NCBI GenBank assembly: GCA_001800135.1
Contig: MGUU01000017.1
Coordinates: 1-47,212 of the forward strand
Direction of reading: 5' to 3'
Length of the DNA stretch: 47,212 nt
From: Elusimicrobia bacterium RIFCSPLOWO2_02_FULL_39_32
GTDB lineage: Bacteria > Elusimicrobiota > Elusimicrobia > 2-02-FULL-39-32
A model generated the notes under the pieces. The model had not been told where the DNA came from. It worked only from the letters and a program-made list of their open reading frames with translations, and ran no database searches. The stretch's first letter is position 1, and each line of letters starts with the position of its first letter. The position numbers were made by a program, and so were the translations under genes. Shown piece by piece: positions 1 to 47,212 of the stretch.

Positions 1-3000
1 CCTGAACCCTCATCCACAACAATCTCTCTCATTACACTAGAGCCTGAATCTTCATCTCCAGTAGTCTCTGCCATTTGAGTAGCAGCTGAGCCTCCATTCT
101 CATTTCTCTCTACAAAACCCTCACGACTGAGTCCTAGTTTGGGGTGAGAAAACAGATTTAGGAATAGCTCAATAAAATCATTAAAATAGGTAGTACTAAA
201 CACAGCCCCAAGTTTCCATAAAAGTAGATGGGCCCGCTTGATTCGATAAATTCCTTCTCTCAACAATGTAAGTTCTAAATCATTTAGACTCTCTATATTT
301 TGATAGCGCTGCATAATATGTGGGACTTTACGCGTGAGTATAAATCGAATAGAATCCAACGCTCTTTCTTTACTGGACCAATCTAACTGAAATCCTAAGG
401 GATTAAGATCAAGTTTTGGAAATACAGCCATCAGCGCTTCAATATAACTGCCATGAAAATAAGGGGCTGATTCTCTATGCATGGCTCTGCTCAATCCCCA
501 CATTTTAAGCTCTGCTTCGCTCAGCGCATAGATGCGATTTTTTAATTCTTCAACTTCATCCTTACTCATTTGATCTACGCGCTCATACTGCTGAACAATA
601 GAAGGAATCTCACGATCAAAAATAAATTGAACAGATTCAATTCCTTTCTCTTGTGTTGACCAATCTAGTTTAAAACCCAAAGAATTTAAATTAAGATCAG
701 GAAATAATGCCATAAGAGCTTCCACATAACTGCCATTAAAATAGGGAGCTCTATCCCTGCTTAATGCCCCATTCAATCCCCACAATCCAAAATGACCATA
801 AGTAATTCTATAGATTGCATTTCTAAAAGCGCGAATCTTATGAGGATTCATATTAGAAAGATGATCATACAGCTCAACCAAATCTGATTTTACACGCAAT
901 AAGACATAACGCACTGATTCAATTCCTCTTTCTTTTGAAGACCAATCCAGTTCAAATCCTAACTGGTTCAAATTCAAATTTGGAAAAACAGCCATAAGAG
1001 CGACAATATAAGATCCATTAAAATATGGAGCTTTCTCTCTATCCATTGCGCTGCTTAAACCCCATACCTTAAAATGTGCTTGAGTAATTCTATAAACATC
1101 ATTCCTTAATTCATTTTTCTCCTCTTCTCTTAAACTATCCAAGCGATCATATTTTGCAAGAAGCGCGGGCTGATAAGTCCCTAAAGCATCTCTGATATTA
1201 AAAATTCCAGAATCTCTTGTTCTCCAGCTATACCTTATTTGCCAATTGCTTTTTCTAAAATTGATAAATCCTTCTACTGATAAAACCAAACGCGGATGAT
1301 CAAACAACTCTACAAGAGCTTTCATATAACTCCCTTCAAAATCAGGAACAGTATCTCTATGCAAGGCTTTGGCTAATCCCCAAAGTTGAAAATGTCCTTG
1401 AGTAATACTATAAATTTCATTCCTTAATCTTTGAACTTCACCTGCGCTAAAGCGATCAATATTCTCATATCTTGTAATCAGGCTGGGCATCTCTATAGAA
1501 ATAACAAATCTCATGGAATCAATGGCTCTTTGTTTGGAAGACCAATCTAATTGGAATCCTAAAGGATTCAGATTTAAATCTGGAAACACCGCCATCAAAG
1601 CTTGGATATAGCTTCCATTAAAATATGGCACATTCTTTTTACTTGTTGCATTTGCCAAACCCCAAACATCAAAATGAGCAGAGCTGATTTGATAAATTTC
1701 ATCTTTTAATCTTTCTATTTGTATTGGACTTAAATCTTTAAGCTGGTCATATTGGCGAAGAATATTTGGAATTTCACTAGAGAATACAAATCGCATGGAA
1801 TCAATGGCTCTTTCTTCATTAGACCAATCTAATTGAAATTCTAAAGGATTAAGATTAAGTTTGGTAAACAGGGTGATAAGAACATTTTTGTAGCTTCCGT
1901 GGAAATAAGGCGCAACGCGTTGCACCAATGCTGACCCTAATCCCCAAGAGGTGAAGTGGGCTTTAGTGATACTACAAATCTCTTTTCTAAGATTACTCAA
2001 TTCCAACTCTGTTAATTCAGCGAATCTTTCATAGTCCTGTATTAAGTAGGGAACTTGCCTCTTAAATATGTAAAGCACAGATTTAATACCGCTCTCAAGT
2101 GATGACCAGTCTAATTCAAAGCCTAATGGGTCAAGATTTAGATTTGGGAATAGAGCTATCAAAGCTTGGATATAGCTCCCGTTAAAATATGGGACATGCT
2201 TTTTAGACGTTACATTTGCCAAACCCAAAACATCAAAATGCGCAGCGGTCATTTGATAATTTTCGTTTTTCAAAGCCTCTACTTTTGCAGGATCAAGATT
2301 ATCAAGGTCATTGTACTGCTGAACAATATGAGGAATTTCACGCAAAAACACATAGAATATTGAGTCAATCGCTTTTTCTTTGCTTGACCAATTTAATTGA
2401 ATGTCCAAAGGCTCTAATTCTAATTCCGGGAAAACAGCCATTAAAGCGCGAATATAACTACCATGGAAATAAGGAGTGCCCCTTTTATCCAAAGCTCTCT
2501 GAATTCCCCAGTGCTGAAAATGCGCAGAAGTGATTTTATAAACTTCTGCTCTTAAAGATTTCTTTTCTCGTTCTCTTTCTGTATTTCCCAGAGAATCTAA
2601 CTTTGCATATCTTTCTAAAAGTTCTGGCTTATTTTTATTGATTGCATCCTTAACATTTTTTATGCCTTGTTCTTCTGTGCCCCAATGGTATAGTTCTCTA
2701 TTATCTGTTCCATTTGCCTGAGTCAATGGATCTAATCTCCATTTGCCAAGAGGACGAGTAAGATTAGAAATAAGATTAAATAGATGATGACTTAAAACAT
2801 TAACTGGATAACTAAGATATGCAATTGAAAGAATGAATTTTTCTGTGCGATTTGGTTTGTAACTAGTCTGGATAAGTTGGTTGAGTCTAATTCCTGCAAC
2901 AATGGAGAGAGAACCGATGAATGAACTAAGGAGGGTAATACCTAAATGGTTAGTAGGACTTCCAGAGATGATGTAATCAATCCCAAACGGAGCTCCTATC

Positions 3001-6000
3001 ATAGTTGCCACCATTGCACCCAAAATCAGCACAATCCCTATTGCCTGACCTAAAGTCTGTTCCCTGTGACTCTTAAAGAACTGTACAGGATTAAAGGTAT
3101 CTAAGAATTCATAATGTGGAGCAAAGAAGAGTTGAGTAATCCAACCATTGGGATTCATTCCTCTCTTTACAGCTTCATTGCGTGTATCTTCTGTCATCAG
3201 AGGAGAAGCTGAATCCCCAGTTCCATTATCTTCTATCGTCAGATTAGAACCTGAATCTTCACTTCTAGGAATCTCTACCATTACCCTATATGCTGAATTT
3301 TCACTCGTCTCTGTCACTTGATTCGTATCTGAACTTCCATTTTCACTTCTCTCTAAAAACCCTTCACGAGTGAGCCCAAGTTTAGGATGAGGGAAGGCTG
3401 CAATCAATGCTGGGATATGACTTCCATGAAAGTAGGGAGCTAATCTTTGATTCATCGCCCCGCCCAATCCCCATAGATTAAAATGACCCCGTGTAAGCCT
3501 ATAAATATCTCTTCTTAATCTTTCAATCTCATCTTCTTTAAGTTGTCCTAAATTCTCATAACGAACGATTATATCTGGACGATTACTCTTAATACCTTCT
3601 CTTACACTCCATATCCCTAACTCAAGAGTCCCCCAACTATACTTTTTTTCAAAAGTGGCTCTTCTATAATCTCTAAACCCTTGTAGAGTCAATTCTAATC
3701 TTGGATGATTGAATACAGAAATAAGGACATCCCTATAATTTCCATTAAAATAAAGAGCTGATTCCTGACTTACCCCATTACCCAATCCCCATAACTTAAA
3801 ATGTGCGTGTGTGATCCCGTAAATTTCATTTCTCAAATCATGCAGTTCTCTATCATTTAGCTGAGCGATCCCTTCATATCGTGCCATGATATGTGGGACT
3901 TCTTTAGAAAGTATATGTTTAACTGACTCAATCCCATTCTCTTCACTCGACCAATCTAACTCAAATCCCAATGGATTCAGATTTAGATCAGGAAACACTG
4001 CCATCAACGCATTTTTATAACTCCCATTAAAATATGGAGCTAAACGACGATCCATAGCTCCATTCAATCCCCATACATAGAGATGAGCTTTTGTGATCCC
4101 ATAGATTTTGTTCCTTAACTCGCGAACATCTCTATCATCTAATTGGGTGATCATTCCATATTTTTGCATGATATACGGAGACTCTTTTGATAACACATAT
4201 CTCACTGATTTAATCCCTTTCTCTTCACTCGACCAATCTAACTGGAAACCTAATGGATTCAAATTTAGATTTAGATCAGGGAACACTGCCATCAAAGCGA
4301 CGATATAACTCCCATGAAAGTAGGGAGCCTTTCGATCATCAATCGCCATACCCAATCCCCATACTTTAAAATGACTAGAGGTAATCTTATAGATTTCGTT
4401 TCTTAAATCATGAACATCTGTATCATTTAACTGATCTAACTTTTCATACTGCTGCATGATGTGTGGTATTTCTTTGGTAAGTACATATCTTACAGACTCG
4501 ATTCCTTTCTCTTCACTCGACCAATCTAACTGAAAACCTAATGGATTCAAATTTAGTTCAGGAAACACTGCCATCAAAACATTTATATAACTCCCATGAA
4601 AGTAGGGTGCTAGTTTTTGATTCATTGCCGCACCCAATCCCCATACATTAAAATGACCTTGTATGATTCTATAGATTTCATTTCTTAAGTCATGAATCTC
4701 TCTATCACTTAATTCTGCTATTCTTTCATATTCTTGCATGAGGTGTAAAATTTCTCTGGAAAGCACATATTTCACTGATTCAATTCCTTTCTCTTGACTA
4801 GACCAATCTAACTGAAATCCCAATGGATTCAAATTTAGATCAGGGAACACTGCCTTCAAGGCGTTTATAAGACTCCCATAAAAATAGGGAGCTATTTTTC
4901 GATTCATCGCTGCGCCAATTCCCCATATATAAAAATGCCCTTGTGTGATCCCATAAATATCTCTCTTTAATCTTTCAATCTCATCCTCTTCAAGTTGCGC
5001 TAAATTCTCATAACGCTCGATTATATTTGGAAAATTACTCCTGATTCCTTCTCTAACACTCCAAATCCCTGACTCAGGAGTCTTCCAACTATACTTTCTT
5101 TCAAAAGTGGCTTTTCTATAATCTCTAAAACCTTGTAGAGTCAATTCTAATCTTGGATGATTGAATACAGAAATAAGAACATTTATATAACTTCCATGAA
5201 AGTAGGGAGTTGCTTGACGATTTATTGTTCTACTCAATCCCCATACTTGAAAATGGGCTTGTGTGATCCCGTAAATTTCATTTCTCAAATCATGCAGTTC
5301 TCTATCATTTAGCTGAGAGATCCCCTCATATCGTGCCATGATATCTGGGACTTCTTTAGAAAGAATGTATCTAACTGACTCAATCGCTCTCCCTTCATCT
5401 AACCAATCTAATTGAAACCCTAATGGATTCAAATTTAGATCAGGGAACAGTACCATCAAGACATTTATATAACTTCCATAAAAATAAGGAGCTACTTTTT
5501 GACTCATCGCCCCACTCAATCCCCATAAATCAAAATGACCATTGCTGATTCCATAGATTTCATTTCTCAAATCATGCAGTTCTCTATCATTTAGCTGAAC
5601 GATCCTTTCATATCGTTCCAAGATATGTGGGACTTCTTTAGAAAGAATGTATCTAACTGACTCAATCGCTCTCCCTTCATCTGACCAATCTAACTGAAAT
5701 CCTAATGGATTCAAATTTAGATCAGGGAACAGTGCCATCAAGACATTTATATAACTTCCATAAAAGTAAGGAGCTAATTTTTGATTCATCGCCACACTCA
5801 ATCCCCATACTTGGAAATAACCTAAAGTGATCCCATAAATTTCATTTCTCAAATCATGTAGTTCTCTATCATTTAGCTGAGCGATCCTTTCATATCGTGC
5901 CATGATATGTGGGACTTCTTTAGAAAGAATGTATCTAACTGACTCAATCGCTCTCCCTTCATCTGACCAATCTAACTGGAATCCTAATGGATTCAAATTT

Positions 6001-7118
6001 AGATCAGGGAACACTAATATCAAGGCTTGGATATGACTCCCATGAAAGTAAGGAGTTTGCCTAGAATTCAGTGTTGCTCCTAATCCCCATACCCTTAAAT
6101 GCCCTTGCGTGATTCTATAAAGCTCGTTTCTTAATGATTTTTCTTCCTGCTCTCTTTCCTTAGGTGTAAGCTGATTTAAATTTTCATATCTCTCAAGCAG
6201 ATCAGGACGATTCTTTTTGATTCCATCTCTTACATTTTCTATCCCCTGCTCCCTAGTTTCCCAGTCATATTGATCTACTCCTACTCCTGTTTTTGTCAAA
6301 GGATCTAATCTCCATTTTCCCAGAGGACGAGTAAGATTAGAAATAAGATTAAATAAATGATGACTTAAAACATTAACTGGATAACTAAGATATGCGACTG
6401 AGAGAATAAGTCTTTCTGTACGATTTGGCGTGTAACCTGTCTGAATAATTTGGTTGGAATAGATAAGTTCCTGTACAGCTACATTAAGAGCTGATCTCTG
6501 CTCTTTGAGTTCACTATGTGGGGCACTGGTTTGTTTGAGTTGGTTTAACTGATTTTTATTTTCTTTCAGATGATTTAGTTTAATTCCTGCAACAATGGAG
6601 AGAGAACCAATGAATGAACTAAGGAGAGTAATACCTAAATGGTTGGCAGCACTCCCTGAGATGAGGTAATCAATACCAAATGGCGCTCCAATCATAGTTG
6701 CCACCATTGCTCCCCAGATCAGCACAATCCCTATGGCTTGACCTAAAGTCTGTTCCTTGTGGCTTTTAAAAAACTGAACAGGATTAAAGGTATCTAAAAA
6801 TTCTCTGTAAGGAGCAACAAAAAGTTCTTCTACTGCGTCTGATAAAATCTCTGGAGAGCCATGCGGAATAGAATCTTTCAGTAAAACCCTTCTTGCTTCT
6901 CTAGCATCTCCAAAAAGATTACTCCTCTCTCTCATATTGTGATTTTCAGCAGATTTCTTTTCTACAAAGGAAATGCAACTTCTCTGGTAAGTAAAAGCAT
7001 AAGGAGGCAGGATGATAGAACAAAGCAGAGCGCCTGCCACAAGAATGGCAGTACTTTTCTTAAAGAATTGATTTTTCTTTCTATGACTGTATTTAATCAT
7101 ACTTAAGGCACTCATCAT
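1..7118 (-). CDS. Giant repeat-containing membrane/secreted protein, 3' end beyond window (at least 2,372 aa)
   Basis: The minus-strand frame from the ATG at 7118 has no stop down to position 1, so the gene continues off the left edge. A second ATG at 7115 lies 7 nt after an AGGGA ribosome-binding sequence and may be the true start. Residues 1-45 are a basic N-terminus plus a hydrophobic stretch ending LPPYAF, a signal peptide or anchor. Residues about 126-150 and 161-176 are membrane helices. From about 291 to 1251 there are ten copies of a ~94-residue repeat, with a core like WGLxxAMxxxxAPYFxGSYxxALMAxFPDLNLNPLGFQLDWS. A linker rich in Glu, Ser and Gly follows (about 1257-1330). Then the membrane block (about 1336-1453) and nine more repeats (about 1476-2330) recur, ending in a similar linker at the edge. 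I do not recognise the repeat family; the GSYxxAL part faintly recalls homing-endonuclease-associated repeats. Function unknown; a surface protein is the best guess. Confidence 0.9.
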   Translation of the reverse strand, partial: MMSALSMIKYSHRKKNQFFKKSTAILVAGALLCSIILPPYAFTYQRSCISFVEKKSAENHNMRERSNLFGDAREARRVLLKDSIPHGSPEILSDAVEELFVAPYREFLDTFNPVQFFKSHKEQTLGQAIGIVLIWGAMVATMIGAPFGIDYLISGSAANHLGITLLSSFIGSLSIVAGIKLNHLKENKNQLNQLKQTSAPHSELKEQRSALNVAVQELIYSNQIIQTGYTPNRTERLILSVAYLSYPVNVLSHHLFNLISNLTRPLGKWRLDPLTKTGVGVDQYDWETREQGIENVRDGIKKNRPDLLERYENLNQLTPKEREQEEKSLRNELYRITQGHLRVWGLGATLNSRQTPYFHGSHIQALILVFPDLNLNPLGFQLDWSDEGRAIESVRYILSKEVPHIMARYERIAQLNDRELHDLRNEIYGITLGYFQVWGLSVAMNQKLAPYFYGSYINVLMALFPDLNLNPLGFQLDWSDEGRAIESVRYILSKEVPHILERYERIVQLNDRELHDLRNEIYGISNGHFDLWGLSGAMSQKVAPYFYGSYINVLMVLFPDLNLNPLGFQLDWLDEGRAIESVRYILSKEVPDIMARYEGISQLNDRELHDLRNEIYGITQAHFQVWGLSRTINRQATPYFHGSYINVLISVFNHPRLELTLQGFRDYRKATFERKYSWKTPESGIWSVREGIRSNFPNIIERYENLAQLEEDEIERLKRDIYGITQGHFYIWGIGAAMNRKIAPYFYGSLINALKAVFPDLNLNPLGFQLDWSSQEKGIESVKYVLSREILHLMQEYERIAELSDREIHDLRNEIYRIIQGHFNVWGLGAAMNQKLAPYFHGSYINVLMAVFPELNLNPLGFQLDWSSEEKGIESVRYVLTKEIPHIMQQYEKLDQLNDTDVHDLRNEIYKITSSHFKVWGLGMAIDDRKAPYFHGSYIVALMAVFPDLNLNLNPLGFQLDWSSEEKGIKSVRYVLSKESPYIMQKYGMITQLDDRDVRELRNKIYGITKAHLYVWGLNGAMDRRLAPYFNGSYKNALMAVFPDLNLNPLGFELDWSSEENGIESVKHILSKEVPHIMARYEGIAQLNDRELHDLRNEIYGITHAHFKLWGLGNGVSQESALYFNGNYRDVLISVFNHPRLELTLQGFRDYRRATFEKKYSWGTLELGIWSVREGIKSNRPDIIVRYENLGQLKEDEIERLRRDIYRLTRGHFNLWGLGGAMNQRLAPYFHGSHIPALIAAFPHPKLGLTREGFLERSENGSSDTNQVTETSENSAYRVMVEIPRSEDSGSNLTIEDNGTGDSASPLMTEDTRNEAVKRGMNPNGWITQLFFAPHYEFLDTFNPVQFFKSHREQTLGQAIGIVLILGAMVATMIGAPFGIDYIISGSPTNHLGITLLSSFIGSLSIVAGIRLNQLIQTSYKPNRTEKFILSIAYLSYPVNVLSHHLFNLISNLTRPLGKWRLDPLTQANGTDNRELYHWGTEEQGIKNVKDAINKNKPELLERYAKLDSLGNTEREREKKSLRAEVYKITSAHFQHWGIQRALDKRGTPYFHGSYIRALMAVFPELELEPLDIQLNWSSKEKAIDSIFYVFLREIPHIVQQYNDLDNLDPAKVEALKNENYQMTAAHFDVLGLANVTSKKHVPYFNGSYIQALIALFPNLNLDPLGFELDWSSLESGIKSVLYIFKRQVPYLIQDYERFAELTELELSNLRKEICSITKAHFTSWGLGSALVQRVAPYFHGSYKNVLITLFTKLNLNPLEFQLDWSNEERAIDSMRFVFSSEIPNILRQYDQLKDLSPIQIERLKDEIYQISSAHFDVWGLANATSKKNVPYFNGSYIQALMAVFPDLNLNPLGFQLDWSSKQRAIDSMRFVISIEMPSLITRYENIDRFSAGEVQRLRNEIYSITQGHFQLWGLAKALHRDTVPDFEGSYMKALVELFDHPRLVLSVEGFINFRKSNWQIRYSWRTRDSGIFNIRDALGTYQPALLAKYDRLDSLREEEKNELRNDVYRITQAHFKVWGLSSAMDREKAPYFNGSYIVALMAVFPNLNLNQLGFELDWSSKERGIESVRYVLLRVKSDLVELYDHLSNMNPHKIRAFRNAIYRITYGHFGLWGLNGALSRDRAPYFNGSYVEALMALFPDLNLNSLGFKLDWSTQEKGIESVQFIFDREIPSIVQQYERVDQMSKDEVEELKNRIYALSEAELKMWGLSRAMHRESAPYFHGSYIEALMAVFPKLDLNPLGFQLDWSSKERALDSIRFILTRKVPHIMQRYQNIESLNDLELTLLREGIYRIKRAHLLLWKLGAVFSTTYFNDFIELFLNLFSHPKLGLSREGFVERNENGGSAATQMAETTGDEDSGSSVMREIVVDEGS
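130..2690 (-). repeat. Second array of nine ~282-bp coding repeats
   Basis: Trp-codon anchors are at 2388, 2106, 1824, 1542, 942, 660 and 378, spaced 282 bp, with one 600-bp interval covering a variant plus a normal unit. The layout mirrors the first array: an opening unit with a longer charged insert, several standard units, a variant unit (HPRLVLSVEGF), more standard units, and a terminal unit ending HPKLGLSREGF. The units are more diverged from each other than in the first array. Confidence 0.88.
2728..3110 (-). repeat. Second copy of the two-helix membrane block (first copy about 6300-6850)
   Basis: This coding segment repeats the N-terminal block of the same protein. The last ~100 bp of each copy, next to the repeat arrays (from about 2728 and from about 6301), differ at only a few positions. 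The first copy has an extra insert at roughly 6455-6580, rich in Lys, Asn and Gln codons, that the second lacks. Both encode the motif FLDTFNPVQFFKSH, two hydrophobic helices, and SYPVNVLSHHLFN before the first repeat unit. Confidence 0.85.
3345..6245 (-). repeat. First array of ten ~282-bp coding repeats (94-aa units)
   Basis: Anchoring on the Trp codon of the LDW motif, units start at 5967, 5685, 5403, 4803, 4521, 4233 and 3951. The spacing is 282 bp, except one 288-bp interval and one 600-bp interval that covers two units. All anchors are in one reading frame. The units at 5967, 5685 and 5403 are almost identical at DNA level, suggesting recent duplication or gene conversion. Two units (ending near 5100 and 3640) carry a variant C-terminal part beginning HPRLELTLQGF. 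The last unit ends with a related HPKLGLTREGF, marking the end of the array. Confidence 0.9.
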
Positions 7119-7187
7119 ACGTTCCCTAAGTATAAAGAATTTAGCTCATGCCGTCTTCAACTATTTGTAAATTTTTTGTGACAAAAA

Positions 7188-7199
7188 TGAAACGTTTCA
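7188..7199. promoter_or_regulatory. 12-bp perfect palindrome upstream of the left giant gene
   Basis: TGAAACGTTTCA is its own reverse complement and sits 70-81 bp upstream of the giant gene start, in the 165-bp gap before the histidine kinase gene ends. LacI-family operators have this size, symmetry and central CG. No LacI-type regulator is seen in the window, so the partner is unknown. Chance occurrence is possible. Confidence 0.35.
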
Positions 7200-7283
7200 C
7201 AGGAGGGCTAAACGCTGTTCTTGACAATGGGGAGTACTTTAGGCGCCCCCTGTCACATTGATCGGGTGGAAAGATATTAAAAT

Positions 7284-9035
7284 TTATAAATGCTGAACAA
7301 TCTTAACTTTAAATTCTGTGCCTTTGCCTAAAACGCTTTTTAAAGAAATAGAGGCTTTATGGGCTTCAACAATTCCATGGACAATGGCTAATCCTAACCC
7401 AGTGCCTTTAACTTTTGTGCTAAAAAGCGGTTCAAAAATTCGCTTTTGATCCTCTTCTTTAATGCCCATCCCTGTGTCGCGCACAAACACGCATACCTCC
7501 TGATCTCCTTCCAAAGAAGTTTCTATTTCCAGAGCGCCTCCATTGGGCATCGCTTCCACAGCATTATTAATTAAATTAATAAAAACCTGCCTCATTCTTT
7601 CCTGATCCACAAAAACAGCCGGCAAATTTTGAGCAAATTTTGTCTTTAAATTTACATGCGCAGGAATAGAAACAACAGTAAAAACAGAATCCAGAATAGT
7701 TTGAATTGGAATAGATGTTGGATTCATCCTCATCACTCTGGAAAATTCCAAAAGATCATTAGAAATTTTTACAGTGGCGTTAATTTCATTGTCTGCGATG
7801 TCCATCATTTTCTGAACCTGCTCATTTTCTTGCTGCAAGGGATTCTTTTTTATTACAGAGCGGATATAATAAATCGCGTTCTTAATGGCTGCCAAAGGAT
7901 TTCTTAATTCATGCCCAACCCCGGATGCAAGTTGGCCAATGGCTGCCAAGCGCTCTGTGCGCACTAGTTTACTTTGCGCCTCTTTTAACTGGGCCATCAT
8001 GGCGTTAAAAGTATAGGCTAAAAAACCAATTTCATCTTTGGAATCAATTTCCACTCTAGTTTCAGATTCTCCTTTGGCGATGCGGTCTATTACGTCTCTT
8101 AAATGTTTCAAAGGAGCGATTAATTTTTGACTAAAGATATAGGAAAGAGCGATCGCTAACAACAGGGCAAAAAAACCTAAAAGCATAATATAGTTTTGCG
8201 TGCGGTTTTGGAGCTGGATCACTTTTTCTTTGGATAAAAGAATGGCTAAATAAAGATCCCCCACATCTGGTTTTAATTTGGCAAAGGTGCCAACATAAGT
8301 GGAATTTTTCAAGAAAAGTTCTGGAAAAACTTTCTCTTTGTTTTGCAGCAAGTCCCAATCTTTATCGCTTAAACTTCTTATCACTGAAATTAAAGAATCT
8401 TTATTCTCTAAAGTAGAAGCATAAATCTCTTTTTTTGAAAAAATAAGGAATTCGCCGTCAATCACAGATTGCAGCTCTTTAAAAAAATTGTCGTCCAAAT
8501 AAAAACCCATGAGGATCATGGCTGGCAGGGTTCCTCCCACATCTCCGGGCAAAATAGTTGCAATTTGGATGGATAAACCTTGGATTCTTTTTTCTATGCC
8601 AACCGTGGAAAGAGATCTTTTTTCCCCATAATTTAAAAGGATCTTTTGAATAAAATGAGAGTCCAGCCTGCTCAATCCCACTTCCCCTTGATTCTCACTA
8701 TAAATGACTCTTCCAAAACCATCCAATACTTCCACAATATCTAAATTTAATCCTTTTTTAATGGACTGGCTGACATTAGCAAGAATCGCTCTATTCCCAT
8801 TGCGCACGGCTAAAGGAAGCACTGGGTTGCTGATCGCAAGAAATCCATAAGAAAAAATAGGATCAATTTTATTTTGCACTAAATTGTTAGTTTGGGTAAG
8901 AATTTTAAGCGCGTTATTTTCTAACTCTGACTGCAGGAGGCGTGAGGTGATGCGAGTGGTCATAAACGTAACCACTAACAAAGGCAAAACAACACAAAAG
9001 GCAACTAAAAGAACCAGCTTAACCTTAAGCGACAT
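7284..9035 (-). CDS. Membrane sensor histidine kinase (periplasmic sensor, HAMP, HisKA, HATPase)
   Basis: A 583-residue kinase. A membrane helix (about 8-28) and a second (about 282-302) enclose a ~250-residue extracytoplasmic sensor region of Cache-like appearance. HAMP follows (about 303-355). The H-box reads GVGHELRNPLAAI, with the phospho-acceptor His near 374. The N-box NLINNAVEAM is near 487, and D/G boxes DTGMGI and GTGLGLA follow, so the catalytic core is complete. The H-box and overall plan are like NtrB/AtoS kinases that pair with sigma-54 regulators. The NtrC-type gene at 14916-16307 is therefore a possible partner, though not adjacent (inference). The ATG at 9035 begins directly with the first hydrophobic helix. 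Confidence 0.95.
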   Translation of the reverse strand: MSLKVKLVLLVAFCVVLPLLVVTFMTTRITSRLLQSELENNALKILTQTNNLVQNKIDPIFSYGFLAISNPVLPLAVRNGNRAILANVSQSIKKGLNLDIVEVLDGFGRVIYSENQGEVGLSRLDSHFIQKILLNYGEKRSLSTVGIEKRIQGLSIQIATILPGDVGGTLPAMILMGFYLDDNFFKELQSVIDGEFLIFSKKEIYASTLENKDSLISVIRSLSDKDWDLLQNKEKVFPELFLKNSTYVGTFAKLKPDVGDLYLAILLSKEKVIQLQNRTQNYIMLLGFFALLLAIALSYIFSQKLIAPLKHLRDVIDRIAKGESETRVEIDSKDEIGFLAYTFNAMMAQLKEAQSKLVRTERLAAIGQLASGVGHELRNPLAAIKNAIYYIRSVIKKNPLQQENEQVQKMMDIADNEINATVKISNDLLEFSRVMRMNPTSIPIQTILDSVFTVVSIPAHVNLKTKFAQNLPAVFVDQERMRQVFINLINNAVEAMPNGGALEIETSLEGDQEVCVFVRDTGMGIKEEDQKRIFEPLFSTKVKGTGLGLAIVHGIVEAHKASISLKSVLGKGTEFKVKIVQHL

Positions 9036-9067
9036 TAAGAGATATTCTACTATATCTTTTTAAAAAT

Positions 9068-9114
9068 GGGTTAAACCCAAATATTGACTTGGACATTTAC
9101 AGCGCCAATATTTG
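9068..9114. terminator. Possible hairpin between FlgD-like gene and kinase gene
   Basis: Two nested inverted elements lie in the 82-bp gap: GGGTTAAACCC (9068-9078), and CAAATATTG (9078-9086) pairing with CAATATTTG (9106-9114). They could terminate the gene ending at 9118 or act as attenuating structure. There is no strong T-tract, so confidence is low. Confidence 0.3.
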
Positions 9115-9117
9115 ATT

Positions 9118-9525
9118 TTATCGGGTTACGATCAGTTTTCCGGTTTTTTTGGCGGTAAGACTTTCAATTACAAAGAGATAAACGTCTGAGGCAAGTTCCT
9201 CTCCATGATCATTTTTTACATCCCAAACTAATGCGCTGGAGCCGCTGGTAATAGAAAAATTAATTTTTCTTACCTGTTCCCCTTGAGAGCTATAAATTCT
9301 AATGCTGCCTTGGTCAGGCAGATTAGTAAAAGTAATATTTTTATGACCAGAGCCTATCTTAAATGGAACAGGATAAGCAAATGCTCTGGAAACATCTGTT
9401 TCAGCTCCTGAAAAAAGCTCAGGAACATTAACTGTGGAAAGTACGAGTAGAAGAATAGATAGAACGTAAAAACAACCTCTTGAAAAAAAGCGTTTTATTT
9501 TTTTTAAGAGCAGTAATTCATCCAC
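9118..9525 (-). CDS. Small secreted protein consisting of a FlgD-Ig-like C-terminal domain
   Basis: 135 residues from a GTG start, with AGGA 10 nt upstream. Residues about 15-40 are a signal peptide or anchor. From about residue 48 to the end is a beta-rich domain starting AYPVPFK and ending KKTGKLIVTR. This matches the last ~86 residues of the large surface protein at 11684-14728 at roughly two positions in three (counted by eye). Domains of this type (FlgD Ig-like, similar to type IX secretion C-terminal regions) are usually found at the ends of long surface proteins, not alone. It is either a duplicated remnant of that gene or a stand-alone competitor or anchor subunit. A strong hairpin separates it from the upstream gene. 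Confidence 0.85.
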   Translation of the reverse strand: MDELLLLKKIKRFFSRGCFYVLSILLLVLSTVNVPELFSGAETDVSRAFAYPVPFKIGSGHKNITFTNLPDQGSIRIYSSQGEQVRKINFSITSGSSALVWDVKNDHGEELASDVYLFVIESLTAKKTGKLIVTR

Positions 9526-9591
9526 GATTATTTCTTCCTAAAATTACTAACATTTTTATGAAATCGCAACCGCCTTTATATAAAAATATAA

Positions 9592-9638
9592 ATAAAGAAA
9601 TAAATCATTCATTTTAAGAGAATGATTTATTTCTTTAT
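9592..9638. terminator. 19-bp perfect inverted repeat, likely terminator of the PorV/TPR gene
   Basis: Arms 9592-9610 and 9620-9638 are perfect reverse complements around a 9-nt loop. On the minus strand the hairpin lies 34 bp past the stop of the PorV/TPR gene and is followed by a T-rich stretch, as expected for a Rho-independent terminator. The stem is AT-rich, which weakens it, but its length is unusual. Confidence 0.65.
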
Positions 9639-9671
9639 GGTACTAGAGAAAAAGATTTTTGTCTAGGGCAA

Positions 9672-11678
9672 TTACTGCCCTATTCTCTGTAAACCTCTTT
9701 TCGCCTCTTCGTTATTTGAATCTAGATCTAAAGATCTCTCCCAAGCGGATTTCGCTTTCTTTTTGTCCCCGCTTAAGAACGCTTCCAACCCTTCTTTATA
9801 TAAATTCTGGCTCAACACTTTTCTTTGCAGTTCCCAGCGTCTTTGCACTGTTTCTAAACTGCCTCTGGCTTCGCTGGATCTAGAGTTATGTGTTAAAGCT
9901 GCTTTTAAATTTTTAACTGCAACTTCCCATTCACCTTTTGCCGCATTATCCTGTCCCCGGCTTAAATATTGCCTGTAAAGAATGTCATGGGAGGAGGCTA
10001 AATATCTTTTGGCTTCACCATTTTCCGCGTCAATCTCTAACACCTGATTGAAAAGATTAATCGCTTCGTCATATTGTTCTTTTTTATAAGAAACCAAACC
10101 CTCTTGGAATATTTTAGCGGATTCTTCTTTTTGCGCAATAATTTGTTCTTGTCTTTTCCTGGCTTCCAAAATCTCTATGGATTTTGCAAGTTGGGCTCTG
10201 GCTTCTTCATGATCTGGTTTAATCACTATCACTTTCTCAAAAGCATCTTTTGCAGTTTCATAGTCTTCCGCGGCAAAAGCAGCTAATCCTTCCCTATAAA
10301 AATTCTCTACAAAGGATTGGAATTGAGTTTCAATCTGCTTTAAATAACCAAGAGCCGCTGCATGGTCTGGCTGCAAGCCCACCACAGCCTGAAAATCTGC
10401 ACGGGCATTGATCAAATTGCCTTCTTCAAAAAATCTTTCACCACGGCTAAATAGAGCATTGATCTGAATCAATAATTTTTCTTTCTTATCGCTTTCTTCT
10501 AACTCTCTAAAACTTCTTTGGATTTGAGATAAAAGTTTTGTATTTTCATCCAACCAAGGAGCCACGTGGTTAATCTGCATGGAGATCATGTAAGCATCCA
10601 CTAAAAGCCCTTGAGCATAAAGAGTTTTAGCTTCATTTACTTTTTCCCTTAACTGAGAATCTGCTCGCGGGGTTTTATAATTTTTTCCAAATCTATATTG
10701 CGCGGAAATTCTATGCGTGTCTCCCAAATCTCCAAAAGGAACAAACGCGTAATCTAAAGCGAACAATGGATTTTCAAAACCAATGCCATAAGAAAACTCT
10801 TTTTCAAAATGTCTTGTGCCTTTATAACCTGCGCGTATCGCGATCATCTTTAATAAACGATACTCAGCGCCAATGGCTGGATAAGGGTCTAACCCTGGGG
10901 ACAAGACGCCATCTACCATGGTATTAATCGCATCTCCCCAAAAAGAATAAGCAAACCCTAATCTTGTAATGCGCGGCAGCTCATTAGTTTCCGTATCCAT
11001 TTTTATTCCATTGGATAAATTCTGAATTGCGCCGGCTACTTTTAAGCCTTTAACTTTTTTAAATTCTATGGGCATGACGAATCCAAAATCCACCGCAAAA
11101 CCAAACGCAGAATCCCCGGCAAGACTCTTATTCAAAATTTTCAAAGTAGCGCCGCCTGAAACATTCTCAAATTTTAAATTGCCAAGATAAAAATTCCAAA
11201 TCTTTGCCCAACTGCCGCTGAGCGCAATATCGCTGGCGGTAATATCTCCGGTAGGAGCTCCGCTGGCATTATAACCGGGAATGGATCCATATGTAAAATA
11301 ATTAACAGCTCCGCCGAAAATGCCTCTGGTATCTGTGGGATGGATATAAGCTAAAACATCCTGCCTTAAATCCAGCAAGAATTCATTGTGCATGAACCCA
11401 ACTTCTTTTTGGGAAATTTTGCTTAAAAAAGCAGGATTATAGAATTGAGAAAAAGCGCTTGCTTCACTGCCAAATTGGTTGCCAGCCATAGCCACAGCCC
11501 GGCCGCCAACATCTACTTTTAGATGATTGGAACTTGTTTTTCCGGGAGCGGAAAATAAAAGATGAGCGCTATTGACCACTAATAAACAGGCAACAAGAAA
11601 ACCAGCAATAATGTTACGAACCACTATATTTTTTTCCCAACCCCTTATAAATTTTTTTGATGTTTTATGTTGTATCAT
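9672..11678 (-). CDS. PorV/PorQ-like outer-membrane protein fused to TPR repeats
   Basis: 668 residues. A signal segment (about 20-45) precedes a region typical of the PorV/PorQ family: GGRAVAMAGNQ, then SQFYNPAFLS and many alternating beta-strand stretches to about residue 335 (FGKNYKTPR). These are predicted outer-membrane beta-barrels; PorV in Bacteroidota is a type IX secretion component, but many lineages carry relatives without that system. Residues about 350-668 contain repeated TPR helices of the form AxxxFxxGLxxYxxxxYxxAxxLFxxVLEIDxxN. The start is 5 nt after the stop of the surface protein gene, so the two are probably co-transcribed from the sigma-54 promoter at 14751-14767. The pairing of this barrel with FlgD-Ig-ended proteins suggests a joint export or anchoring role (inference). 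Confidence 0.88.
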   Translation of the reverse strand: MIQHKTSKKFIRGWEKNIVVRNIIAGFLVACLLVVNSAHLLFSAPGKTSSNHLKVDVGGRAVAMAGNQFGSEASAFSQFYNPAFLSKISQKEVGFMHNEFLLDLRQDVLAYIHPTDTRGIFGGAVNYFTYGSIPGYNASGAPTGDITASDIALSGSWAKIWNFYLGNLKFENVSGGATLKILNKSLAGDSAFGFAVDFGFVMPIEFKKVKGLKVAGAIQNLSNGIKMDTETNELPRITRLGFAYSFWGDAINTMVDGVLSPGLDPYPAIGAEYRLLKMIAIRAGYKGTRHFEKEFSYGIGFENPLFALDYAFVPFGDLGDTHRISAQYRFGKNYKTPRADSQLREKVNEAKTLYAQGLLVDAYMISMQINHVAPWLDENTKLLSQIQRSFRELEESDKKEKLLIQINALFSRGERFFEEGNLINARADFQAVVGLQPDHAAALGYLKQIETQFQSFVENFYREGLAAFAAEDYETAKDAFEKVIVIKPDHEEARAQLAKSIEILEARKRQEQIIAQKEESAKIFQEGLVSYKKEQYDEAINLFNQVLEIDAENGEAKRYLASSHDILYRQYLSRGQDNAAKGEWEVAVKNLKAALTHNSRSSEARGSLETVQRRWELQRKVLSQNLYKEGLEAFLSGDKKKAKSAWERSLDLDSNNEEAKRGLQRIGQ

Positions 11679-11683
11679 TTTCT

Positions 11684-14600
11684 TTACCTAATTACCACTA
11701 GTTTTCCTGTTTTTTTATTGCCGCCGCTTTCAACCACATAAAGATAAACATCTGAAGCGCAATCTTCTCCATCGCTGTTTTTTACATTCCAGTTTAATGT
11801 GCTTTCTCCAGAGGTAGCGCTAAAACTTATGTCTCTCACCAACTCCCCTGCTGCGGTAAATATTCTAATTTTTCCGTCGCTGGGCAAATTAGTGAATGTA
11901 ATATTTTTGTGGCCAGAAGCTGGTTTAAAAGGAACAGGGTAAGCATAAACTCCGGAGACATCATTATCCGGCGCTCCCAGCAAAGCATACACGCTAAAAT
12001 GTCTTACTTTCATTTTTACAGTTTTATTATCTGTATTAATGGTTGCATTAGGCAATAACTGCCAAACTTTATTTGTTTCATCTAACAAATAAGCTCTTAA
12101 ATTTTTAGCTCTTATTTTGGGGGTGACGCCGTCTATAAAGCCATCGCTGTCCGCGTCTGCATAAGGCATGGTAACAGTGACGTCCTTATTAAAATTAGAG
12201 CTGAAAAGTTTTCCGCTAGACTGTACGGCAACAAATTCGCGAATCGTCACTGATTGGGCAAATTGACCCATTGCATTTACCATGTTCTGGTTTGCATCGT
12301 CTAAAACACTGTTAGAAACAAATTGCAAAGCTTGATAACTAGGGGATCCTGAACCAGAATCTTTTACGCGTGTGCCCCCTGGAGAAAAAGCTACAGGCGC
12401 TGCGTCCGCTGGAAATTCTATCACTGTTTTTCCATCATCCAGAATAGTTGTATTGGCAACTGTTACGTCAATCAATGTTTTAAATTTAACTTTCTTTTGT
12501 TCCGCTATTCTATTTTCTCCCAGATCTCTAATATCAGTGGTTAAAGTCAATTCATACTCCCAATTATTTTTAAGATTTTTTTCCGGCGTAATCTGCAAAA
12601 TTTTAGTCGTGGAATTATAAGAAAGGGTTACAGCCACAGAACTAGTTTGTGTGGTTCCATTTTGATCTTTAATACCAGTTAAAATAACATTGCTGGTTGA
12701 AGTAAGCGTATTAGCCTTCATCGCTTCGCTAAAAGTCACCTCAATCGTAGGAGAAATACTAACCCCCATATAGACACTATTAACAGACAGAGAACTAATA
12801 TCCTTTATAGTTAAAGTAGGGGCTGCGGCATCTGCCGCATATACAAAAGTAAAGGTGGAAACAGTGCCCCAGTTCCCGGCAGTATCTTTTGCTTTTACTT
12901 TAAAATAATATGTGCCATCTGCACGGCTTGCATTTGGAAAATAAGCTGCGGTTTGAGTTGTAATCACAGTTGAATCAACCGTGTCATTCTGATGCGAGGA
13001 ACCGGTAGAAAAAAGAAACGCGTAACCAGTTGCGGGCGACTCTAAAGTTATATTCGCGAGTGTGGATGCCCATACAAAATAAGGGTCTCTACGGCCAGTG
13101 GTTTCCCCGCCAGAAATTTTTTCACTGTCTGTAGAAGAAAATTGAGCGTTTAAACTAGTTATGGTTGGATTTGTAGTGTCAACCTTGATTTCAAAACTCG
13201 CTAAATCTGCCAACGCGCTATGGCTTCGAATCTTTAAACCTTCTGAACCATCACTGCTATAACCAAATGAATCTCCCAAAGAATAAAAATCCCAAGAACC
13301 AGATTTGTTCATTGTTACTTCAATAACTGTGTTATTTGTTGAAAAATGCTGAATATAGCTAGAATCTGCTGTATCTATGCTTGTTACGCTAAGAGAACCA
13401 TCAGCATTTCTTGCGGAAAATGTGGAGTGAAAGTGAGCGGAATTCGTAACCGTGAAAGATGTTGCTAGAACATTGATCCACGAGCCTTTAGTAACTCCCA
13501 ACTTAGACCTGATCCTTGGACCTGTGGGTCGTGTGTTAAAAGCCGTGGATGCGGAAGTGGATGTTTGTATATTATTTCCATTCCTAGCCAAAACAAAAAA
13601 ATCGTAGGACACACCACCAGCTTTAATATGAAGAAGCGTTGTTCCGCTTCCTGCGCCCCAAGTAGAGGATGTTCCCCATTGAGGGGTAGCCTGTACATTA
13701 TCTAAATCGCTTTGACCACTGCTAGGAAGAGGAACGTATTTATTATTATGATCACTATCCGGCGAATTTGAGTTTGTAATTAAAATGGCAAATTCCGTAT
13801 TGTTTGGATCAGCAGTAGGATTACTTCCACTGCTAACCACAATTTCTGCGCTCTCTTCACCCGCAGTTTTTACAACAGGCGCAGGCGGAGTAGCAGCTAA
13901 AGTTCTTGTTGAGGCTGAAATAATAGTAGTTGTATTACCATCTGGACCAGTACTCCACTTTACTTTAAAAGCATACATGGTATTTGTAGAAAGATTAGCG
14001 ACAAAAGATGTTGAAGATCTATTCGCATTCCATGATTCTGTAGATGCGGTAAAAGCAGAAGTTGTATTCCCTGTAAGACCTATAGCTGTAACTGTTGCTA
14101 TCTGAACTAAATAGTAACTCCCGGCAGGAGCATAAAAGGTATTACTACTCCAATTAATAGTGATAGAACTTAAGCCCAGTGAAAAAGTTGGGGTTTGCTC
14201 ACCAATAGTAAAAGCAGTTATCACTGGACTGGTGGACAAAAATCCCCAGGTACTATAGTCAACAGAAAAATTTTGAGTCTCACCATTAGAATTAGTAAAA
14301 CTTCCCCCAGTACCCTGCGTGCTATACGCAACCACAATAACTGAGAAAGAGGTATTTGGACCAAACAGATTTTGATGACGATAAAAAGAAGTGCCTGGAG
14401 ATAAAGGGCCTGATATTCCCCCTCCTGTTGAGGCGCGCACTTGAAACATAATATCTTTACACTCCAACCCATTAACTGCTGCTCCAGTATTATCTGTCCC
14501 AACTAAAGCTAAAGTAATAGGATTAACAGGACTATCCTCACTCCATTGCCAATTAATCGAAGAATATCCTATACCATATCCAGAGGCAGAACCAGTATAT

Positions 14601-14728
14601 CCCCAGCATCCCATACCACTTGCAAAAACATTATGAGTATAAAATATTATGGAAGATAAAAAGAATATAATAAGGAAAGCTGGATTTACTCTAAAAAAAT
14701 TTTGAATTTTGGATTTAATAAATTTCAT
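11684..14728 (-). CDS. Secreted multidomain surface protein (FnIII/Ig-like domains, FlgD-Ig C-terminus)
   Basis: About 1,014 residues from the ATG at 14728. A longer reading from TTG at 14767 adds 13 residues but overlaps the candidate sigma-54 promoter, so I prefer the ATG. Residues 1-36 are a signal peptide ending HNVFA. The rest is Ser/Thr/Asn-rich beta structure: fibronectin-III-like segments (first ~300 residues), middle segments with TxPTITSLNA, a Big_5-like Ig domain (about 635-755, with VTFSEAM and LQITPEKNLKNNWEY), then a calcium-style DADSDGFIDG stretch. The final ~86 residues form the AYPVPFK...GKLVVIR domain shared with the gene at 9118. Role: an adhesive or structural surface protein. 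No catalytic motif was seen. Confidence 0.88.
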   Translation of the reverse strand: MKFIKSKIQNFFRVNPAFLIIFFLSSIIFYTHNVFASGMGCWGYTGSASGYGIGYSSINWQWSEDSPVNPITLALVGTDNTGAAVNGLECKDIMFQVRASTGGGISGPLSPGTSFYRHQNLFGPNTSFSVIVVAYSTQGTGGSFTNSNGETQNFSVDYSTWGFLSTSPVITAFTIGEQTPTFSLGLSSITINWSSNTFYAPAGSYYLVQIATVTAIGLTGNTTSAFTASTESWNANRSSTSFVANLSTNTMYAFKVKWSTGPDGNTTTIISASTRTLAATPPAPVVKTAGEESAEIVVSSGSNPTADPNNTEFAILITNSNSPDSDHNNKYVPLPSSGQSDLDNVQATPQWGTSSTWGAGSGTTLLHIKAGGVSYDFFVLARNGNNIQTSTSASTAFNTRPTGPRIRSKLGVTKGSWINVLATSFTVTNSAHFHSTFSARNADGSLSVTSIDTADSSYIQHFSTNNTVIEVTMNKSGSWDFYSLGDSFGYSSDGSEGLKIRSHSALADLASFEIKVDTTNPTITSLNAQFSSTDSEKISGGETTGRRDPYFVWASTLANITLESPATGYAFLFSTGSSHQNDTVDSTVITTQTAAYFPNASRADGTYYFKVKAKDTAGNWGTVSTFTFVYAADAAAPTLTIKDISSLSVNSVYMGVSISPTIEVTFSEAMKANTLTSTSNVILTGIKDQNGTTQTSSVAVTLSYNSTTKILQITPEKNLKNNWEYELTLTTDIRDLGENRIAEQKKVKFKTLIDVTVANTTILDDGKTVIEFPADAAPVAFSPGGTRVKDSGSGSPSYQALQFVSNSVLDDANQNMVNAMGQFAQSVTIREFVAVQSSGKLFSSNFNKDVTVTMPYADADSDGFIDGVTPKIRAKNLRAYLLDETNKVWQLLPNATINTDNKTVKMKVRHFSVYALLGAPDNDVSGVYAYPVPFKPASGHKNITFTNLPSDGKIRIFTAAGELVRDISFSATSGESTLNWNVKNSDGEDCASDVYLYVVESGGNKKTGKLVVIR

Positions 14729-14750
14729 ACTTTTACCCAACCACATATGT

Positions 14751-14767
14751 AGCAAAAAGAATGCCAA
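14751..14767 (-). promoter_or_regulatory. Candidate sigma-54 (-24/-12) promoter for the surface protein/PorV operon
   Basis: The minus strand reads TTGGCATTCTTTTTGCT. The GG of the -24 element and the GC of the -12 element are spaced exactly as in the sigma-54 consensus TGGCAC-N5-TTGC, with one mismatch in TGGCAC. The predicted transcript start is near 14740, just upstream of the ATG at 14728. A sigma-54 activator gene ends 149 bp upstream on the same strand. Confidence 0.7.
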
Positions 14768-14915
14768 AGTATAAATCTAATCTATTTTGTTTATTTAGGA
14801 AGAAATTATGGAATTTTTACCATCAGGATGGGTAAATCACCGCTGGACGCTTGGCAAAAACAGGAATTCTATCTAGGCAATCCTAACTGAACGATCTAAA
14901 AGCTATTTTTATCCC

Positions 14916-16307
14916 TTAAGTTGGGCTGTATTCTTTAAGTTTAGTGAGGAAAGTTTTATAGTCCATGTCCAGCATCTCAGAGGCTTTCTTTTTATTCCCT
15001 CCGGTTTGCTCTAAGGCGGCAAGAATCTGTTCTTTTTCTACTTTCTTAATGACCTCTTTTAAAGTTTTTTTCTCCCCTTCCATAATGGGAAGTTCAACCT
15101 GTTCCTTATGGCTAAAATAAGATTGGATGCCAACTGTTAAATGCTGCACCCCAATTTTATTGGAATCACAAAGCAAGGCAGAAGAGTAAAGCGCGTTTTC
15201 TAGTTCCCTTACATTCCCTGGCCAAGCATACTCTAAAAGCATTTGCATGGCGGGTTCTGCAATCACAGGAACCGGTCTTTGCAATTTTTGGCTGTTTTTC
15301 TCTAAAAAATAATTTATTAAAAATTCTTTTTCTTCCTTAATACGGTTTCTTAAAGGAGGCAAATGAATGGTTAAAGTGGATAAACGATAGAATAGATCTT
15401 GTCTAAATTTTCCTTTTTCTACCTCCTTTTGTAAATCTACATTGGTCGCGGTAATCAAACGAATATCTATGTCAATAGTTTTTTTACCGCCTAAACGGGA
15501 TACAGTATGATCCTCAATAAAACGTAAAAGTTTTGCTTGCATGGTTAATGGCACATTGCCAATCTCATCCAGGAAAAGAGTGCCTCCATCAGCCAATTCA
15601 AACCGTCCGACTTTAGCCGTGTCTGCTCCGGTAAAAGCTCCTTTTTCATAGCCAAAAAGTTCAGATTCAAAAAGAGTTTCTGGAATAGAAGTGCAATCCA
15701 CAATAATAAGTGGTTTCTTAGCTCTTTGGCTCTTCTGGTGAATAGTATGCGCTAACATCTCTTTTCCTGTACCGCTCTCTCCTAAAATTAAAACTGGTCC
15801 GCTCACAGAAGCAAACTTATCCGCTACTGACAATACGTTTTTCATTAAAGGGGTTCGGGCCATAAAGGTATAGGAACGAACAGCCTTTGTTTCTTGAGCT
15901 TTTTTTTCCTCTTTAAAAACTGGCTGCCCTGAAGGAAAATATTTTTCTACTGCTTTTAAAATCATTTCTGGCTCAAGAGGTTTCACTAAATAATCTGCTG
16001 CGCCAAATTTCATGGCAGTCACTACAGATTCCACAGTTTGGTAAGCTGTCATCATCACCACTTTTAAAGAAGGTTGAAATTTAAGAAATTTTGGCAAAGC
16101 GCTGATTCCATCTTCCCCTGGTAAACGAATATCCAGGAAACTAAGTCCAAATTTAGAATCCGATTGAATGGCTGCTAAAGCATCTTCAGCATTAGTAAAA
16201 TGGCGCACCTCGTAACCTTGATCGTTTAATATCTTAGAGAAGATCATCTCCACCCCAGGCTCATCATCTACCAGTAAAATTAAAGCTCGTTCTTCTTTAT
16301 TGTTCAC
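14916..16307 (-). CDS. NtrC-family sigma-54-dependent response regulator
   Basis: 463 residues from a GTG with GAGG upstream. A receiver domain (about 8-125) has the phospho-acceptor Asp in FLDIRLPGEDG and the conserved Lys in LVKPLEP. The AAA+ domain (about 150-390) has Walker A GESGTGKE near 179, the sigma-54 contact loop GAFTGA near 224, and Walker B GTLFLDEIG. The C-terminus is a Fis-type helix-turn-helix (GGNKKKASEMLDMDYKTF). All motifs needed to activate sigma-54 polymerase are present. The best candidate target is the promoter at 14751-14767 just downstream. The gene follows the receiver-kinase hybrid by 66 nt and probably shares its transcript. Confidence 0.96.
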   Translation of the reverse strand: MNNKEERALILLVDDEPGVEMIFSKILNDQGYEVRHFTNAEDALAAIQSDSKFGLSFLDIRLPGEDGISALPKFLKFQPSLKVVMMTAYQTVESVVTAMKFGAADYLVKPLEPEMILKAVEKYFPSGQPVFKEEKKAQETKAVRSYTFMARTPLMKNVLSVADKFASVSGPVLILGESGTGKEMLAHTIHQKSQRAKKPLIIVDCTSIPETLFESELFGYEKGAFTGADTAKVGRFELADGGTLFLDEIGNVPLTMQAKLLRFIEDHTVSRLGGKKTIDIDIRLITATNVDLQKEVEKGKFRQDLFYRLSTLTIHLPPLRNRIKEEKEFLINYFLEKNSQKLQRPVPVIAEPAMQMLLEYAWPGNVRELENALYSSALLCDSNKIGVQHLTVGIQSYFSHKEQVELPIMEGEKKTLKEVIKKVEKEQILAALEQTGGNKKKASEMLDMDYKTFLTKLKEYSPT

Positions 16308-16373
16308 TTTAAATCCTCACCTCATTATGGTTATACTACTGAATTTTAAATTTTCTTTATACCCGCTCTTTTG

Positions 16374-17627
16374 TCAGGGAAGGTTTACTCCACATTCTGC
16401 CAAAAGACCAGTAATTGCAAAATTCATGGAAATAGTTGTAATTTTTTTTAACTCTTTAATGCCCAACTCTGGCAGGGATCTTTCCCCACTTTCCACAAAC
16501 ACCTCCCCCCCATGCTGCTCTACAATTCTTCGGGTGATGGCTAGTCCAAGCCCTGAACCATTTTCTTTTGTGGTAAAAAATGGCATAAAAATTTTTTCTC
16601 TGTTTTCTGGGGGAATGATGCTGCCAGAATTTGTAATTGAAACTATAATTTTTCCTTTTTTAGGAAACTCCTCATTAGATATCTCAGGGACAAATTCACT
16701 CTTTATAAAAAGTATTTCTTTTTCCTGGGAGCCAATCGCGTGCAACGCATTCACTAGTATATTTTCAAAAGCTTCATGCAAAGTATGCGGATCGCAAGCT
16801 AAAGAAGGAATCCCTTCAGGCAATTTTTTAATTAGTTCTACTTTTTGAATTTGAATTTGCACTAAAAGAGATTGAACCGCCTCTTCCAGAATTTGATTAA
16901 TATCTTCCATATTTTTTTGCAGAACATAGGAACGAGAATAGGTAATAAGATCGGATGTAATTTTTTCTAAAACCTTGGTTTTGTTGATAATGGCTCCTAT
17001 CACTTCATCTGGTTCCGCGGAATTTGAATCGTATTTTTTTCCTTTTAGATAATGCGCGCACATGGAGATCACTGAAAGCGAGTTTCTCATTCTGTGAGAT
17101 AGCCAGCTAGCCACCCCGCCTAAAGCGGCTAGTTTTTCCTGTTCAATTAATTTTTCTTGAGACTCTTTTAATTTTTTTTGCAGTTCGCTTTTTTCTAAAC
17201 ATTTATGAACCCGATTCATTAAAAAATCCCGGGAAAAAGGTTTGGTGATATAATCATAAGCCCCAAAACGGATCGCCTCAATCGCAGTGGGCAGCCCCCC
17301 ATAAGCGGTCATTAAAATCACATCCATTTCAGGATACAAACGTCTGGACTCTTTTAATAGATCAATGCCGTCCATCTCCGGCATTTGAATGTCTGATAAT
17401 AAAATTTGGAAATTTTTTTTAGAAAGGATTTCTAAAGCTTCTTTGCCGTTGGAAGCGCTCTCAACTTTAAACTGACCTTCTTCCAGAAAATCGCAGCAAA
17501 TTTCACGCGTGTGTAATTCGTCATCAACAATTAAAACTGAATTTTGTCCATAAGATGGACTATCTGCCGGTTTTTCGTTCGTCAAATCTAAATCCTGTTC
17601 CTGGAACAGTCCTGATTTTTGAACCAT
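16374..17627 (-). CDS. Receiver-histidine kinase hybrid (soluble)
   Basis: 417 residues, no membrane segment. An N-terminal receiver (about 30-150) has Asp in LLSDIQMPEMDG and Lys in ITKPFSRD. A short coiled linker (LKESQEKLIEQEKLAAL) leads to an H-box reading WLSHRMRNSLSVI, with His near 178. The HATPase has an N-box (FENILVNALHAI), NSGSI in place of a D-box, and GSGLGLAITRRI. The atypical HRMRN and the missing DxGxG Asp suggest altered kinase or phosphatase balance. The start ATG has GGAG 3 nt upstream and lies 68 nt inside the preceding OmpR-type gene, so translation of the two is probably coupled. Confidence 0.93.
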   Translation of the reverse strand: MVQKSGLFQEQDLDLTNEKPADSPSYGQNSVLIVDDELHTREICCDFLEEGQFKVESASNGKEALEILSKKNFQILLSDIQMPEMDGIDLLKESRRLYPEMDVILMTAYGGLPTAIEAIRFGAYDYITKPFSRDFLMNRVHKCLEKSELQKKLKESQEKLIEQEKLAALGGVASWLSHRMRNSLSVISMCAHYLKGKKYDSNSAEPDEVIGAIINKTKVLEKITSDLITYSRSYVLQKNMEDINQILEEAVQSLLVQIQIQKVELIKKLPEGIPSLACDPHTLHEAFENILVNALHAIGSQEKEILFIKSEFVPEISNEEFPKKGKIIVSITNSGSIIPPENREKIFMPFFTTKENGSGLGLAITRRIVEQHGGEVFVESGERSLPELGIKELKKITTISMNFAITGLLAECGVNLP

Positions 17628-18255
17628 GATCTCCTAATTTTCTGCGCAAACGTTCAATATGAGTATAGACTGTGGAAAGTAAAGAGGCGCAGTGGGATCC
17701 CCAAATTTGATCAAAGATCGCTCTTTCGCTTAAAACCTTATGACGATTGATGTAGAGCAATTTAAGCAGCTCAAGCTCTTTAGGGGTCAGATGAACATCT
17801 CTATTATTGACCTGCACCACTCTTTTATCTAAATCCACATAAAGAGTTCCAGAACGAATCATGGAAAGGGAACTTTCATAACGCGCCGCTCTTCTTAATG
17901 CCACATGAATTCTTGCCAAAAGCTCTCTTTGACGGAAAGGCTTTACAATAAAGTCGTCCCCCCCTAAATTAAGGGCAGCGACCCTGTCCACCTCCTGATC
18001 TCTTACAGTAAGAAAAATAATGGGAATTTGGCGATACCGGTCTTTTTCTTTTACTTCCCTGCAAAATTCCAGTCCCCCTTTTATAGGGATTTCCACATCT
18101 AAAAGGATGAGGTCTGGTTCAACCAGCTCTAGCTGTTCCCAGCCCTCTTCAGTGGTATGAGCTTGGGCCACTCTAAAATCCTGATCTTTAAGAATATCGG
18201 AGAGAAGGCTGCAAATTTTATGATCATCATCAATGATCAATATTTTTGCGTTCAT
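17560..18255 (-). CDS. OmpR/PhoB-family response regulator
   Basis: 231 residues. The receiver (about 1-120) has Asp in LILLDVEIPIKGG and Lys in FIVKPFRQRE. The C-terminal winged helix (about 135-225) includes LTPKELELLKLLYINRHKVLS, a recognition helix region TVYTHIERLRRKLG, and the wing IRTVPGTGFRF. It binds DNA as a dimer, usually at direct repeats. It starts 22 nt after the small membrane protein gene and overlaps the downstream hybrid kinase by 68 nt, its likely cognate partner. Confidence 0.95.
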   Translation of the reverse strand: MNAKILIIDDDHKICSLLSDILKDQDFRVAQAHTTEEGWEQLELVEPDLILLDVEIPIKGGLEFCREVKEKDRYRQIPIIFLTVRDQEVDRVAALNLGGDDFIVKPFRQRELLARIHVALRRAARYESSLSMIRSGTLYVDLDKRVVQVNNRDVHLTPKELELLKLLYINRHKVLSERAIFDQIWGSHCASLLSTVYTHIERLRRKLGDHGSKIRTVPGTGFRFDERKTGR

Positions 18256-18277
18256 TAAAAATTAAATAGGATAAAAA

Positions 18278-18580
18278 CTATTTTTTCGGAACCGAAGATG
18301 GCGCTTTCTCCTCTACTTTCTGAGTTTCTCTTAAACGCTTTTGAATCTCTTCCAAATTCACCTGCTGCTGACGCTGGATATTGGCTATGCGTCTTCTCAT
18401 TTGAAATACCCGGATTTCAGAACTCACAAAATAGTAGCTGCCTAAAGCAGCCACTACGCCGGAAAGAATATAGGCTGTTAACCTTTTTTTAGATTCCTGA
18501 ATGAGAAATCCTGTGGTCAGGATTAATAAACCAATAGATAATGTCACTAGACCTAGCAATGCGTCCATTGGGGTTGGCAT
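18278..18580 (-). CDS. Small membrane protein with C-terminal coiled coil (unknown function)
   Basis: 100 residues: two hydrophobic helices (about 7-28 and 35-53), then a basic/acidic coiled coil (about 57-92, RRRIANIQRQQQVNLEEIQ) and a Pro/Lys tail. Its ATG overlaps the stop of the lipoprotein gene by one base (TAATG), a sign of translational coupling. By position it may be a membrane adaptor for the FtsH-like protease/lipoprotein unit, but no family was recognised. Confidence 0.75.
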   Translation of the reverse strand: MPTPMDALLGLVTLSIGLLILTTGFLIQESKKRLTAYILSGVVAALGSYYFVSSEIRVFQMRRRIANIQRQQQVNLEEIQKRLRETQKVEEKAPSSVPKK

Positions 18581-19476
18581 TATTTCTTCCTCCTTTTAGG
18601 CTCTTGTTTTTTATTATTTTGAATGGTAAGCCACTCTTCCCTTGGAATCTCAAACAAGGTTTTTCCATCACTATTATTTACAATGACTTTGGTCACCCAG
18701 TCCGGATCTCTTAAAGGAGAGGTTTGAATTCTTTGATCTAAAACAGGATATTTTTTTTCAACTTGACTCATCTGTTCTTGAATGGTATCTCTTAAAAGTT
18801 CCATGCTGACAGAGGAAGTTGAAGAAAAGGGAATATCGGATGCGCCTTCTACGGTAAAAATAAGCTCTTTGCTTTCAGGTTGGATTTGAGCGCTCATCTT
18901 TTCAATTCCAAGAAGCACGCTTAAAAAAGGATTGGCTCGTGAACCCAAAGAGATTCTCGATGCAACTATGCGAGCCATATATTCTGGCAAGGTTATGTCG
19001 TGCCATTGGTATGTATCGGATTTTACTATTTTTTCTGTTTCAAGAACAAGCCTCTCGTCAAAATCCTGTTTAGAAATGCCCCAATACATCAGGCCTCTAA
19101 GATCTTTCATCCTTCTAATAATATTGGTTTGCACGCCCCATTTAGGATCTTCGGCTTGAATCACTGTGAAGTCAATTTCTGCATCTGTGCTCAGGCTGAT
19201 TCTTGAAATAGAAATCATTGCATCTTCTAATTTTTCAATCACTTCTTTAGGCAAATCAAAATTTTTACTTACCAAGTTTTCTATTTCAAAGGAAACATAA
19301 AGTGTTTTTCCCACTAATTTGGTCTGAACTTCTACTTTTAGTTCCTTGCGAAACAACTTGTGCACTGATTCGATCAGCTTTTCTTTAGGATAAGTAGGGG
19401 AACAGCCGCACAAAAACGCAATGAAAATAAAATTAAACCAAAAATAAAAAGCTAAAAATAAACGGACTTTACTCAA
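18580..19476 (-). CDS. Predicted lipoprotein, unknown function
   Basis: 298 residues. Residues 1-24 are hydrophobic and end in LCGC, with the lipidated Cys at 25, an acceptable lipobox. The mature part is a mixed alpha/beta sequence without Trp-rich or catalytic motifs I know. A repeated pattern (VEVQTKLVGKTLYVSFEIE early; AQIQPESKELIFTVEG in the second half) suggests two related subdomains. The ATG overlaps the stop of the FtsH-like gene by 4 nt (ATGA). It is probably an outer- or inner-membrane-anchored partner of that operon. Confidence 0.82.
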   Translation of the reverse strand: MSKVRLFLAFYFWFNFIFIAFLCGCSPTYPKEKLIESVHKLFRKELKVEVQTKLVGKTLYVSFEIENLVSKNFDLPKEVIEKLEDAMISISRISLSTDAEIDFTVIQAEDPKWGVQTNIIRRMKDLRGLMYWGISKQDFDERLVLETEKIVKSDTYQWHDITLPEYMARIVASRISLGSRANPFLSVLLGIEKMSAQIQPESKELIFTVEGASDIPFSSTSSVSMELLRDTIQEQMSQVEKKYPVLDQRIQTSPLRDPDWVTKVIVNNSDGKTLFEIPREEWLTIQNNKKQEPKRRKK

Positions 19477-21092
19477 AGATTATTTTTAAAGAACAACCGC
19501 TCTTTGCCTGCTTCTTTAAAAATCAGGTCAATTTCATCATATTCCAACTCTTCTTTTTTAAGCAGTTCTTTAGCAAAATGCTCTAAAATCGGCCATTCTG
19601 CCTTTAGGGTTTTTTCTACGTCTTCAATGCAACTCTTTAAAATCGCCTGCACCTGACGATTCAAAATATTTTTCATCTCTTCAGAAATCTCATGTTTAGG
19701 AATAGAAGAAAAATCTCCGATACTGCCGTCCGTGCCCATGCCAAACCTCCAGACCATATTGTGCGCAAGCTGCGTGGCTTTTTCAAAGTCCGAGGCAACG
19801 CCGCTAGAGGTTACGCCGTATTTAATCTTTTCTGAAACATACCCTGCCAAAGCCACCTTAATATCCGCCAAGATTTTATCTCTGTCAATGGTGTAGTATT
19901 CCTCGCGAGGCTGATGATGCACCATGCCTAAAGCTCCTCCGCGGGAAATAATGGAAGCTTTAAAAACATCATCTGTGGGATGCAAAAAATAAAGGATCAC
20001 TAAGTGCCCTGATTCATGGTAAGCGATCAGCTCTTTTTCTCGGTCAGTCATGGTCAAACGATGAGCAATGCCTAAATCTATTCTGTCAATCGCTTCTGAA
20101 AAATCCTCATAATCTATTTTTTCTCTTTCTTTGCGCGCCGCAATTAATGCCGCTTCTTTTACGATATTTTCAATATCCGCTGGAGATTTATACACGCATT
20201 TACGAGCCAGGCGACCCACATCAATATCTGTGGTTGTGCTTTTAACTTTAGCCAAATAATAGGCAAAGATTTGTTCTCTTTCTTTAAGGTTAGGCCTGCC
20301 AATATAGATTTTTCTGTCAAACCTTCCCGGACGAAGCAGTGCCTTATCTAAAATATCTTCGCTGGCATTGGTTGCGCCAATCACAACCACATTTTCCTGC
20401 CGATCATTTAAGCCGTCCATCTCTACTAAGAGCTGGTTTTGAGTGCTGTTGGTTTCTTCCCCAGAGCCCATAAAAGAATAGGTTCTTCCACGCCCAATCA
20501 CATCTAGCTCATCAATAAAGACAATCGCGGCTCCATGAGCGTAGGCTAAATCCCGCGCCTTAGAAAAAAGTTTTCTTACCCTAGACGCGCCTACGCCCAC
20601 AAAAATCTCTACAAACTCGCTTCCAGCTACAGATACAAAAGGAATGTTGGATTCACAGGCAATGCCTTTAGCTAGCAAAGTTTTACCGCACCCAGGAGGC
20701 CCAACCATTAGAACTCCCTTAATAATTTTCCCGCCAATTTGCCGTACCCGAGTTCTATCCTTTAAAAGCTGAACCACTTCCCATGCCTCTTTTTTAGCAT
20801 CGTCTAATCCAATAATATCGCGAAAATGGATGTTGACATCTTGAATCTTGATCCTTGTCTTTTTCATGGAGCCAAACCCGCCGCGAAAAACCGTCATGTA
20901 AAAATAAACAAAAATTAATGCGTTTAAAGCGGTCAGAAAAATTTGTAAAGGAATTTGCGCTAAGGTAATATTGCGGTAAAAAGACTCTAAAGACATGAGA
21001 CCGATCACGGTAAAAATTAGAACAATGATTGTGCCAATGGTAATTAAAATCGTGGCTTTATTATTCATCCAAAAGACTTTCAGCTTTCTCAT
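19473..21092 (-). CDS. FtsH-like AAA+ zinc metalloprotease with minimal periplasmic loop
   Basis: 539 residues. There are two membrane helices (about 13-33 and 50-68) with only about 15 residues between them, where typical FtsH has a ~75-residue periplasmic domain. The AAA+ part has Walker A GPPGCGKT (131-138), pore motif FVG within [10 protein letters not shown], Walker B VFIDELD (191-197) and arginine finger region [11 protein letters not shown]. The protease part has HESGH (359-363), a valid HExxH, and the downstream third-ligand region [12 protein letters not shown]. It extracts and degrades membrane or cytosolic proteins. It starts 16 nt after the CheY gene and overlaps the lipoprotein gene. 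Placement in a signalling operon suggests a dedicated paralogue, not the housekeeping FtsH (inference). Confidence 0.93.
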
Positions 21093-21108
21093 GATAGTTC
21101 CTTTCTCC

Positions 21109-21474
21109 TCATTTTGCCTGATTTAAAACCGCATTAACTTTTTCTTCAAGTTCCTTAATGCTAAAGGGCTTAGCAATAAAACCCACCACATTGGGAGAGG
21201 TTTTAAAAACATCTTCCATTTGAGATTTGGAAGTCATCATAATAATAGGGATTTTTTTTAGCTCTTCATCTTCGTAAAGCTTATTTTGGATGGAAAAACC
21301 ATCTAGGCCGGGAAGCATAATGTCTAAAAGGATAAGCGCTGGTTCTGAAACTTTTGCCATATTCACTGCTTGGCTGCCGTTTGGACTATGGATAAGTTCA
21401 TGATTCTTGCCAAGCACCATGCTAATTAAATCCATGATCATTTGCTCGTCTTCCACTACTAATATTTTCGCCAT
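21109..21474 (-). CDS. Single-domain response regulator (CheY-like)
   Basis: 121 residues forming one receiver: acidic pair VEDEQ near the N-terminus, phospho-acceptor Asp in LILLDIMLPGLDG, Thr in MMTSKSQ, Lys in IAKPFSIKE. There is no output domain, so it acts through protein contacts or as a phosphate relay. It is the first gene of the operon running to at least 16374, behind the promoter at 21508-21536. Confidence 0.94.
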   Translation of the reverse strand: MAKILVVEDEQMIMDLISMVLGKNHELIHSPNGSQAVNMAKVSEPALILLDIMLPGLDGFSIQNKLYEDEELKKIPIIMMTSKSQMEDVFKTSPNVVGFIAKPFSIKELEEKVNAVLNQAK

Positions 21475-21507
21475 TAAAATTGCAGTTTTCCTTTTAATTT
21501 TGGTATA

Positions 21508-21536
21508 AGTATAGCAGCAGAACCCTATTTTTGCAA
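21508..21536 (-). promoter_or_regulatory. Candidate sigma-70-type promoter of the CheY-FtsH operon
   Basis: The minus strand reads TTGCAA (21536-21531), a 17-bp spacer, then TATACT (21513-21508), a close match to the -35/-10 consensus with ideal spacing. The transcript would start near 21501, about 26 nt before the CheY ATG, leaving room for the AAGGA-like ribosome-binding sequence. Confidence 0.65.
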
Positions 21537-21638
21537 CTAAAAACTTTAAAAAAATATTAAATGAGAGTTAGTTTGATTCATCCTTATCTTCAATCAAGTG
21601 ACCGCAACGTTTCTTATAAGGAATGGTATAACTAAAAA

Positions 21639-22784
21639 ATGAGCCCTTTAACTCCTTCCATTGGTTCGCTCCCAAAAATTTTAATTGTGGATGACGAGGT
21701 CACCATTGGCGAATTGCTGCAAGATATTTTAGGCGCTTATGATTTTGAATCTAAATTCGCGGAGGATAAAGAAGAAGCGGTTCAAATCATGAAAGAGTTT
21801 AATCCTACCGTAGCTTTAGTGGACTACCGTTTAGCAAATAATGTGACTGGCTTTGATGTTGCTAAAGAGCTTAAAGAGCTGGATGAAGATATTCCAATCA
21901 TCATCCTAACAGCCTACCCTTCTTTAGAGCTTGCCATGAAAGCAATGCACAATGAAATCTACGACTTTTTAGCCAAGCCTGTTGACAAAGCCTATTTAAT
22001 CCGCAGCATTACCAAAGCTGCTGAAAAAAGAATGCTGATGCAAGAAAATAAAAGATTGATCGCTTCCTTAAAAGAGAGCAACCAAACCCTGGATAAATTA
22101 AATAGAATGAAATCAAAATTTCTCTCCATAGTAACGCATGATTTAAGAACCCCATTAGCTGCGATTCAAGGTTATGCGGAAGTGCTGCAAAGCATGGAGG
22201 ACCTTAAACCTGAGGAAGAAAAAAAATGTCTGCATGCTATTAGCGCAGCCAGTGAAAGAATGAAAGGGCTAATCAATAACCTCATGGATATGGTGAGCAT
22301 TGAATCCGGCAAACTAAGAATAGAAAAATCCGCAATAGACTACATCGCTGTTTGCAATGAGGTAAAAGAAATTTTAGATCCAGTCGCAATTTCTAAAAAA
22401 ATGCGACTTGAATGGGAACTTCCAGCTTCACCGCTCAAACTATTGGGAGATTCTAATCGTCTAGTTCAGGTTCTAACAAACCTTATTTCCAATGCGTTTA
22501 AACATACACCGGAAAATGGAAAGATTACAGTTAAAGTTAGTTTAAAAGAAGGATTCATTTTAACGGAAATCATAGATACTGGAGAAGGAATCGCGCAAGA
22601 GCACCTTAAGAAAATCTTTGAACAATATTATCAAGTAGAAACTTCTGAATCTAAAAGAGAAGGGATTGGTTTAGGACTTTCCATTACAAAAGAAATTGTC
22701 ACTGCTCATCAAGGAGAGATTGGAGCTAAAAGTGAAGGTTTAGGCAAAGGCAGCGCCTTCTGGTTTACCCTGCCAATTCTTTGA
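21639..22784 (+). CDS. Receiver-histidine kinase hybrid (soluble)
   Basis: 381 residues. The receiver (about 12-130) has Asp in VALVDYRLANN and Lys in LAKPVDKAY. A coiled linker leads to the HisKA H-box IVTHDLRTPLAAI (His near 166). A complete HATPase follows: N-box LTNLISNAFKHTP, DTGEGI, EGIGLGLSITKEI. There is no membrane helix, so it probably relays signals from other regulators. It is transcribed divergently from the CheY operon and converges on the end of the 4,876-codon gene, with a 9-bp gap and no clear terminator. Confidence 0.95.
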   Translation: MSPLTPSIGSLPKILIVDDEVTIGELLQDILGAYDFESKFAEDKEEAVQIMKEFNPTVALVDYRLANNVTGFDVAKELKELDEDIPIIILTAYPSLELAMKAMHNEIYDFLAKPVDKAYLIRSITKAAEKRMLMQENKRLIASLKESNQTLDKLNRMKSKFLSIVTHDLRTPLAAIQGYAEVLQSMEDLKPEEEKKCLHAISAASERMKGLINNLMDMVSIESGKLRIEKSAIDYIAVCNEVKEILDPVAISKKMRLEWELPASPLKLLGDSNRLVQVLTNLISNAFKHTPENGKITVKVSLKEGFILTEIIDTGEGIAQEHLKKIFEQYYQVETSESKREGIGLGLSITKEIVTAHQGEIGAKSEGLGKGSAFWFTLPIL

Positions 22785-22793
22785 GTTTTTAGA

Positions 22794-25700
22794 TTACTGA
22801 GAATAGCCAACCACTTTCATTCCAAAGAGACTATTTTCAATAAATACAATCCTATTTTCTTTAAACGCTTCCTGCCAGATTTTTCCCATCAAACCTTCTA
22901 AAGACCATAAGCCATTTTTATTGAGAACTCTTAAAGAATAGCCGTCTGCTAAACCATGAGAGCGAATGAGCTGCTTTAAATTGAACTTGCCTTTTTCTCT
23001 TGGCTGAGTAAGAATACGGAACTGCTCCTTTATCTCATAAAGACTAATCCCCTGATTAAGTAGAATTTTTTCTATTTCTCCTCTGGTTTTTAAAAGATTG
23101 TCCGTGACAATCACAACCTCATATTTTCTTGAACCCTTATTCTCCTCCTCTCCCATGCTTTCTTCTTTCATCTCTTCCAAAAAGCTCCTCACTTCCTCAA
23201 TTGAAGAAGAACAATCTCCTGCATTGAGAACCAACCTTTGATTTTCTTCCTGAATATTATTATTTTGCAGATAAACCCTGTCTCCTAAAATATTTGAAAG
23301 CAGTTTTAATTGATTTTCAGTTGAATTTTTTTGATCAGATTGTTCAGGAGCAACAATGTTCCTAACCGAATTATAAAGGAGTTGAGAGGCTTCTTGATTC
23401 GCAGTAAAAGGGCTAGACCAAACATTAGAAATAGCTTGCAGCGCAGAATCAGACTGTCCCAATAAAGCTTGATTTATTTTCACTCTTTTTTCAACAGCAT
23501 GAGTTAAAATTGGAGAATCCTCTTTTCCAAACGCTACTGCGATAGAAGGATTCATGGAAAAAGTTGCCTCTTCTCCATCTAATTTTTCAAAACTGAGAGG
23601 TGTTAAAGATGGTTTAATCGTCACTTTAACTTTTAATGACGAGCCAATGGATTGCTTTAGATCTTGATGCTTTTGTAAGCTCTGTTCTTTATAAGTTTGC
23701 GCCTGACTATGAGAGAAAGATTGAAACAAAATAGAATTAGAAAATATCGCAGGAATTAAAAACATTGAAAGCAGAACGGATAAAGTAATTTTCATCTTAA
23801 CTGCGATTTTTGAAAAAATCTTTCCAATGGATGGAGGCGCGCGGGCTTCTATTTTTTGCCACAGCTCGTCTGAAACATTGCCGCCTGTGGCGATTCCTAT
23901 AATCACCTCTCTATCATTGAACAGTTCCGGAAAACTTTCAATCGCAAGAGCATTCATACCCGCCGCAACTTCTACTCTCGATCCTCGCAGTTCAGCTTGC
24001 AAACTATTGGAGAAATCATCATAAACCATCATGGTTGCTCTAATCAAATCTTCATTCTTTACAATCACAGAAGCATCCAATGTTTTCAACAATACTTGAA
24101 CCGCAAATTCTTCTGGTTTGGTAACAGCAATCTGATCTTCATCTAAATGATGTTCAGACTCAACTGGAACTTCTATCACTTTGCCCGCCCTTAGAGACTG
24201 ATGCGCCGCATTCACTTTTTCTGTCTGGATTCCGATAACCTTGATATTGGCTCCTCTCATTAAAGCAAGAGTTTTTAAAACCCATGCGATCCCTGCCGCA
24301 TGCCCGCTGGAACCCATGGGAACTGTCACAGCAATATTCTTATGAATCAAACCCATACGCTCCAACTGATCGAAAATCTCTAATCCTGTGGTTGCATATC
24401 CTGCCACCACAAACTCGTCTCCGTTCGGAATGTGAAGGAGGGTTCGTTCCTGGCCAGTGGACTTATCTTTTTCCTCCAATAATTTCACAAACGCGTTCGC
24501 CTGATCATAACCGCTAAATTCTTTGCCCTGATCATCTTGGGTGACAACTCTTGTATAGGGTTGAGATTGAATTGCGTCCATCTTAACGGATTTAATTGAA
24601 GGGGATGTGTAAATTTCAGCAAAGAGATTTTTGGTTTCGTTTGGGTAAAGCAACTTGAGCAAATGAACCGCATAGGCAGTGTTTAACCCATGATTTCCAG
24701 TAGAAGCTGTAACCAATTTTCTTATTTTGTCTCTTCCTTCTTTAAACATTTTAAATAAAACAAAAGCCTTAGCCTGAGCCCGAATCTTAAAAGCTTTGCG
24801 AGGCTGCAAAAATTCCGCTTTATGAAAAACCAGTTTTCCTTCGCCAGCCTTCGCGCTTAAATTCGCCATGGGAATAAGCGGGGTCTCAAGTTTTTTGTTA
24901 TCCATGGCAAGAGCTTCCTCCAATGCCTTTTTAGATTCCAAAACCATGGTCATGCTGAGCCATTCGATCTCTCTTGAGCGCGAGGCGTCTGGATTCAGCC
25001 AAACAGTCTCTGGATCGTCATTCCCTAAAAGGAGCTGAGGAATATCAATCACAGTTACACCCTGCTTAAGGAAAAGTTTTAAAAATAACTTAGAAAATTG
25101 TTGAGCTCCTAAAGGAGTAGGGTTAAAAGCGCGGCTGTAATAAAGAGCGTTCACGAAAACAGCAACTGTTTCTCCCACAAGAGAGGGAATTTCATGTGGA
25201 TCATCTATGTTCAAATCTTGAGTATGTTGTAAATCTTTTAGAACCTGACGTTCTAAGCGATCAAAAAACTGGATAAGATCTATCTTTTGACTAGATTTAT
25301 ATTGATCCACCAAAGAATTAATATATTGCTGAAATTCAATTCTTCCTCCTTTAAGAACACCCCCATCTGCTTTAAGCATGAGTAACTTTATTTGAAAACC
25401 GTAGTAAAAATCGTCCCACAAACCATTTTGGAAGAAAGAAAAATTCAAAAGCGCTTTTGGCAGGCGATGAACTTTCCGATGCCAATAATATGAGTTCACA
25501 ATTAGGTGCGGCAAAACCAATAAGAACGGCAGGGTTACTAAAAGGGAGCTGCCCGTTAGATGGAAAAGAGAATAGGGAATAAGAAAAAGCGCGGTTAAAG
25601 CAGTGATAAGAAGTTTGTCGGTTTTAAAAGCGTCAGTGCGGCCGTGCAAGCGGTGCCAAGTGAACTGGAAAAAGCCAAGAATGAGAAATAGAGGCGGTCC

Positions 25701-28700
25701 GATCTCCAAAGGAATCCCAAAAATCCGTTCAAGAATCATTTGCGTTAAAACCGTCATTCCGCCCACCCACAAACCCGACTCTATTAAGGAAGGAGAGAAC
25801 GCCTGCCCAAACCAGTTCAAACCTAATCGGTCATAATATTTTTGCAGCGCTGGCCACTTGCCACCCTCTCCTTCCACCTTTTCTTTTGCTGATTTATCAA
25901 ACTTGATTTGACCCGCCTGATTTTTATCTTCAGACAAAAATGAAATTCTTAAAGCCAAAATTTTAGGAAGAAGTTTTAAACCTTGTTCTCCTTCCACAAA
26001 CCTAAATAGATTTCTTTCATCTTGTGTCAATTCAACTTTAAGCTTATTAAATTCAGCAAGAAATTTCGGCAAGTGATCCTCAATTTTCTGGATGATCTCA
26101 TTAAACAGTTCTTGATTTTTATTGTGGTCTTTACTCCACCTCCCTTGATCCGCCAAATTTATATAATCTTCTAAAGATTTAACTAAAGGCTCTGCATGTT
26201 TTATGGATTGAGATTTTTTCTTTTCCCTTTCTAAAACAATTGGCAGCCATAGATGCAAAAAGCCATAGGCTGAACCAGCAATGTCATAGACCAAATCAAT
26301 ATCTTCATAGTCCGTGGTATATTTCCTTACAGAATCCATCCTTCTAAATTCTTCAAACAAATCTTGTGAAACCTCCAAAGTGAGTTTTCCAGACTCTATT
26401 TGAGTTTTTAGATATTCAAGCGCTAACAAAACGTAAAACTCGCCTGTTGCTTTTTTTAAATCGGTCTGAGGAGTCTTCAACAGCTCAGCCAAGCGACCGC
26501 GCTGAATCTGAAGAAGAGTATCCCATCTCTCTGTTGAATAAAGAGACGCAGGATCTAATGCAAAAACATCTGGTTCGCCTAAACTAGAAATAAACTTATA
26601 ATAGACTTGGAACGCCTCATCTATCATAAACCTTCGTTTGATTCTACGCGCTAAGGATAGATAGATTGTAGCAGCATTAATATAAACATCTTGGAATTTC
26701 AGCCTTACCTCAGGATCAGGAATTCCTAAATTAATAATTTCTTGACTCATATTCTTTGTCTTTTCATAAATAGTATCCGCATCCATTAACTCAAGGATTC
26801 CTTTTAATATCTCCTCCATGTGATCAAATGGGAAAATTTGAGCAACTGTTTTTTTCTGTTTTATTTGTTGAATCAGATCCTGAATCTGAGAGCTTGAAAA
26901 TAATTTTTTATCTCGTATTAGCTCTAAAAACTTTTTAATTTGGCTTTCTTCCCACTTTGCTTTATAGAGAGCGCTTCCTAAAGCAACCGCCTCTCTAATT
27001 CTTAAATCCGGCAAGACTTCCAGAATATGAGAAAACAAAAACTTTCTCTCTTCATGACTTTTTAACGCAGCAGCAGTTCTTGCTTTACGCTCTTCTACTT
27101 TCTCACGCTCTTTTGCTTCTTCCGCAACCTGCCTCGCCACCTCAGCTTCTTCCTTTTTCCTTTTTTTTATTTCTTCCTCAACCCGTTTTGTTTCTTCCAG
27201 AGCTTTGATTTGAGCCTGCCAAAGTTGAAGCCGTAATTGCGCCTCTCTTTTTCTCGAATCTTCTTCTTTCTGTCTGGCCGCTAGAGCAGCCTTTCGCTCC
27301 AACTCTCTTACTCTCGCTGCATCTTCTAAGAGCAAAGCTCTATTTTCAGCAAGCTTCTTTTCTAATTCATTTTGTACAGCGCTTAAACTCTCTTCCATCG
27401 CCCTTTTCAATTCAGGGCTAACTTTCACTATCTCAGTTTGGAGCATCTCATTTAGAAAATCCACAACTTTCTGATTTGGATTCTCTTTTAAAGATTCTAC
27501 GCGTTTGATTAAATCTTTAATGGTTTGATCCTCTTTTCTCTGTTTAGGTTTTTCATTAAAGAAATCAAACCTTGCCTTTAAAAATTCTAAACGAATTTCT
27601 AAAGGAGCAAAACCACTGATTCTCGAGTCAATGCTCATAATAATCTGAATCATTCTTTTGCGTGTCTGATCATTTGCATTTAGCTCTAAACTTTTTAAAG
27701 CCATTTGATTAAGAATCAAGCTGAATTTCTCTTCTCCTATCATCAAGCCTTTAAACGCATCCACAAATTTTTGTAAAGATTCATTTTGGATTTTTACGCT
27801 GTTCACCCTGAATATAGACTCTATTAATTCCTTAATTAATTCTAAAGCTTCAGCCTCTTTTCCAGACTCTAAATAAGCAGCGGTCAGATCCGTCATGGTA
27901 TAAATATTTTCAGGATCCAAAAATTTCGCTTTTTCCCAGGATTCCACTGCCTGCTCTAACCGATATGACCGCTCCGTTCCTTCTGGCAAGGAATAAACTA
28001 AAGCCGCATGATTCGCTCCAAGCAGCGAATAAAAAATTCTATTTCTTTTATCCGTGTCATTAGATGTGTCTCCATTAGAAAATTTCTCTAAATAAAAAGT
28101 AAGAAAATTTCCAGCCTGTTCCATCAGCCCTAAATTCATCAACGCTCTTGCGCAATATTCAACTGCGCGCCGTTCCAGATCTTCAGATAAATCTGGTTGT
28201 TTCAATGCCCAACTATAACTATTAATACTCCTCCCAAGATTTCTAGAAATTTCAATTCTTCTTTTGTTTTTGAGTTCTATTTCATCTTCTCTTTCACCAG
28301 TTTCAGTTTTATCACTTCTCATTGCTTCCACAACTTGCTCAAAATAAACATCTCCTAAAAGCGCCCTGACATAAGCAGGTTGAATAGAACTATCCGGCAA
28401 TAATAGAGTTTCTGCTTTTTTCAAAGCTGTTATAGCTTCACTATATGCTGATTTATCCACATCTGCTAGATTAAAGTAAGACAATCCCAAAAACATCCAA
28501 AGCTTTCCCTGCTCTTTTACCGGAGGATTTAAACCAAGCGCGTTTTGATAACTTTCTATAGCTCTCTTCCAATTCCCTGCTATTCTAGCTTGATCTCCCT
28601 TAGCCGCTACTTTTAACCACTCTGGAATCTGGGTGCCAAATGAAACACCTTGCGTGTCATCCATATCTTTCCAGCGATTCCTAATATCATCAAAGAGTCC

Positions 28701-31700
28701 TGTGGTCTTATCTTTAGAATCTCCAAAAAGATCTAAAGTTCCTCCAACCATTGGCATAATCAAAGCTCTAGGATCAATACCCGTCAATACCTCTATACCT
28801 TTATCTAATGCTCTTATAATTGCCGGCGAAATATTTTCAAATGTATTTGTAATACTAGCTCTCTGACTCGCACTAGCACTTTCATTCGCACTCACTTTCG
28901 CACTTGCACTCATACTCGTCCTCACATTAGTTCCAGCCCCTCTATTTCTCCTATTCTTTTGTTGTCTTACTCTTCTAATCTTCCTTTTCTTTATTTTATT
29001 TGTGATCCCATTCCCATTCATAACAATGGGCAGCCAGATTGTGAAGCGAGCGCCTCCCTGTCTAACCATCTCTCCTTGATCATTAAACAAAGGCAAACGT
29101 AATCTGGACTCATTATCCGCCTCAATCGTGCCCTTAGAATCTTCAACTATAATTTTCCAAGCTTCAGACATTCCAACTCCTCTTTCTTTTCCTCCTGTAG
29201 TTCCTCCTCGATTCCAAATCATTTGTCTCTGCGTTAAATGGTCATAAGACAACATCTCAGACAAAATGCCCTTGCCATCATCCTCAACTGTAATTTCAAC
29301 TCCCCATTTTCTTTTTTTTCTTTTGCGATTAAACGTAATATTCACCCGAGCATCCCAAGACTGCCGTTCAAAAGCATTTTTCTCAGCGCAATTCTTTAAA
29401 ATTTCGCCTAAAACCCTTTGCAAACCAATAGGATTCGCTATCTTTACTAAATCCGCGTCATTTAAAAATTCATGGGTGATAAAGTACTCTTTCTCTCCAT
29501 CTACCAAACGAAAAGGTATTTTTATTGGTTTTTCATCTTTTTTCTCATTTAAGATCACTTCCACTACAGTCAAACCATTCCACCAATCGCTAAAACGATT
29601 TCTGGTCTCATTATATTTATATGTATCATTCTCCATGTAACCAACTCTTCCGCCAAATTGCTGCCATACCCTGTCCAAGGTCTCCGGAGAGTTCTCCCCT
29701 TGTTTTTTTAAAAACTGAATTTGCATGTTTAAAATATTAGGCACAAACACTAAGTAATATGGGTAATAGAAATATTCAATGAATCTTTGCACTCCTTCTA
29801 CTTTTTCCTTATCTCTAAAATTCATTTTAGTCAGCTTTCCCCGCAAACGATTGATATTGGAATTTAAATCCCGCGGGTGGCCAATCGCTCTAATCAATTC
29901 CTCAAAAACCGCTATGATCTCTTCATTGGACAAATTGACCCAATCTTGCTTAAATAAAACATTTAATTTCTCCAAAGCTTCTTTAATGCTCTTTTCCAAT
30001 TCAAAAAATTCATCCTCATCTTCTGATTCCAATAGTTCCTGCAAATAGGCGGGCACCAAAGTGGATAAGAGACCAAGATAATCCAATAAAGCGTGTGAAT
30101 TCAAACTGATTCTAGAAATAACGCGCCGCATGATCGCTTCATAATGAACTTTGATCGTCTTATCTTTGTTATGATTTTCAAGGTGTTGAAGCGCTAAAAT
30201 TATTTTAGCCTTTTCCTCCAATTGGTCCAGCATCACAGTTGGATTGACCATCAAACTATGAAACTCAGCGATCTGAAGGCTGACAAGTTGATCCCATACA
30301 TCTTTTTGCTTTTTCATCAAGGTATAAGGATCAATGTCAACAAAATTTCTTTCTATCTCTTGGCCTCCTTGATTAACCTTAAATTTATATTTAGAAATAA
30401 TCTGGTAATAAGCCACAACCGCGATAGAAAGGTCTGAATCTAAATTTTCTAGAAATTTAACCAGATTTGCTTCGGTCTGGCTGCTATTCACATCAGGGCT
30501 ATTTCCAAAAACAGTTTTTAGGCTTGAAACAATTTCATTGAACATCTTATTTTCTTGAGCCTTTTCAACGGCTCTTTGAACTCTTACTAGATGTTCTTTC
30601 AAAGGCAAAACATAAGTAGAATAATAATTGTGCCCCTCTACTTTGATTCCTTGGATAATATCTTCTAAATCTGATATATCTACAAGAATAGAACGAACAT
30701 CATAAGAATCTAAAATCCTATTTCTATACCGCCTATAAATATCTTCCTGTTCCTCATCTATTTTGGATTTAACAATTTCAAAAAGAGGGTAGTCTCCAAT
30801 AGATCCTATTTCTTTTATAACAAAACCTAATTCTTTAAAAGCAGCATTAAATTCAGTCGCCCGTATTTTGTGGCTGAGCATCACCAAAAATTTACCATCA
30901 TCTTTAAGCACCCTCATGATCTCGCTGGCTGCTTTCAAATAATAGTCTCGCGGTTTGGTATAGCCGATAATTTTCATGGCAGTGATATCAAAATATTCAT
31001 CAAAGAACGGTTCTGCTATAACCAAATCATATTGGTTGGAATCCTTGCGAATATCTAAAATATCACCCTTGCTAAATAGTTCGGATGACATTCCATTGGT
31101 TCCGGCAAAAGGGCTGATACTGTCCGCGCCCATTCCAGCTTTAACCAAATGAGTGGCAACACAATTCTCTGGAGCTACATTCTCCAAACCAACATACAAA
31201 ACCCGATTGCCTGACAAACTTCCCATCACCTGATCAATTTGCATCCCGTGATCAATCCCATACTTTGCTATGATTATATTAACCAGCCAAATTCGATGCT
31301 CTTGTGTCATTGGAATTCTTGAACGGTTTTCAAATAATCCCCATGTTTTCTCAGCAACTAACTCTGGATTTTCTATTGCCTGCGCAAGATAGGCTTCCAC
31401 ATTGGGATGAGGAAGCGCTTCAAATATAAGATCCAAACTATAGTTTTTCTGCCATTTTTCAATCGTAGTCCAAGGCGCTAACTTAGTGCTTAAAAGCCTT
31501 GCTATTTGCCACTCATTTAAACCATTTTCCTCATAAGTTTTAATTTGTTGAAGAAGCCTCTCTGCTAAATCCGCTAAATCAATAGGATCAAAATAAAGTT
31601 TTTCCAAACTAGAAAGATCAGATAGTTTTAATAAACCTTCTTCTTTTAAAAAATCTAGTGATTTTTTTTGAAGTCTAACAAGAGTCCAGGCTATGGTTTT

Positions 31701-34700
31701 AGCTTGAGCATCTGAAATTTCTTCATAGGTAGCCTCATTCAAATTTTGAGAAAGTTTATTTACAAACTCTAGCTCCAAAGGAAAAAGATAGCGCACGTTT
31801 CCATAAACAGGCTCTAACCGGGTGAGTGACCTTGAATCTGGATCATCAGCTTTATGCTCCACATGCCAAATCATCTTAGTTTTTCCATGAACATCCAATT
31901 GCACCTCAACTTCACCTTTCTTCCTATTTCTAAAAATTGGCAGATAAGATTCTTTTGTCGCAGTGAACTTTCCATCTTTATCCAAATGAAGAGAGTGTAA
32001 AGTTAATTCCCCATACTTATTGGCAAGATCAGCTAAGTAACTGGGCTCAATCTCCTCAGTCCGACGATAAACATGGACTAATTGGTGTTTTGAATTTCTT
32101 ACTTCAATCATTTTCACAGGCTTATGAACTTTATCTGGAGTGATAAATTCAACTAAAGTCGGGTACTCTATAAGATCACCATCTATATCCAGACCTTTCT
32201 CAACATGAGCCCTTACTTTTGCATTCTTTAATTCTTTGATTTCTGTTATGGTCCAAAAATCTAAGTCTAAAGGAAGTTCTCCATCACTTAACTTAGTTGT
32301 TATGATTGACTTATCCCCTACTGTGGAATCGCCATTATGAGCTGCGCCTGCGATATGAGCTAAAGGAAGCCATTTTCTTAAAAGTCTAAGAGCGTTTTCT
32401 GAAATTATTTTATCCGCAAAACGGCTATTGAGAAATAACACAAAAGCATTATAAGATGAGTGAGCGATTGTGCTCATTGAATAAGCATCTAAACGAACTC
32501 CATGAATGTAGAACGTAGGAACAAATGTAAATATTAAGAGGTAAACAGCAGTAAAAATAAAGGAAGGAAAAATATATTTAGAAAAATCAATGGCTGCGTC
32601 TTTAAAGCCAGTATAAATTCTTTTCTCTTTGGGTTTACTCTGGTCAACAATCCACTTTACAATCACATGGCTAGCTGAAAAAACAAAAATACTTAAAACC
32701 AACACCAAGCCGATTCCCATAGGATCCAAAGAAAAGAAAGATTCCAGCGTAATATCTCTCCCTCCAATTACAAGGTCTCTAAAAATTTTTTCCTCTGCAA
32801 GAGGCGCGCCCAAAAGAACCAAAAACAAATAAAGTGGATAAGCATTCTTGCGCAAGCGCTGCACGAATTGAAGCGAATCCAAAATAAATGCCGGACCTGA
32901 TTTTTTACCAGACGATTCATTAGGAGGAAGAAGACCAAACCATCTTTTAACTAACTTTTTCTTTAAACCTTTCTCTTCTGAAAAAGGAAAATCTGCTAGA
33001 GAATCATTGGATTTATTTATTTTGATTTCGTGCCTTCGGGGGTGAGTCATCATTAGACGATTGATGATATCGGACACACCCAAGCTCCTCATATAAGAAG
33101 GGAACCGATCCAATATGTCGTGAGGAATGAAACCATTCTCGCGCAGCCAAGCTGTAGTAAAATGGTAGATATGATTGTACCATTCGTCAATATTCTGGAC
33201 TTCGGTTCCTCTTCTAAAAAGCGGCGAGTACTTCTGAATGGCTTGCGTAAGCCGCATGAAATCCGCTTCTTGCATGCGATCGAATATTTGAATCAATCTT
33301 TTATACGTCTCATAATCTAAACTTCCCCGATAAGAATCTGGGAGCATAAACGCATAAACTGAAATAAATGGAACTGCGGCTAAACAGATTTTTCTTGCGG
33401 CAGTTGGGATAGATTTAGTGGAATTAATTTGTTTGCGGTAAGCTCGAAACCTAGAAGGAGAATAGGGTTCAAGCAGCATTGATTTAGGATTCAAGTTCAA
33501 AGATTTATATTTGCCCTTACTGCCAGATAATTTAGAAGCATTCGAATGGCCAGCGCCCACTCGAATAAGAATAGATGCCCTAGGATGATCCTGTTTTAAT
33601 TTTTGCACAAGCTCTGCCAAAGCTTGGTCCCTTAAACTAATATGCTTTTCAAGCTCCAAATAATAAATTGCCATCTCCTTTAAAAATAACTTCTCATCTT
33701 TCTTGTCATAAAGAGCTTTCATGGCTCTATCCATGGCAAGTTCCGAACGAATTCCTGCCAGCATGCTCTCAAAAGGAGCTTTCTCTCCCCTCACCTGAAT
33801 CTTAGGGTTTCTTACAAGATAATCAAAAAGTGCTTGATTATTTCTAACATCTCCGCCAATCGCTTCCCCCCTACGCGCTTTCGCCACCCCTTCTTCATAT
33901 CCTTTCCAACCGGCTTTCAAAATTCCTTCTAAGGCCTTCCTAATTGTGGGATCATTCAATTTCTTTGGACTATCTATAATGGATTTAATGCTGGGTGAAT
34001 ATTGTCTTAAATGTTGAAGCTGGGGAGGAGCTGATTCTATAACAACAAATAATTCCGAATGATTTTTTGAAGCTGACTCAACTTGCTTAATAAACCCTTG
34101 AGTAGATTCTGTGACATGATTTTCAAAATACCAGATCACTTCACCAGTTGTCTGCAGCGCTCTTGAAGCTTTTACCACTTGAACCGGAGCCAAAACCGCC
34201 GCCTTGGAAGGGAGAGCCTTGCTCAACATCATTACTGCCGGCGCCGGGGCTAAAACTGCTGCGAAGGAAGGCTGCGCTTTTCCAAATGTCAGCATCGAGG
34301 ATGTCATGAGAGAAACCAATAAAACTGGAAGAAGACCAAACCATCTTCTACCTAACTTCTTCTTGGAAGGAGCTTGGGGTGGTGGCGGCAGCTGAGGAGT
34401 AGAGTAATAGAGTTCATCCCTTGCCTGTTTTAACTGCTCAAACTGCTCTTTTAACTGATCATAGATATCTTGAACCTTGACTACTCCATAGAGCCTGCCT
34501 CTCCTTGACTCTTCTGGAATTAGATTTCCTCCACAATTTTGATTCTCTTGCGCAATATCAGGATAATGCTTTAACAGTTTATCTGCCTGTAAAATCGCCT
34601 CTCCCACAGATTCTAAAATTTCATCTAAAGCAGCGCCTAGCATTTCTATTTCTGATGGATTGAGAACTCTTAATTCTTTGCGAGCATTTAAAACAGTTTC

Positions 34701-37424
34701 CTCAAATAGATACATAAAATACTTCTTATAAACCAATTCGCTAACTGAATCTAGGAGCTTGTAAACCCTTTGCTTTGCCAAATTTTTTGGCGTAGGCGCA
34801 AAAACAGCTAAACGTCTATTGCCCACCCATTTTTCACGCACAATCTCAAAAACATCAATATATTTAAATGTATCCAAAGAACTTTTGAGATCACTGGGAA
34901 GATTTTTAATTTGATTCAATTTTTCTTCTAAAGGAGTAAGCATAAAATCATCTAAACTTAAATGCGTGATACAACGCAAATATCGAAGAAGAGGGATCGG
35001 TTTTTTCAACTCAGAATAGGAAACTGCTATCACCGAACGATGAGACGGAGCAATGGTTACTCCTACCCGCTCAGGATTTCTTAACACAGCTAATATAAAA
35101 AGAACAAACCTAAGCAAAGAAGCCGGGTTTTGAGGATTGTTTGCAATTGAAATGTTTGGCAAACTGCGAATATCCTCTATAAGCAAATCATCAAATCCAA
35201 ACTGTTTCTGCAAATCTTTCAAAGAAATTTCTTTATGCTGCATGAGAGAACTGTAATTCACGCTTGGATCATACTCATACTGAAAAGTGTCTATGATTTT
35301 AAATTCAAAAAACTGGCCTTGGGGAACAAAACCCATAGAAACTATGGAGCCGCCCATATTGTGCCTAAAATTATTTTGAGCATAACTTAAAAGCATGGCA
35401 GCTAAATAAAATTTTTGACCAGCATTGAGCTCAGCCATATTGGATACAAAATCAATAATTTTTTGTTCATTTGTCTCTGCCCAACTGTGGACACTGGGAT
35501 CCACTCTATCTCCATAATTTCTATGTAAAGGGATAGCTAATCTCGTATTCTCAAGAGTCATGGGTAAAGAACCTTCTCTTAAAACAATACTGGTTGCCTG
35601 TTCAGTAGGAGAGGTAAGGAAATCTTCTAACTTAGCTGCTAAAGGAGCTTCTTCATAAGGGCGTTTATAGTGAATAATTCCATCAATATGTTCCATCTCT
35701 CCCATTAAATCAATATAGCCATAAGCGCTTGCGCCATTGGTCTTTACTAAAACTGCGCTCACCACAGCCATGGTGAATAAAGGCAAAGAAAGACCAAGTG
35801 GGTCATACCCTTGCTGACCTTCACTCACCCCTGCAATAATCGTTGCTGGATCCCTAATCTGTGAAGGTATCTGATTAAAATCTTGGATATGCGCAAACCC
35901 TGTGATTGCAGCTATTCTGGCTTCTGGATGGCTAGAAAGATATTGGTCAATAAACTGTCCCATATAAACTCCACGGTTATAAGACTGTTCATCTTCTTTT
36001 TTATAAATTTTCTGTTCGTTTTCAGGCATATCCATAAATAAAACTTCCAAGCCAAGTTCTTGAGCCTGTCTGACCAACTGTATAAAACGATGCGAAATCC
36101 TAGTTCTCTCTGCAATGTTTTCTATATCACCCACATCTAAATCAGAGCCGATTTCTATAAATAAATGCGTAATACCCGCATCTTTCAGCTCTTTCAAATG
36201 TTCAATAAATCCTCTTTGCACTCCTAAAAAACCATGGTTGGTATCTCCAATAATAAGCGCTCTTTTGCCAAAAAGTAATTGACGATAATCCACCCCTTCT
36301 CTCCATCCCCTATCCACAACCTCTTCCCAGCGAGAATTGTCCCCTATTCCAATATCAGTGAGAATGTTTAATTTTTGTTGAGATATAGAACGAGCGTTTG
36401 GCAATCTCCCCTGTGCTTGTGTAAGTTCCCCAGAGACAGGATTGCTGATTTTCATTCCACCCTCTCCATCTGACTTTCCTAGAGAGGATTCTGAACCAGC
36501 TTGCCCTTGAGGAACATCTGTTTGATCAAAAGGTTGAATATCATCCCCAGAGGCGCGCGCTAAAACCCGCGGCAGCGCTACTTGTCTTACACTATGTTTA
36601 ACTTTTGACCGTCTTGGTCCAGCCAACTTTTTACTCTTGCGGAATGTGAGCTTTCCTTTTCTATTGAATTGCGGCAGAATTCCGCTTTCCGGCCAAACAG
36701 CTTTTTTTGAAGAACCCGAGATAAGATTCTCCATCCTCCAATCTCTACTAGCCTCAAACTCTTTATCGCCACCAACCAAAATCTGCTCAATTTTAGAATC
36801 ATCTGTTTCTACCCCGGACAATTCCCCATGAACCATTAGAGCTGGAAGGGACTTTACTAAAAGAGCTGCTTGTCCCAACTTCAACATGCTGGCAGTTCTT
36901 AAAGTGCCCATAGAAGCCTCTATTTCAGATTTAAGATTTTGAACTTTAGAAGGATAGAAATGTTCTCTGGGTGAATACTCTAAAACAAAATGGACGCGGT
37001 GCTGGTCTCCTTGATAAGCTCCGAGAATATATTCTTTTCCCTCGCGCTCAATTGGAGCTGTAAAAAAGAGCCTGTTCTTTAAAGTATCTAAAACTAAGGC
37101 TGCTTCAATTTTTGTTTCGCTCTCTGGGGAACTTTTTCTTAAAACCTCTAGTTTCAAGATGTAATCATTGAGGGAAGAGACGAATTTTTCCGGAGTTAAA
37201 ATTTTCTTTGGAAGCGATCTGAAATCTTCTGGCCCGGACTTTAAGTTGGATTTAGGACTTTGATTTGAATAATTGAAATTAGGCAAAACCTCTGTTCTCA
37301 TATTTCTGGCGCTCGCATAAGGCGGAGCGACCATTGAAAAAATAAAAGAAAACAAGCTTGCTAGAGCTAAAGCTTTTTTCCATAGAGGCAGAACCCTTCT
37401 TTCTCGATTAGGAGCCGGTTTCAT
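22794..37424 (-). CDS. Giant multi-enzyme membrane protein, 4,876 aa (TraB/ChaN-like x2, CPBP protease, methyltransferase, GHKL ATPase, TPR, PLP enzyme)
   Basis: One uninterrupted frame. The order below is read from motifs; boundaries are rough. A signal peptide at 1-40 ends APPYASA. A TraB/ChaN/EreA-like domain spans about 350-530 (IGDTNHG, IEIGSD, ITGFAHI). A possible degenerate GHKL fragment lies near 680 (YAQNNFRHNMGG). Pro-rich linker and membrane helix follow at about 1010-1045. A second TraB/ChaN-like domain spans about 1095-1300 (FENHV, GAGHS). The CPBP protease has EEKIFR near 1543, FSASH near 1584 and HSSYN near 1655. The class I methyltransferase spans about 2065-2215 (VLYVGLE, DLVIAEPF). 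The GHKL ATPase spans about 2620-2800 (EILKNCAEKN, EDDGKGI, GGKERGVGM). TPRs lie at about 2940-3270, a coiled coil at about 3335-3445, and membrane helices at about 3880-3980. The PLP fold-II enzyme spans about 4160-4530 (KAFKIRAQ, ASTGNHG, GSSGHAAG, ATGGN). A further helix (about 4543-4565) and an unknown C-terminus end the protein. Confidence 0.93.
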   Translation of the reverse strand: MKPAPNRERRVLPLWKKALALASLFSFIFSMVAPPYASARNMRTEVLPNFNYSNQSPKSNLKSGPEDFRSLPKKILTPEKFVSSLNDYILKLEVLRKSSPESETKIEAALVLDTLKNRLFFTAPIEREGKEYILGAYQGDQHRVHFVLEYSPREHFYPSKVQNLKSEIEASMGTLRTASMLKLGQAALLVKSLPALMVHGELSGVETDDSKIEQILVGGDKEFEASRDWRMENLISGSSKKAVWPESGILPQFNRKGKLTFRKSKKLAGPRRSKVKHSVRQVALPRVLARASGDDIQPFDQTDVPQGQAGSESSLGKSDGEGGMKISNPVSGELTQAQGRLPNARSISQQKLNILTDIGIGDNSRWEEVVDRGWREGVDYRQLLFGKRALIIGDTNHGFLGVQRGFIEHLKELKDAGITHLFIEIGSDLDVGDIENIAERTRISHRFIQLVRQAQELGLEVLFMDMPENEQKIYKKEDEQSYNRGVYMGQFIDQYLSSHPEARIAAITGFAHIQDFNQIPSQIRDPATIIAGVSEGQQGYDPLGLSLPLFTMAVVSAVLVKTNGASAYGYIDLMGEMEHIDGIIHYKRPYEEAPLAAKLEDFLTSPTEQATSIVLREGSLPMTLENTRLAIPLHRNYGDRVDPSVHSWAETNEQKIIDFVSNMAELNAGQKFYLAAMLLSYAQNNFRHNMGGSIVSMGFVPQGQFFEFKIIDTFQYEYDPSVNYSSLMQHKEISLKDLQKQFGFDDLLIEDIRSLPNISIANNPQNPASLLRFVLFILAVLRNPERVGVTIAPSHRSVIAVSYSELKKPIPLLRYLRCITHLSLDDFMLTPLEEKLNQIKNLPSDLKSSLDTFKYIDVFEIVREKWVGNRRLAVFAPTPKNLAKQRVYKLLDSVSELVYKKYFMYLFEETVLNARKELRVLNPSEIEMLGAALDEILESVGEAILQADKLLKHYPDIAQENQNCGGNLIPEESRRGRLYGVVKVQDIYDQLKEQFEQLKQARDELYYSTPQLPPPPQAPSKKKLGRRWFGLLPVLLVSLMTSSMLTFGKAQPSFAAVLAPAPAVMMLSKALPSKAAVLAPVQVVKASRALQTTGEVIWYFENHVTESTQGFIKQVESASKNHSELFVVIESAPPQLQHLRQYSPSIKSIIDSPKKLNDPTIRKALEGILKAGWKGYEEGVAKARRGEAIGGDVRNNQALFDYLVRNPKIQVRGEKAPFESMLAGIRSELAMDRAMKALYDKKDEKLFLKEMAIYYLELEKHISLRDQALAELVQKLKQDHPRASILIRVGAGHSNASKLSGSKGKYKSLNLNPKSMLLEPYSPSRFRAYRKQINSTKSIPTAARKICLAAVPFISVYAFMLPDSYRGSLDYETYKRLIQIFDRMQEADFMRLTQAIQKYSPLFRRGTEVQNIDEWYNHIYHFTTAWLRENGFIPHDILDRFPSYMRSLGVSDIINRLMMTHPRRHEIKINKSNDSLADFPFSEEKGLKKKLVKRWFGLLPPNESSGKKSGPAFILDSLQFVQRLRKNAYPLYLFLVLLGAPLAEEKIFRDLVIGGRDITLESFFSLDPMGIGLVLVLSIFVFSASHVIVKWIVDQSKPKEKRIYTGFKDAAIDFSKYIFPSFIFTAVYLLIFTFVPTFYIHGVRLDAYSMSTIAHSSYNAFVLFLNSRFADKIISENALRLLRKWLPLAHIAGAAHNGDSTVGDKSIITTKLSDGELPLDLDFWTITEIKELKNAKVRAHVEKGLDIDGDLIEYPTLVEFITPDKVHKPVKMIEVRNSKHQLVHVYRRTEEIEPSYLADLANKYGELTLHSLHLDKDGKFTATKESYLPIFRNRKKGEVEVQLDVHGKTKMIWHVEHKADDPDSRSLTRLEPVYGNVRYLFPLELEFVNKLSQNLNEATYEEISDAQAKTIAWTLVRLQKKSLDFLKEEGLLKLSDLSSLEKLYFDPIDLADLAERLLQQIKTYEENGLNEWQIARLLSTKLAPWTTIEKWQKNYSLDLIFEALPHPNVEAYLAQAIENPELVAEKTWGLFENRSRIPMTQEHRIWLVNIIIAKYGIDHGMQIDQVMGSLSGNRVLYVGLENVAPENCVATHLVKAGMGADSISPFAGTNGMSSELFSKGDILDIRKDSNQYDLVIAEPFFDEYFDITAMKIIGYTKPRDYYLKAASEIMRVLKDDGKFLVMLSHKIRATEFNAAFKELGFVIKEIGSIGDYPLFEIVKSKIDEEQEDIYRRYRNRILDSYDVRSILVDISDLEDIIQGIKVEGHNYYSTYVLPLKEHLVRVQRAVEKAQENKMFNEIVSSLKTVFGNSPDVNSSQTEANLVKFLENLDSDLSIAVVAYYQIISKYKFKVNQGGQEIERNFVDIDPYTLMKKQKDVWDQLVSLQIAEFHSLMVNPTVMLDQLEEKAKIILALQHLENHNKDKTIKVHYEAIMRRVISRISLNSHALLDYLGLLSTLVPAYLQELLESEDEDEFFELEKSIKEALEKLNVLFKQDWVNLSNEEIIAVFEELIRAIGHPRDLNSNINRLRGKLTKMNFRDKEKVEGVQRFIEYFYYPYYLVFVPNILNMQIQFLKKQGENSPETLDRVWQQFGGRVGYMENDTYKYNETRNRFSDWWNGLTVVEVILNEKKDEKPIKIPFRLVDGEKEYFITHEFLNDADLVKIANPIGLQRVLGEILKNCAEKNAFERQSWDARVNITFNRKRKKRKWGVEITVEDDGKGILSEMLSYDHLTQRQMIWNRGGTTGGKERGVGMSEAWKIIVEDSKGTIEADNESRLRLPLFNDQGEMVRQGGARFTIWLPIVMNGNGITNKIKKRKIRRVRQQKNRRNRGAGTNVRTSMSASAKVSANESASASQRASITNTFENISPAIIRALDKGIEVLTGIDPRALIMPMVGGTLDLFGDSKDKTTGLFDDIRNRWKDMDDTQGVSFGTQIPEWLKVAAKGDQARIAGNWKRAIESYQNALGLNPPVKEQGKLWMFLGLSYFNLADVDKSAYSEAITALKKAETLLLPDSSIQPAYVRALLGDVYFEQVVEAMRSDKTETGEREDEIELKNKRRIEISRNLGRSINSYSWALKQPDLSEDLERRAVEYCARALMNLGLMEQAGNFLTFYLEKFSNGDTSNDTDKRNRIFYSLLGANHAALVYSLPEGTERSYRLEQAVESWEKAKFLDPENIYTMTDLTAAYLESGKEAEALELIKELIESIFRVNSVKIQNESLQKFVDAFKGLMIGEEKFSLILNQMALKSLELNANDQTRKRMIQIIMSIDSRISGFAPLEIRLEFLKARFDFFNEKPKQRKEDQTIKDLIKRVESLKENPNQKVVDFLNEMLQTEIVKVSPELKRAMEESLSAVQNELEKKLAENRALLLEDAARVRELERKAALAARQKEEDSRKREAQLRLQLWQAQIKALEETKRVEEEIKKRKKEEAEVARQVAEEAKEREKVEERKARTAAALKSHEERKFLFSHILEVLPDLRIREAVALGSALYKAKWEESQIKKFLELIRDKKLFSSSQIQDLIQQIKQKKTVAQIFPFDHMEEILKGILELMDADTIYEKTKNMSQEIINLGIPDPEVRLKFQDVYINAATIYLSLARRIKRRFMIDEAFQVYYKFISSLGEPDVFALDPASLYSTERWDTLLQIQRGRLAELLKTPQTDLKKATGEFYVLLALEYLKTQIESGKLTLEVSQDLFEEFRRMDSVRKYTTDYEDIDLVYDIAGSAYGFLHLWLPIVLEREKKKSQSIKHAEPLVKSLEDYINLADQGRWSKDHNKNQELFNEIIQKIEDHLPKFLAEFNKLKVELTQDERNLFRFVEGEQGLKLLPKILALRISFLSEDKNQAGQIKFDKSAKEKVEGEGGKWPALQKYYDRLGLNWFGQAFSPSLIESGLWVGGMTVLTQMILERIFGIPLEIGPPLFLILGFFQFTWHRLHGRTDAFKTDKLLITALTALFLIPYSLFHLTGSSLLVTLPFLLVLPHLIVNSYYWHRKVHRLPKALLNFSFFQNGLWDDFYYGFQIKLLMLKADGGVLKGGRIEFQQYINSLVDQYKSSQKIDLIQFFDRLERQVLKDLQHTQDLNIDDPHEIPSLVGETVAVFVNALYYSRAFNPTPLGAQQFSKLFLKLFLKQGVTVIDIPQLLLGNDDPETVWLNPDASRSREIEWLSMTMVLESKKALEEALAMDNKKLETPLIPMANLSAKAGEGKLVFHKAEFLQPRKAFKIRAQAKAFVLFKMFKEGRDKIRKLVTASTGNHGLNTAYAVHLLKLLYPNETKNLFAEIYTSPSIKSVKMDAIQSQPYTRVVTQDDQGKEFSGYDQANAFVKLLEEKDKSTGQERTLLHIPNGDEFVVAGYATTGLEIFDQLERMGLIHKNIAVTVPMGSSGHAAGIAWVLKTLALMRGANIKVIGIQTEKVNAAHQSLRAGKVIEVPVESEHHLDEDQIAVTKPEEFAVQVLLKTLDASVIVKNEDLIRATMMVYDDFSNSLQAELRGSRVEVAAGMNALAIESFPELFNDREVIIGIATGGNVSDELWQKIEARAPPSIGKIFSKIAVKMKITLSVLLSMFLIPAIFSNSILFQSFSHSQAQTYKEQSLQKHQDLKQSIGSSLKVKVTIKPSLTPLSFEKLDGEEATFSMNPSIAVAFGKEDSPILTHAVEKRVKINQALLGQSDSALQAISNVWSSPFTANQEASQLLYNSVRNIVAPEQSDQKNSTENQLKLLSNILGDRVYLQNNNIQEENQRLVLNAGDCSSSIEEVRSFLEEMKEESMGEEENKGSRKYEVVIVTDNLLKTRGEIEKILLNQGISLYEIKEQFRILTQPREKGKFNLKQLIRSHGLADGYSLRVLNKNGLWSLEGLMGKIWQEAFKENRIVFIENSLFGMKVVGYSQ

Positions 37425-37470
37425 ATAAGTTAAATTTTACTAGATAGTTCTAAACTTTTCTTGAACTTTT

Positions 37471-37498
37471 TGTAACATTTTTGTAACATTTTTGTAAC
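37471..37498. promoter_or_regulatory. Three 11-bp direct repeats: candidate OmpR/PhoB-type operator
   Basis: TGTAAC occurs at 37471, 37482 and 37493, exactly 11 bp apart and joined by identical ATTTT spacers. On the minus strand this reads GTTACAAAAAT in tandem, with a degenerate fourth copy further on. PhoB/OmpR-family dimers bind 11-bp direct repeats. The site lies in the 82-bp gap between the giant gene (minus, 47 bp away) and an OmpR-type regulator gene (plus, 9 bp away). Autoregulation plus control of the giant gene is the simplest reading (inference). Confidence 0.7.
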
Positions 37499-37506
37499 GC
37501 AAATCA

Positions 37507-38205
37507 ATGGAACAACATAAACAAACCATTCTTGTCATTGAAGATGAAGTCCACATACGCGATCTAGTAGAGACGATTCTCACGGATAATGGTTTTGTTA
37601 CAACAGGATGCGATTCAGCTGAAAAAGCCTTAAAAAAAATCCCCTCGATTAAACCAGACCTTATTCTCTTAGATATTCAGCTGACAGGCATGAATGGCTT
37701 AGAGTGCTGTAAACAAATCCGTTTAGACCCGCAGATGAGAGATATTCCCATTATCTTTCTTACTGTGCAGTCTTCAGACGCTTATAAAATTACAGGGCTT
37801 GAATCTGGCGGGGATGATTTTATCACTAAACCTTTTAGCCATGGCGAACTCTTAGCCAGGGTGAGAGCTGTTTTAAGAAGAGTGCATCGGCCAAAGGTGA
37901 GCTTAAATAAAAACATATTAAAAGATGACCTAATCGCATTAGATTTGGAAAACCGAGTCACTAAAATAGAAAACAAAGAATATGAACTCACCCCAAAAGA
38001 GTTTGACTTGCTTGTGCTTTTCTTAAAATCCAGAGGCAAAGTGTTGAGCAGAGATCTACTTTCCACCCAAGTTTGGGAAAGAGAAAACATAGGAACTTCC
38101 AGAACCATAGACACTCACATCGGCAGGTTAAGGAAAAAATTAGGCAAGTATGGTTTAATGATTCATACAGTTGGCCGAATCGGCTACCGCTACAACCCAG
38201 AATAA
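37507..38205 (+). CDS. OmpR/PhoB-family response regulator, divergent from the giant gene
   Basis: 232 residues. The receiver (about 6-122) has Asp in LILLDIQLTGMNG and Lys in FITKPFSHGE. The winged helix (about 140-230) has LTPKEFDLLVLFLKSRGKVLS, the recognition helix region TIDTHIGRLRKKLG and the wing IHTVGRIGYRY. No clear ribosome-binding sequence precedes the ATG, because the repeat operator comes within 9 bp, so the transcript leader must be very short. It is a paralogue of the regulator at 17560. Its kinase is not adjacent; the hybrids at 21639 and 38680 are candidates. Confidence 0.95.
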   Translation: MEQHKQTILVIEDEVHIRDLVETILTDNGFVTTGCDSAEKALKKIPSIKPDLILLDIQLTGMNGLECCKQIRLDPQMRDIPIIFLTVQSSDAYKITGLESGGDDFITKPFSHGELLARVRAVLRRVHRPKVSLNKNILKDDLIALDLENRVTKIENKEYELTPKEFDLLVLFLKSRGKVLSRDLLSTQVWERENIGTSRTIDTHIGRLRKKLGKYGLMIHTVGRIGYRYNPE

Positions 38206-38244
38206 ATTCCTTCAATTCCTTTCTATTCTTCTTTAAAGCAATTC

Positions 38245-38260
38245 AATCGAATATTCGATT
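38245..38260. other. 16-bp perfect palindrome between convergent genes
   Basis: AATCGAATATTCGATT is fully self-complementary and sits in the 78-bp space between the stop codons of the plus-strand regulator and the minus-strand CheY gene. With no loop it is a poor terminator; it may be a protein site or a weak bidirectional stop. Confidence 0.35.
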
Positions 38261-38283
38261 TGTCTGATGGATCACCATGATAT

Positions 38284-38673
38284 TTAGGTTTGGGGATGGA
38301 GTATTTTGTGAATGGTCTCTACCAGCTCATTAATTTTAAAGGGTTTAGTCATGTAAAGGTTAGCCCCTGCTTTTAACCCTTTTTGAATATCTTCTGGCTG
38401 GGCATAAGCGGATAAAATTAAGATGGGTATATTCTTTAATTCCGGAGTTGAACGAATTTTTTTACAAGCTTCCAGTCCGTTTAATTTTGGCATTTCCACA
38501 TCCAAAATAAAAATATCAGGTTTTTTCTTACACGACATTTCTAAAGCTAATTCTCCGTTGTTCGCTACTTCTACCCGAAAACCCCTCTCCTCTAAATTAT
38601 CCTTTAATAGAAGTAAAAGATTTTCTTCATCATCCGCAACTAAAACTAAAACTTTATCTTTGTCCTCAACCAT
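38284..38673 (-). CDS. Single-domain response regulator (CheY-like)
   Basis: 129 residues forming one receiver: acidic triad VADDEEN, phospho-acceptor Asp in IFILDVEMPKLNG, Ser/Ala in ILSAYAQ, Lys in MTKPFKINE. It begins 6 nt after the stop of the receiver-kinase gene at 38680, so the two form an operon and a likely phosphotransfer pair. Confidence 0.94.
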   Translation of the reverse strand: MVEDKDKVLVLVADDEENLLLLLKDNLEERGFRVEVANNGELALEMSCKKKPDIFILDVEMPKLNGLEACKKIRSTPELKNIPILILSAYAQPEDIQKGLKAGANLYMTKPFKINELVETIHKILHPQT

Positions 38674-38679
38674 TTTTTT

Positions 38680-39864
38680 TCAAAGAGGCAAACTAATTTC
38701 CACAGCGCATCCCTCTCCCCCGCTACATTTATCCGCAATCTGGATAGTGCCATTCATGCTATTTAAAATTCCTCGCGCTATGGTTAAACCTAACCCGGCT
38801 CCCGGAGTTTTTCTGTTCACATCATCCATGGATCTAAAAAAAGGTTCAAACGCCTTTTCTCTCACTGCTCGCGGGATTCCAGGGCCGTCATCCTCTATGC
38901 GGATGATAAACTCATTCTCTTTTTTTTCTGTAAAGACCATGATGTTTAAATGCTCTTTGGAATACTTGATAGAATTCATCATAATATGAGAAAGAACGCT
39001 TTTAAAATAAACTGGATCTAACTTTATTTTAACTGGAGCGCCTTCAATAAATCCAATGGAAAATTGAGGGTAACGATTTCTAAAATCTTGAATGGTCTCT
39101 CTTAAAAACTGCATGATATTCAATTCCTCTAAATTAAATATTAGTTTCCCTTCCTGAATTTTAGAAATCTCAAAAATTTCAGACATGAGGCGCACCATCC
39201 GGCTTGCCTCTAAACTTAAAACATCTAAATATTGCTTGATCTTCTCTGGGGAGAGGCGAGTCCAGCCATCTTTAAGAGTATCGGCAAAACCCATCACTGC
39301 TGTTGCCGGAGTTCTTAATTCATGGGACATGATGGAGATAAATTGAGTTCTCATGTCATAAAGGGTTTGCAATTTTTGATAGGACTCATTTAAAGCTACA
39401 GTCCTTCGATGCACCTCTTCTTCTAATTTTTCATTCCATTTCTTTAATCTTTCAGTAAGCTCCTGATTTTCTTTGACTAAACGCGCTTTTTCAAAAATCT
39501 TATTCAAAAGATTTTTTATCTCATCTAAATTATAAGGCTTTAAAATATAAGCATAGGCGCCGGCATTTACAGAATCTACAGCGCTGGTTAAATCCGGGTT
39601 TCCAGTCAACATGATCACTTCTGTTTGCGGAGAAAGATCTTTAATTTTTTCCATCACAGTTACGCCGCTCATGTCTGGAAGACGCAAATCCACCAAAGCC
39701 GCTACAGGGGGAGTAAAGTTACTTTGATTTAGATTTTTAATGAGTTCTAATCCGGTTGCAAAAGATTGAACATGGTAGCCTTCGCCAATCAGTATGGTCT
39801 CTATGGATTGCCGAACCCCGGGTTCATCATCCAAAATATAAATCTCATTTTTATCAGAATACAT
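38680..39864 (-). CDS. Receiver-histidine kinase hybrid (soluble)
   Basis: 394 residues. The receiver (about 6-125) has Asp in AALVDLRLPDMSG and Lys in ILKPYNLDE. A coiled linker (about 130-165) leads to the H-box IMSHELRTPATAV, with His near 179. The HATPase is complete: LSHIMMNSIKYSK, EDDGPGI, GAGLGLTIARGI. It has the same plan as the hybrids at 16374 and 21639, so the three are paralogues. There is no membrane anchor. It is first in a two-gene operon with the CheY at 38284. Confidence 0.95.
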   Translation of the reverse strand: MYSDKNEIYILDDEPGVRQSIETILIGEGYHVQSFATGLELIKNLNQSNFTPPVAALVDLRLPDMSGVTVMEKIKDLSPQTEVIMLTGNPDLTSAVDSVNAGAYAYILKPYNLDEIKNLLNKIFEKARLVKENQELTERLKKWNEKLEEEVHRRTVALNESYQKLQTLYDMRTQFISIMSHELRTPATAVMGFADTLKDGWTRLSPEKIKQYLDVLSLEASRMVRLMSEIFEISKIQEGKLIFNLEELNIMQFLRETIQDFRNRYPQFSIGFIEGAPVKIKLDPVYFKSVLSHIMMNSIKYSKEHLNIMVFTEKKENEFIIRIEDDGPGIPRAVREKAFEPFFRSMDDVNRKTPGAGLGLTIARGILNSMNGTIQIADKCSGGEGCAVEISLPL

Positions 39865-39944
39865 TTAAAAAATCATTTTAATCTACAGGGTAATGAATTT
39901 TTCTCATTGGACCATTTTGAAAAAACCAGAAATGAAATAGCCTA

Positions 39945-41816
39945 TTACTGAATTGGGGTTAATTTTCCGCCAGTAGCTTTTTCTAAAGCGGCATACGAGG
40001 TGATGTAGAATACAGAAGCTTCTTTTAAGCTAATCTCCGCTTCTTTTAAGCTGCCCAAACTCTGCAAAAATTGAGTGGCTTCAATCTGATGGAGACGATC
40101 CTTAGCTTGAGCAATCGCTGCTTCTTTTTTACGATATTCCAACTCTTTTTGAGCGGATTCAATTTGAACTTTTGCTTTTTGATGATTAAAATAAGCTTCT
40201 TTTACTTCCAATAAAATATCCTTTCTAATTTTTCTAAATTCTTCTTTTGCTTTTTCTTCCTCAACCTTAGCCTGCATCAGGCTGGATCCCGCCGGCAATG
40301 AATCTAATAACCCAACAGTAATAGTTTGGGCTCTGGTATCTGTGCGGCTGGCAGAACCTAAATCCGGAGCTGTTTTTTCCGTAGAAGCCATAGGGGCTAT
40401 GGAACTGCCTCCAAAATAAAGCACGCCTTTTAAGGCAAGGTTATAACTATCTTTCATGGATAAAGATTCTTTGCGAAAAGCCGCTCCAGATTGCCCAATA
40501 AAACCACTGGCATCCACTTTAAACAGATTTTCCGCTCTGGAAACTTTGCGAGCATACTCCTTTGCGCGCTGCGACAGCAAACCAATTTTAACTTCCGGAC
40601 GGTTCGACAATGCCAAAGAGATAAGTTGGTTCAATTCAAAAGAAAAATCCTTAACTTTAGCCAAAGATTCTTCAATAGAAACCTGAATTTCATCAGGCAA
40701 TAAATCCAGATTAAGCAAAGATAAGAAACGGCTCTTTGCGATTTCCATATCTTTTTCCTGAGAAATAGTTTTATAATCAATTTGATTTTTACTGGAAAGC
40801 ACTCCTAAATATTCAGATTCAGAAGCAACCCCAATTTCTTTCTTTTTTTTAGTTGTATCTAGTACCTTGTCTCCATCCCCTTGCAAAGCTTTTCTTACCA
40901 CCAGAGCTTCCCGAGCTGCAAGATAGGTGTATAAAGCCTTAATCACTTCAAATTGAACTTCCAGCGTTATCTTAGAAATTTGAGTTTCTGCGATCTCTGC
41001 CTGAACCTTAGCCCCTTTTTCCGCATTCAGAAGCCTGCCGCTCTGAAAAACCGGCTGTCCAATCTCAAGACCAATCTCTTTTCTGGTAAAATCAGCTCGC
41101 GTGGATGCATCATTAGGATCAGATTGAGTTGTGCCTTCAGTTTGCGTCCCTCTACCGGATAAAACAGGAAAAAAATTTCTGCGGGATTCAAAAAGTTTTC
41201 TTTTGCTAAGTTTTAGTTCGGACTGAGCAATTTCCAACCCTTTGTGGTTAGCTAATCCAACCTGAATAAATTCTTCCTGCGTTGGTCTCATAGAAAGCGT
41301 CATTTTTGGAGGTTCTAGAATGTCCACAGTTGTATATCCTCCAATACTAGCAGGCAAAGGGACAATGGTTTCAGTCCCCTGAGCAGCAGGCAATGGTTCT
41401 ACAACCCCCATGCCTTTTTTAATGTCTAAAGAAAGGATCCAATCTTTCTGAGAAACTTTTACCGAGCAGTTTTGATCCAAAATTAAAGTAATTGTTTTTA
41501 ATAACTCTTTGCCGCTAGTTCCTTTTTGGCAAACCACTTTCATATCCTTAATTAATTTTTTTCCAATCTGTTGAAAAGGCTCTTGGTCACAGGATATTTC
41601 CTCATCAATGGCCAGCTCTATGGTTGGCGGATCTTGAATCTCTTTTAAAACATACTTTAATGGCAGCTGCGATTCCACAACCACAAAGGCTGAATTTCCA
41701 TCTTCCGCTTCTGTAACCACCACATTTTCCACTTTATTAGTTGCGGCTAAACTAAAACTAATCGAATAGAAAAACACCACCAACCCAACCCTAAACAACC
41801 GGGTGATTTTTTTCAT
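39945..41816 (-). CDS. TolC-family outer-membrane efflux protein with AMIN-like N-terminal domain
   Basis: 623 residues from the ATG at 41816, which overlaps the stop of the TPR gene (ATGA) and has AGGAG 9 nt upstream. An upstream in-frame start at 41894 would add 26 polar residues before the signal peptide and is rejected. A signal peptide (about 1-24) precedes a region about 30-135 resembling an AMIN domain (VENVVVTEAEDGNSAFVVVE...LSLDIKKG). From about 175 to the end are two repeats of long amphipathic helices typical of TolC (NHKGLEIAQSELKLSKRKLFES; RPEVKIGLLSQRAKEYARKVS). TolC forms a trimeric channel for export through the outer membrane. AMIN domains bind peptidoglycan or envelope targets, so the fusion may fix the channel to the wall (inference). 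Confidence 0.9.
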   Translation of the reverse strand: MKKITRLFRVGLVVFFYSISFSLAATNKVENVVVTEAEDGNSAFVVVESQLPLKYVLKEIQDPPTIELAIDEEISCDQEPFQQIGKKLIKDMKVVCQKGTSGKELLKTITLILDQNCSVKVSQKDWILSLDIKKGMGVVEPLPAAQGTETIVPLPASIGGYTTVDILEPPKMTLSMRPTQEEFIQVGLANHKGLEIAQSELKLSKRKLFESRRNFFPVLSGRGTQTEGTTQSDPNDASTRADFTRKEIGLEIGQPVFQSGRLLNAEKGAKVQAEIAETQISKITLEVQFEVIKALYTYLAAREALVVRKALQGDGDKVLDTTKKKKEIGVASESEYLGVLSSKNQIDYKTISQEKDMEIAKSRFLSLLNLDLLPDEIQVSIEESLAKVKDFSFELNQLISLALSNRPEVKIGLLSQRAKEYARKVSRAENLFKVDASGFIGQSGAAFRKESLSMKDSYNLALKGVLYFGGSSIAPMASTEKTAPDLGSASRTDTRAQTITVGLLDSLPAGSSLMQAKVEEEKAKEEFRKIRKDILLEVKEAYFNHQKAKVQIESAQKELEYRKKEAAIAQAKDRLHQIEATQFLQSLGSLKEAEISLKEASVFYITSYAALEKATGGKLTPIQ

Positions 41817-43111
41817 TGAGCTTCTCCTTTTAATTTGGAAAGATTTCTTTGAGCTGCCGCATGATTTGGATCTATTTGAAGCGCCGCTTCCCACTGTTGG
41901 ATCGCTTCTCCCACACTGCCTTCAGAATAAAAAACAAGACCTCTTTGATAAAATTTTTGAGCTTTTTCTCCCTGCTCTTTTTTGATTCTTTCCATCCATT
42001 CTAAGGCTGCTTTATCCTTTGGATTTTTTTCAATAAATTGTTGCAATGATTGAAGAGAGCCCTGATATTCTCCCTTTTCATAAAGCACCAGAGCTTTATC
42101 GTATGGATTTGAAACATCGCCCGCTTTTGAACCCGGGGAAGCTACTGGCAGGAGCATTGCTTCAGCGTCACTTTTTACCCCTTTAGCATTAATTTTTGCA
42201 ACATAATTTTTTGCCACTTCATTCTCCGAGCTTATGGAAAGAATCGCCTGCCAATATTTAAGAGATTCAACATATTTTTCTTGCAAAAATAAAGAAAGAC
42301 CTTTATCATAATATTCTCCTAAAAGGTTTTCTTTGCTTTTTTTCTCTAACATCCCTTGGGCTTTAGCTAATTCTTTTTTAGCTTCTTCATCTTCAGGTTC
42401 AACTTCAATAATTTTTTTCAATAAATTAACCGCTTCCTGATAATTCTCCGCCTGAAAAGCGGATTTTGCTCTTTGCCGTCCTAAAGTCACCACCTCATAG
42501 CGGATGCTGTCATTATAAAGCTGTTCCGCTTTTTTAACATAAATAGCAAGTTTTACATTCTCGGGAACCATGTATTGGGCTTCTTTCCAAGCTTTAATCG
42601 CCTGAGTATAACGGGCATGTAAATAAAAAATTATTCCCTGAAAAATCAAATTATCCGGGGAAGAGATGGAAACCGTTGCCATTTTTTTTCGAATCATCGC
42701 TTCCACGTCATTTTTTAATCTTAAAGCTTCGGTATGGTTGGGTGAAAATGAAAGGATAGAAGCGATATGGTCCGCAGCTTCTACCCAGTCTTCATCTCCC
42801 ATGCTTTTTTTAACCAACTCAATTTTTTCTCTTTGCAGTTTTTCCCTTTGTTTTCTATTTTGCTCAAGCTTTTCTTTGCATTGCTCAAGCCCTTTAAGAG
42901 CGGTTTTATCTTTTGGATCTATTTGCAGAACGCGGGTAAAAATTTGAAAGGATTTTTCGTAATCTTCCGCCACATAAGAGGAGAAAGCAGAGTCTAGAAG
43001 CTCATTAAATTTGCTTCTTTGTTCTGGATCAAGCGTAGAGTAACTAGAAGAGTAACCCAAACCGCAAAAACAACAAAAGAATAACCAAACGAAGATAATT
43101 TTTTTATACAT
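41813..43111 (-). CDS. Secreted TPR protein
   Basis: 432 residues. A signal peptide (about 1-22) contains FFCCFCGLGYS. The rest is about six or more TPR units, for example ENYQEAVNLLKKIIEVEPED, EKYVESLKYWQAILSISSEN and GEYQGSLQSLQQFIEKNPKD, with a Lys/Glu-rich helix (EKLEQNRKQREKLQREKIE) near 75-95. It is probably a periplasmic scaffold. It is co-translated with the TolC-like gene, implying assembly or substrate handling for that channel. The start lies 24 nt from the foldable leader at 43135-43200. Confidence 0.9.
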   Translation of the reverse strand: MYKKIIFVWLFFCCFCGLGYSSSYSTLDPEQRSKFNELLDSAFSSYVAEDYEKSFQIFTRVLQIDPKDKTALKGLEQCKEKLEQNRKQREKLQREKIELVKKSMGDEDWVEAADHIASILSFSPNHTEALRLKNDVEAMIRKKMATVSISSPDNLIFQGIIFYLHARYTQAIKAWKEAQYMVPENVKLAIYVKKAEQLYNDSIRYEVVTLGRQRAKSAFQAENYQEAVNLLKKIIEVEPEDEEAKKELAKAQGMLEKKSKENLLGEYYDKGLSLFLQEKYVESLKYWQAILSISSENEVAKNYVAKINAKGVKSDAEAMLLPVASPGSKAGDVSNPYDKALVLYEKGEYQGSLQSLQQFIEKNPKDKAALEWMERIKKEQGEKAQKFYQRGLVFYSEGSVGEAIQQWEAALQIDPNHAAAQRNLSKLKGEAQ

Positions 43112-43134
43112 ATAAAATAAGACTGCTTGAGTGG

Positions 43135-43200
43135 GAGTTAGAGATTCATTTCTTGAATCATTCCACTGGGCGCTTTAAAGCCAGGTCGCGTCTCTAACTC
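43135..43200 (-). ncRNA. Possible structured leader RNA of the TPR-TolC operon
   Basis: GAGTTAGAGA (43135-43144) and TCTCTAACTC (43191-43200) form a 10-bp closing stem. Inside, GATTCA/TGAATC (43143-43159, overlapping the stem base by 2 nt) and CTGG/CCAG (43166-43184) can form two more stems, so a branched fold is possible. It does not match any riboswitch I know. It could equally be a terminator of the upstream gene or a protein site. Confidence 0.35.
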
Positions 43201-43362
43201 AAAATCAAGTTTAGCAGGGATTATCTGAAAATTCAAGAGGTGCAATTAATTTTCTTTAACCGAGCTTATGCATTAGTTGTCATGAGCTGCGCACATCCTG
43301 AAGCATAAAAATAAGACTCTATTTTTTTTAAATTAGTCATCTATTTGAATAGGAAATATGTT

Positions 43363-44967
43363 CTATTTTATCTTATTTTTTCTTCTTTGACTAAGTTTTA
43401 ATTTTTCTAAATTTTGACGCGCAACTAGGAGCCCGGGTTTAATCATAAGCGCTTTTTGAAAAGATTCTTCTGCTTTCTTGAACTCTCTTCTTTGTAAATA
43501 AATTAATCCTAGATTGTTATGGGGCTCGGCTAACTTAAGGTCTATTTGAAGCGCATTCTCAAAACAAGAAAATGCCTGATCTAATTCCCCAACCTTTAAG
43601 TAATGATTTCCCAAATTATATTGCGCTCGCGCATTCTTTGGATAAAGCTGAACCGCTTCCTGCCAAAGAAAAATTGGGTTTTTATAAAAACGATTCCTCT
43701 TCAAAGTTAACCCTGCAAAAATAAAAATAACAAGGCAAAGAGAAATAGATAATTTTAAAAAACTTTTATCTTTAAAATCTTCCTTTATAGGAACTTTAAA
43801 AATCATTAAACAAAAACTTACCCCGCATAAAATAAAGCCAAAACTCGGCAGATAAAGCCTTCGTTCTGTCATGGCGTCATTGATAGGAAAAAAAGAGGAA
43901 GTAGGGCTTAAGGTTAAAAAAAACCAGATCATTCCAAAAAAAATTATTTTAGAATATTGCCAATTTTTTTTAAAAAAATAAACAATCATCCCAAGACTGA
44001 AACCTAAAACAAGGATGGAAATAAAAGTTCTAAATTCTAAAACACTTTTTGCAGGCTCAATAAAATGGTCTATAGACTGACCTAGTGGCGCTAAAAGCAA
44101 TCTAAAATAGTTTAAAATCACAATAGGTTGAGTTAAAGCATAGGACAGTCTGGTCCAACGTTCCCAGGGGTCTGTAATGCGGTCTCCCAAACCTCCAAAA
44201 TAAAAATAACGAAACAATAAAAAGAGCCCTAAAACCAGCCAAAAACCTAAATGAATAAACTTCCTTTTATCAATTTTTTGCCAAAATGAGTTTGAACAAT
44301 TCTTTTCATTAGACAAAAAAACTGGAGATGAACCATTGGAATCTAATAAAAATTCAAAAATTAAAATCATCAAAGGTAAAGTAACCCCGATCTGCTTAGA
44401 CCAAAAAGAAAATATAAATGAGCTGAGAGAAAGAAAATAAAAAATCCTTTTCCTTTGCGAGAAAAAGGCGTTTAAAAAAAAGAAGATGGAAAGTAAATAA
44501 AAAAACGTAGCCAAGCCGTCTGCCCGGCCGCTAATGTAGGTAACCACTTCTATTTGCAAAGGGTGGCAAGCAAAAACAAGAGCGACAAGCAAAGGAATAA
44601 AAAAAAGCCTTGCTTTATAAAATAAAAAAAAGAGGTTTAGAGTCAAAAAATAGATTAAGACCGTGTTTCCCATATGAATTAGAACATTGATCAGATGATA
44701 ACCAAAAGGATTCAATTGTCCAAAAAAATAATTTAGGGTATAAGTAAAATAGGTAAAGGGGCGAGAAGGATCATTTTGGCCCATGCCGTAACCAGACTGA
44801 TAGATAAGACGATTTTTAAGGTTGCTTAAATCTTTGATATCCAGGTTATAAACAATATTTGCCAGATCATCAAAAATAAAAGGATGGTTTAAGGTGTCCA
44901 AGTAGAGTATGAAAGGCGCAAACAAACAGACGAGAACCGCGACAAAAACGCTTATTTGCTTATTCAT
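43363..44967 (-). CDS. TMTC-like GT-C membrane protein with C-terminal TPRs
   Basis: 534 residues. About ten hydrophobic helices fill residues 5-410. The first extracytoplasmic loop contains FIFDDLANI, the acidic pair typical of GT-C glycosyltransferases such as protein O-mannosyltransferases and TMTC proteins. The loop GYGMGQNDPSRPFTYFTYTLNYFFG and the later PINDAMTERRLYLPSFGF also fit this group. Residues about 435-525 are two to three TPRs (NARAQYNLGNHYLK; AEPHNNLGLIYLQRREFKKAEESF). Likely activity: transfer of a sugar from a polyprenyl-phosphate donor to a secreted protein. The substrate is unknown; nearby secreted Ser/Thr-rich proteins are candidates (inference). It is separated from the TPR gene by 251 bp containing the possible leader RNA. 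Confidence 0.85.
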   Translation of the reverse strand: MNKQISVFVAVLVCLFAPFILYLDTLNHPFIFDDLANIVYNLDIKDLSNLKNRLIYQSGYGMGQNDPSRPFTYFTYTLNYFFGQLNPFGYHLINVLIHMGNTVLIYFLTLNLFFLFYKARLFFIPLLVALVFACHPLQIEVVTYISGRADGLATFFYLLSIFFFLNAFFSQRKRIFYFLSLSSFIFSFWSKQIGVTLPLMILIFEFLLDSNGSSPVFLSNEKNCSNSFWQKIDKRKFIHLGFWLVLGLFLLFRYFYFGGLGDRITDPWERWTRLSYALTQPIVILNYFRLLLAPLGQSIDHFIEPAKSVLEFRTFISILVLGFSLGMIVYFFKKNWQYSKIIFFGMIWFFLTLSPTSSFFPINDAMTERRLYLPSFGFILCGVSFCLMIFKVPIKEDFKDKSFLKLSISLCLVIFIFAGLTLKRNRFYKNPIFLWQEAVQLYPKNARAQYNLGNHYLKVGELDQAFSCFENALQIDLKLAEPHNNLGLIYLQRREFKKAEESFQKALMIKPGLLVARQNLEKLKLSQRRKNKIK

Positions 44968-44988
44968 GAATAAGAGAGTCGGATTTTA

Positions 44989-45068
44989 GTGTCTTTACAG
45001 CGCAGTTCGAACCTATTTTATCCGAAATGGCTGAACCAAACCAGACCAAGAATGCCAGCCCCCCTTCC
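44989..45068. repeat. Left copy of ~79-bp imperfect direct repeat flanking the restriction-modification module
   Basis: It begins GTGTCTTTACAG, contains GAACCTATTTTATC and AAACCAGACCAAG, and ends with GCCAGCCCC. The copy at 47042-47120 aligns without gaps through most of its length, roughly three positions in four identical by eye. The rest of the space to 45156 shows no gene. Confidence 0.75.
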
Positions 45069-45156
45069 ACACATTGGATGAACGACTAAATCACCCTCCT
45101 TTGCGTATCTATGTAATAAATTCCAGAAAACAAAAGCTGGTGTTACGCCATTATAT

Positions 45157-45330
45157 TTATTGTTTATCAAATTGTTTTAAATTTTCGTAAACCCAATCAT
45201 AGAAGTCAGTTTCCAAAAACTTCAAAAACTTCTCAAATCTAGCTTCTGAAAATTCCATTTTGTTGTCCTTGCAATAATTTTTGTAAAGAGATTTTATTTC
45301 ATCCGAATTGATAATTGTTTTTTTATTCAT
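45157..45330 (-). CDS. Small acidic protein at the end of the restriction-modification operon
   Basis: 57 residues from the ATG at 45330, which has GGAAG 8 nt upstream and starts 2 nt after the nuclease stop. A longer start at 45345 overlaps the nuclease gene and lacks such a site. The sequence is helical and charged (NSDEIKSLYKNYCKDNKMEF; FEKFLKFLETDFYDWVYENL). No family was recognised. Co-transcription with the nuclease suggests an accessory or control function. Confidence 0.7.
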   Translation of the reverse strand: MNKKTIINSDEIKSLYKNYCKDNKMEFSEARFEKFLKFLETDFYDWVYENLKQFDKQ

Positions 45331-45332
45331 AT

Positions 45333-45923
45333 TTATTTCTTCCAAATTATGTGTCCGTTAATATTATGCTTTTCGTAGTCATTCAAAACATCGGTACAAA
45401 AATCAATCAGCCCTTTATTGTTCTCATACTTAGCCAATTCATATAAACGAATAAACATTTTCTTACCAGTTTCGGTTTGGTTAAGATGTTTTTTGATAAA
45501 ATTATGTTGAGAGCATAATGTCTCGCCATTTTCAACTATCGCTTTTCCACCTTCATACTTTGATTTGATGTGATCTACTTGTAATTCAAAACCGTCCTCC
45601 TTGCTTCGTCCACATCTGACACATTTGTAACTATCTCGTTCCAAAATAAATTTTTTCTGTTCTAGGGTAAAATCTTCTAATTCGCGTTGTTTGACAGCTT
45701 TTGGATCATAACGATAAATTCCTTTTTTTACTTTAATCAAAAACCCAATCTCATGGAGATTTCTAATTGAACGCCATGTATCTCTCGGTTTTTTATGATA
45801 AAGTTTTTTATATTTCTCTTCGACCCAATCCACAACTGGACCGTGTGACATATCTTCTTTCGGATGTGATTTAAAATACTCAATGAGTAAGTCTTTAATT
45901 GATTTATTTTTATTATTTTTCAT
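45333..45923 (-). CDS. HNH restriction endonuclease (type II), with N-terminal winged-helix-like region
   Basis: 196 residues. Residues about 5-72 look like a winged helix (LLIEYFKSHPK; TWRSIRNLHEIGFLIKVKKG). The HNH nuclease core spans about 85-145: zinc-type CVRCG, LQVDHIKSKYEGG with the catalytic His, ENGETLCSQHNFIKK with the final Asn/His. It is placed directly after a DNA methyltransferase gene with a 16-nt gap, the usual arrangement of a type II system. MboII-like HNH enzymes have a similar layout, but the recognition sequence cannot be read from this. No clear ribosome-binding site. Confidence 0.88.
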   Translation of the reverse strand: MKNNKNKSIKDLLIEYFKSHPKEDMSHGPVVDWVEEKYKKLYHKKPRDTWRSIRNLHEIGFLIKVKKGIYRYDPKAVKQRELEDFTLEQKKFILERDSYKCVRCGRSKEDGFELQVDHIKSKYEGGKAIVENGETLCSQHNFIKKHLNQTETGKKMFIRLYELAKYENNKGLIDFCTDVLNDYEKHNINGHIIWKK

Positions 45924-45939
45924 AATTACTTATTGTAAA

Positions 45940-46770
45940 TTATTTTAATAAACTTAATTGGTTTATTTTTGCTTCATTGCGTAAACGATCTATCGCTATA
46001 TTGCAATACTTTTCATCAATATCAACTCCAATTCCTTTTCTACCATACAAGTAAGAAGCAATCAGTGTTGAACCACTACCCAAAAATGGATCTAAAACCG
46101 TATCACCAACGAAACTAAATAATTTTATACATCGTCTAGGCAATTCAATCGGAAATGGCGCAGGATGCCCACCCGCCCCCTTTTTACTTTGGCCGTTGAA
46201 TGTCCAAACTCCATTTGTCCAATCCATAAATTCCTGCTTTGAAATATCATTTACCCTACTTGCCCCCGTTTTTTTCCAACTATCTTTATATAAAACCAAA
46301 ATTAACTCAACCGGAGCGATAACATAAGGCGCGGAAGCAGACATGAACGAACCCCAAGCGGTGCGACGAGATATATTTCCCTCATTCCAAATAATTGTTG
46401 AGTGATATTTCCAGCCAATATCTTTTGCAATTTTCGTAATGTCCGCGCCAACTGATTTTTGCCCGCCCTTATTTTTATCAAGTGGAATGTTAAGTAAAAA
46501 TCGCCCCTCGTTTTTTGCTAAGTGAAAACATTTTCTAATCCATTTTTGGGTGAATTCCAAATAATCCTCATATGATAAATCGTCAACATGGGAATTATAA
46601 TGAATATCAACATTGTAAGGCGGCGAAGTAACAATCAAATCAACCGAATTATTTGGAATTGCGGAAATTTTCAAAATATCATCCTTATATATCAGAATAT
46701 TTTCCGACTCAAAGTGCGGGGAGTTAACAGTTTTTATTTTTATATTTTTTGCGGTTTCAATATTTAACAT
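45940..46770 (-). CDS. DNA methyltransferase, N6-adenine/N4-cytosine type (beta class order)
   Basis: 276 residues. The catalytic motif IV TSPPYN lies near 50. The AdoMet-binding motif I DPFLGSGST lies near 233, with motif X (HPAPFPIELPRR) just before it. The order catalytic motif first, AdoMet motif last is that of beta-class amino-methyltransferases. TSPPY is found in both adenine-N6 and cytosine-N4 enzymes. It protects host DNA from the HNH nuclease downstream. The start (ATG 46770, GAAAG immediately before) lies 4 nt after the stop of the shifted frame of the HTH gene upstream. Confidence 0.95.
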   Translation of the reverse strand: MLNIETAKNIKIKTVNSPHFESENILIYKDDILKISAIPNNSVDLIVTSPPYNVDIHYNSHVDDLSYEDYLEFTQKWIRKCFHLAKNEGRFLLNIPLDKNKGGQKSVGADITKIAKDIGWKYHSTIIWNEGNISRRTAWGSFMSASAPYVIAPVELILVLYKDSWKKTGASRVNDISKQEFMDWTNGVWTFNGQSKKGAGGHPAPFPIELPRRCIKLFSFVGDTVLDPFLGSGSTLIASYLYGRKGIGVDIDEKYCNIAIDRLRNEAKINQLSLLK

Positions 46771-46774
46771 CTTT

Positions 46775-47010
46775 CTATTTAATTAACTTACTTTTTTCAA
46801 TTTTGGCTGGATCAATTGCCGTAATCTTTGCTTTTGCAATCAAAACAACACAGGGTTGATGGTTGGGTTATCTTGCTTTCCCGCTTCAATGTTAATAAAC
46901 GTATTGTTAGAAACATCGGCAAGACAAGCCAGTTTTTCCTGCGATAAGCCCGCTTTTTTTCGCAATCTTTTTACAGTTTTCGCTATATTGTTTTTACATG
47001 ACTCTACCAT
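46775..47010 (-). pseudogene. Frameshifted XRE-type HTH controller (C-protein-like) of the restriction-modification operon
   Basis: The open frame from ATG 47010 gives 56 residues ending at a TGA at 46840-46842. It encodes a classic XRE helix-turn-helix: VKRLRKKAGLSQEKLACLADVSNNTFINIEAG (positions about 13-44). It stops just after DNPTINP, where relatives continue into a last helix. In another frame the DNA goes on as VLIAKAKITAID... to a TAG at 46775-46777, 4 nt before the methyltransferase ATG. This fits a small indel near 46845-46860, from real decay, a sequencing error, or recoding. Confidence 0.7.
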
Positions 47011-47041
47011 AATATTTTAAAATGATAAAGAAGAAGAGAGT

Positions 47042-47120
47042 GTGTCTTTACAGTTTGGCTAGAACCCATTTTATCAAAAACTGCTGAACGAAACCAGACC
47101 AAGGAAGCCAGCCCCGCCAC
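47042..47120. repeat. Right copy of ~79-bp imperfect direct repeat
   Basis: Matches 44989-45068: GTGTCTTTACAG, GAACCCATTTTATC, GCTGAAC, AAACCAGACCAAG, GCCAGCCCC. The two copies are in the same orientation and lie about 2.05 kb apart, enclosing the whole restriction-modification module. On the minus strand a 40-codon ORF (ATG in the inverted repeat at the window end) runs through it; I consider it non-coding. Confidence 0.75.
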
Positions 47121-47158
47121 CGCTCGACAAGCTCGCCACACCCCAGAAAAATACTCTT

Positions 47159-47212
47159 TACTCTTTTCATTTTGCGCGCGCCGGATTTCTTTTTCTCCTA
47201 ATGAAAAGAGTA
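47159..47212. repeat. 13-bp perfect inverted repeat at the window end
   Basis: TACTCTTTTCATT (47159-47171) and AATGAAAAGAGTA (47200-47212) are exact reverse complements with a 28-nt loop containing GCGCGCGCC. The right arm ends on the last base of the window, so the true extent is unknown. It may be a terminator, an element end, or an artefact of a contig end. Confidence 0.55.

Follow-up and report, generated by a model that had tools for sequence, protein, structure and literature searches.

A 4,876-residue multi-module protein of an Elusimicrobia bacterium and its membership of a giant-protein family with similar termini and a shared promoter box

Introduction

Why a single bacterial gene should encode several enzyme modules that belong to no common pathway, and what its product might do, is the question raised by a 47,212-nucleotide stretch of an Elusimicrobia genome (the window, analysed here at its full length). 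Giant genes are a long-standing puzzle, their products being reported as poor in recognisable domains and poorly conserved, with an obscure role. According to the available text of Seymour et al. 2023 (PMC10066038), giant ORFs, defined there as those of >20 kb, are known in Omnitrophota and related phyla and include a gene for a 39,678-aa protein of Velamenicoccus; giant genes of Elusimicrobia are cited as reported in the available text of PMC12057145. The frame studied here, P0001, falls short of that definition with its 14,631 bp. An earlier note, made from the letters of the window, had viewed it against the giants of Omnitrophota. The host is labelled Elusimicrobia, as are the two nearest named genomes ('Elusimicrobia bacterium', from groundwater: NC_groundwater_250_Ag_S-0.2um_38_13 and nzgw210), the label being that of the records and not of a phylogenomic analysis.

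Results

A single frame conserved in a second species

The one frame of 4,876 residues described in the earlier note was confirmed, and runs uninterrupted from ATG to stop on the minus strand (Table 1). Because a random frame at the base composition of the window would meet a stop approximately every 15 codons, a chance origin of this frame is excluded. The window is the complete contig C17 of a MAG (2.52 Mb, 27 contigs, 97% complete), and a contig of this kind might contain adjacent genes joined by assembly or binning, the event that the earlier note had named as capable of overturning its claim. However, the separate assembly of a sister species from the same genus contains a collinear ortholog (L032; identity, 83–84.7%; dN, 0.086 and dS, 0.371 over 4,849 aligned codons) with identical gene order, flanks, and promoter box, the flanking products being 95.5% (hybrid kinase), 98.7% (PhoB-type regulator), 91% (receiver), and 95% (second kinase) identical. 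The collinear frame in the second assembly rules out such a join, whose chance we regard as vanishingly small; the 4,876-aa frame is real and not an assembly artefact. The possibility that P0001 is a pseudogene was dropped on the dN/dS comparison of the orthologs.

Table 1. Positions of P0001, its modules, and neighbouring elements in the window
Feature	Residues	Window position	Strand	Basis or remark
Giant ORF (P0001)	4,876 aa	22794..37424	minus	Stop codon included; sequence and collinear 5,061-aa ortholog L032
Sec-type signal peptide, type shared by giants (LxxFSFIFSMVAPPYASA)	1-40	37305..37424	minus	
N-domain (ND)	73-200	36825..37208	minus	Exclusive to giants of this family
TraB/ChaN (Tiki)-like domain 1	385-540	35805..36272	minus	Motif-level: GDTNHG, FIEIG, GFAH
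Internal signal-like or anchor segment (KKKLGRR + TM + SFAA)	1024-1057	34254..34355	minus	
TraB/ChaN-like domain 2	1094-1307	33504..34145	minus	Motif-level; recurrent in other giants
Likely CPBP (Rce1-type) membrane protease	1530-1668	32421..32837	minus	Motifs; Pfam just below cut-off
Degenerate class I methyltransferase-like domain	2036-2240	30705..31319	minus	Without GxGxG loop
Helical repeat A	2324-2572	29709..30455	minus	Conserved NSHALLD / NFHALLD
GHKL (HATPase_c) domain	2664-2800	29025..29435	minus	Pfam, box motifs
TPR region	2943-3210	27795..28598	minus	TPR_11 just below Pfam cut-off
Helical repeat B	3581-3830	25935..26684	minus	Homolog of A
About 4 transmembrane helices	3885-3985	25470..25772	minus	Positive loops suggest N-in/C-in
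Fold-type II PLP enzyme, threonine dehydratase-like	4180-4468	24021..24887	minus	Pfam, motifs
Internal signal-like segment before C-domain (KMK-TM-SHSQAQ)	4545-4576	23697..23792	minus	Also in short ortholog
C-domain (CD)	4701-4876	22797..23324	minus	Tail ...VGYSQ
Box, three 11-bp direct repeats TTTTTGTAAC[AG]		37467..37499	.	~45 bp upstream of giant ATG, 9 bp before regulator ATG
PhoB/OmpR-family response regulator (Response_reg + Trans_reg_C)		37507..38205	plus	Divergent from giant; proposed box binder
Hybrid sensor histidine kinase (receiver-HisKA-HATPase)		21639..22784	plus	Convergent with giant; synteny kept in sister species
Second giant of the window	2,372+ aa	3..7118	minus	Cut by contig end; box at 7164-7182

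Enzyme modules of P0001

The claim that the frame carries at least five catalytic folds with mostly intact key residues held for three of the modules, is plausible for two, and failed for one. The fold-type II PLP enzyme and the GHKL ATPase are secure. The PLP module matched the PALP family (PF00291) in Pfam (E, 1.9e-31; 110 bits against a cut-off of 35) and contains the lysine of AFKIR (~4213), the STGNHG form of the SxGNHG loop (4241), and the glycine-rich phosphate loop MGS[SG]GHAAG (4370). Its score is below every NCBIfam equivalog cut-off, and assignment as an IlvA equivalog is not supported (at most 78 bits with the best NCBIfam model, against at least 371). Since four stand-alone PALP genes are present in the host genome, and four in that of the sister species, the module in P0001 represents an extra enzyme. 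Its sole near relative among 231 genomes of the class resides in a 2,103-aa giant of another family (G020; 30% identity). The GHKL domain (HATPase_c; E, 1.7e-9; 38.6 bits against 26.4) possesses the N (EILKNC), G1 (EDDGKGI), and G2 (GGKERGVGM) boxes, all retained in a 31%-identical short ortholog. A Pfam scan of P0001 detected no HisKA/DHp phospho-acceptor domain, a conserved His being present only in a helical repeat.

A CPBP protease module is likely. The Pfam match to Rce1/CPBP is slightly under the cut-off (E, 0.002; 18.8 bits against 22.4), and all three motifs, EExxxR (EEKIFR, 1544), FxxxH (FSASH, 1582), and HxxxN (HSSYN, 1655), lie in predicted TM helices and are retained in the sister ortholog; the module recurs in at least four further giants. 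Two TraB/ChaN (Tiki)-like domains are plausible from the motif set GxxH / E / GxxH found in both. The second occurs in four copies in the 6,960-aa C5 giant, and one of its 9 homologs gave a weak Pfam match to ChaN (E, 6e-4). A PDB search found no solved-structure homolog of either domain, and profile comparison of the two gave no significant match, only a stretch of R..HP..G..H being common.

The methyltransferase, by contrast with the earlier reading, does not have intact key residues. The fold itself is weakly recognisable (YcgJ 1xxl; E, 0.013), and the SAM loop, normally GxGxG, reads VLYVGLENVAP, so that the glycine-rich loop of motif I in class I SAM methyltransferases is lost; the domain is also present in the short ortholog, where the loop is more eroded. 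An AlphaFold model of residues 2036–2805, computed from three sequences, was unusable (pLDDT, 38).

Two further points of the earlier note stand: unrelated enzyme modules share one frame with no single pathway known to unite them, and their combination is unusual, the full order being seen solely in this genus among the genomes searched. Scarcely any Pfam enzyme was recognisable in the giants C5, C21, G001:C10, and G003:C8.

Constraint and gain of modules

Between P0001 and the sister ortholog, dN/dS is lowest in the PLP module (0.11), the C-domain (0.12), the N-domain (0.13), and the methyltransferase-like domain (0.14), followed by the GHKL and both TraB-like domains (0.21 each), the CPBP module (0.36), and a linker (0.88). 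Every domain is under purifying selection, and the catalytic motifs are kept in the ortholog; their loss in all relatives, which the earlier note had also considered fatal to its view, did not occur. One may still regard P0001 as a degenerate patchwork of gene pieces captured and fused in frame, with dead enzymes and a role only as bulk or scaffold, given the degenerate methyltransferase loop, the NCBIfam equivalog scores far under cut-off (78 vs 371 bits), and the fast evolution of the linkers. However, the ratios of 0.11–0.21 in most domains with intact catalytic motifs, and the persistence of the GHKL motifs in the distant short ortholog, render this interpretation quite unlikely.

That short ortholog, L041 (1,989 aa), from a different but related genus, is composed only of the signal, the N-domain, the methyltransferase remnant, a duplicated helical domain, the GHKL domain, the TPR, and the C-domain. 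Because the PLP, protease, and TraB modules are missing in L041, they look like insertions into an older core, which suggests that a giant may grow when complete enzyme modules are inserted into a core of 2,000 residues; the alternative is loss in the short form, a choice that a single outgroup does not settle. In the sister ortholog, the linker that follows the N-domain is longer by ~160 aa and includes four additional TM-like segments, probably a recent change akin to module insertion. No relatives of the P0001 core were found in viral contigs. Separately, dS between the sister species, 0.37 overall, falls to 0.17 at 33435-34184 (around TraB-like domain 2) and to 0.16 at 23475-23834 (residues 4531–4650), for which gene conversion or recent exchange is possible.

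Architecture and membrane topology

Helical repeat B of P0001 lies within the most conserved core, with 43% identity to the short ortholog. The C-domain was modelled by AlphaFold as an alpha/beta fold (pLDDT, 64; pTM, 0.64), which showed no significant match in the PDB.

Based on hydropathy and charge, a coherent topology can be proposed for the chain. No TM-like segment was seen by hydropathy between the signal and TraB-like domain 1, the positive loops indicate that the CPBP module and the 3885–3985 module each have their two ends inside, and a K-rich segment preceding the C-domain suggests its export. The positive loops would fit most of this topology; segments 542–560, without clear charge bias, and 1346–1364, with a bias wrong for the assumed direction, fit it poorly. 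A short linker, RWFGLLP preceded by a K-rich lead, is duplicated in P0001 (34326-34346 and 32925-32945) and present once in the ortholog.

The same segments allow a different interpretation, in which the frame encodes a polyprotein cut at internal signal-like segments (~1057 and ~4576) into separate secreted and cytoplasmic enzymes, perhaps also by the CPBP module or a nearby M41 protease. Residues 1024–1057 and 4545–4576 resemble signal peptides, and in L041 a classical signal peptide (FRLSTMALSIFIATLFAPVAYPYIGHSSALAA, residues 1755–1795, ending in SSALAA) is located mid-chain, immediately before the C-domain. An AAA + peptidase M41 (FtsH-like) gene, a candidate processing or quality-control protease, lies near the giant in the window (19473-21092, minus). 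The signal-like segments are, however, equally suited as TM anchors, and the GHKL and PLP modules would still require a cytoplasmic location; we consider such processing unlikely.

P0001 might also be secreted to make contact with other cells or to digest them, as an adhesin on the surface or a weapon for predation, since giants of Omnitrophota and relatives are so interpreted in the available texts of PMC10066038 and PMC12057145, and P0001 has a signal peptide. Against this role, Pfam and NCBIfam scans found no adhesin, carbohydrate-binding, or hydrolase domain in P0001, its recognisable enzymes need ATP and PLP, both cytoplasmic, and the chain has multiple TM segments; the role thus appears distinctly improbable.

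Type IX secretion was rejected as a route for P0001, whose tail, judged by eye, is not of the K/R-ending type of two neighbours. These neighbours belong to three minus-strand ORFs (9118-9525, 9672-11678, and 11684-14767), in which two ORFs ending in ...KKTGKL[IV]V[TI]R (FlgD_ig-like C-termini) surround a PorV-like/TPR protein, and the trio looks like type IX secretion substrates with part of the shuttle.

A shared promoter box and its putative regulator

Between P0001 and the divergent regulator gene, TTTTTGTAACA occurs three times at an 11-bp period, identically in the sister species. The underlying pattern, GTTACA-N5-GTTACA, is an 11-bp direct repeat with PhoB/PhoP geometry. Its sites exceed those of a reversed control (G000, 58 vs 10; G001, 53 vs 6; G003, 38 vs 1; G004, 41 vs 2; G005, 15 vs 0), being enriched in the family and weak or absent outside, and no enrichment of the box was obtained with a control of wrong period (10 bp). 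In 21 aligned giant genes, the box lies 29–245 bp upstream in a single orientation and is followed by GTT[TG]AAGA and then by a TATAmT-like -10. Among stretches chosen without regard to the box, it was found at 12 of 15 ORFs of at least 1,000 aa, compared with 4 of 82 shorter ones (p, 1e-9). A correctly oriented box is present at most 1.5 kb upstream of the domain in 43 of the 51 Tiki-led giants of the family, and the gene of the short ortholog has an exact copy (G004:C98:142-160).

The box is located within ~20 bp of the start of the regulator in four genomes (that of the window, G001, G003, and G006). PhoP/PhoB-type regulators usually bind direct repeats of 11-bp period, exemplified by TGTTTA-n5-TGTTTA for Escherichia coli PhoP and by 7-bp repeats with a 4-bp spacer for M. 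tuberculosis PhoP (PMC9019756); we infer that the neighbouring PhoB-type regulator would bind the box, and that giants which span the membrane and differ in their enzyme cargo would form its regulon. Because G006 possesses the regulator with Tiki-led giants undetected, and a search of the incomplete MAGs G005 and G007 gave no close ortholog of the regulator, it may act on further targets, or its role may be taken by a different regulator. A dense two-component cluster with at least four kinases and several receivers extends on both sides of the giant (7284-43111).

Related ends and a common tail

Giants were collected from genome stretches and not counted exhaustively per genome, the N-terminal Tiki-like leader domain (A14) being the collecting criterion for most of them. 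This leader was found in 20 of 235 genomes of the class and in 60 of 295 of the phylum. P0001 is absent among the A14 matches listed for G000 and has no such leader, its N-domain directly following the signal. Of the 9 genomes of the family, 8 contain the N-domain, which was not detected in any further genome searched in the class; its matches are mostly in long ORFs of up to 11,491 codons. Most giants begin with one signal type, often followed by WxERRKA, and with the Tiki-like domain, and the C-domains of many are connected by iterated profiles.

In most giants the last residue is A or Q, and the one before it is commonly Q, S, A, or N ([QSNA][AQ]). Among 39 giants of the class selected by the Tiki domain and contig position only, 35 have this tail, compared with 13 of 86 ordinary ORFs (p, 7e-16, a value inflated because the C-domains are related by descent and their independence is overstated). 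In other classes, 15 of 16 giants end in A[AGQ], and the tail is retained across giant groups that are otherwise very divergent. Since the box is weak or absent beyond the family, although giants and their tails occur throughout the phylum, the regulation can be separated from the tail. P0001 has the shared signal type, the C-domain, the tail, and the promoter box, and on these sequence features is a member of a giant family that has similar termini and a single promoter box in common, instead of being a stand-alone curiosity.

Other giants of the host genome reach 11,471 aa. In the second giant of the window, a tandem repeat of 282 bp (94 aa) occurs ~7.7 times. At G000:C16:296851-331323, the 11,471-aa giant is immediately followed downstream by one of 3,512 aa; both are without a box of their own, and two boxes are found at a 288-aa gene heading this row. 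Two multi-membrane proteins with 39% identity, possibly glycosyltransferases, are encoded at 43363-44967 (minus) of the window and at G000:C16:344841-346826, the latter adjoining another giant gene.

Discussion

Proposed mechanism

As the best overall explanation, to which we assign an even chance, P0001 may belong to a set of giants that are regulated together, exported, and threaded through the membrane. The 11-bp repeat box lying 45 bp upstream of its ATG is common to most giants of the family; the divergent PhoB-type regulator would bind this box, and a two-component signal could switch the giants together. The Sec-type signal is predicted to start export, later hydrophobic segments threading the chain, by which the TraB/ChaN-like domains and the C-domain would reside outside the inner membrane and the CPBP module within it. 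The methyltransferase remnant, GHKL ATPase, TPRs, and PLP enzyme would be cytoplasmic, the ATP- and PLP-using modules being so placed because ATP and PLP are there. By comparison of the orthologs, the signal, the N-domain, the methyltransferase remnant, the helical/GHKL/TPR core, and the C-domain probably constitute the ancestral part. The core may function as a GHKL-driven envelope sensor or scaffold on which the inserted enzymes act locally, and the [QSNA][AQ] tail may be recognised when the giants are placed or pass quality control.

Altogether, the results suggest that giants form a dedicated class of their own in both production and handling. A bolder extension, which we hold only tentatively and with less than even expectation, is a dedicated giant pathway in the phylum, comprising one two-component system for dozens of family giants and a factor that reads the C-domain and tail. 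If so, this factor would place or proof-read full-length chains, modules could swap freely between fixed ends, and the tail would be an 'I am complete' signal ending chains of 2,000–12,000 residues. The membership of P0001 in a set of giants with a shared tail and promoter box appears to be new; a literature search covering few subscription papers and no preprints brought up no account of a common tail, promoter box, or regulon in giants. With the shared box, related ends, and near-identical tail, the switch, the destination, and the end recognition of giants become directly testable.

Comparison with known systems

The PLP module of P0001 resembles the threonine dehydratase / serine racemase group (PF00291; PDB 8y1j, 1ve5), matching 8y1j with an E-value of 1.5e-10 and sharing the PLP lysine (FKIR), STGNHG, and equivalents of the C-terminal ATGGN, but is embedded in a giant. 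In common with sensor histidine kinases and other GHKL ATPases (PF02518), P0001 has intact N, G1, and G2 boxes, and its GHKL domain is preceded by a long helical region in which a His is conserved, whereas it has no detectable HisKA or receiver domain in the chain and its helical region is duplicated. The likely protease shares EExxxR, FxxxH, and HxxxN in predicted TM segments with the type II CAAX prenyl protease / CPBP family (PF02517), and differs in scoring under the Pfam cut-off and in its location within a giant. Similarly to PhoB/PhoP boxes (PMC9019756), the box of the giants consists of direct repeats of 11-bp period upstream of a -10-like TATAmT and adjoins a gene for a PhoB/OmpR-type regulator; unlike those boxes, its targets are giant proteins, its half-site is GTTACA, and its regulator is a putative one.

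The closest parallel is provided by the giants of Omnitrophota type as described in the available text of PMC10066038, with which P0001 shares a very long single frame, a signal peptide, many TM segments, few annotated domains in most members, and an origin in uncultured groundwater bacteria. It differs from them in its length of 14.6 kb, in a host labelled Elusimicrobia, and in metabolic-type enzymes instead of adhesins, and, as far as such giants are described in the available texts of PMC10066038 and PMC12057145, in the promoter box and C-terminal tail that are shared here.
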